DNA from: a virus
Virus record (IMG/VR): IMGVR_UViG_3300008735_000015
Location: 1 to 51,297 of that record
Length of the DNA stretch: 51,297 bases
Reading direction: 5' to 3' (one strand)
Both the position numbers and the translations under genes were made by a program. Positions 1 through 51,297 of the stretch are shown here, piece by piece; the stretch's first letter is position 1, and each line of letters starts with the position of its first letter. The notes beneath the pieces were generated by a model. It did no database searches and had not been told where the DNA came from. It worked only from the letters and a program-made list of their open reading frames with translations.

Positions 1-290
1 ACCCATACCCACTCAGAGTGTTCTTCATTTAGCAGAGGGGTGAACTCGTATTTTGCTGTTGCTAGAAACAGAGTGTACCCATAAGTGTTTATGTGATCGT
101 ACACTTGAAACATCGGTAAAGGTCCGATCTCTTCCCTACTTTCTCTTAGAGCTGTTTCGTAGCGAGATTCCCCTTTCTCTTCACTACCGCCAGGGCAGTT
201 CCAATAACCCACCCATTTATCGTCTACTTTTGCTCTCTTAAGTAAGAGGACTTTTTTATCATGTTGAAATAGGATACCTGCACCCATCAT
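1..290 (-). CDS. Nudix hydrolase, C-terminus cut by window edge
   Basis: Nudix enzymes cleave nucleoside diphosphates linked to another moiety, such as oxidised dNTPs, NAD or capped RNA ends. The reverse strand reads open from 290 to the window edge, giving 96 residues. A complete Nudix box (GX5EX7REUXEEXG) is visible at about residues 38-60: GGSEEKGE followed by SRYETAL and RESREEIG. The start is MMGAGILF. An AGGAG lies 5 bases before the ATG at 290, or 8 before the ATG at 287. The preceding core strand (GILFQHDKKVLLLKRA) is typical of the fold. The substrate cannot be told because the C-terminal part is missing. It diverges from the holin-like gene at 367. The family call is firm; a role in nucleotide-pool cleaning or RNA decapping is inference. 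Confidence 0.88.
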   Translation of the reverse strand, partial: MMGAGILFQHDKKVLLLKRAKVDDKWVGYWNCPGGSEEKGESRYETALRESREEIGPLPMFQVYDHINTYGYTLFLATAKYEFTPLLNEEHSEWVW

Positions 291-309
291 GTATACTCCT
301 TTTATGCTA

Positions 310-337
310 TTGTTTACTTACAAAGTTTTTATATAAG
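310..337 (+). promoter_or_regulatory. Candidate promoter for the holin-like operon
   Basis: TTGTTT at 310-315 and TATAAG at 332-337 are separated by 16 bases, about 30 bases before the ATG at 367. It sits in the short intergenic space between the divergent Nudix and holin-like genes. The match to sigma70 is partial and AT-rich DNA gives chance matches. Confidence 0.3.
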
Positions 338-366
338 AATCATTGGAAAAAGGTTAGGAGGTTTTA

Positions 367-765
367 ATGAGCGAAAAAAAAGAGACACAAGAATTGGTGG
401 GTCCTCCTAACCCAAATGAAGTCGAAGTCAAAATGAACATGGAGAACGTGCAACCACATATGGGGCATCTCTACCTTGTAGTGGTCGCCGCGATTGTAAG
501 TTATGCCATCACAGAAGTTGTTAAACCTTTTATCTTTAAAACGTGTAAAGAAAAGTCTGAAGCTGTTACCCGACTCGTATCTGTCATTACAGGAGCTATT
601 GTAGGGTACTCTTTAAGTAATGAGATTCTTGACCTATGGCTTGGGGCTTCAGCAGGGGCTTTAAACGCTTATATAGTTAAGGTTGTGAAGTCTAAAATCA
701 AGTCAACAATCGGAGTGGACAAAACACCTATCGCAGAAGCTGAAAAACCAAAGGAGAGCCAATGA
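367..765 (+). CDS. Holin-like small membrane protein
   Basis: This 132-residue protein has a charged N-terminus of about 34 residues. A hydrophobic segment follows at about 35-54 (LYLVVVAAIVSYAITEVV), then two close segments at about 68-85 and 86-106 rich in Gly and Ala, and a Lys/Glu-rich tail. The layout of an ITEVVKPF helix end, then an Arg and a short G-rich helix pair, resembles many phage holins that permeabilise the inner membrane at lysis. The start is set by AGGAGG 6 bases upstream. No endolysin is visible next to it, so the lysis role is inferred from topology only; another small virion or inner-membrane protein is possible. The stop overlaps a strongly signalled ATG at 762. Confidence 0.5.
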   Translation: MSEKKETQELVGPPNPNEVEVKMNMENVQPHMGHLYLVVVAAIVSYAITEVVKPFIFKTCKEKSEAVTRLVSVITGAIVGYSLSNEILDLWLGASAGALNAYIVKVVKSKIKSTIGVDKTPIAEAEKPKESQ

Positions 766-797
766 AATCCTTCATGTGTTTCCTTATACTTTATTAA
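762..797 (+). other. Coupled 11-codon ORF in frame with the next gene
   Basis: AAAGGAG lies 5 bases before an ATG that overlaps the holin-like stop as ATGA, a normal translational coupling signal. The ORF reads MKSFMCFLILY and ends at TAA (795-797). The same frame then stays open through the whole following gene at 837. It could be a short leader peptide, or the ancestral start of the next gene interrupted by a stop. Confidence 0.3.
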
Positions 798-836
798 TCG
801 GCTGAATTAGATAAGACTTTCATGAAAGGAATCCCT

Positions 837-1856
837 ATGCACAAGCTATGTATCGTTCCACTTATCAAAATCGCTTTAAAGTGCCCTAACGGTAAAGTTG
901 CTCAAGCAACCTTTAATCTTATCTCTGGTATGGCTGACGAAGAAAGAGCCTCATCACATCAGTTAAAAAATGCAAGTGAGCAATCTAACTATTGGAGAAG
1001 TTCTCTTGCTGTGATGAAGCACGCGGCCCAAGGTGTGAAAGTTGATCATTACTTGCCTTCTCTCTCAAGCAAGACAAGTAGTCTTGATGTTGAACTGAGT
1101 CCTTACTTCTCAGACTTGGGGGGAGAAAAACTAACTCAAATTGAGCATTTGGTGAGAACAGCGGGAAAGAGTAAAAAGCCCAAAAAGCCTGCTCTTACGA
1201 TTGCAGAGCAGAGTTCAATCATTCAAGACCCTAAAGCTAAACCCTCAGATAGAAAGAGAGCTTTTGCTTCTATTTTTAAAGTTTTGGGTAAAGAGGGTGC
1301 TTCCTTAAAAAAGGCGTGGGCGGATAATCTTAAAAAGAAGAGGAAAGTGAAGTTCAAAACAAAATCAGGGACAAACCAAGAAAAAGAGGTTTCTCTTAAC
1401 ACCATTTCAGGCTTCAGTAAGGTAAAGAATCCGAGTTTGAAAGATGCTTATATGAAGATTTGGCAAACTGAATACGAGGGATACATCAAATCAGTGGTGT
1501 CGATGGCTGAAAATAAAGAAAAAGACAATAAGGGTGAGGCAGAGGCTCCGAAGAAAGAGGCTCCGAAGAAGGAAGCTCCGAAGAAAGAAGCTCCGAAGAA
1601 AGAAACACAGGTAGATAGAGGACTCGTTGACTACCAAAAATCTATGTATGAGGGTATTTTCAGTAATGACCCTAAAAGTGGAAAAGACTATGAGAAGGTT
1701 ATAAAAGAAGCGGAGATGACTCTTAAATACAATGAAGAGTTAGATGAACAGAGTAAAATAGATGAAGCTACACCAAATGGTGAAGCGGAGGTCGCATTAA
1801 AAGAGATGATGGACGACTACAAGAATAAGTGGCAGTCTATGTTTGAAAATGACTAG
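837..1856 (+). CDS. Unknown Lys-rich protein with EAPKK repeats
   Basis: I do not recognise this family. The start at 837 (MHKLCIVPL, 339 residues) is preferred because AAAGGA lies 6 bases upstream; an ATG at 822 has no such signal. The protein is basic in the middle, with stretches such as KKKRKVKFKTKSG. Four perfect EAPKK pentapeptides near residues 237-256 probably form a flexible linker, followed by an acidic helical C-terminus of about 80 residues. The frame continues upstream through one stop codon to a better coupled start at 762. The next gene starts 12 bases downstream, so it belongs to the same operon. A virion-internal or scaffold-type role is possible but only inferred from charge and context. 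Confidence 0.7.
   Translation: MHKLCIVPLIKIALKCPNGKVAQATFNLISGMADEERASSHQLKNASEQSNYWRSSLAVMKHAAQGVKVDHYLPSLSSKTSSLDVELSPYFSDLGGEKLTQIEHLVRTAGKSKKPKKPALTIAEQSSIIQDPKAKPSDRKRAFASIFKVLGKEGASLKKAWADNLKKKRKVKFKTKSGTNQEKEVSLNTISGFSKVKNPSLKDAYMKIWQTEYEGYIKSVVSMAENKEKDNKGEAEAPKKEAPKKEAPKKEAPKKETQVDRGLVDYQKSMYEGIFSNDPKSGKDYEKVIKEAEMTLKYNEELDEQSKIDEATPNGEAEVALKEMMDDYKNKWQSMFEND
1545..1604 (+). repeat. 15-bp tandem repeat, four copies
   Basis: Four in-frame units of GCTCCGAAGAAAGAG, with one to two base differences, encode APKKE repeated. The near-identity of the units suggests recent slippage expansion. Confidence 0.9.
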
Positions 1857-1868
1857 TGGAGCATAACA

Positions 1869-2237
1869 TTGAAATATCTATACCACTACAAAGCTGAAGT
1901 TCTTTCCGTATATGACGGAGATACTGTCACCCTCATGATAGACCAAGGCATGAAGCACTTTGCCCGTGTTAAAGTAAGAATGATTGGGATCAATACACCT
2001 GAAATCCGCACTAAAGATCTTGATGAGAAGCAAAGAGGGTATCAAGCGAAAGAGTACCTGAGAAGCCGAATAGAAGGCAAGACGGTGATCGTACACACAC
2101 AAAAGAAGGGGAAGTTTGGGAGATGGCTCGGTGTGATATGGGATTATGATGAGAAATTGGAAGGACTAGGTGAATCTCTCAATGATGAAATGATCAGAGT
2201 AGGTCATGCTAAAGCATATGATGGGGGAAAGAGATGA
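1869..2237 (+). CDS. SNase-type (thermonuclease) endonuclease
   Basis: This 122-residue protein is a calcium-dependent staphylococcal-nuclease fold enzyme expected to cut DNA or RNA. All core residues are visible: YDGDT (Asp16 and Asp18), RMIGINTPE (Arg37 and Glu45, the same 8-residue spacing as Arg35/Glu43 of the S. aureus enzyme) and GRWLG (Arg85). The residue matching Asp40 is Asn42, a variant I recall from other family members. There is no signal peptide, so it should act in the cytoplasm or inside the virion. The start is a TTG with TGGAGC 6 bases upstream; no earlier ATG fits. It overlaps the next gene by ATGA, so the two are probably translated together. It may break down host DNA or process phage DNA at packaging. 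Confidence 0.9.
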   Translation: MKYLYHYKAEVLSVYDGDTVTLMIDQGMKHFARVKVRMIGINTPEIRTKDLDEKQRGYQAKEYLRSRIEGKTVIVHTQKKGKFGRWLGVIWDYDEKLEGLGESLNDEMIRVGHAKAYDGGKR

Positions 2238-3289
2238 ACAGGACAGCAAGTGTAAATAGAGTCGCCCGTATCCATACTGCCCGTATGGAAAAGAGAGCTA
2301 TGTTCTTTGATACTGTGAAAGAAGACGTAGCGTCTGCCTTTATTCAGAGTGAAGCTCAAAAAGAAAGAAAGAAGATCTCTAGTGAAGGTAAAGCAGGTTT
2401 GAAGTTTCTTCAGAAGCACTTCGGATTAAACTCCGTTAAGTCGTTTGTTGAAGCTGTTGATAGCTCTGACTTTGACCCTAATGACCCGATACAAAAAATG
2501 GTAGCAGAAGCAGGGTCGAAAGCTAAGTCGCATGGGGAAGCAGGAGACATACTCGGTAAGTTTGCTAATGCCTATCAAAAGAAAGACATTGAGGGTATGG
2601 CTCAAGCGGTTAATGTCGAGAAAGAAACGATGGCGTTAGTTCTATTGTGGTATGTGAAAGACAATAAGAATGTAAAAGTTAAAAACGCATCCTTCGACAG
2701 ACAAGCATTTTGGAATCCCTTTGCTGCCGCACCTCCACCCCCACCGCTTCCGTTTGAAGCACAGGGGATCATGGTAGACAAGTTTTTAAGTGTATCAGGG
2801 ACTGTGATCAGTGAAGCAACCCATTATATAGGTGAAGGTATTTCTTGGCTTTGGTCTGTGATCCCCCAAGGATATGCACCAACTTTACCTGCGGGGAAAG
2901 CGTGGTCAGCAATCTATTTCATTCTGAATAAAGCGTGGTTGGGGATTATGAAAGCAGGGGGGATGGCTCTCGGTTTAATCAAAGCCGCAATTGTCAAAAG
3001 CACAGCTACGTTCGGGATCGTTTCTGTTCTTAAAGTCATCGGTATTGCACTTATCGTGTACTATGCCATAATAGGTCTGTCTTGGATGAGTTATCAACTC
3101 ACAAGACTCCCAAGTCGAATCCTTGTAGAGTTCCCTTTAAAAGTGATTTGGAAGCTCATTAAAATGGTGTTTGACGGGGCTGTTAAACTGACCTCTTGGG
3201 CTTACACTAAGATTAAAGATGTGATCTCAGAACACAAGCATTTACTTGAGCTAAATGACCCTATGCTATCGACTGTGCAAGCTGTTTAA
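2234..3289 (+). CDS. Unknown protein with hydrophobic C-terminal half
   Basis: This 351-residue protein has no family I recognise. It starts with a basic stretch (NRTASVNRVARIHTARMEKR) and a helical N-terminal domain to about residue 160. A proline hinge (PPPPPLP, 167-173) follows, then a Gly/Ala/Ile-rich region with likely membrane-active segments near 224-262 and 259-285. The C-terminus is amphipathic and basic. Such a soluble head plus membrane-active tail would fit a DNA-ejection (pilot) protein or an inner-membrane anchor, but this is inference. It is coupled to the nuclease by ATGA. Its TAA shares the palindrome TTAA (3286-3289) with the stop of the convergent sigma-like gene, leaving no room for a terminator. 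Confidence 0.7.
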   Translation: MNRTASVNRVARIHTARMEKRAMFFDTVKEDVASAFIQSEAQKERKKISSEGKAGLKFLQKHFGLNSVKSFVEAVDSSDFDPNDPIQKMVAEAGSKAKSHGEAGDILGKFANAYQKKDIEGMAQAVNVEKETMALVLLWYVKDNKNVKVKNASFDRQAFWNPFAAAPPPPPLPFEAQGIMVDKFLSVSGTVISEATHYIGEGISWLWSVIPQGYAPTLPAGKAWSAIYFILNKAWLGIMKAGGMALGLIKAAIVKSTATFGIVSVLKVIGIALIVYYAIIGLSWMSYQLTRLPSRILVEFPLKVIWKLIKMVFDGAVKLTSWAYTKIKDVISEHKHLLELNDPMLSTVQAV

Positions 3290-4149
3290 GAGTACATCTC
3301 TCTGAGTGTATTGCTGTTCTTTATCGTGTTCTTCACTTTGAATTTCAGTCGCTTTAACTCGCTTACTTCGACACCTAAGTTATCAGCCAACGCTTGATCT
3401 GTTCGATGATTTCTCTCAGCAAGACAGACAAAGATATCATATAGCTTGTTAGCCTCTTCTTCAGTTTTTGAAGCTGAAGCGAACTCTTCAAACACTATGT
3501 CTAGTGCTTCATTTCGTTCGACCTCATCAGCAGGATTACTGTGGTGAGAAGCGACCTCAAAGCTCTCGACAACACCCGTTTCCTCATCTTTTTCCCACAC
3601 CACCTCTCTCACTTCTGCATAGCTCTTTTTAACTTTTCTGAGAGTTTTGCCCTTCCCCTCTTTCTTAAGCCTCAGTTCTTGATCTGTTTTAGCTTTAACA
3701 TCTTTGCTTCTGTAGAGTCCACATTTCGCTTTAGACATTCTTTCTCGTGATAGAAACTGTCTAAAGATGAAGATGACGCTCCCCATCTTCAAAGTCTCAG
3801 TATTGTCTTTAAATTTGTCTTTCTCACAGACATAGACGAGAAATTCACTCACTACATCTTCTGCACTATCCGCAGGGGCTAGGTAGTGTAGGTCTTTTTT
3901 ATAGTAGTAATCTAACAGACTCTTTCTTATCTTCTCGTATTGAGTTCGAGTTGAGTCAAATAGGAAATTGCGAGTCTCGTTATCGAGTTTGCTTATTTGT
4001 CGCTTCGGATGTGTGGGCTTCCAAAAGTCATCACTAAAAAACTCATCAGATAAGATGTCTTGAAGCACCCAAAAGTCATCACTAAAAAACTCATCAGATA
4101 AGAAAGAGCAAGCGTCTGCTTGTGTTTTGTTCTGCATATATGTACTCAT
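3286..4149 (-). CDS. Sigma-factor-like protein with duplicated N-terminal motif
   Basis: The 287-residue protein has the layout of a divergent sigma70-family (ECF-like) factor. A region-2-like segment lies at about 70-145, with SAEDVVSEFLVYV and a following aromatic/basic helix. A region-4-like helix-turn-helix lies at about 248-275 (TDQALADNLGVEVSELKRL). A charged linker separates them. Such a factor would direct RNA polymerase to phage promoters, probably late ones. The N-terminus carries LSDEFFSDDFW twice (17-27 and 33-43), encoded by a recent 48-bp tandem duplication. No clear ribosome binding site precedes the ATG at 4149, so the true start is uncertain. It is the only minus-strand gene inside the structural block and has its own promoter candidate. 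The sigma call rests on pattern, not a search. Confidence 0.62.
   Translation of the reverse strand: MSTYMQNKTQADACSFLSDEFFSDDFWVLQDILSDEFFSDDFWKPTHPKRQISKLDNETRNFLFDSTRTQYEKIRKSLLDYYYKKDLHYLAPADSAEDVVSEFLVYVCEKDKFKDNTETLKMGSVIFIFRQFLSRERMSKAKCGLYRSKDVKAKTDQELRLKKEGKGKTLRKVKKSYAEVREVVWEKDEETGVVESFEVASHHSNPADEVERNEALDIVFEEFASASKTEEEANKLYDIFVCLAERNHRTDQALADNLGVEVSELKRLKFKVKNTIKNSNTLREMYS
4021..4103 (-). repeat. 35-bp direct repeat at 48-bp spacing
   Basis: Bases 4021-4055 and 4069-4103 are identical over 35 bp. The 48-bp offset keeps the reading frame and duplicates 16 codons near the N-terminus of the sigma-like protein. Confidence 0.92.
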
Positions 4150-4169
4150 CGGGAGAGATGGATAAAAAA

Positions 4170-4195
4170 GAGCTAGTTGATCGTAAGATCAGCTC
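4170..4195 (-). promoter_or_regulatory. Stem-loop in the sigma-like gene leader
   Basis: GAGCT (4170-4174) pairs with AGCTC (4191-4195), and GATC (4179-4182) pairs with GATC (4187-4190), around a 4-base loop with a 4-base bulge (AGTT). On the minus strand it lies between the promoter candidate and the ATG at 4149, so it could be an operator or a translation control element. Confidence 0.35.
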
Positions 4196-4204
4196 GGTAT
4201 TGTT

Positions 4205-4233
4205 TTTATACAGCAATGTGTGCTGAGAATCAA
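4205..4233 (-). promoter_or_regulatory. Sigma70-type promoter candidate for the sigma-like gene
   Basis: On the minus strand TTGATT (4233-4228) is followed after exactly 17 bases by TATAAA (4210-4205). Transcription would begin near 4198, about 50 bases before the sigma-like ATG. The good match suggests the gene is read by the host polymerase, as expected for a phage regulator made before the late genes. Confidence 0.5.
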
Positions 4234-4300
4234 TAGATATTTTATGCGACTCAGTAGATAAAAAAGGTGTTATCTCACTCATAGTAAATTGGAGAATCTT

Positions 4301-7300
4301 ATGCTTACTTCTGATCAAATCCTGTCTGCGATTTCGAGCCTAACAGAGCTTTACAGTCGGCCAAAAACTAATTTTAAAGTGGCTTCTCAAAATCAAAAAA
4401 TCGCTCTTGTTTTAAGAAAGAAGATCGCAACGGCAGTTGTTAACTTGATCAAAAACGGAACTGATGCGAGTACAGCTCTTTCTGATCGAGAGATAGAGAG
4501 TATGGGTAACACTTTACTCACTGAGATGGGATCTTCGATTCTTAACATGACTCTACTTGCTTCTGTGGGTGTTGATTTTAACGACTTAACTGTTAATCAG
4601 TTGCAACAGATACAGAAAAAGAAAAAACCTCTCGGTTTTATGCGAGCAATGAAGCAGTTAAATATGGAAGACAGCGAAGGGAAGCCTATTTTTGACTACT
4701 TTTTTGAAGGTACTGAAATAAATCAACAGCAAGAGAAGATAGAATTTAAAAAACTTCACGACCGATCAAAAAAGTTAATGGAAAGATCTCTTAAGTATTT
4801 GATTAAAGGGATCAAGGACGAAGTTAAAAGAAAGAACAAGAATAAAGCTGAAGGGTCTTACATCGGGAATGATTTAGTGAGTGAAATTATAGCAGATGTT
4901 TTAGTGCTCTCTTTAACAGGTAGAGAGGATACCTCAGATGAAGAAGATGTGTTTAAAGCAACGGGGTTAAGAAAGAAAATGAGTTCTCGCTCTGTCTTTA
5001 CTAACATATATAAAGAAGCTCTTAGGTTTAGAAAGAAAGTTGCAAAAGCAGATGCCCAAAACTCATTGGTTTTAGGTGAGGGTGCTTTTACTTGGGCTAA
5101 AAAGTCTAAAAAAATCTTAGGGATTATGGCGAACTTTAAATACAAGGTTTGGAAGGTCGTTCAAGACCAAATACAGAAGAAGACTGTTTCTTTCTCAGAG
5201 TTGAGTCAAGGAGATGAGGGAGATCAAGAAGTAAGAGACAGAATCGTAGCTGAACATTATACGGAGTTGATTAATACTCTTGCTGATGAGGACTTTGATG
5301 GAGACACAACTGAAAAAAGAGAGCTTCTTGCTTCTGCTAAAGAAACCTATGAAGAAGAAGAAGAGAGCGAAGACACTAAAAAAGAGTATCTTTTAAGAAT
5401 CCTCGACATGATTAACTCAAGACATAGACAATTCCCAGGAAAAGAGGAAAGTCGATTCTTGCTAGGTAACATTGAGATTATCTCAGGTAACAACTCCGTT
5501 ATGTACAAGAAGATTCAAAGACTTGTATATGCTCGTTTATTCAAAATGGGCCAGCTAACTAGCTCTGAGATACAATTCTTAGATGGTGCTTTTACAAAAG
5601 CCGAACTTGATAGACAAATCAGAAAGGTTGGGAAGACATATGATCTCCATGACCTACTGAGAAACTTTGATAATGATTACGCTATTGATGGGGAGGCTGA
5701 TCCTGTAGAATTAGAAAACACAGTAGATGAAGTCTTTGAGGAAATGGAGGGTTTTTCGACCTTTGTAAAGTCTTTAAGGGACTCTCTTAAATACGCCCCT
5801 AACAAGATGTTTCTGAAGAATGATGTGGCTCTGTTTGAGTGGACTGCGATGAACTATGAAAAAATCAGTGATGCATTGGGGAAATTTGGGGGTTGGTTGG
5901 CTCAGTTTGAGAGTGATGCTGACTTGAACTCTCTGTTGGGCAAAGCAGATGCAGAAGCCCAAAACACAATGGCGACTATTTCTATGATGGTTGAAGACGA
6001 ATCAATAAATGGCACTCTTCCAAGTATGGTTAAGGAGCTGTTGGGTTTTCTACAAAACAAAGATGCTCTTACACCTGCGGTAAAGAAAGAAGGCAACATT
6101 GAATCTTTTGATCTTGGAGATACACAAATAAAAGAGTTTGCCCACCCTCTTATGAGCTACAGTATTTCGGAGTACCCTCTCTCTGCAAAGATTGACGCAG
6201 GGAGAACCTTATCCAATGTCAAAGCTCATGCAGCGATTACTGCTACTGACTTAAGAGTACATCGTGATGTAACAGATTATCTTTCTACGGATGAAAACTT
6301 TAAGTCTGAGGTTGGCGTTTTAAGGGAACAAAGAAGAGTAATCAACCAAGTTGTCGATTTACTGAGTGAGACTAAAAACTTCATCCCTGCAAATAAGATA
6401 AAAGGCATGGATAAAGAAAATAAAGATCAAGCTCAAGCAGACAACCAAGCCCTCGAAGAGACCATCAAGGATGATATTAAGCGTTTAAGAACTAATAATG
6501 AGGGTATGGAGGATCTCTCTGACCTTTTCGACCAAGTTGAGGGACTCGCTACTACACCGAAGGGAGCAAAAGAAAGAAAGGACGCAGTTAAGAAAATTGT
6601 TGGAAATATCCAAGGAACTTTCGATGTTGATTTCGGTTCTAAAATGCGGAAGCTCTATGAGGATAATATGGATTCCGCAATTGACTCTCTTCTCCAAGAG
6701 GTAATCAATACTCAACTAAGTAAGAGAGAAATAAAAGGTGAAAATGTCCTTAGACACAGGTCAAGAAGTAGCCGAGTTAAGAGTTTCTTAAAAAGAGATG
6801 CTGAAATGTCGGTGTGGGTAGTTGCGAACAGAGATAGATTAAAATATGATAAAAGCACAAAGAGACACAGACTTAATAAAGCATTAAAAGAAGCTAATCT
6901 TGTAGCTTGTGAAGCAAAAGATTTAGCAAAACGTCAAGGTCTGAACTTTGATCAAGCTTGTAAGGATCAAGGCTTGACTCTTACAAAAGGTAAAGTTCAA
7001 ATCAAGGAAACAGGAGACATTAGGAAGCTTCGGTCTGTCCTCAACGCTCTTGCTAAGACAGAGCGAGATATGACTGTTGATACATACATCACTAAAGCAA
7101 AGGCAATGACGGAAAAGGATGTCTCTGATAAAATCGCTACCTCTAATGATGGACTCATGGAAGCCCTTGAATCTTTCAGTGATAATCAAGGTAGATTCTT
7201 ACTCTCAAGGATTAACAGTTTACTTTCTGATGGCTTTATCAACAAGGTAAAAGCCCCAATTAAGGAACTAAAAGACCTCGCAGAGAGTGAGTTCGATAGG

Positions 7301-9073
7301 ATGGGAGCTTCGATTGACGCTTTCATTCTTAAAGTTGAGGGTGAAAAGAAAGACGCAAAAGGAGATGATCTAAAAGAGCTTGAAGCTGAAATCACAGAAG
7401 CCAAAGCCAAGAAGTCTGAGATCATGACTTCAAACGCTTTTAATAAGCTTCTTGACGACTTCAGAGAGATGAAAATCTTAGAGAACGTCTATACTTTTGA
7501 AGACCGACTTGGAGACAAGCGGATGGGGGAAATAAACGAAGATATAGATAAGCTCACTGTCGCTAGAGACAAAAAGCTTGCTACTCTTAAAAAGAAAGAC
7601 AAAAAGAGCCCTGAAGAACTTGAAGAGATGAGATTAATTGAGGCAGGTGAAGATGAGGAGTTTGGAAAGAAGTTACAGAGAAAAACCCACTACAGACAAT
7701 ACGGCATTGCGGAGGAAAAAGCTTCAGCGGTAGCTCATAGATCTCTTGATCGTTCTTTTGTTTCATACGCACCTCAAGTGGAGTTGAAAGAAGAGAGTCT
7801 AAGAGAATCTGCTCGGAAGATGGTTGATCAAGCCATTACAAAAAACATTTTATTTGATGAGCTTGGTTTGGGGGACACATATAATACTGAAAATATAAGA
7901 CAAAGAGGTGGGAGGGGGGTTGAGGGAGTTGCGGAGCTTTCGCCTATGGCGAGTAGAACACGTTCTTTAAGGAAGCTCGCACTTCTTAAGAAAAAGTACG
8001 GGGATGACAACAAGTTTAAGGAACTGCTCGATAAGGATGTAGATTTAAGACCTCTCATAAATGTTGTTGAAGGAAGCCCTGAGTGTTTCCCTTCTGTGGA
8101 CTTAAGTTTGGATCATGGTCTTTTGAAGGTGTATCTTGCGATGCCTTATTACCCTCAAAAAGTTTTAGTGCAAAGTAACGGAGAGTTCTACGGGTTAAAA
8201 TCAGAAAATGTTTTTGCTGACCCTCTTGTTGAGAGAAATGCACAAGCGTTAATGAGGTATTTGCTCGCTACATCAAACCCTTCTATTCTTGCTAATGCAG
8301 GGAGTCAGATTGGTGAGGTTGGTGTTACACAGGCAGAAAACCCACGACTTGAGGCATTCTACGAGAAACTATTAAATTCTCCATCAGCTACGGTTCTTAA
8401 AGATATGTCTGAAGATTATGAGGTGTTTAGTGGGGACACCACTGAAGAACAAAATTTTGCTGATATCAAAAGAATAACCAAAGACCAAGAATCATGGTGG
8501 GAGGGTAGTTACAACATAAAGGAAATGCTTGAGGCTCATAAAGCTCTTAAGGGGGGTGGCTATTCAAAACTTAGTGATGAGGACAAAGCTAAATATAGGA
8601 ATATGGCATCGGTCGTGATTCTGGGGTCAGAAGGAGAAGCTAGCGATGAAGATATTGAAGACTTATCTACGGTTGCTTTCAATGTTCACCAAAAGGTGCG
8701 TTATGATACAGGAAGCAAGAAATTCTTCACTGACATGGAAAGAATAGGAACCTTGTTAGGGAATGGATTAAGAGATCATCTCTCTGAGGGGGAAATGAGC
8801 ACCTTAGTTAAAGACCTAACAGGCACTAAGGCTCAGAAGTTGATCGACAAAGACATATTAGGAGAGAAGTATGATAGTAGACTTACAGGACGTTTAATCT
8901 TAAACTTTACAGGTTTGATGGCTGACTTGAATGTTCTTCTTGCGTGTGCGAGTAGTGCTGTAAGTTCTAGTGAGATGTATGATCTTGAGATTGATGAAGG
9001 TTGTGTTGAGAAAGTACGAGAAGTCTTCGGGGCAGAGATTGGTGATCTAGATAAGATCATCCGAAAAGGATAA
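4301..9073 (+). CDS. Giant charged helical protein of unknown function
   Basis: The 1590-residue protein starts at the ATG at 4301 with GGAG 6 bases upstream; a TTG at 4289 has no signal. It is rich in Lys, Glu, Asp and Leu throughout, with long predicted helical and coiled-coil stretches and no signal peptide or clear membrane segment except a short hydrophobic patch near the C-terminus (LACASSAVSS). I do not recognise a family. Position directly before the baseplate genes would suit a tape-measure or other large virion protein, but tape measures usually have hydrophobic segments that are lacking here. Residues about 150-250 (NDLVSEIIADVLVL, then SVFTNIYKEALRFRKK) loosely resemble the region-2 part of the neighbouring sigma-like protein. 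It may be a virion-internal protein; this is unproven. Confidence 0.75.
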   Translation: MLTSDQILSAISSLTELYSRPKTNFKVASQNQKIALVLRKKIATAVVNLIKNGTDASTALSDREIESMGNTLLTEMGSSILNMTLLASVGVDFNDLTVNQLQQIQKKKKPLGFMRAMKQLNMEDSEGKPIFDYFFEGTEINQQQEKIEFKKLHDRSKKLMERSLKYLIKGIKDEVKRKNKNKAEGSYIGNDLVSEIIADVLVLSLTGREDTSDEEDVFKATGLRKKMSSRSVFTNIYKEALRFRKKVAKADAQNSLVLGEGAFTWAKKSKKILGIMANFKYKVWKVVQDQIQKKTVSFSELSQGDEGDQEVRDRIVAEHYTELINTLADEDFDGDTTEKRELLASAKETYEEEEESEDTKKEYLLRILDMINSRHRQFPGKEESRFLLGNIEIISGNNSVMYKKIQRLVYARLFKMGQLTSSEIQFLDGAFTKAELDRQIRKVGKTYDLHDLLRNFDNDYAIDGEADPVELENTVDEVFEEMEGFSTFVKSLRDSLKYAPNKMFLKNDVALFEWTAMNYEKISDALGKFGGWLAQFESDADLNSLLGKADAEAQNTMATISMMVEDESINGTLPSMVKELLGFLQNKDALTPAVKKEGNIESFDLGDTQIKEFAHPLMSYSISEYPLSAKIDAGRTLSNVKAHAAITATDLRVHRDVTDYLSTDENFKSEVGVLREQRRVINQVVDLLSETKNFIPANKIKGMDKENKDQAQADNQALEETIKDDIKRLRTNNEGMEDLSDLFDQVEGLATTPKGAKERKDAVKKIVGNIQGTFDVDFGSKMRKLYEDNMDSAIDSLLQEVINTQLSKREIKGENVLRHRSRSSRVKSFLKRDAEMSVWVVANRDRLKYDKSTKRHRLNKALKEANLVACEAKDLAKRQGLNFDQACKDQGLTLTKGKVQIKETGDIRKLRSVLNALAKTERDMTVDTYITKAKAMTEKDVSDKIATSNDGLMEALESFSDNQGRFLLSRINSLLSDGFINKVKAPIKELKDLAESEFDRMGASIDAFILKVEGEKKDAKGDDLKELEAEITEAKAKKSEIMTSNAFNKLLDDFREMKILENVYTFEDRLGDKRMGEINEDIDKLTVARDKKLATLKKKDKKSPEELEEMRLIEAGEDEEFGKKLQRKTHYRQYGIAEEKASAVAHRSLDRSFVSYAPQVELKEESLRESARKMVDQAITKNILFDELGLGDTYNTENIRQRGGRGVEGVAELSPMASRTRSLRKLALLKKKYGDDNKFKELLDKDVDLRPLINVVEGSPECFPSVDLSLDHGLLKVYLAMPYYPQKVLVQSNGEFYGLKSENVFADPLVERNAQALMRYLLATSNPSILANAGSQIGEVGVTQAENPRLEAFYEKLLNSPSATVLKDMSEDYEVFSGDTTEEQNFADIKRITKDQESWWEGSYNIKEMLEAHKALKGGGYSKLSDEDKAKYRNMASVVILGSEGEASDEDIEDLSTVAFNVHQKVRYDTGSKKFFTDMERIGTLLGNGLRDHLSEGEMSTLVKDLTGTKAQKLIDKDILGEKYDSRLTGRLILNFTGLMADLNVLLACASSAVSSSEMYDLEIDEGCVEKVREVFGAEIGDLDKIIRKG

Positions 9074-9094
9074 GAACCAATAAAGACTTTATCT

Positions 9095-9135
9095 CACACT
9101 CTCTTTCGTGAGACAAAATTTAGAAAGAGAGTGTG
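9095..9135 (+). promoter_or_regulatory. 13-bp hairpin covering a ribosome binding site
   Basis: CACACTCTCTTTC (9095-9107) and GAAAGAGAGTGTG (9123-9135) are perfectly complementary around a 15-base loop, ending 4 bases before the ATG at 9140. The only purine-rich ribosome binding stretch (AAGAGAG) lies inside the downstream arm. A competing stem, TCTCAC (9092-9097) with GTGAGA (9108-9113), uses part of the first arm and would free the site. This is a plausible translation switch, or a processing site between the 1590-residue protein gene and the baseplate operon. Confidence 0.6.
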
Positions 9136-9139
9136 AACG

Positions 9140-10186
9140 ATGAGTATAGATGCTCAAATAGCCCATGCGTGTCCTCACCATATAAGGTACGAGACAGTTT
9201 CGATTTTAGGAGGTCGAGAGATAATCCCTTTATCTCCGATTGCAGGAGTCAGTCTAATAGAGTTAAGAAAAGACGGCATTAGCATACCTTTTGAGGGATT
9301 AAAGGCGAGTGCTAATGTGGTGTTTCCGAACTCTTCCCCCTACAGGATAAACAGTACGTCTAACGCTTTGGTCGTGGAGGGTGCAGGTCTTACAAAGACT
9401 ACAATAACACTTCCTTCAAAGATTATAAATCAAGCTGAGATGGTGTCTGTCTTAAATAAGAGTCTACCTTCTCCCTTAAAAGCGACTGTTTATCAGAAGT
9501 CCATACAGATTACAGATAATCTTCTTTCTGATGGGTTTAAGTTAAGCGGTACGAGTTTAAGTAAGCTAGGTTTTTTATCAACCACCCTCCGAGCTAAATC
9601 TAAAGAGTTGTTTCCATCTTGGAAGCTAGTCAGACAGAAGAACTTTGTAGGGTATAAAATACTTCTTTCTAAGCCTTACTTTAATGATGGAGAGTTTGAT
9701 CTTTCTTACGGTGTGGAGAAGAGTTACTGTAGGAGGTGTGGGGGTACGGGTGTGGAGAATGATTTAAGGTTTGACAGTGTAGGGGATTTAACAACCATTA
9801 AAGATTATGATCTTCTTTATCAGAGGGTAGCTAAAGCTCTTTTGACTCAAAGAGGGAGTAATCCATATCACATATTTTATGGTTCAACTGCGACTTCTTT
9901 GATCGGGCAGAAAGTAAGTGCAGGAGTGGTACAATCATTAAAGTCCTCAGTCCGAAAATCTTTAAATGATTTGATAGACGTTCAGACTCAACAATCAAAG
10001 ATCCAACCTATGTCTCTTGAGGAAAGAGTTCGTAGGATTGGGGGTATTGAGGTGTCCACTATAGGAGATGATGAGACTTCTTATCTTGTTAGAGTAACGG
10101 TTGAAAGTTTCTCATCTAAACCTGTAAGTATTAACATAGTTTTTGCCGTACCAGGTTCAATCCCTCTTGATGGAGATTTGACATGA
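9140..10186 (+). CDS. gp25-like baseplate protein with CxxCxGxG knuckle
   Basis: This 348-residue protein appears to be a baseplate wedge component. The N-terminal ~180 residues are beta-rich (a segment near 85-160 ends SLSKLGFLSTTL). A zinc-knuckle-like CRRCGGTG follows at 197-204. The C-terminal ~125 residues match the T4 gp25 / phage P2 W pattern: DLLYQRVAKALLTQRGSNPYH, then FYGS, SLIGQK and a strand pair with hydrophobic alternation. gp25-type proteins fasten the wedge and sheath start. It is followed, coupled by ATGA, by the J-like protein, the usual partner order in contractile tails. Translation is probably controlled by the hairpin just upstream. Confidence 0.72.
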   Translation: MSIDAQIAHACPHHIRYETVSILGGREIIPLSPIAGVSLIELRKDGISIPFEGLKASANVVFPNSSPYRINSTSNALVVEGAGLTKTTITLPSKIINQAEMVSVLNKSLPSPLKATVYQKSIQITDNLLSDGFKLSGTSLSKLGFLSTTLRAKSKELFPSWKLVRQKNFVGYKILLSKPYFNDGEFDLSYGVEKSYCRRCGGTGVENDLRFDSVGDLTTIKDYDLLYQRVAKALLTQRGSNPYHIFYGSTATSLIGQKVSAGVVQSLKSSVRKSLNDLIDVQTQQSKIQPMSLEERVRRIGGIEVSTIGDDETSYLVRVTVESFSSKPVSINIVFAVPGSIPLDGDLT

Positions 10187-13100
10187 TTCTAAATATAATA
10201 AACCCCGAAGGCACAAAATCGACCTTCCCTGTAAATTACTCCACAGCGAAAGAAAGCACCTTTATAAGAGGGAACGCTTCTTCAAGTGTCACGTCAATTG
10301 ACGTTGAATATGGCTCTCTTACTTTCACATCTGCTTCTTCTGAGGTTTTACTTAATGGTGATGGGTCTTTCATTTTCCCCAACCCTGCTCAGTTCCAAGA
10401 CGGGTTCACTCTTTCTTCGGGAGTCAACAGCTTCACTCTTATTGATAACTTCAAAAAAAGGTACACAGTAAATGTTATTCTTTCTTCGGAGGTTTTAAAC
10501 TTACCCGCTCCACCTGACGGGGTGTTTGTAAGGAGACAAAGAGACGCTGTAGAAATTGTTTTTTCTCATACAGATTCTGACGTATCTTTTTATACAATCT
10601 ATGCGAGTACAACTTCAGGTGGTGGGGTTGAGGGATACACTCAGATTAACCTAGATCCGATAGACCCTGTTAAGTTTGGAAATAGAACAGAGGTAGTTGA
10701 AGAAATAGGGAAGATTAAGACTGATGTAGAACTAAAAACAGCGGACCCGTTATTTGCTGAAGTTTTAGTGAACCAAAAAGAAGGTGATACAGCTCTTTCT
10801 AGCACTTCTTTAGGTGAGTTAGAGATCCCTGAATACGCCAATCGTTTAAGGGTCAACTCTACATTAAACAACGTATATCTGAGGACAGAGATTTCGTTTG
10901 TCCACAATAGAGAGGGAACTAACTTATCAACCCCTCGGACTGTCCAAATTGGACGCTTTACAACACTCCCTGCGTCAGAGCCTTTGTACTATATAGTTGG
11001 AGCCACCAAAGTGATTGATGGGGTTGAGGTTGAATCTTATTATTCAAGCGAGGTTTCGGGTAAGCCTATAAACATCTTGAATACAACGACCTCTTTACCT
11101 GTTGTATCTAGAGATGACTTAACTACTGACATGATAAGATCCATTTACTTGGCTCAACCCGATATTTCAGTTCAAGCGGGTTCAGTAGTTCGAGACATTA
11201 TTATAGATCCGATTATTTCAGAAATGGAAAGAGCGAGGTTCTTATTAGACTTTTCATATAGAAGCTCAAGCTTCTTAGGTTTACTTCAAATAGATGATCC
11301 TTTAAATGAGGGGAGTTCTATTGCCGTAGAGGACAGTCAATATAAGACTGCTTTAATGTCTTCGTTGTTTTTGGAATCAGAAACCCAACTTCAAACTTTG
11401 ATTGATAATGCGTTTGAGAAGTTAGCCATAAACTTTGGTATAAAAAGAAGGCTCTCAACTCAAGCTAGTGGTGAGGTGGAGTTCTTCACTAAAACCCCCC
11501 CAACTCTCTCTTTCTCTATCCCTAGTGGTACGAGAGTAAGTGGAATGGGAGTTTCTTTCTTAACAACAACTTCAGCCTCTATACCTTTAGCAGATGCGTC
11601 TAAGTTCTTTAACCCTGTGACAAAGAAGTATTCAGTACGAGTTCCTGTGGTTGCTGAATCAGGGGGTGCTTCAGGAAATCTTACTTCAGGAAAGATTACG
11701 ACAGGTGCTCCATTGGGCCTTTCTGTCACTAATCCTTCACCTACTTTTGGAGGAGATGACGTAGAAACAAACAACGAGTTAGCTGTGAGGGCTTTAGGTT
11801 CTCTTGATTCAGTTGATGGCGGAACAAAGGGAGGTTATGAAAGAATCAGTCGGTCTGTGGCGGGTGTTTCAGATTCATTTATAGTTGACGCTTCTAGTGA
11901 ATACATGAAGAGAGATGAAAACAAAGGCGGGAAAGTAGACGTGTGGGTTAAAGGTGAATCTTTAACTACTGTGTCTGATGTATTCGCACCTTCATATAAC
12001 TCTAAGTTCGGATCTAAGTTCATTCCTGTGGGTGGGGTTGGGTCTTATCGTTTTAGGTCATTAGAGGCGACTGTGAGTACGCCTATTTATGAGATGATTA
12101 ACCGTACCTTCACTCATATACGCTTTGGCTTATATAATGCGTCAGAGCAAAAGTATTTTGATCTTACGGGGTACACAGTTGAAGACTATCGGACAATAAG
12201 ATTAGACACGACCATAGCTCAAAACTCGTATGGTTTAGCTGACATTATTGTAGGTGACTATAGAAGTGATGCAAGTTCCAAGTTGGTACTTTCTAGGCAA
12301 CCTGTAAGGAGCATTGTTTCAGTTTTGGATGAGAGTGCGACTGCTGTTACAGGTTATGTTTTCGACAACAATAATGACCCTTTACTTTTAGGGAGATCAA
12401 CTAAGGATACAACGAGCGTCACTCTCTCAAACAGTACGGGAGATAAGATAAAAGCTGTTACCGATGAGTCCCATGTGATTTCGGGGTTTTACGAGGAGAG
12501 GCTTTTAAAACTAGGGGCAGACCCTCTTTCTATTACAGTTAAGAGTCTTGAGAATGTTTCCTATTACAACCCTTACTCGCTAAACCCTGACTTTACGATC
12601 CTTGATGACGGAGAAGGTCAGGTATCGATCAAGAGAACATCTGCTTCAAATATCACAGACGGGCAGACTATTTTAATATCTTATAACTACCTTGAGAACA
12701 TCACGATTTCTTACATCACAAACCTTGTCATTAAGACAGCCCAAGATCTCTTAGATAAACAAAAGAACTTAGGTGCTGATGTAGTCGTGAAAGAAATAAG
12801 AAAAGCTCCCCTCAACATTAGTGCTTCGGTGTTTTTAACTCAGGGAACTTCATCTTCTGATGTGAATGATTTACTGCAATATAACTTATCTAACTTGATA
12901 ATCTCCAATAATGTCGGAGGAGTATTAAGACCTTCAGAAGTGGTTAGAGAAATCAATGCGACTGAAGGTGTGAGCCACGTTAGTTTACCTTTAGTCCGTA
13001 TGTCTTTTGCAGAGGATACTTTCATTGTCCGAGAGAAAGTAAAAGTATCTTTATCTGAGTATAGAGAAGTGACCTCTCTTTCTAACTCTAGTATTCGAGT

Positions 13101-13470
13101 TTGGATCATTGACACGAGGATCTTGAACACCCCTCAAATTGGAGGAGGTACGGGTGCGAGGGTCTTTAAGAAGAATAAAAGCACAAAGAAAGAAACTTCG
13201 CTTAAGCTTCTCAACAACCTAGAGAAAAGCTCTCCGTCAAATTGGGTAAAAGACACTGCTTTTATTTTAGGAGACTCAGGTCTTACAGGTCTTTCTGAAA
13301 GTTCAAGTAAGCTTCTTGTGGGACTCGAAGCAGGTGATGACCCTTCTATTTATGGTTTCGAGTTGGATTATGTAGTTTCTGACAAAATAGAGGTTATTAC
13401 AGAAGCTCGACTAAATGAGTTTTCTTCTTTCTCAGTGGGAGACTTAAGTTTTACGTTTGAGGAGGAATAA
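10183..13470 (+). CDS. Baseplate J-like protein
   Basis: At 1095 residues this is much longer than the ~300-400 residues of P2 J or Mu gp47, but the core is clear. It includes a segment with VEFFTKTPPTLSFSIPSGTRV, then GASGNLTSGKI, then ETNNELAVRALGSLDSVDGG and GTKGGYERISRSVAGV at about 500-560, which is the Baseplate_J signature. The N-terminal ~300 residues look like beta-sandwich domains (fibronectin-like VEIVFSHTDSDVSFYTIYAS). The C-terminal ~400 residues include a second J-like alpha/beta part (DVNDLLQYNLSNLI, VREINATEGVSHVSLP). The protein links wedges around the hub in contractile tails. Coupling to the gp25-like gene by ATGA and to the next gene by TAATG shows one operon. Confidence 0.9.
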   Translation: MILNIINPEGTKSTFPVNYSTAKESTFIRGNASSSVTSIDVEYGSLTFTSASSEVLLNGDGSFIFPNPAQFQDGFTLSSGVNSFTLIDNFKKRYTVNVILSSEVLNLPAPPDGVFVRRQRDAVEIVFSHTDSDVSFYTIYASTTSGGGVEGYTQINLDPIDPVKFGNRTEVVEEIGKIKTDVELKTADPLFAEVLVNQKEGDTALSSTSLGELEIPEYANRLRVNSTLNNVYLRTEISFVHNREGTNLSTPRTVQIGRFTTLPASEPLYYIVGATKVIDGVEVESYYSSEVSGKPINILNTTTSLPVVSRDDLTTDMIRSIYLAQPDISVQAGSVVRDIIIDPIISEMERARFLLDFSYRSSSFLGLLQIDDPLNEGSSIAVEDSQYKTALMSSLFLESETQLQTLIDNAFEKLAINFGIKRRLSTQASGEVEFFTKTPPTLSFSIPSGTRVSGMGVSFLTTTSASIPLADASKFFNPVTKKYSVRVPVVAESGGASGNLTSGKITTGAPLGLSVTNPSPTFGGDDVETNNELAVRALGSLDSVDGGTKGGYERISRSVAGVSDSFIVDASSEYMKRDENKGGKVDVWVKGESLTTVSDVFAPSYNSKFGSKFIPVGGVGSYRFRSLEATVSTPIYEMINRTFTHIRFGLYNASEQKYFDLTGYTVEDYRTIRLDTTIAQNSYGLADIIVGDYRSDASSKLVLSRQPVRSIVSVLDESATAVTGYVFDNNNDPLLLGRSTKDTTSVTLSNSTGDKIKAVTDESHVISGFYEERLLKLGADPLSITVKSLENVSYYNPYSLNPDFTILDDGEGQVSIKRTSASNITDGQTILISYNYLENITISYITNLVIKTAQDLLDKQKNLGADVVVKEIRKAPLNISASVFLTQGTSSSDVNDLLQYNLSNLIISNNVGGVLRPSEVVREINATEGVSHVSLPLVRMSFAEDTFIVREKVKVSLSEYREVTSLSNSSIRVWIIDTRILNTPQIGGGTGARVFKKNKSTKKETSLKLLNNLEKSSPSNWVKDTAFILGDSGLTGLSESSSKLLVGLEAGDDPSIYGFELDYVVSDKIEVITEARLNEFSSFSVGDLSFTFEEE

Positions 13471-16064
13471 TGAAAGTTTTTTATGACAAGAGAAAGACAA
13501 AAGACCCTTTAAAACACCAATCCACAAGAACAAGAAACTTTATAGGCTTATTGTCTGAGAAGATCAGTCAATCTTTAGCTACGGGTACGTCATCTAACTA
13601 CAACTCAAATCAGTTCGGCCCTAACCATAAGATTATATATGACGGAGTGGCTAATCTTTTTGCACAAGTCATTTTGGACATCTCAGATCTTGATGATGAT
13701 GGCAGTTTCAATGAGATGAGGGTGGAGTTTTTAACGTCAAAAATTACATCTTTAATCTTTGACGAAGAAAACACACCCACCTCTAAAGACGACTTAACTC
13801 TTAGACAGATCATAACGAATACAACCCATGCTTTGATTGAAGGTTCTGAAGAGAAAGTGATACAGGACTTACTCACAGAAACATCAAACGGATCTAAAAT
13901 AGAGATAAAGCAAGTAGACAACCACAGAATAAGGGTTCTAACTTCAATCTTAGGTTACACTCAGCCGACTGATGGGCATAGACACTTCGTATTTGCCCCC
14001 GATAAAGGTATTGGTTCAACTCTTTCCCCCCTCGGTTATTCTTGGGGCGATGATTTACATCAACATGAGATTATAGACGGTGTTGTTCAACCCCATAAAA
14101 ATAAAGATGGAGTCCCCCACACTCACGCAATTGATCTGAGTCTCCCTCAAGAGATTGTCAATCTACAGAACAACATTAGGAAGCTTTTAAGAACAACTAA
14201 GCCTGCCCATATAAAGTTAGGTGAGATATCTTCTGTTCTTGGAGAGTCGATTTCTCCACCCACATTACAGACAGTTAACTTTAAAAGAAATAACCCCGAT
14301 GATCCTACCCCTGCTTATGACACCTCTACATCAACAGGTTTATGTTTTACTTACTCTTCTTCTTTCCAAGAGAATTTAAGACGAGCGAGAAATGGTACTT
14401 ATGAGAACATTGTTTATGGATATTCAGTAGGTAAAAGCATAAGGGTATTTAGAAGTTTAGTAGAGAAGTCAGATAGGGTTCTTTCTAGGTCAGTAAGTTA
14501 TGCGGGAGTGATCGCACAAGAGAATGGGGAAGATGTTTCTCCTTTATTAAGAAGAGTTGTGAACCTCACAGAGATTGTCCCTGAAGACGGAAACTATGCT
14601 TGGGAAGTACCCCGCTTTTCTACGTCAGGTACGGGTTCAATTTCTAGTGGGTACTTCACAAATGACGCAGGCAATCTTTCTCTTTCTTATTTGGGGGAAG
14701 GAGAGCTTGTTTTGTTAGATAACTCTGCTTACTTCGTAGAGATAAGATCGAGCTTTACTTTCTACCTTAGAGCCTTAGAGCTAGAAACAGATAACATTGC
14801 AACTACTAATGGGTTCCAAGAAATCACTTTTTATGATTACTCTTGGAAGTCTCCTGCACTTAAATATAGAGAGACAAAGGTAGTGGTTTCAAATGGTGTA
14901 GGGGACACCCAAACTTCTTTAGTTCTGAACATTCCTGTTAGAAAGACATACAGAGGGATGCCATTACTCAAAAGCGACTTGATTAGTGTAGAAAGTCATA
15001 CGATTGAAAACTATGAGCCATTAACTAACAAGATAACTCTATCCACACTAATCGCAAACAACACCGAGCTGACTTTCAGAGTTCCTTATGGTGAGGGGGA
15101 TTCTTTCTCGTTCACTGAGTTGAACAACTCATCTTTTGTTTTAAATAGACCTCGTGCGAGAGGTACAGCAGAAGTCCTCTCAAATAGAGGTCATCATTTA
15201 GATCAGAATTTTAAAGGTTTAGATGTGGGTAATCTCCCTTCAGTGGGTTTATTTCCTGCATTACCTGTCCAACCAAAGACTAAAGAGATATTTACTTTAA
15301 AGACTTCGACTAAGAGAACACATGGTTTAAATAACCAAAACCTTGGCTTGGGCTTTCTTGTTTTGAATCAGTCAGATTCATTACATAAAGTGAGCCGAGA
15401 AAGAGTCACTGATATTGCAAGGGGGGTCGCAGAGGTATCTAAAGGCTCTGTGCCTTTATATGCTTTTGGTTTCTTACCTGACCATATAATCAGTATTACT
15501 AATCTTTCTACGAACCTTGAGGTGGGTGATTTTAAAGTTGTGGGAGGGGTTTTATTTATAGACGTTTCAGATGGCACAATGGTTCGATTAGAAGCGATCT
15601 CTAGTACACCTCTTAAGTCAGGTGAAAGTTGGAATAAGGGTGGGGAATCTTTAAGTGAAGGTCAAGTGCCTTTCCTCGATCCTGTTTTGGTTAATTTCGA
15701 TCCTACCTCAGACTCAATCAATCCTCCTTCAGTAGAAGAATTGATGAATAGACCTCAAGGCAGAAGACTGCGTGGAAGCACTGATAACAGTAAAGATAGT
15801 CCTCGTACTTTAATACAGAAAAAAGAAGAGACTCTGAAGGGTATAACAGGAGAGGAAATCTTTTTTGAAGATGATGCCCTAGAGCTTAAAATGTCGGGAT
15901 CACCATTTAACTCACCAATGAATGTTTTGAGGGATAAAGGTAAGTTGTACGCACCTAACCTAATTCTCAACAGTGCCACGAGTTTTCTTGGGGGGTCTAC
16001 TCGATTGAATCAAGAACCCAACGTGGTAACAGAGCATATATCTAAGCTACTGTTCTCAACATAA
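13470..16064 (+). CDS. Large baseplate/tail protein with His-rich segment
   Basis: The 864-residue protein begins at a TAATG junction with a strong GAGGAGG upstream. Residues about 165-225 carry repeated histidine pairs (DGHRHFVF, DDLHQHE, GVPHTHAIDL), a pattern that can bind metal in trimeric phage fibres. The rest is beta-rich without recognisable enzyme motifs. Position directly after the J-like gene suggests a baseplate periphery component or an adaptor for fibres, comparable in place (not in proven homology) to P2 gpI or T4 gp10. It has no signal peptide and few cysteines, as normal for virion proteins. A function beyond virion structure cannot be assigned. Confidence 0.7.
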   Translation: MKVFYDKRKTKDPLKHQSTRTRNFIGLLSEKISQSLATGTSSNYNSNQFGPNHKIIYDGVANLFAQVILDISDLDDDGSFNEMRVEFLTSKITSLIFDEENTPTSKDDLTLRQIITNTTHALIEGSEEKVIQDLLTETSNGSKIEIKQVDNHRIRVLTSILGYTQPTDGHRHFVFAPDKGIGSTLSPLGYSWGDDLHQHEIIDGVVQPHKNKDGVPHTHAIDLSLPQEIVNLQNNIRKLLRTTKPAHIKLGEISSVLGESISPPTLQTVNFKRNNPDDPTPAYDTSTSTGLCFTYSSSFQENLRRARNGTYENIVYGYSVGKSIRVFRSLVEKSDRVLSRSVSYAGVIAQENGEDVSPLLRRVVNLTEIVPEDGNYAWEVPRFSTSGTGSISSGYFTNDAGNLSLSYLGEGELVLLDNSAYFVEIRSSFTFYLRALELETDNIATTNGFQEITFYDYSWKSPALKYRETKVVVSNGVGDTQTSLVLNIPVRKTYRGMPLLKSDLISVESHTIENYEPLTNKITLSTLIANNTELTFRVPYGEGDSFSFTELNNSSFVLNRPRARGTAEVLSNRGHHLDQNFKGLDVGNLPSVGLFPALPVQPKTKEIFTLKTSTKRTHGLNNQNLGLGFLVLNQSDSLHKVSRERVTDIARGVAEVSKGSVPLYAFGFLPDHIISITNLSTNLEVGDFKVVGGVLFIDVSDGTMVRLEAISSTPLKSGESWNKGGESLSEGQVPFLDPVLVNFDPTSDSINPPSVEELMNRPQGRRLRGSTDNSKDSPRTLIQKKEETLKGITGEEIFFEDDALELKMSGSPFNSPMNVLRDKGKLYAPNLILNSATSFLGGSTRLNQEPNVVTEHISKLLFST

Positions 16065-16122
16065 TAATAGTAGTTATATGTTTATATTTAACAAAGGTAT
16101 AAAACCCCAACAGGAGGACAAA

Positions 16123-16737
16123 ATGAGTCAGATTAAGGAAAACATAAATAACCCCACCACAGCAGGTGTTGGGTTCTCCCTTGCTTTGAGAGAGAACCAA
16201 TACAAAATAAGGGGGGATGTTTTTGGTAAGATTATACACCCAGACGGCAGGGAAGAAGTAGTCTTAGAGAAACGAAACATTTATACCCTTGATGGCGGGA
16301 TCTTAGCAGCTATGTTATTTAGTGGACACGCAGGAGTTACGGGTTTAAATATGCTCGCCATCGGAAATGGTGCTTCGGGAGATATAACTAATCCTGATAT
16401 AGCTCTTAATACTCAAAGAAAGTTGAACAGCGAATTAGTCAGAAAAGCTTTTAGTTCAGTTGTTTACAGGGACAGTACAGGAGCAGAGGTTTCTTACCCT
16501 ACAAATGTGATTGATCTGACCACTGTCTTTAATGAGTCTGAAGCTCAAGGGGCGAGTCTAACTGAGATGGGTCTTCTCTCTACAGGTGTTGATGGGGCTG
16601 TCACGTCTTCTATTAGAGAAGGTAATGGTGCGGTTAATCTTTCCACGAAAGATGTACTCGTTAACTATCTTACTTTCCCTGTTATCCACAAGTTGCAAGG
16701 AAGTGTTTTGGCACTTACTTGGAGACTTACTTTTTAA
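16123..16737 (+). CDS. Small tail/fibre-associated protein
   Basis: The start at 16123 (204 residues) is chosen because GGAGG lies just upstream; an ATG at 16078 has none. The protein reads LAIGNGASG, then NTQRKLNSELVRKAF, a middle FNESEAQGASLTEMGLL and a C-terminal LVNYLTFPVIHKLQGSVLALTWRL. This order (GxG, RKxL-E-RK, EaGL, final tW-itF strand) recurs in small tail proteins encoded between baseplate and fibre genes of many phages. I know no assigned biochemical role; it may be a fibre attachment or cap protein. It is 12 bases from the next gene. Confidence 0.65.
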   Translation: MSQIKENINNPTTAGVGFSLALRENQYKIRGDVFGKIIHPDGREEVVLEKRNIYTLDGGILAAMLFSGHAGVTGLNMLAIGNGASGDITNPDIALNTQRKLNSELVRKAFSSVVYRDSTGAEVSYPTNVIDLTTVFNESEAQGASLTEMGLLSTGVDGAVTSSIREGNGAVNLSTKDVLVNYLTFPVIHKLQGSVLALTWRLTF

Positions 16738-16749
16738 GAAAGGTGAGTC

Positions 16750-19700
16750 ATGGCTGACTACATATCAACAACATCTAGAAATCTCGACCCAACTAATCGG
16801 TCTTGGGTTTCTGTTGTTTACCAAACGGGAAAGTCCATTCTTGATAGCGAACTTAACTTAACTCAAAGTATCGCTAATCAACCTAGTATGAAGTCTATCC
16901 CTAGTGGTTTCATCTCAGATTACCCTGTCAATGAGAGTGAAGGGGGCTTTGTTTTTTACTCCCCTACACATGGAAGCTTTCAAGCAAACCATTTAGTGAT
17001 CAAGCCTTTCTATGTAAATCTGAGTGGACATGAAGTTTACATTAGTGGAACAAACGACTCAAACAGCACAGGTAACAATTACATCGACTTAGGTAGCCCT
17101 TCTACACCTACGGGAAATGCCCCCGACATCAAAAGAACTGACTTTGTATTCCTTGAGTTTTGGTTTGCCCTAGTGAACCCTGCGACAGATGCTTCAGGGT
17201 GGTTCAGAGTTAATACGAACGCTTCTCTTTCTGCGGGTGATAAAGTCTCTTTAAATGGAACTTCTTTTGGAGGGGCTTTAGTGGAGTTAGTGGCAGGTAC
17301 TGACTTCACTATCGGAGCTTCTGAATCAGAAACCGCTCGCAATATCAGAGACGCAATCAACAACGTCAATACACTTGGTGTCAATGTTACGGCAACCACA
17401 AGAGGTACAGGTTTTGTATTTCTTACTTTTGATGGTGGGACAAATGGAAACAACGTAGTTCTCACTTCTACGATTGCCGTAGACGCTTCTGCGATCACAG
17501 TTAAAAATCCTGCGGGGGGTTCAAGTGGAGATGGTGTTCCATCTGCAAATAAGATTTATTATGCAGGGAACACTCAATCACATTCTTCGGCTCACTTAGA
17601 CGATGACATTATTGACCCGACTTTGAATGAGGAAACTACTCGTAGAGTTCAAATGCAGTATCGCTTCAGAGTTTATTCTGCTGATTACAACTACGGAACA
17701 AATGCAGGGAATGGGGTCAACCCCAAAGTCCAACCCGATGGATTTAGTAACGCCAATATCTTTGCTCAAGGGGGTGCAGGTTCAGCTCAGAATGGCTACA
17801 CTTTCTCAAGAGCAAGTGATGGTACTTTCCCTAGAAATGATACAGGTCTTTATTATGCAGGTGATGGGTCAGAAGCTCATGCTACGGCATTAAATACAGT
17901 AGACGGGTATGTATATGCTCTCCCTGTTTGCTTTGCGTTCAGAAGGAACGTAGGGGACTTCGACCCTGAAATCCAAGCAAACAATGGTCTTTTACATAAC
18001 CATGCGGGGGGTTCAAATAGTTCCATAAATGAAGGTACTCCGTTAGCAATACCAGCTAACAAGTCTGATCGACCCGATGGTTTGTTTTCAGACCAAATAG
18101 CTGAAATAGACGTACTCGATTTAAGGAAGAAAGTATTCCCTAGAGGATTAGACTACAGTGCTGAGTTAGATCGTCAGTTTGGATTGCTCTTAGATAACAA
18201 TATTCAAACATGGTTTATGGACTCTTCAGACTTTAATAGTCTTGCCAACGGGAGTGGAGACTTAACGACAGCTCCTCTTGTGTGTGATGAAATAGGCAGA
18301 TCTACAGCTTTGAGTGGGCCAAACACGAATAATCGAGGGGCGTTCATAAGAAACTTTGATAAAGTCACCAATCGTTTCTCAGACGCTCCTGTTCTTTCTA
18401 GGTTAGTCTTAGAGGTATATCCTGATGGTACTAATAATCATCAAACGGCAATCAGTGTCGCAGGTACTAATGCGAATAAGTGGTATGAGGACGCTACAAT
18501 CACGATAGATTTAACTGAGCTAGAATCCTCATCTAATTTTAGATTTTGGTCTGACCAAGGTGCAGGGGTGGACTTAGATCTTGATCAAGTCTTCCCAACA
18601 GGAACTAAGGTAATTGATGTCCTAGAATGTTGGCATGATGAGGGGCATTACCATCTTGTTGCTTCCCAAGAAGCTTTCTTCTCGACAGTGGCAGGATTAG
18701 GTTCTAATACAATCACTCTTAAGCTTGATCGAAACCTCACAGAGGTTACGGGAGGGGTTGACTTAGGTTTAACTGACCCGAATGATCCTACCTCATTTAT
18801 TACTTACAAGATGGTAGGCAACGCTAGTGGGAACGTGGGTTCACCAAGAAGATTGTTCATCACATTACTTGTAGAATACCCTGCGAAAGAGGGCTTAAAT
18901 GCTACTCCTGTGATTATCCCAACCCCTGACTCTGAAGTTTATTCAACGGGGTCTGTGATTGAATATAAAACCGCACAAAGAGCAACTGATTCAGTAGCTA
19001 TCCCTCCTCTAGTCTTCTTTAGAGAAGGTGTTCGTGAGGTGAGCCTAGAAAGAGTAGTAGACTCAGTGACGGAAAGCTTTGTTACTGCTACGGGAACGAC
19101 TCTGAAGTTGCCTTGGAAAGTACACGAAGATGATTCAAGCTCGTACACTCCTACTTTAACTGACAGCACTAATGGAAATGCTTCGATCACTTTGAACTTA
19201 ACAGGAAGTAAGTTAGGGACAACTGATTCTGAGTTATCTTGGGTAGCTCCGTTTGGAGGGCAACGATTAGTTTCTTTAGTCTCCTACCCAAGAGCACCTA
19301 TCTCCAATAGTGGTGCTAATGGCTATCAAGTAGGTGTATATTATAGAGCGAGGGCTTCTCAGACTTTTGGTGCGAAGAATGACCCTTTGAACTTACCAAC
19401 TGAGGTTACAGTCAAACCGATTAAATCCTCTGAAAAGTTGTGGTCGATTCAGTCGGGGTCTTCTACTTCTGAAGACTCTTATCCCTATGCCTCCCCATCA
19501 GTTCAAATCGGGGTTCATCCCGATGTTGGAGACTACACAAGTGAAGCCGACTTGATGGGGTCTACTCGCATGGTGATTGAAGACATATCTATCAACTCAG
19601 GTTTGATGGCTCTTTCTTCAGTATTACCTATGGACACTACGGGAAATATCACATTTTCAACACCCGCCTTGGATGGCGAACGCAGGGTTGTATACAAGGC

Positions 19701-19986
19701 TGTTTCTTCGGGGTACAAGCCTAACTCTTTCTCACAGTCCCTTGATGAAAGTGTCTTCCACAAAAATGCTTTACCTTTCCTAGCGAGGGTGGAGTCTTCG
19801 AGTGTAGGAGATAATGAGGTTCACTTTAGAAATGGTGAGATTGTACTTGTGGTGGTCTCTAAGATTAGTGAGTTACCTTATAAGTCAGGTCAAGACTCAA
19901 GAAAGAATAATGTTTTATTCTCTACGGAGAACAGGACAGTAGCTTGTATTTATAAAACAAAAGACCTCATTCTTAGTGGAGTATAG
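16750..19986 (+). CDS. Fibre/tail-surface protein with LDSELNL head motif
   Basis: This 1078-residue protein starts with a conserved head (VVYQTGKSILDSELNL, 22-37). That head recalls the QQGRxxLDADxNE motif of some tail and injection-system proteins. A domain near 155-260 (LSAGDKVSLNG, then SETARNIRDAINN and GTNGNNVVL) is a small beta/alpha module seen in phage surface proteins. At about 300-390 DPTLNEETTRRVQMQYRFRV and TVDGYVYALPVCFAFRRN occur, and near 440 RPDGLFSDQIAEIDVLDLR. All three regions recur in the same order in the 1792-residue protein at 37581, so the two are paralogues. The C-terminal half is beta-rich and unlike it. It is probably a tail fibre or baseplate-attached receptor-binding part. 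Confidence 0.75.
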   Translation: MADYISTTSRNLDPTNRSWVSVVYQTGKSILDSELNLTQSIANQPSMKSIPSGFISDYPVNESEGGFVFYSPTHGSFQANHLVIKPFYVNLSGHEVYISGTNDSNSTGNNYIDLGSPSTPTGNAPDIKRTDFVFLEFWFALVNPATDASGWFRVNTNASLSAGDKVSLNGTSFGGALVELVAGTDFTIGASESETARNIRDAINNVNTLGVNVTATTRGTGFVFLTFDGGTNGNNVVLTSTIAVDASAITVKNPAGGSSGDGVPSANKIYYAGNTQSHSSAHLDDDIIDPTLNEETTRRVQMQYRFRVYSADYNYGTNAGNGVNPKVQPDGFSNANIFAQGGAGSAQNGYTFSRASDGTFPRNDTGLYYAGDGSEAHATALNTVDGYVYALPVCFAFRRNVGDFDPEIQANNGLLHNHAGGSNSSINEGTPLAIPANKSDRPDGLFSDQIAEIDVLDLRKKVFPRGLDYSAELDRQFGLLLDNNIQTWFMDSSDFNSLANGSGDLTTAPLVCDEIGRSTALSGPNTNNRGAFIRNFDKVTNRFSDAPVLSRLVLEVYPDGTNNHQTAISVAGTNANKWYEDATITIDLTELESSSNFRFWSDQGAGVDLDLDQVFPTGTKVIDVLECWHDEGHYHLVASQEAFFSTVAGLGSNTITLKLDRNLTEVTGGVDLGLTDPNDPTSFITYKMVGNASGNVGSPRRLFITLLVEYPAKEGLNATPVIIPTPDSEVYSTGSVIEYKTAQRATDSVAIPPLVFFREGVREVSLERVVDSVTESFVTATGTTLKLPWKVHEDDSSSYTPTLTDSTNGNASITLNLTGSKLGTTDSELSWVAPFGGQRLVSLVSYPRAPISNSGANGYQVGVYYRARASQTFGAKNDPLNLPTEVTVKPIKSSEKLWSIQSGSSTSEDSYPYASPSVQIGVHPDVGDYTSEADLMGSTRMVIEDISINSGLMALSSVLPMDTTGNITFSTPALDGERRVVYKAVSSGYKPNSFSQSLDESVFHKNALPFLARVESSSVGDNEVHFRNGEIVLVVVSKISELPYKSGQDSRKNNVLFSTENRTVACIYKTKDLILSGV

Positions 19987-19988
19987 AG

Positions 19989-22900
19989 ATGCCAAAGACA
20001 ACAGACCCTAGTATAGTTAAAGTCGGTGCAGGATCTAGTAGTTGCAATGATAAAGCAAAGGGGAACAGCACCACTCAGATTTTAATGCCTCAAGACGCTT
20101 ATGACGCTTCTCAGATCTCAGCCGAGAACCCCTTTGAAACGTATTTGGGTGATGAAGCTCAAAGTCATTTTGATGACTTAGCTTCTCAAGTGAGACATAA
20201 ACCTCCCCGCTTAGGGGAAGGCAGTAAGAGTTATTCTTTTGATTCTCTTTCTGCGAATCATTCAGGTAATCCTGATTGGGGTATGCTCAAGCAAGCAGAC
20301 AGTAAGATATGGGATCGCAAGAGCACAATAACTTTGGACGGTATCACCATAACCGATACCTCTAGTCATTTTAAGTTATCCGCTAGTGAGACGTTTGGTT
20401 ATAATCTGAAGACCTCAACCCCATCGGGAACTGCAAATGATGGGTCAGATGCACGAACAGATAGTGTCTTTAATGTGTTAGATGCCACCCCCATTTTATT
20501 AGGCGGGGGAGAGGGTGCTTCTTTCATCTGTAGTGTTCAGAAGGATAGCGGTAGAGTCCATCAACATGGACGTGTCATCCCTAGAGATGACGCTAATCTC
20601 ACTGAGTTAGCTTCTGCGAAAGAGGGCTTTACCGTATCGAGTTTATTATTCCCTGCGGATAGAGGTACAGTAGCTCTTTTGAGATGGGAAGATGGTGGCA
20701 CTACTAATCTTTCTTACACATCGGCTTCGAGTGTTTCCGACATCAAGAGCAGAGTTGTAGCTGCAATTAATCTTAATGGCGGGTTAAATGAAACAGATGT
20801 TTCTATTTTCACAGCAGGTACAGATCAGTCTGCCTTTCCTAGTAAGCTCACAGGTCAATATGATTTATATGAGATACAAACAGGAAAGAAAAGAGCTGAC
20901 TTAGCTAGTGGAGGTACAAACATAGCGTCCCTTCAAGCCAATAAAAACAAGAACTTAGGTTCAGTCCGTCTTTTAAGAGAGGCAAATGCGGCTTACTTTG
21001 GTGATGGGGTAACTACGGTAGACAGCACTAAAGGGCAACTCCCTGTTTTGGGCGGAGCTTATTCTTGGGATGGGTCTGCTTGGGTAGAAACAATCACAAA
21101 CTTCTTGTCTTATAGGCTTCCAGTTTTAGCGGATTATTCACCCAGTGGAGTAAAGACACCTACTTCAGAAAGGGAGAGATTCTTTTCTGTTGTCCAACCT
21201 GCTTCAACGACTACTGATTTTGATACTGCGGGAAACTATATTACCTTTGGAGATGACTTCTATACTTTCCAAGTAGCGAGGTTTAGGCACGTTGTTGATT
21301 ACTCTCTTTTAGAGCCTACGATCAATGACAGTACGGGTAGAAAGAAAGGCTCTTACGCTCTTGTTCATTTTAAAACTGAAGATGCTTTTGAGAGCCTTGT
21401 CCGAGACGGCATTCAACCGACTGAAGATGACTTATGGAGTGTGAACTTTATTAATGCTCTTGAGGTAGAGCATATAGACAATGTAGCTGTGGACGCTGAT
21501 GGTTATTCAGATAAGGGAGTACCTCAAGTTGAACCTGCCCTTGACTCGATTTCTAACCCGTTAGTTAGACCTAACATCCATGTTACAGAAAGAGGGGTCA
21601 ACCGATGGATATTTTCTTCTGAGGAGTTAGGTTTTGGTGTAGCACACCCAACACCTGTTGCTTCGGGAGATAGGGTAATTAAGAGAGAGAGAGGTTATTT
21701 CACCGTTATTTCGGGAGTTAAATATCTTTTGCCTAGAGGAAGTGTGGCAGTTAAACACCAATCCACTAACGTCTATCCTACAGTAAAGAACAATATAGCT
21801 TTCACTTTAACGCTCAACGCTGTTTCTACCGACCCAAGCATATACAACTTCACATACCCTCATTATTTAGACTCAGATGAGGGTACATCTCCTATTAGGA
21901 CTTTTAGTGAACCTTTTGACATCCACCAAATAAACTTAGGTGCTATAACAGCAAGCAACACCCTCACTGTTTATTCTCAACTCGGTCTAGGTACACTTGG
22001 CACAAAGACAACAACTGATCAGTTTATTACAATAAAAGTAGAGGACAAAACAAACGCCACTCACTCGACAAACATAAGAAGTGATTCTTTTGGTGTAGAT
22101 CTTTTAATCTACCCTAATGGAGATACAGGCATTTGTTCTTTCTCAGAGGGTGCTTTAGCAGGCATTTCGGTGAAAGACCCTACTTATCATTACGATGGCT
22201 TGGGGACATCTAAAGTCTTAAAGCCAACTGCAACAGGAGGTGAAAACGTAACTGTAAGTAAGAAGTGTTTATATCACTCGTCAAAACTTCATTCTTTGAT
22301 TGTGAGTGCTTCAACGACTACTGTTAGGGTGTATTTTGATCACCCTGCAAGCACCAATGCAACAGGTAAGTTCTTTTCTGTATTTAGGTATGACCAAGAA
22401 GGGTTCAGAATCTATCAGACATTGGAGAACTTAACAGGAAACATACAAGAGGTTTCAAGCGAGCACTCGAACGACACCACTTACGGTACAAACTACCCTA
22501 AATATGGGACTACATCAGCAAATGGGAATACTTCAGTCGCTCTGTCGCCTGAAGCAACTTTAGAAATGGTCATTGACGAACATTATTTCGTGGAGTATGG
22601 GCCGGGCTGTAGTTCTTTGACGGACTTCTTTGTTGTTTTTATTGCGGATAAAGATGCAACTGACGCAGGGTCTGAAGCTTCAGCATTATCCGCAAAGAAA
22701 GTCGCTCAAGGAAACACTAATGCTTATGTGACAAATTGGGATCGTTTATCGAGTGGTACTACATACGGACTAAATAGGATCAGTGTTAATCTCTTACAAA
22801 ACACAACTCGAAACAACACGCTTCCTTACCCTGCTTTCCAACCTGCTGCGTTCAACCTTAACTCTTATGACTTACATGAGGTGTTAAAAACGGGGGAAAT

Positions 22901-24110
22901 CGCTCCCGAATACGGGAATTTATTGCAAGGTAGGAGTGGGGTTATTTCTGTTCAAGGATTAGCTACTGATACGACACCACTTACTTTTATGAACGCCTAC
23001 GATCCTGCAACAGTGCCTTTAACTAGAAGAGCTTTTAGTGGTTTATTTACGGCTAGGAAAGACACTCAAGAAAGATTCTTAGATGAGTCGTACCGTATTG
23101 AATACAGGTTTACGGACATTACAGGAGTTAATAATCTGATAGGACCGGGATTACCTGATGGAAGTAATGCTCTTGAAGGGTTTTGGGTTAGAGATGATAG
23201 TGCATGGAACATGACAGGCACGAACTCAGTGCATGGTAGTGCAGGGTTCTTAAGAAATGGACACCATTGGGACTGGTCCATTTATTCGGGAGTAAATGGT
23301 GTGGAGGGCAATGCACAAGTTAGAGGTATGCCTGTTCTTTCTGATAATGTTTTGTCGGGAGGTAAGTATGGTCAACCTAGACGTGGTGTTTTAACTAGAC
23401 CGACTGAGAATTATCAAACCGCAGGTGCTTTTGTTCCAAACAATGACTACAGTTCCACATGGGATCAAAGCAGTAGTGTTCTTTCTTACACAGCAGGGTC
23501 AGCAAACAAATATTACAAGCAACCAAATAACTCAACCACAGGGACTTGGAATGATCGCCCCTTTTCTTATGTGAGAGCTTTTGATGTTTCTTTCAGTCAG
23601 TCTGGGACGGTTGAATCTATGGAGGGGACAAGTCGTTTCAAGATGAGACTTGTAGGTCTTGAGTACGATAACTTCAAGTATACGGGTGGTGATCGAAGAG
23701 TTGAGATTTATGTAAAAGTACCTGGCCTCACAACATGGTTAGATGTTGGTAGAACTGATGGAGAGGGAGCGAGCAAGCAAAGCACTACAGTAGATGGTGC
23801 AGGGTGTCTTGTTTCTTATCAACAAGGGATGCTTCTTGAGGAGGCTGTTTATTTCACAGATTTAGAGTTAGAAGTAGGCTCTAATGCTTCTTTCTTCCTC
23901 GACACTGTTTATAATAACTGTCCTGTTCTTGTGAAAGTTGTCATTCCTTTTAATGTAGATGCAATAGACGGGACTTTAACTTTCGGATTGCCCCCAAGTA
24001 ATATGGCTACAAATAAGCCACTGAGGGAAAGACGTGGCTTAGTAGGTATAGAGATACTGAGGATGTCCAATGGAAAGAACTTTGATGAAGATAGTGTAGT
24101 CTTCTTCTGA
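19989..24110 (+). CDS. Large virion-surface protein, unknown family
   Basis: The 1373-residue protein starts 3 bases after the previous stop. It is rich in Ser, Thr, Gly and Asn with alternating beta pattern and no signal peptide. Residues about 215-275 (VALLRWEDGG, then SDIKSRVVAAINLNGG) resemble the small beta/alpha module of the preceding protein. The C-terminal ~250 residues (SRFKMRLVGLEYDNF, then RRVEIYVKVPGLTTWLDVG) look like a separate beta-sandwich domain. No enzyme motif for depolymerase or chaperone autocleavage was recognised. Location between two fibre-type genes suggests a fibre segment or host-range protein. It could also be a hinge connecting to the 4225-residue protein. Confidence 0.7.
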   Translation: MPKTTDPSIVKVGAGSSSCNDKAKGNSTTQILMPQDAYDASQISAENPFETYLGDEAQSHFDDLASQVRHKPPRLGEGSKSYSFDSLSANHSGNPDWGMLKQADSKIWDRKSTITLDGITITDTSSHFKLSASETFGYNLKTSTPSGTANDGSDARTDSVFNVLDATPILLGGGEGASFICSVQKDSGRVHQHGRVIPRDDANLTELASAKEGFTVSSLLFPADRGTVALLRWEDGGTTNLSYTSASSVSDIKSRVVAAINLNGGLNETDVSIFTAGTDQSAFPSKLTGQYDLYEIQTGKKRADLASGGTNIASLQANKNKNLGSVRLLREANAAYFGDGVTTVDSTKGQLPVLGGAYSWDGSAWVETITNFLSYRLPVLADYSPSGVKTPTSERERFFSVVQPASTTTDFDTAGNYITFGDDFYTFQVARFRHVVDYSLLEPTINDSTGRKKGSYALVHFKTEDAFESLVRDGIQPTEDDLWSVNFINALEVEHIDNVAVDADGYSDKGVPQVEPALDSISNPLVRPNIHVTERGVNRWIFSSEELGFGVAHPTPVASGDRVIKRERGYFTVISGVKYLLPRGSVAVKHQSTNVYPTVKNNIAFTLTLNAVSTDPSIYNFTYPHYLDSDEGTSPIRTFSEPFDIHQINLGAITASNTLTVYSQLGLGTLGTKTTTDQFITIKVEDKTNATHSTNIRSDSFGVDLLIYPNGDTGICSFSEGALAGISVKDPTYHYDGLGTSKVLKPTATGGENVTVSKKCLYHSSKLHSLIVSASTTTVRVYFDHPASTNATGKFFSVFRYDQEGFRIYQTLENLTGNIQEVSSEHSNDTTYGTNYPKYGTTSANGNTSVALSPEATLEMVIDEHYFVEYGPGCSSLTDFFVVFIADKDATDAGSEASALSAKKVAQGNTNAYVTNWDRLSSGTTYGLNRISVNLLQNTTRNNTLPYPAFQPAAFNLNSYDLHEVLKTGEIAPEYGNLLQGRSGVISVQGLATDTTPLTFMNAYDPATVPLTRRAFSGLFTARKDTQERFLDESYRIEYRFTDITGVNNLIGPGLPDGSNALEGFWVRDDSAWNMTGTNSVHGSAGFLRNGHHWDWSIYSGVNGVEGNAQVRGMPVLSDNVLSGGKYGQPRRGVLTRPTENYQTAGAFVPNNDYSSTWDQSSSVLSYTAGSANKYYKQPNNSTTGTWNDRPFSYVRAFDVSFSQSGTVESMEGTSRFKMRLVGLEYDNFKYTGGDRRVEIYVKVPGLTTWLDVGRTDGEGASKQSTTVDGAGCLVSYQQGMLLEEAVYFTDLELEVGSNASFFLDTVYNNCPVLVKVVIPFNVDAIDGTLTFGLPPSNMATNKPLRERRGLVGIEILRMSNGKNFDEDSVVFF

Positions 24111-24172
24111 TTGTTCTTTAATAGACAGCTTAAAGTACATGGTAAATGTATAATATTTAGAGAGGTAACCTA

Positions 24173-27100
24173 ATGGCTTCTACGAATGACTTAGATCGTC
24201 TAAAGAAATCTGCTCAAGGCATACAAGCAACCAATGACTCGAACTCTGAGCCTTTCTCAAGGGATAGAGTCGTTAGCTCTGAAGAAATCAAAACGGGTCT
24301 TTCGAGATTAAATGGCTCATGGGCGAGTGAGTATGCTTATGAGGGCGACTTAAAATTAAGAACAGGACTAGGCTTAGTTGGTTTTGGCGATATTGACTTT
24401 ATCCCTTACATTGAAAACTCAAATAGGATTGGGGTCAAGGGTAGCCCCTCTTTAGGTTCTCCTGTTTCTTTTGAAGTAGTCGGGCCTACTCTGAAGTCTT
24501 CCTTGATTGATTGGACTTGGGCATTAAATAAAACAAATAATACGCTTTCGTTAACTCATGGAAGCAAGACAATAGCGACTGAATATAATCTCAGCAACTC
24601 GGATATTGCGAACTACAATACAGACTTTGGTGGTTTATACATTTTGATTGCCCACGTTGGTACTTCCAATGAAAAGTGGACTTCAACTTTCTCACCCGCA
24701 ACGACCTCAAATAACAGAGCCACGACTCAAATCTTCAAAGTAGATAGCATAGACGCAGGGACAAATAAGATTGTTACCCTCTCTTCAAAAACCTCTCTTT
24801 CGGATTTCTTCTCGGCAGATGGAGATGTAGCAGGCGTAGTATTCCTCAGAAAGAAATCTTCTAGGATGTATGAAGTTCCTTCTAGTAATGGGACTTCTTT
24901 CTTCGTCATGCCACCCGAAACAACTTGCTCTCTTGATATAGAGCCTCCTCTCTCTAATTGGACGGCAGGCGGGTTCAGTAGTTATAAGACTTTAAGTGGT
25001 ACTTCAGGTGCGACAACGCAAAATGCGAGCTACTATGGAAACAGAGTAAAAACTGCTGTTCCTACTCCGTATTCGTTTGGTACGTCAGATCCTAACATCG
25101 AAGCCGTAGTTGAGTTTAACTTATCTACTGAGACGGGATTAGAGGGTGGTACTTCTTTCCTTAAAGTGGAGAGTTCAAATACAGCAGGGTTAGCACTTAT
25201 AGATAAGATTGGTGTCGCTAATCTTGTTGGTATGTGTATTCGCATCAATAAGGTTAGTGATGATATGGCTAACCCTAAACCAACTGAAGAGCAAAAAAAC
25301 TCTTTCTTTGGTTTTTACGAGGTTGTTGGTCAGGACACAAATGGAGGTAGCTATAGGCTAGCCTTAAGAAGTGTTACAAACCATAATCACTTATCAGGAC
25401 ACAAGACTTGGTTCGGTGTTGGTGGGAACAATGATTTAAAGGTTAATTTCACGATCCATAAGAGCGTTTCTCAAGTCCTAACGGGCAAGAACCCCCTCAC
25501 ACATGAGATTGAGTCGGCTAGAGTTAAGGCATTGATTAGCCCTAACTTAAACAGCAACTCTGAATCTTCAGAAAGTTCTTCCTCAAGTTTAATGAGGGGG
25601 AAGAAATGCACTTGGGTAGATGGAGAACCTTCTAACTTATCTGAGTTAGGCTTTGGAGTTGTTGTCTACCCTGCGAAGATCGACTCAAGCACAAACTCTC
25701 TTGTTGCTGACTTTAACAACCCTCTTTCTTCTGACTTGTACGATGTGGATTATGAGGGAGCTACGATCTATTTTAAGAGTGCCTATTCACAGGCACAAAA
25801 CATCACTGATCATGCAACTAACTTATCAAAGAAAACTGTCCTCTTTATTTCTTGTGTGGCTTTAAGCCAAGAAGCAAGTTTCGGCAATAGAGTCACCTCC
25901 CAAGGTAAGGGTGCTTTCTCAACTCCTTTAGTTCCTCAGATTTTAACTTCAACTTTAGATGAGTTAAGTGATGCTGCGAGCGGAAATCCAAGTGCTTTTT
26001 GGAGTGCAGGTACAAACTCAATCTTTATCCCTAATCTTAAAGCCAATCAGATCCCTGACACAGCTACTTTAATCAACTCCACTGTTGTACAGTCAGGTGG
26101 GGTTAATATTGACACTAAGATCACATACAGAGGAGCAACGGATTCAAATAACGGAGTCCTTCTTAACAATGTCATTGGAGATTTTAATTATTCAATGGCA
26201 GGAGGTATGTTAAATAATACAGTCAAATATACCTTCTTAAGAAACCCATTATTGACGAAAGAGCAGAGTGATTTAGCTGGTAGATCTGTGAGGTCTGAGA
26301 CTATTGATCTTACAGAGGGCTCAGTGTCTTATAATGCTGACGGTAGTCTTTCTCTTTCTGTTGAAGGATTGAGAACAGAAGAGTCAACTTTCCTTTTCGA
26401 TTCTTCTACTGATAAGTGGACAGTAGATTCAGATTCTTACGAGGTTGGTCTTGAGATCAAGCGTGGTGATCTTGTTGCATCTAACATAACAGAGATCCCT
26501 ACTACAAACTTAGAGGTTAAGCCTTTAGTTCTTCTTTCTAGTTCTAATGTAGACGCTACAGACGACACTCATAATGAGTCAATGTCGATTGACTTCCCTG
26601 CGTTCTCCGACTCCTCTTTTAAGGGAGAGATGGATCTTAGGGGGTTTTATCTTAATGTAGAGGGTGCTGGAGTAAGATCAGCTAAAATTGCAGACTTTCC
26701 TGATGGGAGTCGTGTGGTTTTAGGTTTGGATTTTGCAAACACAAAAGCGAACCCTTGGCAGAGTAAGTTGATGTCTTACAAGAATGCGACAGGAGGTGCT
26801 TTAACTCTTGCCCAACTTAAGACCAACCTAGATACAGAAATCAACAACGAATACTCGGACGACTACTCTCCCACAGGAAGTTTCTTCACAAATAGCGATG
26901 ATTGTTTAGTGATTTCGGGGCGAAGTCCTTCGGTGTTTCCTGCGTATTCTTATGTAACCACCGCAAGTGTAATATTCATTGTTGAAACTGTTTCGTCTGG
27001 CGTGCTTAACACCCCCGCACAAATAGGGACTTTTAAGTATCTCCTTTCTCTTGAAGAGGTTGGGGGGAATAAGTGGGTTACAGTAGCTGTCCCCGTTGAT

Positions 27101-30100
27101 TTAAGCTCGAATCTGTCTCATTCCTATGATGACATGAATGGGAATCTTTCTAAGACTACTAATGTAGCTAAAGAAATCTGTGACGCTCTAAATAAGGATC
27201 TCTATTTTGGACACTCAGCTAGACTCTTAAACCGAGCAGGATTTTATGAGGGCTTCCACCAAGATCTAAGTGGTACGGATGTAACAGTTAACCCTAGTCT
27301 TCAAGCTAAGATTACAGCTTATTCAAACCACACCGTTTATGGTGAGAGACAGGTTCTTTGGATTACAGTAGATGACCCTCGACACTCAAACTATGGGACA
27401 GCTAACTTTGACGAAGTAACTATTGAGTTAATCTGTACGGGTAGAGGTTGTGGAAAGATCCCTTTCATTGAAGGTGGGATTTCGGGAGACAATCTTAAAG
27501 TAGCAGCTTCAAAATCAGAGAACCAACTTATCAACGTAATTGTTTCTTTAGGTAAAGCTGAAGAGGGGACAACAGGCTCTCAAGTAATGCCTGTGATCTT
27601 TGATGGTGCTGATCATTCTGATTACAATCGTATTGGTCTTTATTGGGAATCAAGCACCTTACCTAATAACACAGTAGGTAATGTTCAGACTAAATCTGTG
27701 GATGCTCAAGCAGAAGCGAACAAAACTGTTTTGGGCTTTGATCGAAACGGCTTTCTCCCTGTTGGCCCTTGGCTTGGGTCTAGTCGGCTTATCGGAGGTC
27801 AAAGTACCTCTTCGACTACTCGACTGTATTTAGTAGATGATCTCCCTAAGAGAAATGAAAGAGAAGCGGGGAGTCCTATAAGGAATAGGCTAACTCCGAA
27901 CTACTATGTTAATGATGGCACTAAGTATTTTGATCTTCTTCCTTTCTTGGAAAACACATCAGGTTCAGCAGGGCAGAAAAATGTGGGCGAGTCTTTTGAC
28001 TTTCTAATCCAAGATCATTGGTTAGACAACCCTTCTTTCTCCTTCAACTCTGAGGATGATTTAACAGAGGAAGATTTAGGATTATACACATGGGTGTCTC
28101 GTGATCATGTATACCCTACATCTAACACTCTAACTGATACCTCGTACTTAGGTTTGGTTTGTACTTTCTCTTCAAATAGAAGAGAGTTTTCTAGCTTCAA
28201 GACCCCTTTAAGTAACAGCCCCACAGGACATGACGACTTTATTGTTACTATTCGGTCTGATTACTTCTCACCTTCTCTTTTTAGTTCTTCAGTATTGCAA
28301 GAGGGAGACGAGATTTACTTTGAGTCATCTGTCTCAGGTAACACTCGTAGGGCAAAAGCAAAGATCTATTACAGATCTAAAGACGGTAAAGGTAAGTACG
28401 AGCTTCAAGCGACTTTGAAGGCGATTAACGGGCAGTTCGGTGGCTTCAGTCAAGTAAACCATTTCCGACCTGTATTTACTTATTCATCAGACGCTTTCTC
28501 AGCAACGATAACAGAGTTCACAGGATCTAATCTTAACGGTGCTTCGTTGATTTCGGGCAACAACTTCTATTGGACAAGTGGTAATCTTAGAAGTCTTATT
28601 GACATTGCTTCAATCCCCAAAGAATTAACGTATGGTGAGATAACTCAAAATAGAGACACAGGGGCTGTTGACGGAGGTTTTGGTGCGTTCGGTTCACTCT
28701 CTGCTTCTTTACTCACAGGGGGCAGATTAGGGCTGTTTAATGGCTTACCTCAGAAGTATTCGGGGATTAGTTTTGCTTCCATCTCAGGAGGTCATTCGCT
28801 AAGAGGGAGTGATGGTGGGCAGGATATTAACGACAACGAGAGTTTCCCCGTAGATGTTTTAAGAACATACGAGACTTTCCTTGATCATGGTATCTTCTCG
28901 TTTGTAAGTTTACCAAAGGGTACGGGAGGTTCTTTCTCAAGCACTATTGGTCATCTTTCAAGAGAAAGAGACAAGAGATCTGATTACAAGAGTGGGTTGT
29001 TTGGCGGGAGTGCAGGTTTAAGAGTCTCAGGTGACATTCAACTATTTGTGAAGAACTTGAGGGTTCTAGGTAGTGATGACAATACAGCCTTTGTCATGCA
29101 CACAGACTTTGCTCCCCCTACGAGTACAGACTTTCTGATTGGAAACTCAGATGTCACTCTTGATGTTACTTCACCTTTCTTACCTTACAATCAGACAGGT
29201 ACAGGGCCGACCACTTCGGCTTTGCAATCTCAGAAATCTGCGAGTGGGTTTACTGATTTAGGTCTTAAATCTCAGGGCGGTTCTCATATGCCTTCGGGTG
29301 TTGGGTTATTTGGTCCTGTTTCTAGCACTCTTGTAACTGACGCTTCTGTAAGGCGTACAGCGACAATTTCTTTAGGTTTAACACTTGCCGACTTGAAGGG
29401 TATTTCTAAGAGTCTTGGTAGAGATGTAACTAAGCCTATCGGGGCTACAGAAAGAAAGACTACAGCAAACTTTCCTAATCAGTTTGGAGCTGAGTATGAC
29501 ATTGGGAATTCTATTTTCCACATGGCTCAGTTCTCTTCTTCTGAAATACCTTCAATGGCTCTGCCTACTTTGAATGGTGCATATGTTGGGTTGATGAAGT
29601 ACAAGCACTCTAGCTCACCCGATGTTAATCATGCCGATAACTTTGGTATTTATAGGATTATAGACACACCTGTTTTAATGCCTGTTGACGCTTCGGATCT
29701 AGAGTCGGGTCAAGGTAGTAGAAACACCTTACATGGCTATGGACACGATTATTCGACACATACAAGATCTTCGCTCAACACTGTAGTTGCTAACATTATG
29801 GTGAGGGTTGAATCTGAGGTTGTGAGATCAGTCTACCCTGATAGTGGTTTGGCTAACCAAGGAGGGTTATCTTTAACACCTACAGGGCTTGTTATAGATA
29901 AGGATTACAATGATAACACTAAGCTCAGTCGTAAAACTCAGCGTCTAGGTCACAGTTGGAGACTTTTGACCAAGGTCGCTAACGGCTCATTCCAAAACAT
30001 ATTTATTTTCGATGTTATGGATCAAGGAGGAAGCCCTACAAGTTCTCCATCAGATTTGTTTGGTCTTGAGCTTAATCCAAAGGCATTAGGAAAGTCTTCT

Positions 30101-33100
30101 TTCCCTGCGGAACTTGTATCTCTAGCTACCTCAAGCAATCACAACTCAGATATGCCCACAGACTTAGAGTTTGCTCCTGTTGATGTCTTTGATCAAGAAG
30201 AAGCGAATGGTATGTCTGTTGGGGTAAGACTTTTAGGTGTTCACAGGAACATGAGTCATAAAGGCAAAACAAGTTCTTTGGCTTTTGTGACTTCTCAGCC
30301 TCATGATGTCATTCAGTCGGATGGGGCTCAAGACAGGAACCCTCTCTTTGCTTATATAGACAATCTTAAAACACGTTTCGGAACTTTTACAGGTTCTTCC
30401 CCAGCTAGACTTGTTGTTTATAGTTCAGAAAGATCTGATCGTCTTGACGAGTCGGCTACTTCAACTACAAGACAACTGCTCGACAATGGGGAGACAGGTT
30501 ATGTTTCTTTGGGCTACCCTGAACGCTTTGGTTTAGGAGTTGTTCTCGATGGTGGTTTAGGAGTTGTTTCGGGTAATGCCGTTCGAGTTCACCCGCAGAA
30601 AGGGAACTTTGATTCTCTTGGTAGTCTTAGTGTGTATTCAAGTCCTTTAATGGACTCAAGAAATGACCTTAGAGATGGGAATGCAGTAAGTCTACCGAGT
30701 AGGTTTAATCGTACAGAGTTTTATGGGGATGTTGTCGTTGCGGGGCATGATTCTGATCTTGTGATAGATGACGCTCGTACAGTAGACGGTGCAGTTGCTC
30801 GTATGAATGAAGCACAGGCTTCGGCAGGTACGACTAAAAACTATCAGTCTAGGTTGTTAAGATTCGGTGAGAAGTGGAGTATGTTTGGATCATGGGGGGG
30901 AGGTAATGACTCTCAAGGTTTAATCACCTTCATAAAAGATACCTTACCTAATGTAGCCTCTAACGGGTCTAAAGTAGTTCTCCCCAATTCCTTCCTTTAC
31001 TCACCTCCACCTCCTATCCCTAACGACACGATCTTACCTTGGACTAACTCAGGTATAAGAGTTAAAGCAGGTGGTGGGGTAGTTTACGAAAGAGCGTTTA
31101 GACCACAAGACGCAACAGGCTCAGATATCATTGCTTCTCTTTCAAAGGGGGCAAAGTCTGATAGAGGTTTAAGAGGTTTGGAAATCCCTGCTTTCGGTGA
31201 ATGTTTACTATTGCCGAAAGGACCGCCTACACTTGGGGGTCGAGAGTTTAAGAAAGATCACATTTTAAGTTCCGATTTAAACTCTGTGGCTTATGGGGGT
31301 AAAACTAAAATAAGAACAGGCTTAACACCCACTGACCTACCTCTGTATGAATTCTACAATGGTCCAACAAGGTTTGCTTATGGAGGTGACTTCGCTATTT
31401 CTATTGGGAATGTCTTACAAGAGCATGGGGAGTTTGGGCGAGAGAACTATAGTTCGTCTTTTTTACCTGTAAATAATGCACCTAAGAAAAACTTAGCCAC
31501 AGGGACTTATGGTGGTGGAGAGTTTGACCCTGGCATTCTTTCTCAAGCCTACAACCATTCTAGGTCTAATGCACATGGTAAATGGGGAGGGCAAACTGAG
31601 CTTCTTTCTAACACTTTATATAGTGGGGATGTAGATGTTTACGTTTACGCTTTCTACAACTCGTCCTCTTCTGTTTCAGATGAAGGTTTTGCTATCTTTT
31701 ATTTAGATACAGCGGGTAGAAAGATTTATGTTGATATCCAAGCTTCCGCTTATGAGAGTACCGCTACTGCACCTCTTGAGAGTAAAACAGATCCAAGTGG
31801 TAACAGTCGCCCTTTCTTTAAAGCCAAAACCGCTAGCCAGCTTCCTTTAAATAACACATCGACTTGGAACGCTTCGGGAAGTTTTAAGCTCGGTAATATT
31901 AAGATTTCAACAGTCACACAAGTGTTCTTCATAGAAACTACGGTTAATACCGCAGATGGTGGTGATCCTGACATTGCTTTATTCTTTTATAAAGACGCTT
32001 CTATTGCGAACCCTTCTTCAGTTCCATTTACTCTAGATAATGGGCACACAACTTACTCAACCACTACCCCTTTCTTGTCACTTTATCCAGCCACAGGATC
32101 TAATCTTTCAAGCAGTAGTGGTCAATATATAAATAAGATTAGTTGGCCTTATTTAACTACCCCCACACCTTGGACAGACGCTTCTCCGACTTACGGATAC
32201 ACACATAACTTAACCCAAGCTAATTTACTTTCTGAAGGTCTAACTCAAAAACACATAGATAATGTGTTCACTGCTCCTTCCGACTACAAATCTTCCCCTC
32301 TTCAAGTAAGATTGATGGATGGTATGGTTTTGGAAGATGTAACTACGGGGGCTTTTTATTCTATTGGGGAGGTAGGTAGATTTAGAGGTTGGCACACTCA
32401 TTTAAAGCCTTTAGGTCAACCTGGGGATTTCATTAAATACCAACACACTAATCTTTATCATAGTGATTACAGCTCTCTTTCCGATGACCCAAGCTCTTTA
32501 ATCACAAACCCCCCCATAAGAACAATGAATATGGGTAGTGCTATAGGAAACAACGGAAGCACGACAGCAGAGTTATTTTATGATCTATCTCATCATTTTG
32601 ATTTTGAGCAAGATTGTTTGGATAGAAATAGTGCTGATTCTCAAAAGAATGGTTTCGGAGACATATCTGACAACGGATATGTTCGCAGACCATTAGTAGG
32701 ACACAAATTTAGGGTAGTTCCCAATGTAGAGTTTGTTCCTGTACTTGGTCATAGATCTGTCAAAGGTGGTCTTGCTGTCCCTTATGATAAAGATAACTCT
32801 TATGCTACTTACATTAAAGAAGCTGACGCAATATTATATGATGAAAACTATCAATTCCTAAGCAGTGATATAGGGAGAAAGATATACATTTGTGGTACAT
32901 ACGAGTATGCTTACGTTGGTTGGTACGTCATAACAGATATTCAGAAAGATTACTTAGTTAATCCGTTTACAGGTATTGGGTCGAGTGACTTAAAGACGTT
33001 TGATGTAGCTGTGGTTAGAAAGATCAAGAGAAGTGGTGAGTACATAAGGAATTGGAGTGGTGGTGAGGGTTCTTTATTACCACTACGACCTGTGAATCCA

Positions 33101-36100
33101 ATTTTAGAATCAAGTCTAGACGCTTCCTCAAACGGGAAGAGGATCTACTTAGACAGCACTGAAAAAAATTACGATATACATCTTTGTGATCCTTACTTAC
33201 CTCAGAATCAAGCAACGGAAATGGCATATGCTTACGGACCCGTACACACTACAGACGTAACCAACATTGGAGGGTATCAAGCGACATCACCCTTATGGCT
33301 AGGATTAAATGTTTGGACAGAAGACGGAGGGAATAGATTCTTTGGGGTGATTGCAGATCACACTGATCTTTCTTCTTGGACAAACCAATCAGTTGCAGAA
33401 TTAGTCACTCAACTTAACTCTGACTCAAACTTTAATGGGATTCGCATAGGTAGGTCTTTAAAGTCTTTTAATATCAACCAATCTTCAGCCTCTTACGTTG
33501 GTTGGGATACTTATAATGATGAAAAGTTTATTAAGTGGGTTGTGAAATATTCTATTCAAGACAAAAACACTCAATACCCCGTACATAGCACTAAAAACTA
33601 TGTTATTTGTGGTCTAAGTTGTGAGCTAGACACAAGCTCACTCTCAGAGCTTCAGAAAAAGAACTTGTTAAACAGAGGTAGCTTTTTAGAAGTGGACTTT
33701 CAGTTTCATCCTCAGATCAACTCTTCAACTCATATTGAATCAAACAAAACCCTCCTTTCTCACGACAGAGAATCGAGAGGGTTTTTCCAAACTAAAGGTG
33801 TGAACACTAATGTTTGTGTTTCTTGGGCTGATAAAAACAGTTATCTACCTAATCAATACGAGGGGTATTCTGAAAATGCGAGTGTGAGTGCCTTTAGTTA
33901 TGTTACATATCAGTCAAATCAATCAGCAGGCGACTACTTGTTTGTAGGGGCAGACTATTCGACTTTAACTGTAGGGAACTTAAGAGTTTCACAATCGGCA
34001 ACGGGTGGTGTTCGTTGGGTTTTCTCAGCACCTTTGTTAGAAGAAAACGTAGGTTCTTATGTTCATTTAACTAAACCAAGACCTTACCGTTTTGGTCAAC
34101 CTACTTACACTCAAAACCAAAGACTTCAAAACTCTCTTTCTTCGACCTACACGAATCCTTTTGGATGGGCTTCGGGCTGGCAAAGAAAGAAAGATATTGA
34201 TTCATCGCAAGGAAGCGAGCCTTTTGATCTCGGCACTGACATATTTAGAGTCAACCGTTGTCCCTCTACAGGGGATATCCTTTTAGGGGGTGATTGTGAA
34301 TCTTACTCTGTCGAAGATATTCATTGTAGAACAAGAGGTGGGTTTACCCAAAAGGGAATGCAAATATCTTACTCCCCCCTTTCAGTTATGGGTAACTGGC
34401 CTGATTCTGATACAAATGAATTGCCCGAAACAGGGTCTTTAAACTACCCTATTCTTTATGCTTTACAACCTATAGCTAGAGAAAGAATAATTACAATCAA
34501 GCCTTCTTCTGCGACAAGCTCAGTTTTGATGGCTCATGGGGAGTATGGTGTAGCCCCTATGGTAATACCTGCTTCACCTCTTGCCTTAGATACTGATAAT
34601 GCAATACATACTAGGTTCACAGACCCTACTAACTTTGTTGCAGAAACTGACAATACTGATGGGTTCTTAATCGTAGATGGAGACGGACTCACCACTCCTG
34701 GAACTAATGTTCCGACTGTATCAATCAGAACCACATTCAATCATAGTCAATATGGTTCTGATTATGTGTTCGGAGAGCGTATTATGATGGATGTATCACG
34801 ACCTTGGTTATTGCTAGGCCGTGAAAACGTTTCTCAGACTTACAGGTATTTAGGAGGTTCTACATCTAACTCTGCGTCTAATTCTCTAACAGGAATCCCC
34901 CACCCTCATTCTTCATATGAGGGGGATGCAATCATGTGGAACTCTGAGTTAGAAGGAGGTAACACCGAGTCTTTTAAACTTGGGGGTGATAGTTATAACA
35001 AACTTACTGACACAAGCGACTCGATGATTAACGCTATATATACTTGGTCGCCTTCGGGAGAATGGTGGCAACTCCAAACTCCTTTATATATGGGATTCCA
35101 AAGTGCTTTCTTAAATGAGACAGCCCCCCCACCTACTTTGCGTATAGATTTAACAGAAAGCTACACGCAAGCTAGCTCTTCAGGTTCGGGTTTAAATAGC
35201 CCTTACATTGGGCGAAATCCGAAAGGGTCTAGGCTAAATAGAATTTGGGTCAACTTCGGTGTGGACGGAGATAACTCAGACTTTCCTGGGTCTTTATATA
35301 GCGACTTCTCTGATGAGTTTTACACTTCTGTTGCAAGTGGTAGAGATGACCACCTTGATAATATAACTCCAAGAACCAAAAGAATTTCCTCAGCTGAAAG
35401 TCCTGATACCTATGAGTACGTTAAAAGAAGAAGAAGAAACTCTTCAATCACATTTAACTTAGTAGTGGAAATCCCTGGCTCTATAGCGAACTCTGAAGAT
35501 ACTTATTACATGGATGGGGTTGCAAATGATTGGTCTTCTATCGAAACGAAAGAATATAGTTTTTCTCCTTTAGGTGGGTCGAATGGTTCTGCTTTTGGGG
35601 GGAGGATGCCAAGTGGTTCTTATAACCACTCAAGCAATGCCTTAAGAATCGCTAACTCTGCTCAAAAAGGAAAGCCGAGATATGCAGGGGGGACTATTGT
35701 AGTTCCTCTGTATATAAATAGAGAAGCAGGTGATTTAATGCCTAACGTAATGGAGAGGTTTGTTACGGTAGGTCCAGCTCGCTTCAAGTCCGATTCTGAA
35801 GCAGTGAGAGATTGGGCTATTGGTGATAGTAGACATGGTTTGGGTGCTGTTGGGAATGGACACACAAGCTTTCTTTCTAACTCAGACACAGATAGCGACA
35901 CTTTTATTAATGATCATGATTACCCTAACTTAGATATCAACTCATTTACGCCTGTTGTGTGGGGAGGTCAGAACTTTTATTCTGACGACACCACTTTAGT
36001 AAATTATTTAGGTTTGGGGGCAGGGAATATCACTTTACCAAACTTATCTACTTTTAAAGATATAAGAAGTGCAGGGGTTTTAGGCTCTCCTTTACCTAGA

Positions 36101-36850
36101 AGCTCCCGTACAGGTGGGGGTGTCCTCTCGTCTTTCTCTTCAGGTTTGTTCTCAGATATGGCGATTTTCTCACCCGACCACACCAACTTTGAAATGGCTT
36201 TACATTCTTCTGCAACAACAGGAATTACCATTGCACATGGGTCAGGATTTCAAGAAACTTTCGCTTCAGTATTCCAAGAAAGCTACGCTCAAACAGATGC
36301 AGGTAAATACGGTAAACAAATCACTGGAAATGCCTCTGCTGACTATGCGGTGAGATCTCAAGCTACTAAGTCTAGTCCTCATTCATTTACGATTGCTTTA
36401 ACTCCCGTTGGGGACTTCTTTGAAGCTCCTAACTCCTCTATAAATATGCCGACCGTCAGTTCGGGGAATTTGTACGCTACAGAAGGAAGCACAGGTGCGA
36501 ATGACTTATATTCTGATGGAAATAACAACTACGCTTCTTTAGGTCGATATGGACGTACTCTGAATGTTTCTCAAGGCACAGACCCTAAAGACCGCAGGTT
36601 TAAAGTAGGTAATTGGTTAGATTACATTTTAGATTATTATGGAATCCCCGCTCAAAGTGGTTCTATGCTACCGCCAGGGGCGAGAGTCTACTTGGAAGTG
36701 GCTGTCCCTTGGCCCCGAAGACACTATATTGCTACAAGTCGGTTCTCAAATAATGGGGCTTGGATCTCTTCTGTAAAATGTGCGTTTGAAGTTGAAACTG
36801 CTGATGGTACAGCATGGACACAAGATGTAAACACTATGGGAGAAGACTGA
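24173..36850 (+). CDS. Giant 4225-residue virion/fibre protein
   Basis: One uninterrupted frame of 12,678 bases starts at ATG 24173 with GAGGT upstream; a TATAAT (24149-24154) lies in the 62-base gap but lacks a clear -35. The protein is Ser/Gly/Asn/Asp-rich, dominated by beta-type alternation. It has few cysteines, no signal peptide, no visible membrane segments and no tandem repeat that I could see by eye. The N-terminal 100 residues (MASTNDLDRLKKSAQGI, then SEEIKTGLSRLNGSWASEY) are helical and may be the virion attachment part. The C-terminus ends in a compact basic domain (AVPWPRRHYIATSRF). Its place among fibre-type genes argues for a very long tail fibre or surface filament. This size is far above the usual 300-1300 residues of tail fibres. 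Confidence 0.78.
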   Translation: MASTNDLDRLKKSAQGIQATNDSNSEPFSRDRVVSSEEIKTGLSRLNGSWASEYAYEGDLKLRTGLGLVGFGDIDFIPYIENSNRIGVKGSPSLGSPVSFEVVGPTLKSSLIDWTWALNKTNNTLSLTHGSKTIATEYNLSNSDIANYNTDFGGLYILIAHVGTSNEKWTSTFSPATTSNNRATTQIFKVDSIDAGTNKIVTLSSKTSLSDFFSADGDVAGVVFLRKKSSRMYEVPSSNGTSFFVMPPETTCSLDIEPPLSNWTAGGFSSYKTLSGTSGATTQNASYYGNRVKTAVPTPYSFGTSDPNIEAVVEFNLSTETGLEGGTSFLKVESSNTAGLALIDKIGVANLVGMCIRINKVSDDMANPKPTEEQKNSFFGFYEVVGQDTNGGSYRLALRSVTNHNHLSGHKTWFGVGGNNDLKVNFTIHKSVSQVLTGKNPLTHEIESARVKALISPNLNSNSESSESSSSSLMRGKKCTWVDGEPSNLSELGFGVVVYPAKIDSSTNSLVADFNNPLSSDLYDVDYEGATIYFKSAYSQAQNITDHATNLSKKTVLFISCVALSQEASFGNRVTSQGKGAFSTPLVPQILTSTLDELSDAASGNPSAFWSAGTNSIFIPNLKANQIPDTATLINSTVVQSGGVNIDTKITYRGATDSNNGVLLNNVIGDFNYSMAGGMLNNTVKYTFLRNPLLTKEQSDLAGRSVRSETIDLTEGSVSYNADGSLSLSVEGLRTEESTFLFDSSTDKWTVDSDSYEVGLEIKRGDLVASNITEIPTTNLEVKPLVLLSSSNVDATDDTHNESMSIDFPAFSDSSFKGEMDLRGFYLNVEGAGVRSAKIADFPDGSRVVLGLDFANTKANPWQSKLMSYKNATGGALTLAQLKTNLDTEINNEYSDDYSPTGSFFTNSDDCLVISGRSPSVFPAYSYVTTASVIFIVETVSSGVLNTPAQIGTFKYLLSLEEVGGNKWVTVAVPVDLSSNLSHSYDDMNGNLSKTTNVAKEICDALNKDLYFGHSARLLNRAGFYEGFHQDLSGTDVTVNPSLQAKITAYSNHTVYGERQVLWITVDDPRHSNYGTANFDEVTIELICTGRGCGKIPFIEGGISGDNLKVAASKSENQLINVIVSLGKAEEGTTGSQVMPVIFDGADHSDYNRIGLYWESSTLPNNTVGNVQTKSVDAQAEANKTVLGFDRNGFLPVGPWLGSSRLIGGQSTSSTTRLYLVDDLPKRNEREAGSPIRNRLTPNYYVNDGTKYFDLLPFLENTSGSAGQKNVGESFDFLIQDHWLDNPSFSFNSEDDLTEEDLGLYTWVSRDHVYPTSNTLTDTSYLGLVCTFSSNRREFSSFKTPLSNSPTGHDDFIVTIRSDYFSPSLFSSSVLQEGDEIYFESSVSGNTRRAKAKIYYRSKDGKGKYELQATLKAINGQFGGFSQVNHFRPVFTYSSDAFSATITEFTGSNLNGASLISGNNFYWTSGNLRSLIDIASIPKELTYGEITQNRDTGAVDGGFGAFGSLSASLLTGGRLGLFNGLPQKYSGISFASISGGHSLRGSDGGQDINDNESFPVDVLRTYETFLDHGIFSFVSLPKGTGGSFSSTIGHLSRERDKRSDYKSGLFGGSAGLRVSGDIQLFVKNLRVLGSDDNTAFVMHTDFAPPTSTDFLIGNSDVTLDVTSPFLPYNQTGTGPTTSALQSQKSASGFTDLGLKSQGGSHMPSGVGLFGPVSSTLVTDASVRRTATISLGLTLADLKGISKSLGRDVTKPIGATERKTTANFPNQFGAEYDIGNSIFHMAQFSSSEIPSMALPTLNGAYVGLMKYKHSSSPDVNHADNFGIYRIIDTPVLMPVDASDLESGQGSRNTLHGYGHDYSTHTRSSLNTVVANIMVRVESEVVRSVYPDSGLANQGGLSLTPTGLVIDKDYNDNTKLSRKTQRLGHSWRLLTKVANGSFQNIFIFDVMDQGGSPTSSPSDLFGLELNPKALGKSSFPAELVSLATSSNHNSDMPTDLEFAPVDVFDQEEANGMSVGVRLLGVHRNMSHKGKTSSLAFVTSQPHDVIQSDGAQDRNPLFAYIDNLKTRFGTFTGSSPARLVVYSSERSDRLDESATSTTRQLLDNGETGYVSLGYPERFGLGVVLDGGLGVVSGNAVRVHPQKGNFDSLGSLSVYSSPLMDSRNDLRDGNAVSLPSRFNRTEFYGDVVVAGHDSDLVIDDARTVDGAVARMNEAQASAGTTKNYQSRLLRFGEKWSMFGSWGGGNDSQGLITFIKDTLPNVASNGSKVVLPNSFLYSPPPPIPNDTILPWTNSGIRVKAGGGVVYERAFRPQDATGSDIIASLSKGAKSDRGLRGLEIPAFGECLLLPKGPPTLGGREFKKDHILSSDLNSVAYGGKTKIRTGLTPTDLPLYEFYNGPTRFAYGGDFAISIGNVLQEHGEFGRENYSSSFLPVNNAPKKNLATGTYGGGEFDPGILSQAYNHSRSNAHGKWGGQTELLSNTLYSGDVDVYVYAFYNSSSSVSDEGFAIFYLDTAGRKIYVDIQASAYESTATAPLESKTDPSGNSRPFFKAKTASQLPLNNTSTWNASGSFKLGNIKISTVTQVFFIETTVNTADGGDPDIALFFYKDASIANPSSVPFTLDNGHTTYSTTTPFLSLYPATGSNLSSSSGQYINKISWPYLTTPTPWTDASPTYGYTHNLTQANLLSEGLTQKHIDNVFTAPSDYKSSPLQVRLMDGMVLEDVTTGAFYSIGEVGRFRGWHTHLKPLGQPGDFIKYQHTNLYHSDYSSLSDDPSSLITNPPIRTMNMGSAIGNNGSTTAELFYDLSHHFDFEQDCLDRNSADSQKNGFGDISDNGYVRRPLVGHKFRVVPNVEFVPVLGHRSVKGGLAVPYDKDNSYATYIKEADAILYDENYQFLSSDIGRKIYICGTYEYAYVGWYVITDIQKDYLVNPFTGIGSSDLKTFDVAVVRKIKRSGEYIRNWSGGEGSLLPLRPVNPILESSLDASSNGKRIYLDSTEKNYDIHLCDPYLPQNQATEMAYAYGPVHTTDVTNIGGYQATSPLWLGLNVWTEDGGNRFFGVIADHTDLSSWTNQSVAELVTQLNSDSNFNGIRIGRSLKSFNINQSSASYVGWDTYNDEKFIKWVVKYSIQDKNTQYPVHSTKNYVICGLSCELDTSSLSELQKKNLLNRGSFLEVDFQFHPQINSSTHIESNKTLLSHDRESRGFFQTKGVNTNVCVSWADKNSYLPNQYEGYSENASVSAFSYVTYQSNQSAGDYLFVGADYSTLTVGNLRVSQSATGGVRWVFSAPLLEENVGSYVHLTKPRPYRFGQPTYTQNQRLQNSLSSTYTNPFGWASGWQRKKDIDSSQGSEPFDLGTDIFRVNRCPSTGDILLGGDCESYSVEDIHCRTRGGFTQKGMQISYSPLSVMGNWPDSDTNELPETGSLNYPILYALQPIARERIITIKPSSATSSVLMAHGEYGVAPMVIPASPLALDTDNAIHTRFTDPTNFVAETDNTDGFLIVDGDGLTTPGTNVPTVSIRTTFNHSQYGSDYVFGERIMMDVSRPWLLLGRENVSQTYRYLGGSTSNSASNSLTGIPHPHSSYEGDAIMWNSELEGGNTESFKLGGDSYNKLTDTSDSMINAIYTWSPSGEWWQLQTPLYMGFQSAFLNETAPPPTLRIDLTESYTQASSSGSGLNSPYIGRNPKGSRLNRIWVNFGVDGDNSDFPGSLYSDFSDEFYTSVASGRDDHLDNITPRTKRISSAESPDTYEYVKRRRRNSSITFNLVVEIPGSIANSEDTYYMDGVANDWSSIETKEYSFSPLGGSNGSAFGGRMPSGSYNHSSNALRIANSAQKGKPRYAGGTIVVPLYINREAGDLMPNVMERFVTVGPARFKSDSEAVRDWAIGDSRHGLGAVGNGHTSFLSNSDTDSDTFINDHDYPNLDINSFTPVVWGGQNFYSDDTTLVNYLGLGAGNITLPNLSTFKDIRSAGVLGSPLPRSSRTGGGVLSSFSSGLFSDMAIFSPDHTNFEMALHSSATTGITIAHGSGFQETFASVFQESYAQTDAGKYGKQITGNASADYAVRSQATKSSPHSFTIALTPVGDFFEAPNSSINMPTVSSGNLYATEGSTGANDLYSDGNNNYASLGRYGRTLNVSQGTDPKDRRFKVGNWLDYILDYYGIPAQSGSMLPPGARVYLEVAVPWPRRHYIATSRFSNNGAWISSVKCAFEVETADGTAWTQDVNTMGED

Positions 36851-37566
36851 TGATTATAATGTCTCGAAAAGATGACACTCCGATTCAGACGATTAAGTCT
36901 TTTGACGAGGATATACACATGAATGGAAAGTATATACTCGACTATCCTGACTGTATCGAAATTGGGAAAGAGCTTGGGGCTAATGATCCATTCAATCTGA
37001 ACACCCTTACCACAGCGATTGAGTCCAAGTTTTTAGCCCAATACCCATCGTATGATTATTTAATTTATAAACCATTGAGAGATTCCTCAAATGAGTTTGA
37101 CTCAGCTCAACTATTTCCTAAGAGTACAGGTCATATACCTTCTCGCTTTAGGGTCGGCTCTACACCAAATGTCGCTTGTATCCCAAAAGAAACAAGTGCA
37201 GGTAGGAGTGGCGTGGGTATTACTTCTAATACAGATATTACAGCTCTCACTAATGATAATACGGGTAGAGAAACATTCTTACTGTATTGGAGAATAGTTA
37301 AAAAAGTGGTCTCGCATGATGTAACACCCGTTTCTTTAACAGGATATAGCCAAGCAACGACAAATACTCCCTCTAAGATGACTTATGTAGAAGCTTCTGA
37401 TTCCGAGTATTCTGTTTATATCTCAGAGAACAATGGAAACACTTACGAGAAAGTAACAAGACTAACACCGTTTTCATTTGATCAGAAAGCCGATGCAGTT
37501 CGTGTCGCATTCTTAAATGAAAGTAGCACTGATCTTTACATACTCTCGTATGCCCTTATGTTTTAA
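36850..37566 (+). CDS. Small virion protein next to giant fibre
   Basis: The start is placed at 36850 (238 residues, MIIMSRKDD), where ATG overlaps the giant gene's TGA by one base with GGGAGA a few bases upstream. A second ATG at 36859 is possible; the frame extends upstream to 36814 without signal. No family was recognised. The N-terminal 80 residues are mixed, followed by a Ser/Thr-rich stretch. A C-terminal beta domain (EYSVYISENNGNTYEKVTRL, then ADAVRVAFLNESSTDLYIL) resembles a fibre tip or carbohydrate-binding fold in pattern only. Tight coupling to the 4225-residue gene suggests it is made with it and may cap, chaperone or bind it. Confidence 0.65.
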   Translation: MIIMSRKDDTPIQTIKSFDEDIHMNGKYILDYPDCIEIGKELGANDPFNLNTLTTAIESKFLAQYPSYDYLIYKPLRDSSNEFDSAQLFPKSTGHIPSRFRVGSTPNVACIPKETSAGRSGVGITSNTDITALTNDNTGRETFLLYWRIVKKVVSHDVTPVSLTGYSQATTNTPSKMTYVEASDSEYSVYISENNGNTYEKVTRLTPFSFDQKADAVRVAFLNESSTDLYILSYALMF

Positions 37567-37580
37567 GGAGAATATATAAA

Positions 37581-40500
37581 ATGGCAGATAACTTTAAAGA
37601 TGGCGTAAGTAGAGTTTTAGAAGTAGCGAATCGACAACTCTCTAATGTAATTTGGCAGTCGGGTAAGCCCCCACTCGATAGTGAACTGAACTTAGTCGGT
37701 CAAATCGGGTGGGAAGCTCTTTCTGAAGCTTTAAGAGCACAAACCCCAAGTGGGTTTTTGATGAACCCAACAAGTGCTGATGAAGACTTTGTTTTCTATA
37801 ATCAGTCCACTAACTATTTTGAGATCAAGAGAGACACTTCTAGTCCTCTCTCCGCCCTCGTAAATGGTTGGGTCATTCCTGTACTTGGATCAGAAAGCTC
37901 TGATGGAGTGGCGAACGCCATTAAGTTACCAGCACCTCCCACCACTGATTCTGAAACTAATATCGTCTTTCTTGAAGTTTGGAGAGCTGTTTTAGATCCT
38001 AGTGATTCAAATAACCGACCTGACGCAAACTCTATATATAAGTATGGAAATGTCCTCTATTCAGCTGGGGCTTCTGAAGCAGACGAAATGACAGATCCTA
38101 CTCTTGGGTTTGAAACAACAAAGCGAGTACAGGTTCAATACCGATTAAGAGTTCAAGGGTCTAATGTAAATATTGTTACTTACCCTTCGGGTCTTGGTGA
38201 TCCCGATGTGCTTGCTCAAGGTACAACAGTTGCCCCTGTTGTTAACTATCCTTTCACTAATCAGAAAGATAATGGCGACAGTGGGTTATGGAGAGCAGGG
38301 GCAGGAGACACCCAATCTAAGACTGACTTAGGTACAGTAGACGGATATGTTTACGCTATTCCTGTATGTGCGGTTTTCCGTAGAAACAGTAATGCGTACC
38401 AAGCCATCTCTGACGGGTCTCCTAACCATAATGGTTCTGTTTCAAGAAGACCGACCATTTCATCTGCTATTATTTCTGAAACAACTTTAACAGCCGACCT
38501 CGCTTATAATACGGCAGTCCCTACAGCTAACGTGGGCTTCTCTATTTCGGGTGGTCTTGAGTCAGCTTTAGATGACGCAGGATTTATGGGGGATGTTCAA
38601 GGAGGGTCTACAAAAAGGTTCTTAGTTTTAGGTAGTGGTGTGAACCGAGAGGTGATCTCTATCACAAGCATTGATGCAGTGAATAATCTGTTCACGATTG
38701 CTGATCGAGGTAGAGCAGGTACTGTGGCTAAGAATCATGTGGCAGGGACAAAGATTGAAGTATACAACTCACGTCCTGATGGGTTGTTCGCTGATCAGAT
38801 TGTTTCTGATGACGTGTTGGATTTAAGGCACTCAGTTAACTTAGGGGAGTGGGACTACAATCGACTTTTAGAAAGTGCGATAAACGATCTCTTATTTGGA
38901 GATTTAAGAACAACCTTTAAACAAGCAGGTACAGGTTCAAATTCAATAGGAAAGAAAGTTGAAGAAGTTTCTGTGCTTGTTAAGTTAGAGGGTGAGGCTA
39001 GAAACTATGCAAATGTTGTGGATGCTCCTGACGGAATAAGAACTACTTGGTCAGACGCTCCTGTAGTCCAAAAAGATGTGAGCTTTCTGATTGACCCTAA
39101 TATAGCTGTTGGTGCAGGAGGTTTAACTACCTCTAAAATGGACAGTGTATTACAAACGACATGGACAATTGGAGCTAAGTTTGAGCCTGAAGGTTTCTTG
39201 TATACTGCACCTGCAAGTCAACCCATTCAAAACGGGTCTTGGATTAAGTTTAAAATCGGAGGGGATGGTGGTTCTTTAGGTGCTAGAGCAAGTATAAACT
39301 CAACCAACAATAAAGTAGTGAGGTTTATTTCTCCTTCAGAAGTGAATGGGAAGTATGACCCGTTCAAGTTATTTTTCACTAACTTCAACCGTCCGAATGG
39401 TTTTGGAGAAAGTTCTACTCAAGGTGAATATGTCTCACCCACAAAATTGAGCAACTTTGAAGAGCCTTTCATTGTACTTGGAGATATGATCAGCACTTCA
39501 GGCAATCTTACTGTTGATGTAACTGCAAATGGGGTAGGACACTTAAGAAATCTTAAAAGTAAATTCGACAACACTGTAAAGTATTGGGCGATAAAGACCT
39601 CAGTAGACTTCGATGGTTTTTACAACACAAATGTTTTACATAACACGACTACTCTTTCTAAGTTAATAACTAACAATGGGACAGACCCAAGTGGTGAACA
39701 TTCTAAGGCATATTGTGTTTTGTTTGGGGATAAAGAAAATCAGATCACAAACAATGGTGTATTCAAAGTTGTAGGTGTAGGAACGAACACAACACTGCTC
39801 TCAGATTTAGTTCACGCAGACGATTCTTCTTGGACAGGTTCGACAGACTACATTAATAACTCCTCTCAATGGGTCTATTTAAAAAGAGTAGGTGGAACAA
39901 CCTCCGTTTTTGTAACTGAGGCAGATCACAATCTTACACTCGAAATCAGAACTCAATATCTTGATAGTCGGGATAGTGAGTGCATGATTGCTTTCACTAA
40001 CACTGACACTGCGAGCTATCCTAACTTACCTGCTGTTGCAGACCGTACTTCTCCGATTCTTATTTCCACAACTCTTCAGTACCCACCAGCTCGTGGTGGG
40101 GCTGTTCGTGTTTTAGATAATGTACATACAATCGGTCTGAGAAACATTGCTTCTCCTTATCTCAGAAACTCCCCTACTACTTTAGACACCAATGCTGCTT
40201 CTGAAATCCCTATGGCGAATGGTGAGGTTTATTTACCTGTAAACAACCATATTGAAAGTTGGTCTAAGCTCGATCTTTCTGACACAGAAGAGATCTCCAA
40301 CAGCCAGATCAAGAAAGAGTCAGAGACTTTTGCTGATTTAGGTTCTAAGACTTTTGTGGTTAGACCTTACCAAGATCATGGTATTCGTTTAGTTGGTCAT
40401 ACACTCGGAAGCTCTGCAATCGGTCAAATACACTACAGTGATACCACCACTAAAAAGTTTGGAGATAACTTAGAGATCTTCAGTGACAACAGACTTGAAG

Positions 40501-42959
40501 TGTACGCTATACCTCAAGAGCTAATGCCCACCTTTGGTAGACAAGACATTCCTTATCACATAAAGACAGGTGCGAATGATCCTTATATGGAAGGGTATAA
40601 CCACCTTTTCTTAGATCAACGAAGCTTAGATAATAACAATATTTCTAACTGCTTTAAGTTTTTGGGTGGTTTTAAAAACGGCACAGGCGTTTACCCTCTT
40701 ATTTTTGCCACAGGTGATGTTAATGGAGCCTTTACTAACTACGGGGCTTATAGTGGGAACAATGCGAGTTTAGCGAACCAAGGTTGCTTTGTCGCAAAAA
40801 AGATCAGTTTAACAGGAAAGCCTACTTCAGAGTTTGGAGATGTACTTAATGGTATTAAGCTCCCTCCTTTCTTTGGGGTCGCTCGTCTTTACGGTGTTTA
40901 CGAAGCAACAGACTTTAACTCAAACGCTCCTAATGCTGGCATTGGTTCACATGAATCTGACAGAGAAACACCATTAGGGAATGATGGTGGGACTCCACCA
41001 ACGAATCTCTTAAGAAAAGACAATGATCTCTTTCCGATTTATATTTTGAAAGAGGGTGGGGCAGAGATTACAATCACTGCTGAGAAAGACGCACATACTT
41101 ATGTGGTTACTGAACACGCTGTTGACATAACCAAGATCCCAACTTACACATCGGCAAAGAACTTCTCAGACTTTGAGTATGTTGTTGAGTGTACTGTGTT
41201 TGGTTTTGGGTTAGGGTTCATTTCTAGTAATAACTTTGTTCTCGCTAGAAAGACTAACCCTGCTGACGTAGCTGTAGGTGTTGCAGATGACACCGCACTT
41301 ACCAATGTAAGAATGTGTCTTCCTTCTGCTGTACCTCAAACAGATGAAGTTTATATCGCAGGTACGAGAACAGTTTACCAAGGTGATCCTTTCCAAACAA
41401 TTGGGGGTTCTTCACCTACAAAAACTGACCAAGTGTATAGGTACGGTTTAATACCTTCGGAGAATGCGTTTAAGTTTAACACACCAAGAGGTCAACAAGA
41501 CACAGATGGAACCTCTGCGATTGAGGTAACAAATAAGCGTACTTTACAGGTGTTGGCTTCAATAGACTTCTACACCACTATGGGTACAGGAGCTATCGGA
41601 GGTTATGTTAGACCGAACTCTTTGAACGACATAGGGTATGCTAACTATCACTCTGAAGTTGCGATATCCCCATCAGGAAAGAGAATACCTTTAACTTCAA
41701 ACCAAGACTTACCACAGACTAAAACAGGGTTATTTACAGAGTCTTTAGGGGAGGGTTCAGAAAGAGCGAAAGCATCTTTGACTTTGTTCTCTTCTCAGTT
41801 AGCTTATTATGTATCTAACGGTCAAGATTTTAAGTTGAAGATTGATCTTACAGACCCTACTTCAAGCTCTACAAACTCGTACACTTTTGCATTAGCTAAT
41901 ACTACGACTTTCCCTAACTTAATTATAGACATTAAGACAAAGTTTAAGGCTTTAGGGGTTGCAATCGTTGAAGAAAGAAGGACGGACAGTTCTACGTTGA
42001 CCTTTGAATCCCCGACTTTAGGGGCTAAGGGAAATAACACAACTCTTTCTGTGGCTATGGTTAGTACAGATGGTGGGAAAGACAGTCCACTTACAGGAAC
42101 ACATTTTGCTCGACTTTATTCGGGGTTAAGAGTAGGGACTTCTACAGATGCACCTACTCCAACGACAGTGAATCTGTCAGGAGGTAAAACCAAACCTGTT
42201 AATGCTTTCTTATCTGACGGAGAGTCGTTATCAAAGCAGATTGACGCTTCTCTCGTAGGTTTAACTTCTCGACTACCTCTAGGTATTTTAGTTGGCGATC
42301 ACGACTTTATGTGTGAGGACATTCTGAGAGATGGTTCAAGTCGATTGAACACTTTTGGGAGTAAGCAAACTTCACTACCTTCACGAGCAGGTTCAGATAA
42401 GCAAGGTAGACCTTACACAAAGATTGTGGGTGGTGCAGGAGAGCTTCTTCAAATGGGTGATGGTGAGGTTCTTTCTTACGGTGCTTTCCCATTAACGGGA
42501 GGCACTAAGTTATTTAGAGTCTTCAGAGGGGGAGGTAGTGTGTATGGTGCTTCGGGAGATGTGAAGGGTGCTCCGTTGACTTTCTTGAATGACTCATTTG
42601 TCCCTGAACAGAATCCGATTCTGAAAGGAGCGGTGTTATCCTGTAGGGCAATGCTCGTTAGAAACTTTAAAGAGCAGGCGTTTAATAATGCGGATCAGTC
42701 TGTCCGATCTTTTGGGGGGGAGATACAACTCGTTGTAGCTACGCAAGCGGTGTTCCAAGGAAACAACGAAGCTCTTTCGGGGTTACCTCTTAGAATTGGA
42801 GGAGAAGTCTCTCCGAGTGGATTTGGTGAAGGCTTTTCTTGTGTGGACAGATTCCGTATTAAAGGCTTACCTCTCGTAAGTTTGAATGAACCTTTAATAG
42901 AAGATGTTGAGCCTGCTTTATTATCTCTCACCAAAAACCCATATAACGATATTTCTTAA
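37581..42959 (+). CDS. 1792-residue fibre protein, paralogue of the 1078-residue one
   Basis: The ATG has AAGGAG 10 bases upstream. The head (VIWQSGKPPLDSELNL, 23-38), the following PSGFL and DFVFY, the VFLEVWRAVL strand, DPTLGFETTKRVQVQYRLRV, TVDGYVYAIPVCAVFRRN, and RPDGLFADQIVSDDVLDLR near 398 match the 1078-residue protein in the same order. Between the last two it carries an inserted beta domain (about residues 300-390). The rest is beta-rich fibre-like sequence unrelated by eye to the paralogue. The small module ALTLFSSQLAYYVSNGQDF...GAKGNNTTLSVA near 1400-1490 recalls the one in the neighbours. It likely forms a second fibre type on the same attachment site, or an inner and outer part of one fibre. 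Confidence 0.77.
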   Translation: MADNFKDGVSRVLEVANRQLSNVIWQSGKPPLDSELNLVGQIGWEALSEALRAQTPSGFLMNPTSADEDFVFYNQSTNYFEIKRDTSSPLSALVNGWVIPVLGSESSDGVANAIKLPAPPTTDSETNIVFLEVWRAVLDPSDSNNRPDANSIYKYGNVLYSAGASEADEMTDPTLGFETTKRVQVQYRLRVQGSNVNIVTYPSGLGDPDVLAQGTTVAPVVNYPFTNQKDNGDSGLWRAGAGDTQSKTDLGTVDGYVYAIPVCAVFRRNSNAYQAISDGSPNHNGSVSRRPTISSAIISETTLTADLAYNTAVPTANVGFSISGGLESALDDAGFMGDVQGGSTKRFLVLGSGVNREVISITSIDAVNNLFTIADRGRAGTVAKNHVAGTKIEVYNSRPDGLFADQIVSDDVLDLRHSVNLGEWDYNRLLESAINDLLFGDLRTTFKQAGTGSNSIGKKVEEVSVLVKLEGEARNYANVVDAPDGIRTTWSDAPVVQKDVSFLIDPNIAVGAGGLTTSKMDSVLQTTWTIGAKFEPEGFLYTAPASQPIQNGSWIKFKIGGDGGSLGARASINSTNNKVVRFISPSEVNGKYDPFKLFFTNFNRPNGFGESSTQGEYVSPTKLSNFEEPFIVLGDMISTSGNLTVDVTANGVGHLRNLKSKFDNTVKYWAIKTSVDFDGFYNTNVLHNTTTLSKLITNNGTDPSGEHSKAYCVLFGDKENQITNNGVFKVVGVGTNTTLLSDLVHADDSSWTGSTDYINNSSQWVYLKRVGGTTSVFVTEADHNLTLEIRTQYLDSRDSECMIAFTNTDTASYPNLPAVADRTSPILISTTLQYPPARGGAVRVLDNVHTIGLRNIASPYLRNSPTTLDTNAASEIPMANGEVYLPVNNHIESWSKLDLSDTEEISNSQIKKESETFADLGSKTFVVRPYQDHGIRLVGHTLGSSAIGQIHYSDTTTKKFGDNLEIFSDNRLEVYAIPQELMPTFGRQDIPYHIKTGANDPYMEGYNHLFLDQRSLDNNNISNCFKFLGGFKNGTGVYPLIFATGDVNGAFTNYGAYSGNNASLANQGCFVAKKISLTGKPTSEFGDVLNGIKLPPFFGVARLYGVYEATDFNSNAPNAGIGSHESDRETPLGNDGGTPPTNLLRKDNDLFPIYILKEGGAEITITAEKDAHTYVVTEHAVDITKIPTYTSAKNFSDFEYVVECTVFGFGLGFISSNNFVLARKTNPADVAVGVADDTALTNVRMCLPSAVPQTDEVYIAGTRTVYQGDPFQTIGGSSPTKTDQVYRYGLIPSENAFKFNTPRGQQDTDGTSAIEVTNKRTLQVLASIDFYTTMGTGAIGGYVRPNSLNDIGYANYHSEVAISPSGKRIPLTSNQDLPQTKTGLFTESLGEGSERAKASLTLFSSQLAYYVSNGQDFKLKIDLTDPTSSSTNSYTFALANTTTFPNLIIDIKTKFKALGVAIVEERRTDSSTLTFESPTLGAKGNNTTLSVAMVSTDGGKDSPLTGTHFARLYSGLRVGTSTDAPTPTTVNLSGGKTKPVNAFLSDGESLSKQIDASLVGLTSRLPLGILVGDHDFMCEDILRDGSSRLNTFGSKQTSLPSRAGSDKQGRPYTKIVGGAGELLQMGDGEVLSYGAFPLTGGTKLFRVFRGGGSVYGASGDVKGAPLTFLNDSFVPEQNPILKGAVLSCRAMLVRNFKEQAFNNADQSVRSFGGEIQLVVATQAVFQGNNEALSGLPLRIGGEVSPSGFGEGFSCVDRFRIKGLPLVSLNEPLIEDVEPALLSLTKNPYNDIS

Positions 42960-43156
42960 TGCCAAAAAAAAAGGCAAGCACTCGGATTGCGAGAGTGCCT
43001 TTCCATTGTACAGTGTGTGGGCATGGTCTACCTGAATCGTTAGATAAATGGGGTCTTGTTTGGTGTGGGAATGAAACAGGGATTTGCTTTGATTGTTTAC
43101 ATGAAATAAGACTCAATATAGGACATTACAAAAATGCTCACAATAAAAGAAGTTGA
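42959..43156 (+). CDS. Small zinc-finger-like protein
   Basis: This 65-residue basic protein begins at a TAATG junction with the 1792-residue gene. It contains CTVCGHG (Cys17, Cys20) and WCGNETGICFDCLHE with Cys36, Cys43 and Cys46, so at least four cysteines could bind one zinc ion. The N-terminus PKKKASTRIARV could bind nucleic acid. No specific family was recognised. It overlaps the next gene by 23 bases. Confidence 0.62.
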   Translation: MPKKKASTRIARVPFHCTVCGHGLPESLDKWGLVWCGNETGICFDCLHEIRLNIGHYKNAHNKRS

Positions 43157-43430
43157 TCAAATTCTAAACTCTATTTTTTCAGCTCCTTTAGGTTGCTTCC
43201 CTAAAGGGGGGGTTCTCCCTTCATTTAGGTTAACTAAATCTTCTTCCCCATCTTTTATTCTTTTAACTACAGAAAGAAAAGAATGGGGCAGGTTAAAGCT
43301 AAGTAAAGAGACTTATATTATTGAACACTCTTTTGTTTCGATTAAGTCTGAACACACAGAGATCAGAGAAGCAATAATCTCTTTATTGACTCCTTTTTTA
43401 CATGAAGAAATTAACTACAAAGTCAAGTGA
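43134..43430 (+). CDS. Hypothetical 98-residue protein
   Basis: The frame starts inside the end of the zinc-finger-like gene, so it is probably translated by coupling; only a weak AGGA lies about 11 bases upstream. The protein has a helical start (LTIKEVDQILNSIF), two strands and a helical end (REAIISLLTPFLHEE), a mixed alpha/beta pattern. No family was recognised. It is the last sizeable plus-strand gene of the structural block and converges on the metallopeptidase gene. Confidence 0.55.
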   Translation: MLTIKEVDQILNSIFSAPLGCFPKGGVLPSFRLTKSSSPSFILLTTERKEWGRLKLSKETYIIEHSFVSIKSEHTEIREAIISLLTPFLHEEINYKVK

Positions 43431-43440
43431 GGTCTGTGGT

Positions 43441-43506
43441 ATGGGAGTACCCGCTAGAGTTGTTAGTGTGAGAGTAGCAAGTCGTTATCTAGCGTCTATT
43501 CGCTAA
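43441..43506 (+). CDS. Possible 21-codon basic peptide
   Basis: An ATG with GAGGT 8 bases upstream opens a 21-residue frame with ARVVSVRVASRYLAS in the middle and end. The composition (Arg, Val, Ala, Tyr, no acidic residue) is not random-looking. It resembles the Arg-Val-Ala-Arg start of the proteins at 2234 and 45498. It overlaps the 3' end of the convergent metallopeptidase gene by 18 bases and may be a chance ORF. Confidence 0.25.
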   Translation: MGVPARVVSVRVASRYLASIR

Positions 43507-44475
43507 TCTCATAAAGGTACGCCCACCCTTCACACTCATCCTAAGAGTCTCTTTCATTCTTTCACAAGCACGATCAGAGAGACGGCTAGGTTTGAGCATG
43601 AAGAAAGCGAAAGTCTCTGCGAAGTCTTCGTAGGGATCTCTATGCCCATAGGGGGTAGGGATACCCAACTCTTTTAAGGTTTCGCTATCTCTTGCTGACT
43701 CATAGTCTAAATAACTCTTACCTTCGGGTATGACCCCTTCCCATGACTTATTCCAATAATCATAGGCTTCGGGTGTGAGAAAGTCCCAATGTAACCAATG
43801 ACCCACTTCATGTATGAATCCGTAGACGATCCCTTTGATTTCAGAGATGTCACAAGAAGCGTCTAGAATATTATCATACAAGATAATTGTTTCTTTGCCC
43901 TTCAAGTATTTTGCAGAGGTCTTACCCCAACCACCATCAATCTCATCATCTTGGTCAGGGCATAGATAAATCTTATCTAATGCTTCATGTAAAAGAACTT
44001 CAACACCTCTTCGTTTAAAGATGTGTTCAAAGATCTCAATCGGTTCTAAAAGAGCTTCAATCACAACTTCACTAAGGTCATTCGCAATCACCTTAAAGTT
44101 GTTGTGTGTGAAAGTCTTTCTTTCTATTGTCTCTTGGTCAATGTACTCTTTTTCTTTCTTCTCTACAATATCAACCAACACCCCAACTTGTTTAGTTAAA
44201 TTTTGAAGAGCAGGAAGCCCCCCATTAGGGTCTATAAGATTCTTTGCTTTTTTAAACTCACCGAAGTCCTTACTCCAATAGTTATCATTGGCTATTGTTC
44301 GTCTCCCATACAAACGATGAACATCATTCTTTAAAGTCTTATCTAAAACAAGATGGGCTTGGTACATTTCCCCCTCAATCATGTAGTCCTCTTCAGGGTC
44401 GTGCTCAATGAACCCTTGTAGGTAGAGAAGGTTTTGATGGAGGATTTTTATAGTATGGGAGGGTTTCTTTCTCAT
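43489..44475 (-). CDS. HEVGH zinc metallopeptidase
   Basis: The 328-residue protein carries HEVGH at 222-226 inside a hydrophobic helix (GFIHEVGHWLHW). A glutamate in DPYEDFAETFAFF (Glu287) is the expected third zinc ligand of a gluzincin-type peptidase. Spacing of about 60 residues between the two motifs suits this class. The N-terminal ~200 residues are helical and unrecognised. There is no signal peptide, so it acts in the cytoplasm or in the virion. A GAGGT precedes the ATG. It is 8 bases behind the possible decoration protein gene, as in a three-gene operon starting at 45498. It may mature a virion protein, or cleave a host protein after infection; the target is unknown. Confidence 0.75.
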   Translation of the reverse strand: MRKKPSHTIKILHQNLLYLQGFIEHDPEEDYMIEGEMYQAHLVLDKTLKNDVHRLYGRRTIANDNYWSKDFGEFKKAKNLIDPNGGLPALQNLTKQVGVLVDIVEKKEKEYIDQETIERKTFTHNNFKVIANDLSEVVIEALLEPIEIFEHIFKRRGVEVLLHEALDKIYLCPDQDDEIDGGWGKTSAKYLKGKETIILYDNILDASCDISEIKGIVYGFIHEVGHWLHWDFLTPEAYDYWNKSWEGVIPEGKSYLDYESARDSETLKELGIPTPYGHRDPYEDFAETFAFFMLKPSRLSDRACERMKETLRMSVKGGRTFMRLANRR

Positions 44476-44483
44476 CTTAACCT

Positions 44484-45050
44484 CTAGTATTTGTAGTCAA
44501 GACCGAGTTTAGGTACTTCTGTTGTTGGAACTAGGCAACAGATACCTATAATCAAGGATTTCCCTGCTCCTGTTTTTGCGTTCAGAGTTGCGTCTTCGTC
44601 ATTGCATAAAAGACCATTTTCAGAGACTTTTAAATCTTGGTTCAACTGATAGTCAGCAGGGATTGTTCGATCCCCATTACCATCTAATTTGAACGATTCA
44701 AACTCTTTGAAGAGAAAGCGTCCTCCACCAGCTACTAGAGTGAGTGTGGCAGTCCCTAACGCATTGGCTATGCTAGAGGTGTTTTGATAGCTTGTGAAGT
44801 TCCGATAAGTAGACTGTCGAGCATTTGTATAGTCTTCACTTCCATAGATCACAAAACCGCAGGTATGAACCCCATCTGATCTTTCTACGGTGAAGCTGTC
44901 AGTATTTGATTGGTTTGCGACATACTTAACCCAAGTACCACCTTTCCATCTCTCACTTCTGAGGATAGGCCCAACGGTAACCGCGAAGCGATCTCCATTA
45001 CGGATAATATCTAAGTTATCGGGTGTTTCATTTAATGTTAGAGATGACAT
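44484..45050 (-). CDS. Probable virion (decoration-type) protein
   Basis: This 188-residue beta-rich protein has an ordered pattern: GTATLTLVAGGGRFLFKEF, then a Gly/Asp turn, then DLKVSENGLLCNDED, GKSLIIGICCLVP and a final LGLDYKY. Strand-rich proteins ending in a Gly-hydrophobic strand and LGxDxxY recall phage head decoration or surface proteins. This is a pattern match, not a proven family. AGGAG precedes the ATG and the start overlaps the end of the upstream helical protein by 23 bases. Two adjacent cysteines sit near the C-terminus. A Walker-A-like string (AKTGAGKS) occurs but lacks any other NTPase element. Confidence 0.55.
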   Translation of the reverse strand: MSSLTLNETPDNLDIIRNGDRFAVTVGPILRSERWKGGTWVKYVANQSNTDSFTVERSDGVHTCGFVIYGSEDYTNARQSTYRNFTSYQNTSSIANALGTATLTLVAGGGRFLFKEFESFKLDGNGDRTIPADYQLNQDLKVSENGLLCNDEDATLNAKTGAGKSLIIGICCLVPTTEVPKLGLDYKY

Positions 45051-45498
45051 AACCTTTTCTCCTCATGACTTTCTGTACGACTTCTTTTTTGAGCTGTTTG
45101 TCTGACTTTTTAGATTCAGCCAAGGCTTCTTCAGGGTCTACTTTTGGAGCATCATCAAAGTCCTTTGGTACACCTTTAACCTTCTCTTCTGTTTCTATCA
45201 CCAACTGATTAAGAGTTGAGAACTCTTTACCGCCAGGCTTTTCTTTAATCTCACTTGGGGGTGGTGGGGCTAGGATAGATTCTTTCTTTGCCTCTGCTTT
45301 AGACCGATCAGGGTTCTCTGATTGCTCTATGCTTTTTTTAGCTGTCTCAGTGTCGTTTGAAAGAGCTTTAGACTCAGCAAACTCTTTCACTGATTTTGCG
45401 AGAGGGTTATCAAAGAAAACATCTTCGGGTTTTATGTCTTCTTTAGAAAGACGTTCGAGTCTTGCGACCCTAGACATGAGGTTGTATATTCTTTCCAT
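45028..45498 (-). CDS. Charged helical protein, possibly scaffold-type
   Basis: The 156-residue protein is rich in Lys, Glu, Ser and Pro. It starts with MERIYNLMSRVARLERL (an amphipathic helix), has a disordered centre containing APPPPSEIKEKPGG, and ends with a basic helix (KQLKKEVVQKVMRRKGY). No cysteine is present. AAGGAG lies 7 bases before the ATG. The layout of charged helices flanking a disordered middle is common for scaffold or tail-assembly proteins, but no family was recognised. It heads a three-gene minus-strand set with the decoration-like protein and the metallopeptidase, so it may be a substrate or partner of the peptidase. Confidence 0.6.
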   Translation of the reverse strand: MERIYNLMSRVARLERLSKEDIKPEDVFFDNPLAKSVKEFAESKALSNDTETAKKSIEQSENPDRSKAEAKKESILAPPPPSEIKEKPGGKEFSTLNQLVIETEEKVKGVPKDFDDAPKVDPEEALAESKKSDKQLKKEVVQKVMRRKGYVISNIK

Positions 45499-45536
45499 AA
45501 GAGTTCTCCTTATTGTTAGTAGTAAAGGATTATAAA

Positions 45537-45812
45537 GTGAATATTACTCGAACTGAAATAAGAAAAGTCTTAATCCTTTATTTTGAAGGACAAGACTTCA
45601 CTGAAGATCAGTATACAGAGAAAGATAAAGGCTCAATAGATATGATGGTAAATCACATTGTTAATGAGCTTAAGTTACCCGCTAAATATTTAGATCTTAA
45701 AAACAACCAAAGAAGGGCATTAAAGAAACTAGTGAGTCAAGAAGTAGCTCACATGAAAAGAATAGGCTTATGTGGGCGTGTTACTTGGGGGAGATACCGA
45801 CCAATTTCTTAG
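45537..45812 (+). CDS. Hypothetical 91-residue protein, GTG start
   Basis: The start is placed at GTG 45537 because AAAGGA lies 7 bases upstream; an upstream TTG at 45513 has no signal. The protein is helical and basic (TRTEIRKVLILYFEGQDF, NNQRRALKKLVSQEV) and ends RVTWGRYRP. It is the only plus-strand gene within the minus-strand block, diverging from the gene at 45498. Its 3' end overlaps the convergent zinc-binding gene by 32 bases. No family was recognised. Confidence 0.5.
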   Translation: MNITRTEIRKVLILYFEGQDFTEDQYTEKDKGSIDMMVNHIVNELKLPAKYLDLKNNQRRALKKLVSQEVAHMKRIGLCGRVTWGRYRPIS

Positions 45813-46134
45813 CTTTTTGTCTTTGCTTGTAGTCCCATCTATTCTGTCTCTTTCTGCACACTTCAGAGCAGTGTCTTAACTTGTTAGGGGCGACAGGGAA
45901 ATCACATTTATGCCACGCACAATTTTTAACTTCAACAGCTTTAACTTCAACAGCTTTAACTTCAACAGCTTTAGGGTTAGGGAGAGGTCGATCAGCCCTA
46001 GATTTACATCGGTAATGGTAGCACTTCTCGACAACTTCTTTAAACTTCTTTCCTGAACTCATCCAAAACTGAGGACATTGCCAAGTCCACTCACCCTCTT
46101 TATTAAGAGCCCATACAACCCTACATTTGCTCAT
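45781..46134 (-). CDS. Zinc-binding protein with CxxxxC...CSxxC motif
   Basis: The 117-residue protein has a C-terminal module CAWHKCDFP, RHCSEVCRKRQNRWDY in which four cysteines can bind zinc and the following basic helix could contact nucleic acid. Similar short CxxxxCxxxF...CSxxCR modules occur in phage and transposon proteins. The N-terminal part has three more cysteines. Between them VEVKA is repeated three times, coded by a 15-bp tandem repeat. The start (GAGGGA upstream) overlaps the end of the preceding gene by 14 bases, showing co-translation. Its 3' end overlaps the convergent plus-strand gene. Function unknown. Confidence 0.65.
   Translation of the reverse strand: MSKCRVVWALNKEGEWTWQCPQFWMSSGKKFKEVVEKCYHYRCKSRADRPLPNPKAVEVKAVEVKAVEVKNCAWHKCDFPVAPNKLRHCSEVCRKRQNRWDYKQRQKAKKLVGISPK
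45931..45973 (-). repeat. 15-bp tandem repeat, about three copies
   Basis: TTCAACAGCTTTAAC occurs twice exactly plus a 13-base third copy, encoding AVEVK on the minus strand. The perfect identity points to recent slippage. Confidence 0.9.
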
Positions 46135-46813
46135 CGTTTCCCTCTTCTTCGTCTTCTATTTGGAGGTTGACCATAGGGGGTATAATCATGTCAAGAATAC
46201 CCTCATAGTCGAGGAATATATTCTCACCCTCTAGCGAGATCAACCCTTCTTTTTCTTCTACCTCCTTAAGCACTAGATAACCTTCTATTTTATCTTTAGA
46301 TTCACCTGATATAATGACACAAACAGCTAGGAAATGATCTCCATACTCATCTTCTTTAAAGTCTTCATCATCGTATAGGAAGAACGTGAGAGAGTTGATC
46401 TGAGTTTCACCTTCTTCTTCAGGATTCCATAGTTCAGCAAGGTAATCCTTAACTGTTGGGTTCTCCTGTTTTGGAACCCATGTCAAAGGCTTTGAAACAT
46501 TCAAGTCTCCATCTTTAAGGACACCTCTTGTTCCGCAAGAAAAGTAAGTGTCTGCTTTACGTTCAGTTAAGAACTGAGAAGTAGTTAGTTCAATCTCTTC
46601 ATTTCCAAGATAATAGTTAGTACCCTTCTCAAGATATGAGAAAGAAACCTTAGCCATATTCTCTACGGCATAGTTTAAAGAAAACTGTTCAAAGTTCATT
46701 TTGGGTGCTTTAAAGGGAGTACTCTTTTTCCCTTTATTCTTTCTTTTTCTCTTAAGTTGCTTGGCTTGTTTATTTCTACTGTGTGCTTTACGGACATTTT
46801 TTTTGTTCGACAT
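46121..46813 (-). CDS. Hypothetical protein, basic head and acidic tail
   Basis: The 230-residue protein opens with about 40 residues dominated by Lys and Arg (QAKQLKRKRKNKGKKS) and ends with an acidic run (IEDEEEGNDEQM). The middle is an alpha/beta domain with NPEEEGETQINSLTFFLYDD and a strand pair HFLAVCVIISGE. AAGGGG lies 9 bases before the ATG. The opposite charges suggest a nucleic-acid-binding head with a self-shielding tail, or a protein that mimics DNA at its acidic end; both are guesses. It is the first gene of a pair with the zinc-binding protein. Confidence 0.58.
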   Translation of the reverse strand: MSNKKNVRKAHSRNKQAKQLKRKRKNKGKKSTPFKAPKMNFEQFSLNYAVENMAKVSFSYLEKGTNYYLGNEEIELTTSQFLTERKADTYFSCGTRGVLKDGDLNVSKPLTWVPKQENPTVKDYLAELWNPEEEGETQINSLTFFLYDDEDFKEDEYGDHFLAVCVIISGESKDKIEGYLVLKEVEEKEGLISLEGENIFLDYEGILDMIIPPMVNLQIEDEEEGNDEQM

Positions 46814-46878
46814 TATTTTAACCCCTTAACTCCTGTGTTGTGGTTTTGGGGAGTATACCGAATAAGTTTAGTTTTTTT

Positions 46879-47097
46879 CTAAGATCCGTATTGCATTCTA
46901 GCTTGGTTTTCAAGCCAAAGTTTAGCCGACTTGCTTATCTCCACAACATCAATACGTTGAGGTTTAATAAGTTCAGTTTGCTCTGCTCTTTTTGCGTCCA
47001 TTTCAGCCAAGATTCGCATAGAATATACTTTCTCTATTTTGCCTCTCATACCCATGTATGCAGGTTGGCCTGTTGATTTATTCTGAACATAAAACAT
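46879..47097 (-). CDS. Hypothetical 72-residue protein
   Basis: A strong AAGGAGG lies 5 bases before the ATG. The protein begins FYVQNKSTGQPAYMGMRGKI, followed by a charged helical region (RILAEMDAKRAEQTELI) and an amphipathic C-terminal helix. No family was recognised. It sits 20 bases after the four-Myb gene on the same strand and is probably co-transcribed with it. Confidence 0.6.
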   Translation of the reverse strand: MFYVQNKSTGQPAYMGMRGKIEKVYSMRILAEMDAKRAEQTELIKPQRIDVVEISKSAKLWLENQARMQYGS

Positions 47098-47117
47098 AAA
47101 AACCTCCTTGTTTTGTT

Positions 47118-47756
47118 TTACTTTAGCAAAAGTTCCTTCTTGTATCTAGCATATCTCTTACGAACTGATCCTTCAGTTCGATTTAAACTCTTTGCAATGA
47201 CTCGATAAGACCCGCCTCTTTTTCTTCTTTGATGAACCTCTTTTAGCTCTCTAAGATTCCATTCTTTCTTTACGCCTAGATTTAGAGATAACTCAAATGC
47301 TTTCTTTCTACACGAATCAGGGGATCTACCTAAAGACTTAGAAATCCTTTCCCAAGATGGAATCGGAGGAGGGTACTCTTTAAGAGTATTAGCCTTATTG
47401 ACTAAATGGATGAGAAGCTCTATTTCTTCAACTGTCCACAATCTTTGTTTATGGACTCGTAGACTTACCCCAAGCCGAGAGGCTTTCAGTCTTAAAGCAC
47501 TTTGAGAAACCCCTAATTTTTTTGCAATGGATTTAGAGCTTTGAGTACCTGCACGACTTTTAAGGTAGGTTTCCATCTCTTTAGTCCACGTTTTATTTGG
47601 GTAGATGTTCTTCTTTTTGATACCGAGTGTTTGTAATCTACTCTTAACACTCCCTACGGATCTTTCTAACCGTTGAGCTAACTGCTCAAGGTTCTCTTGA
47701 CCACACCAAGCTCTAAGTGTCAAATCTTCTAGGTACTCCCATCTTTTATAACTCAT
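47118..47756 (-). CDS. Protein of four tandem Myb/SANT-like HTH units
   Basis: The 212-residue basic protein consists almost wholly of four repeats at about 4-46, 56-97, 105-160 and 165-207. Each has an initial Trp and acidic helix, then an I/LA-K-L-R/GxS-xSxR-KR recognition-type helix: LAQRLERSVGSVKSR, IAKKLGVSQSALRLK, ISKSLGRSPDSCRKK and IAKSLNRTEGSVRKR. The third unit carries a proline-rich insertion. Arrays of Myb-like helix-turn-helix units bind DNA in major grooves. One to three such units are common in transcription factors; four with nothing else is unusual for a phage. AAGGAGC precedes the ATG. It likely binds a long DNA site and may regulate phage or host genes, or organise DNA. Confidence 0.78.
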   Translation of the reverse strand: MSYKRWEYLEDLTLRAWCGQENLEQLAQRLERSVGSVKSRLQTLGIKKKNIYPNKTWTKEMETYLKSRAGTQSSKSIAKKLGVSQSALRLKASRLGVSLRVHKQRLWTVEEIELLIHLVNKANTLKEYPPPIPSWERISKSLGRSPDSCRKKAFELSLNLGVKKEWNLRELKEVHQRRKRGGSYRVIAKSLNRTEGSVRKRYARYKKELLLK

Positions 47757-47778
47757 TTTGCTCCTTTCGAGCTGAACA

Positions 47779-48030
47779 CTAATCCTCTTTCATAAGTACT
47801 TCAAAGTTTGCATCGATTATGCACCAGCCATAAGAATCTGAAAGATCTTCTAAGGTGTCATAAAGGTCAAACTCATCTTCATCAAAATCTTCATCGACCT
47901 CAATATCCACAAATTCGGGAAGGTCAGCATTTTGACGTTTTTCTTCATAGCTGTTTAGGGGTTTCTCATCTTCCACAGTTACTTCGATGAAATCCCATTC
48001 AATGTTTACTCGTACAACTTTCTTTGTCAT
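47779..48030 (-). CDS. Small highly acidic protein
   Basis: The 83-residue protein is strongly acidic, with DLPEFVDIEVDEDFDEDEFD and DTLEDLSDSYGW in the centre and only a few basic residues at the start. It begins with a strand pair (VVRVNIEWDFIEVTVEDE). Its ATG overlaps the stop of the SLOG gene as ATGA, so both are made together. Small acidic phage proteins often act as DNA mimics that block restriction or nucleoid proteins; this is possible but not shown. No family was recognised. Confidence 0.6.
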   Translation of the reverse strand: MTKKVVRVNIEWDFIEVTVEDEKPLNSYEEKRQNADLPEFVDIEVDEDFDEDEFDLYDTLEDLSDSYGWCIIDANFEVLMKED

Positions 48031-48542
48031 TTGTTTTCTCTCTTCATGTCAGACAATAACGAGGCAAACTCTTCTTTTTGAGTTCTCAGATTGTAGGTTG
48101 GTATCCCTGCTTCATGAGCAGATCTTACAGCATATCTTGTACCCCCCTTCGATCCTTTCTTAAGGGGTTCTTCGGGACTCCAATAAACAACAAACTCCAC
48201 AGGTGTTTGGTATTCTTCAGAATCACCAAACACTTGATACATATTTCTAGTTATAAGTGCAATAGATTGACCCTTCATTTTTTCTAAAGGATATTCCCAA
48301 CACACATCAGAAGCTTTTTCTATTGCCCATTCAGGAAATGGAAAGAGATTCTCACCCCCTCTCCAGATTTGCTTTGTCCCTCGTGCATTATCACATCCTC
48401 TTTCAAAATGAGTGTCTGCTCCCTTTGCTCCCCCACTCCTCAGAATGTAGCCTCTTTCAGCTAAAAAAGACGCTATCTTCTCCATTTGAGATAATACTTT
48501 GAGGGGGGTTTCCCTTGACCCTATACCTGCGTAATGCTTCAT
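48027..48542 (-). CDS. DprA/SLOG-type nucleotide-binding protein
   Basis: This 171-residue protein has the Rossmann-like SLOG fold signature YAGIGSRETP (residues 4-13) and LRSGGAKGADTHFERG (34-49), followed by WSPEEP and GGTRYAVRSAHEAGIPTYNL. DprA-related SLOG proteins bind nucleotides or DNA, and stand-alone phage copies are common but mostly uncharacterised. The catalytic residues of LOG-type phosphoribohydrolases are not evident, so it may bind a nucleotide signal rather than cleave. AAGGAG precedes the ATG, which overlaps the stop of the secreted-protein gene by ATGA. It forms a coupled trio with the secreted Cys-rich and acidic proteins. Confidence 0.8.
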   Translation of the reverse strand: MKHYAGIGSRETPLKVLSQMEKIASFLAERGYILRSGGAKGADTHFERGCDNARGTKQIWRGGENLFPFPEWAIEKASDVCWEYPLEKMKGQSIALITRNMYQVFGDSEEYQTPVEFVVYWSPEEPLKKGSKGGTRYAVRSAHEAGIPTYNLRTQKEEFASLLSDMKRENK

Positions 48543-49090
48543 AACAATTCTCCTTTTTCGGTGATATAAAAGTCAAAGTAACATTTAGTAGAAGTACAAA
48601 ACCCTAGATAGGTCAAAGAGAACTGAAGCTCACTAGACGCAGTGAAGGAAAGAATTAAAGATTTGTTATTATTCTTTCTATACATGGTTTTTTGTTCTTT
48701 GGTTACAACCCTTAATTTATTGAGAGGCGAGTTTAAAAACTTAATGCCTCTTAAGTTAAAGTTGATCTCTCCATCAGAAAGTGATCTGAGATCATGAGAG
48801 AATAAACAGAAAGAACGTCCCCCTAAAAAATCAGTGCTTTCAGCTTGGTGCTTCTTGAGTTCTTTCTTAAAACAAGAGACAGCTTTTTTATCTTGAGCAG
48901 GGCTTTTTGATTGTTTAGACATCTCCCAACAATCATTAAAGAAATAGCTCATGTTATACACACATTCAGTGTATGGATTGTACTCGTCCTGTCGAGGTTC
49001 TTCATATTCGCTATACCTATCCACAAAAACGATAGGTTCTGATAAGCAAAAAGAAGGCATAAAAGTAAGACAAATAAAAAGTAGTTTCAT
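48539..49090 (-). CDS. Secreted Cys-rich protein of unknown function
   Basis: The start at 49090 (183 residues) is chosen over an upstream TTG because GGGG lies about 10 bases away and the result is a classic signal peptide, MKLLFICLTFMPSFCLS, with probable cleavage before EP. The mature part has at least six cysteines (TECVYNMS, DCWEMS, SCFKK, FCLFSH, GFCTSTKCYFDF), suggesting disulfides in the periplasm. It lacks a lipobox and membrane anchor. No family was recognised. A phage protein exported through Sec could block superinfection or modify the envelope. It is translationally coupled to the SLOG gene. Confidence 0.7.
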   Translation of the reverse strand: MKLLFICLTFMPSFCLSEPIVFVDRYSEYEEPRQDEYNPYTECVYNMSYFFNDCWEMSKQSKSPAQDKKAVSCFKKELKKHQAESTDFLGGRSFCLFSHDLRSLSDGEINFNLRGIKFLNSPLNKLRVVTKEQKTMYRKNNNKSLILSFTASSELQFSLTYLGFCTSTKCYFDFYITEKGELL

Positions 49091-49140
49091 ATAAACCAAA
49101 CCCCTTTAGTTAGTTGCTTCTTTTACATATCAGATTAAAG

Positions 49141-49317
49141 CTATTGCTCCTGATATTTTTTATTGTTCGCTGAACAACACTTTACTTTTATAAGGGGTCT
49201 TCCCGAACAGTCCTTTGGTTCTTTTTTAGGTAAGTATCCACCACACCTTACACAAGATAAAGGAGATACGCTCTCTTTCTTCTTATTTTTTGCTATGATT
49301 ACTTCTAAAGCCCACAT
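49141..49317 (-). CDS. 58-residue zinc-ribbon-like protein
   Basis: AAGGAG lies 5 bases before an ATG at 49317 (MWALEVII). The product has CVRCGGYLP, then a Lys-rich loop with DCSGRPLIKVKCC, giving four or five cysteines able to bind zinc, and is strongly basic. The C-terminus is NNKKYQEQ. It ends 50 bases before the signal-peptide gene and is probably the first gene of that unit. No family was recognised. Confidence 0.6.
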   Translation of the reverse strand: MWALEVIIAKNKKKESVSPLSCVRCGGYLPKKEPKDCSGRPLIKVKCCSANNKKYQEQ

Positions 49318-49436
49318 ATCAGCTCCTTCTTTGTTGTTGGTTTCTCTTTTTTACCACCCTACCACTCTATGAAAGGAATAGCGAAAAGAGAAGAACAGCT
49401 ACAACAGCCTTAGAAGAGTCGCTCGTCTTGAGAAGA

Positions 49437-49549
49437 GATCAGTGGGTACGAGGTTTAGGTGTCCGTACCCACTGATCGTTTAACTTACGTTTAGAAAGCT
49501 CACCTACAAACAACACAGGGTTGTACTGTTGAGTGATGACTTTCTAAAC
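49437..49549. ncRNA. Two large adjacent stem-loops, candidate structured RNA
   Basis: The 253-base gap between genes holds a perfect 14-bp hairpin (49437-49450 with 49464-49477, 13-base loop). Just right of it is a three-tier stem: GTTTAGAAAG (49489-49498) with CTTTCTAAAC (49540-49549), TCAC (49500-49503) with GTGA (49533-49536), and ACAAC (49510-49514) with GTTGT (49520-49524). Neither is followed by a U-run on either strand, so simple terminators are unlikely. It could be a small RNA, a processing site or a protein-binding DNA palindrome such as an origin element. Strand unknown. The rest of the gap (49318-49436) shows nothing. Confidence 0.45.
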
Positions 49550-49570
49550 TCTTTGTGAGATCAACTTAAC

Positions 49571-49777
49571 TCACTTCTTTTGGATAAACTGATAAAGAGA
49601 TTCAGCCGTTTCAATGACTTCCTCTACAGTGTATCCATCAATCGGATTACGAGTGCCTTCAGGTTTTAAGTATTCATTTTCTCGAAGCCGAGAATCTCTT
49701 TCAGAGAGAATACCGATTGCCATTCCGAGTAAAGTTTCTCGAATCTCGTAACCGTTCTTACCAACAAAATCGCCCAT
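49571..49777 (-). CDS. Small EIR-motif phage protein A
   Basis: The 68-residue protein has AGGAG 7 bases before its ATG. It reads MGDFVGKNGYEIRETLLGMA, followed by a helix and a C-terminal TVEEVIETAESLYQFIQKK. The EIRxxxxGxA segment and a closing helix with EVIE occur in the same order in the adjacent 99-residue protein. Comparable small YEIR...LLxxA proteins occur in T4-type phages as far as I recall, without a known role. It is the last gene before the structured gap. Confidence 0.65.
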   Translation of the reverse strand: MGDFVGKNGYEIRETLLGMAIGILSERDSRLRENEYLKPEGTRNPIDGYTVEEVIETAESLYQFIQKK

Positions 49778-49809
49778 AATAGTCTCCTATCTGTGTGTGT
49801 GTGAGGGCA

Positions 49810-49824
49810 TGAGCAAAATGCTCA
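49810..49824 (-). other. Short perfect hairpin between the two EIR genes
   Basis: TGAGCA and TGCTCA pair around three bases in the 77-base gap. Without a following U-run on the minus strand it looks more like a processing or regulatory stem than a terminator. A TG dinucleotide run (GTGTGTGTGTG) follows at 49793-49803. Confidence 0.35.
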
Positions 49825-49854
49825 ATTATTTCTTAACAGCTTTAAAAACAAAGA

Positions 49855-50154
49855 TCAACCAAAAGACAACTTAACTTTTTTAGCGGATTCAATGACCTCT
49901 GTGATCTTAGGTGAAGCAAACCCACTTTCCATTCTTTGATAGTGATAAGCAAAAGCACGATCAAGAGAATACAGGCAGATCTCCCATAATCCACTGTTAA
50001 GAAAGTCATAAATCAACTGACTGTCTCCCAAAATTTCTTCGATCTCTACAAATCGACTTTCTTCATTCGCATAGACATGAGAAAAGTGTTCATGGGCATA
50101 TCCGATAGCCGATTGTCTGATTTCAATGTCGTCCATAGTAGGTGTGTTTACCAT
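49855..50154 (-). CDS. Small EIR-motif phage protein B
   Basis: The start is placed at 50154 (99 residues, MVNTPTMDD) with AAGGAG 10 bases upstream; the open frame extends to 50205 without a signal. Residues 10-30 (IEIRQSAIGYAHEHFSHVY) match the EIRETLLGMA segment of the neighbouring 68-residue protein, and the C-terminus (ITEVIESAKKVK) matches its EEVIETAESL. A middle insertion of helices (EIEEILGDSQLIYDFLN) makes it longer. The two probably arose by duplication. A long structured leader precedes it. Function unknown. Confidence 0.65.
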   Translation of the reverse strand: MVNTPTMDDIEIRQSAIGYAHEHFSHVYANEESRFVEIEEILGDSQLIYDFLNSGLWEICLYSLDRAFAYHYQRMESGFASPKITEVIESAKKVKLSFG

Positions 50155-50649
50155 GTTATATTTACTCCTTAGAATAAGAAAAAAATGGTTACTTTTTGTG
50201 AGCACCCCAAAGAACCAAAAAGAAGGGGCTAGATAACCTGTAGAACTAGCTTCAGGCGACTCAACAAAAACAAAATCTAACTTTCTAACTGTCTGTCTTT
50301 TCTAAAGCCCCTTCTTTAAACGAATAAAGCTTGGAGTCTTAGGGCGGGTGAGCTGATCCCTACCTGATTAACTAATAAAAAACCGTAAAGCCCATGTTTG
50401 TATTTCCATGTACAATAAATAAGGGTTTCCCCTTACCGTTGCTTCACTAAAAACAATTAACGAGCCACAACAAAACGACTCGAACGTATATCATTCCCCT
50501 TAAGATACAAAACCGCAGAAAGTAAGATTAGTTTGAGACAGAGACGAACAATCCACTTGAAGCCCTATGGAAATACGCTTCAGGCTTCCACTTTTGTAAA
50601 GTAAAGAAAGTACCCACCCGACAAGAATTGTTGAGTTTTAAAGCACTTA
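50155..50649. other. Non-coding stretch with several paired segments
   Basis: No supported gene lies here. A 12-bp perfect pairing joins AAAGAAGGGGCT (50219-50230) and AGCCCCTTCTTT (50306-50317), enclosing a small stem CCTG/CAGG (50237-50240, 50253-50256). On the minus strand this ends in a pyrimidine run (TTCTTTTT), so it may act as an attenuator in the leader of the gene at 50154. TAAGGG/CCCTTA (50420-50435) forms a hairpin. GTATTTCCAT (50400-50409) is complementary to ATGGAAATAC (50567-50576). GAAGCC and GGCTTC flank the latter. It may hold a small RNA, tRNA processing spacer or promoter. Confidence 0.4.
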
Positions 50650-50681
50650 TCTCTCTTTCTTATATCCCTAAGAAAGAGAGA
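50650..50681 (-). other. 13-bp hairpin 3' of tRNA-Arg(UCU)
   Basis: TCTCTCTTTCTTA (50650-50662) and TAAGAAAGAGAGA (50669-50681) pair perfectly with a 6-base loop, 7 bases beyond the tRNA 3' end on the minus strand. There is no U-run, so it may protect or guide 3' processing of the tRNA precursor. Confidence 0.5.
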
Positions 50682-50688
50682 GGATTAA

Positions 50689-50761
50689 TACACCAAACAG
50701 GGCTCGAACCTGTAACCTACGGCTTAGAAGGCCGTTGCTCTTCCGATTGAGCTATTGATGC
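50689..50761 (-). tRNA. tRNA-Arg (anticodon UCU)
   Basis: A full cloverleaf of 73 bases folds on the minus strand. The acceptor GCATCAA pairs with TTGGTGT (two wobbles). The D-stem is GCTC/GAGC, the anticodon stem ACGGC/GCCGT with loop CTTCTAA, and the T-stem ACAGG/CCTGT with loop TTCGAGC. The anticodon reads AGA. CCA is not encoded, so the host must add it. Confidence 0.93.
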
Positions 50762-50785
50762 GTAGGTGTTCCTTTTTTTACCACA

Positions 50786-50872
50786 ACCTTCTAGGAACAA
50801 CAGAAGGTGGAAGAAGGCACTATAAGTGCCATGTGGATTTCTCCACCCCTAAATTATTTAGATTTAGGGGTG
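50786..50872. other. Four consecutive hairpins between the tRNA genes
   Basis: ACCTTCT/AGAAGGT (50786-50792, 50802-50808), GGCACT/AGTGCC (50816-50821, 50825-50830), GTGGA/TCCAC (50833-50837, 50842-50846) and an 11-bp CACCCCTAAAT/ATTTAGGGGTG (50844-50854, 50862-50872) follow each other nearly without gaps. The last two share three bases and exclude each other. No cloverleaf fits. A structured spacer RNA or processing signals are likely. Confidence 0.5.
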
Positions 50873-50910
50873 TTTCCTCGACCACCACCACTAGGGTTAG
50901 GGGTCTGAAA

Positions 50911-50982
50911 TACACTAGGTAGGGATCGAACCTACGACCTACACTTTAGGAAAGTGTTGCTCTTCCACTGAGCTACTAATGT
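50911..50982 (-). tRNA. tRNA-Arg (anticodon CCU)
   Basis: A 72-base cloverleaf on the minus strand has acceptor ACATTAG with CTAGTGT, D-stem GCTC/GAGC, anticodon stem ACACT/AGTGT with loop TTCCTAA, and T-stem GTAGG/CCTAC with loop TTCGATC. The anticodon reads AGG. CCA is not encoded. It is transcribed before tRNA-Arg(UCU), probably on the same precursor. Confidence 0.93.
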
Positions 50983-51022
50983 AAAGTTGAGTTAAGCGGA
51001 TTTTCAAAGAGAATTAAGTTTA

Positions 51023-51036
51023 AGCCTCGCTAGGCT
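51023..51036 (-). other. Small stem-loop upstream of the tRNA genes
   Basis: AGCCT and AGGCT pair around a 4-base loop, between the promoter candidate and tRNA-Arg(CCU). It may be a weak terminator remnant for the gene ending at 51078 or a 5' leader element of the tRNA precursor. Confidence 0.3.
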
Positions 51037-51042
51037 CATTTT

Positions 51043-51071
51043 GTTATATCAGAATACCTAAGCACTCCTAA
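51043..51071 (-). promoter_or_regulatory. Promoter candidate for the tRNA pair
   Basis: On the minus strand TTAGGA (51071-51066) and an extended -10, TGATATAAC (51051-51043), are spaced by 17 bases, about 60 bases before the first tRNA. The -35 is poor, but the extended -10 is good. It lies just after the stop of the gene at 51078. Confidence 0.4.
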
Positions 51072-51077
51072 AAAAAT

Positions 51078-51297
51078 TCAACCTTTTTCTTCGTCCTCTT
51101 GCTCTCTTGTTTTTTCAGAGAAAGAGATCTTTAACCCCGATGCTCTCTTTGATTGCATATAAACTTCAAACACATCCGTCAACATATTATAGAGAGACTC
51201 TTTCATACCATGCTCAGACTCAGTGTCTTCATGTACAGAAATGATAGTTGCTTCACCATCATGGTCTGAACCTGTCACTACAATCCAACCATTTCTC
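51078..51297 (-). CDS. C-terminal part of an unknown protein, cut by window edge
   Basis: The frame is open to the right edge with no stop, so only the last 72 residues or so are visible. They read NGWIVVTGSDHDGEATIISV, then an acidic helix (EDTESEHGMKESLYNMLTDV), FEVYMQSKRASG and a charged tail ending EDEEKG. Because the frame continues beyond the window, the GTG at 51278 need not be the start. No family was recognised. Confidence 0.55.
   Translation of the reverse strand, partial: RNGWIVVTGSDHDGEATIISVHEDTESEHGMKESLYNMLTDVFEVYMQSKRASGLKISFSEKTREQEDEEKG

Follow-up and report, generated by a model that had tools for sequence, protein, structure and literature searches.

The unbroken 4225-codon frame at 24173–36850 (+ strand; start ATG, stop TGA) of the window, the whole 51-kb virus record analysed here, is a genuine gene, strongly conserved in uncultured huge phages. 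Sequence comparison places its 4225-aa product in a family not described before, whose members are very long (about 1,000 to 5,100 residues) and have an apparent anchoring start in common; the literature searched, which gave partial coverage, contained no description of this family. We think it probable that this product represents the long version of a modular tail fibre or spike on the baseplate of huge contractile-tailed phages.

From base composition, 4,225 codons in a row would escape a stop with a probability of about 1e-116; when the window was shuffled 20 times, the longest open run reached 179 codons. A purine-rich AGAGAGG stands directly 5' of the ATG, and the stop codon overlaps the start of the next gene (TGATG). 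Full-length orthologues were found in four other IMG/VR lineages (4249, 4204, 4296, and 4234 aa; 46–65% identical), with the same neighbours and gene order as in the window and at identities close to those of the large neighbouring proteins. Their occurrence on independent contigs rules out a chance frame, an assembly artefact or a gene fusion. Between the gene and its orthologues, synonymous sites are near saturation and pN is ~0.26; because pN/pS lies below 0.65 in every 250-residue block, the gene has been selected over its whole length. This purifying selection, together with whole-length conservation, also rules out a hypervariable adhesin for the long class of proteins defined below. The original prediction presented a single protein; it is not a singleton, having four full-length orthologues and a wider family, but the family itself is new, with no match in Pfam, PHROG, the PDB or cultured phages.

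The features that had been read from the letters alone held up well. As claimed, the unbroken frame contains no recognisable domain: the protein matched zero Pfam and PHROG families, even at E = 1, and its profile matched no PDB chain at E ≤ 10. More specifically, no receptor-binding, fibre, spike, beta-helix or chaperone (S74-type) domain was recognisable with Pfam or PHROG. Neither BLASTP self-comparison nor profile-profile comparison revealed internal repeats, in keeping with the simple repeats said to be lacking, and nucleotide repeats in the gene were limited to short, scattered, chance-like pairs. The maximum 19-residue hydropathy is 1.63, so that, again as predicted, no membrane segment is expected. 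The composition is indeed of beta type, with 36% S/T/N/G and only 8% K/E, and that of the 1078-, 1373- and 1792-aa neighbours is similar.

The frame had also been placed among fibre-type genes, and the surrounding genes do form a contractile-tail baseplate cluster. A gp25-like baseplate protein (9140–10186, +; PHROG 975, E = 2.7e-7; PHROG 43, E = 2.1e-5) is followed by a gp6/J-like baseplate wedge protein (10183–13470, +; PHROG 6, E = 2.5e-32), which is 37% identical over 100% of its own length to that of LR745208, a 485-kb uncultured phage, and distantly akin to those of Tunturiibacter phage Tunturi_5 and Bacillus phage G. After the wedge gene come, in this order and all on the + strand, genes for proteins of 864 aa (13470–16064; no library match), 219 aa (16078–16737; a conserved operon marker, PHROG 5417, function unknown), 1078 aa (16750–19986; related to Tunturi_5 gp247, annotated 'tail fiber protein', and to phage G gp211), 1373 aa (19989–24110), 4225 aa, 250 aa (36814–37566), and 1792 aa (37581–42959; N-terminal parts in common with the 1078-aa protein). 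Homologues of the 1373-aa protein also lie 5' of the family gene in distant relatives, and homologues of the 250-aa protein lie 3' of both long and short forms; the 250-aa gene more likely starts at 36850, in the TGATG overlap, than at 36814. Given the gp25-like and wedge genes, and the relatives of the 1078-aa protein in cultured phages, the cluster is the baseplate/fibre operon of a contractile-tailed phage. This is most likely a huge phage, since a relative sits on a 275-kb contig.

Elsewhere in the window are a staphylococcal-nuclease-like endonuclease, 5' of the baseplate genes (1869–2237; PHROG 452, E = 9.6e-34), and a 328-aa protein (43489–44475, −) that contains the motif HEVGHWLHW, matches the Pfam zinc metallopeptidase family Peptidase_Mx1 below threshold (E = 0.0018) and may be a virion or lysis-related protease. 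A 171-aa protein (48027–48542, −) has weak matches to DprA/SLOG-type nucleotide-binding proteins, and two tRNA-Arg genes (anticodons TCT and CCT; 50689–50983) lie at the window end.

A scan with the wedge protein yielded 35 loci, whose downstream regions were then fetched. The slot between the 1373- and 250-aa homologues in these loci is occupied by proteins of 1203–2110 aa that match the window protein over the first ~600 residues of both (E = 1e-32 to 1e-51). HMM and BLAST scans with this N-terminal module (N-module) found about 40–45 distinct proteins, on contigs up to 619 kb, with total lengths in the whole family of 998–5,090 aa. In the long class, homology is collinear along the chain; it comprises five members of the window clade and others of 2954, 3412, 3789, 4077, 4346, and 5090 aa, plus two further members, of which one crosses from one end of a 289-kb contig to the other and one is truncated where its contig stops. 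The first of these two (L185 and L186; 2705 + 762 aa) spans both ends of its 289,014-bp contig, which suggests that the contig is a circular phage genome. The largest member, of 5090 aa (L180:841–16113), has downstream neighbours of the 250-aa and 1792-aa type. The short class (~30 lineages, 998–2212 aa) has only its first ~600–850 residues in common with the window protein, and its ends are unrelated to the long class and mostly unrelated to each other. Where flanks are present, long and short forms usually lie between the same neighbours.

The long-class C-terminal part was absent as a separate gene from 33 records that do not have the long form, some of which are fragments, and the family gene was not seen in the searched regions of LR745208, the fetched contigs L055 and L058, phage G and Tunturi_5. 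In cultured phages, tblastn with five queries found nothing homologous to the 4225-aa protein. A first scan of bacterial genomes returned no relative, and a later scan returned a single match (L187), in an 'uncultured bacterium' bin that names no host. Near the LR745208 baseplate region, on the other strand, is a 3642-aa frame (L067:6287–17215) with neither a Pfam match nor a match to the 4225-aa family.

The N-module, residues 1 to ~640 (24173–26092, +), is common to both classes by HMM and BLAST matches. Structure prediction with a Foldseek search, one of the checks proposed with the original prediction, gave an AF2 model of this module from 45 sequences (pLDDT 69.3, pTM 0.76) that is mostly beta with some helices and has no significant match in the PDB, its fold matching nothing known; the prediction for residues 3100–4225 was unusable (pLDDT 26.6). 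The fold search hits of the N-module to a norovirus P-domain and to phage tail proteins have a TM of ~0.1 and were set aside; three BFVD hits below 1e-3, a tail fibre-like and a tail protein among them, likewise combine a TM of ~0.1 with low probability and do not count as evidence. Of 45 N-modules, a single one matches PHROG 16120 ('virion structural protein'), at no better than E = 0.005, and none has a significant Pfam, PHROG or PDB match. In the N-module tree the long form is scattered, with four changes, at least three of them forced by supported branches, which means that gain, loss or replacement of the distal part has occurred several times.

Two of the short-class ends carry signatures of a right-handed beta-helix: NosD at residues 1210–1315 of the L159 protein (E = 1.5e-7, above the Pfam cut-off) and Beta_helix at residues 1849–1973 of the L135 protein (E = 4.6e-5, just below it). 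Tailspike bodies are usually beta-helices. These two ends are the best evidence that the N-module may carry surface appendages. Among five long-class members tested, none has a Pfam domain.

Within the long class, conservation is highest at residues 2800–2990, 3200–3460, and 3600–4225. The middle region, residues 1500–2480 (28670–31612, +), is conserved within the class, best at 2100–2200 and 2300–2400. It is followed by an insert, residues ~2490–2700 (31640–32272, +), confined to the window clade, to which other long proteins align 0 to 8 of every 100 residues. The insert weakly resembles one in the 1373-aa neighbour (~22220–22970; profile match, E ~3e-4 to 2e-3) that is missing in distant relatives of that protein, a likeness unconfirmed by HMMER on small domain models. 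One domain was possibly duplicated into both proteins; paralogy of the two proteins was rejected, as the single weak match, unconfirmed by HMMER, joins the two inserts only. The conserved C-terminal half consists of residues 2710–3460 (32300–34552, +), with an invariant cysteine-containing stretch at ~3363–3385, and residues 3600–4225 (34970–36847, +), the best-conserved stretch of the class, which in the window protein ends in VETADGTAWTQDVNTMGED. Nearly all complete long members terminate in a variant of WVGSVKxxFxVETADGTAxxxDVNxLGDE; the shortest (2954 aa) departs from this motif at the very end.

If the distal tip were the site of adaptation to hosts, it might be expected to evolve faster than the anchor. 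The long class shows the opposite: between the window protein and lineages outside its own clade, residues 3600–4225 are 36–48% identical, against 23–29% for the N-module. The main lineage pairs agree between trees of the N and C parts, and pairwise identities in the two parts correlate (r = 0.85–0.90), so that the two parts seem, on sequence grounds, to evolve as one protein. Exchange of the C-terminal half among long-class lineages is not supported by these trees, which share their main pairs, several deeper branches being poorly supported. The conserved C-terminal half speaks for a conserved partner, whether a shared receptor, a role in assembly or trimerisation, or a second virion site. 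The suggestion of a host-range protein is accordingly doubtful for the long class, where conservation peaks in the C-terminal half and this half changes in step with the N-module.

We interpret the 4225-aa protein as a virion component that would act as a long fibre or spike. Its N-module (~600 residues) would dock on the baseplate, probably beside the 1373-aa and 250-aa gene products, and the next ~3,600 residues would form a beta-rich extension that ends in the conserved C-terminal functional part. The chain would be a fibre, perhaps trimeric; by analogy with T4, a trimer of 4225 residues might be roughly a few hundred nanometres long. Extending from the baseplate, this filament would touch the cell surface, perhaps at a receptor, and a signal would pass from it to the baseplate before contraction. 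In relatives, this N-module is joined to ends that are shorter and exchanged, beta-helix spikes among them.

Several observations argue for this fibre or spike reading: the operon position after the gp25- and gp6/J-like genes; neighbours related to the annotated Tunturi_5 tail fibre and phage G gp211, and retained around long and short forms alike; a common N-module joined to unrelated ends, with totals of 998–5,090 aa; the beta-helix signatures in two short-member ends; and the beta-type composition with a mostly beta N-module model. The scattered long form, with its three or more forced changes, points further to distal parts that are exchangeable. Three points stand against it: no fibre, spike, receptor-binding or chaperone domain is recognisable in the window protein; the N-module has no significant fold match; and, in contrast to a typical receptor-binding tip, the long-class C-terminal half is better conserved than the N-module.

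Comparison with described systems leads to a similarly qualified view. Tailspikes and tail fibres are described as following a plan of a conserved N-terminal anchor and an exchangeable distal domain (PMC12692247, PMC13082707, PMC10408124). The 4225-aa family resembles them in its baseplate/tail operon, its common N-module, its varied ends and the beta-helix ends of two relatives. It differs in being much longer, in having no sequence similarity to any described family and, in the long class, in having a distal half that is the most conserved part. Because no distal domain is recognisable and the tip does not evolve faster than the anchor, we regard the 4225-aa protein as a variant of this plan, not a proven member. 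T4 gp34 and gp37 are long, mainly beta, and have the N-terminal end on the baseplate (PMC3004832), as the proposed fibre would; the 4225-aa chain is at least three times longer (the proximal half-fibre protein gp34 has 1289 residues; PMC3004832), and its sequence matches nothing in Pfam, PHROG or the PDB. Tunturi_5 gp247 and Bacillus phage G gp211 come from related baseplate regions and are homologous to the 1078-aa neighbour only, no homologue of the 4225-aa protein having been found in these phages.

The same data bear on other readings. An integral part of an enlarged baseplate (wedge, girdle or platform), with its whole length packed on other baseplate proteins, would fit a level of conservation that equals that of the structural neighbours from end to end, parts that evolve together, and a C-terminal half that is best conserved. 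This reading is unlikely, though it deserves to be taken seriously: many related phages manage with the N-module and a short unrelated end, and two of the short ends are beta-helices as in tailspikes. We give a rather small chance to the idea that the long class forms an appendage of its own kind, one chain of ~3,000–5,100 residues, conserved at both ends, that would run from the baseplate to a conserved second site (the phage's own sheath or neck, or a universal host component) and serve as a tether or trigger instead of a strain-specific receptor-binding fibre. A filament with both conserved ends anchored, joining the baseplate to the tail sheath, neck or capsid as a whisker or coiled outer structure, would account for the conservation of both ends and not of much of the middle, and phage G, a distant relative by its wedge and 1078-type proteins, is reported to have a coiled outer structure around its sheath (PMC13282480). 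Such a filament is nonetheless improbable, as neither tblastn of the phage G record nor a profile search of a phage G region found a homologue of the 4225-aa protein, and there is no sign that the C-terminal end sits on the sheath or neck. A role as tape measure, or as another protein inside the tail, would fit the great length and its differences between lineages, but is very hard to reconcile with an S/T/N/G-rich beta-type composition, an N-module modelled as mostly beta rather than largely alpha-helical, a gene that lies 3' of the gp25 and gp6/J genes and not before the baseplate genes, and an N-module shared with proteins that end in beta-helices.

The fibre or spike reading bears on the proposed 'new class of very long surface filament' as follows. 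What stands is a new family of the baseplate/fibre operon with a common N-module and very variable length; although the family is new, its kind is already known, and it is no new class of machine. Its length is not unprecedented, since proteins of up to 7,694 aa have already been reported from huge phages (PMC7162821), in a passage that gives no family or modular plan for them. Those giant proteins come from the same kind of virus and fall in the same size range. Thus what is new seems to be the family, its modules and the distribution of long and short forms, and not size alone. The analysis supplies a family definition and module boundaries for giant unannotated proteins of uncultured huge phages, in which one anchor module carries ends as different as short beta-helix spikes and a conserved extension that exceeds 3,500 residues. 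It also frames a testable question: why several phage lineages retain a chain of 3,000–5,100 residues in which conservation is stronger at the far end than at the anchor.
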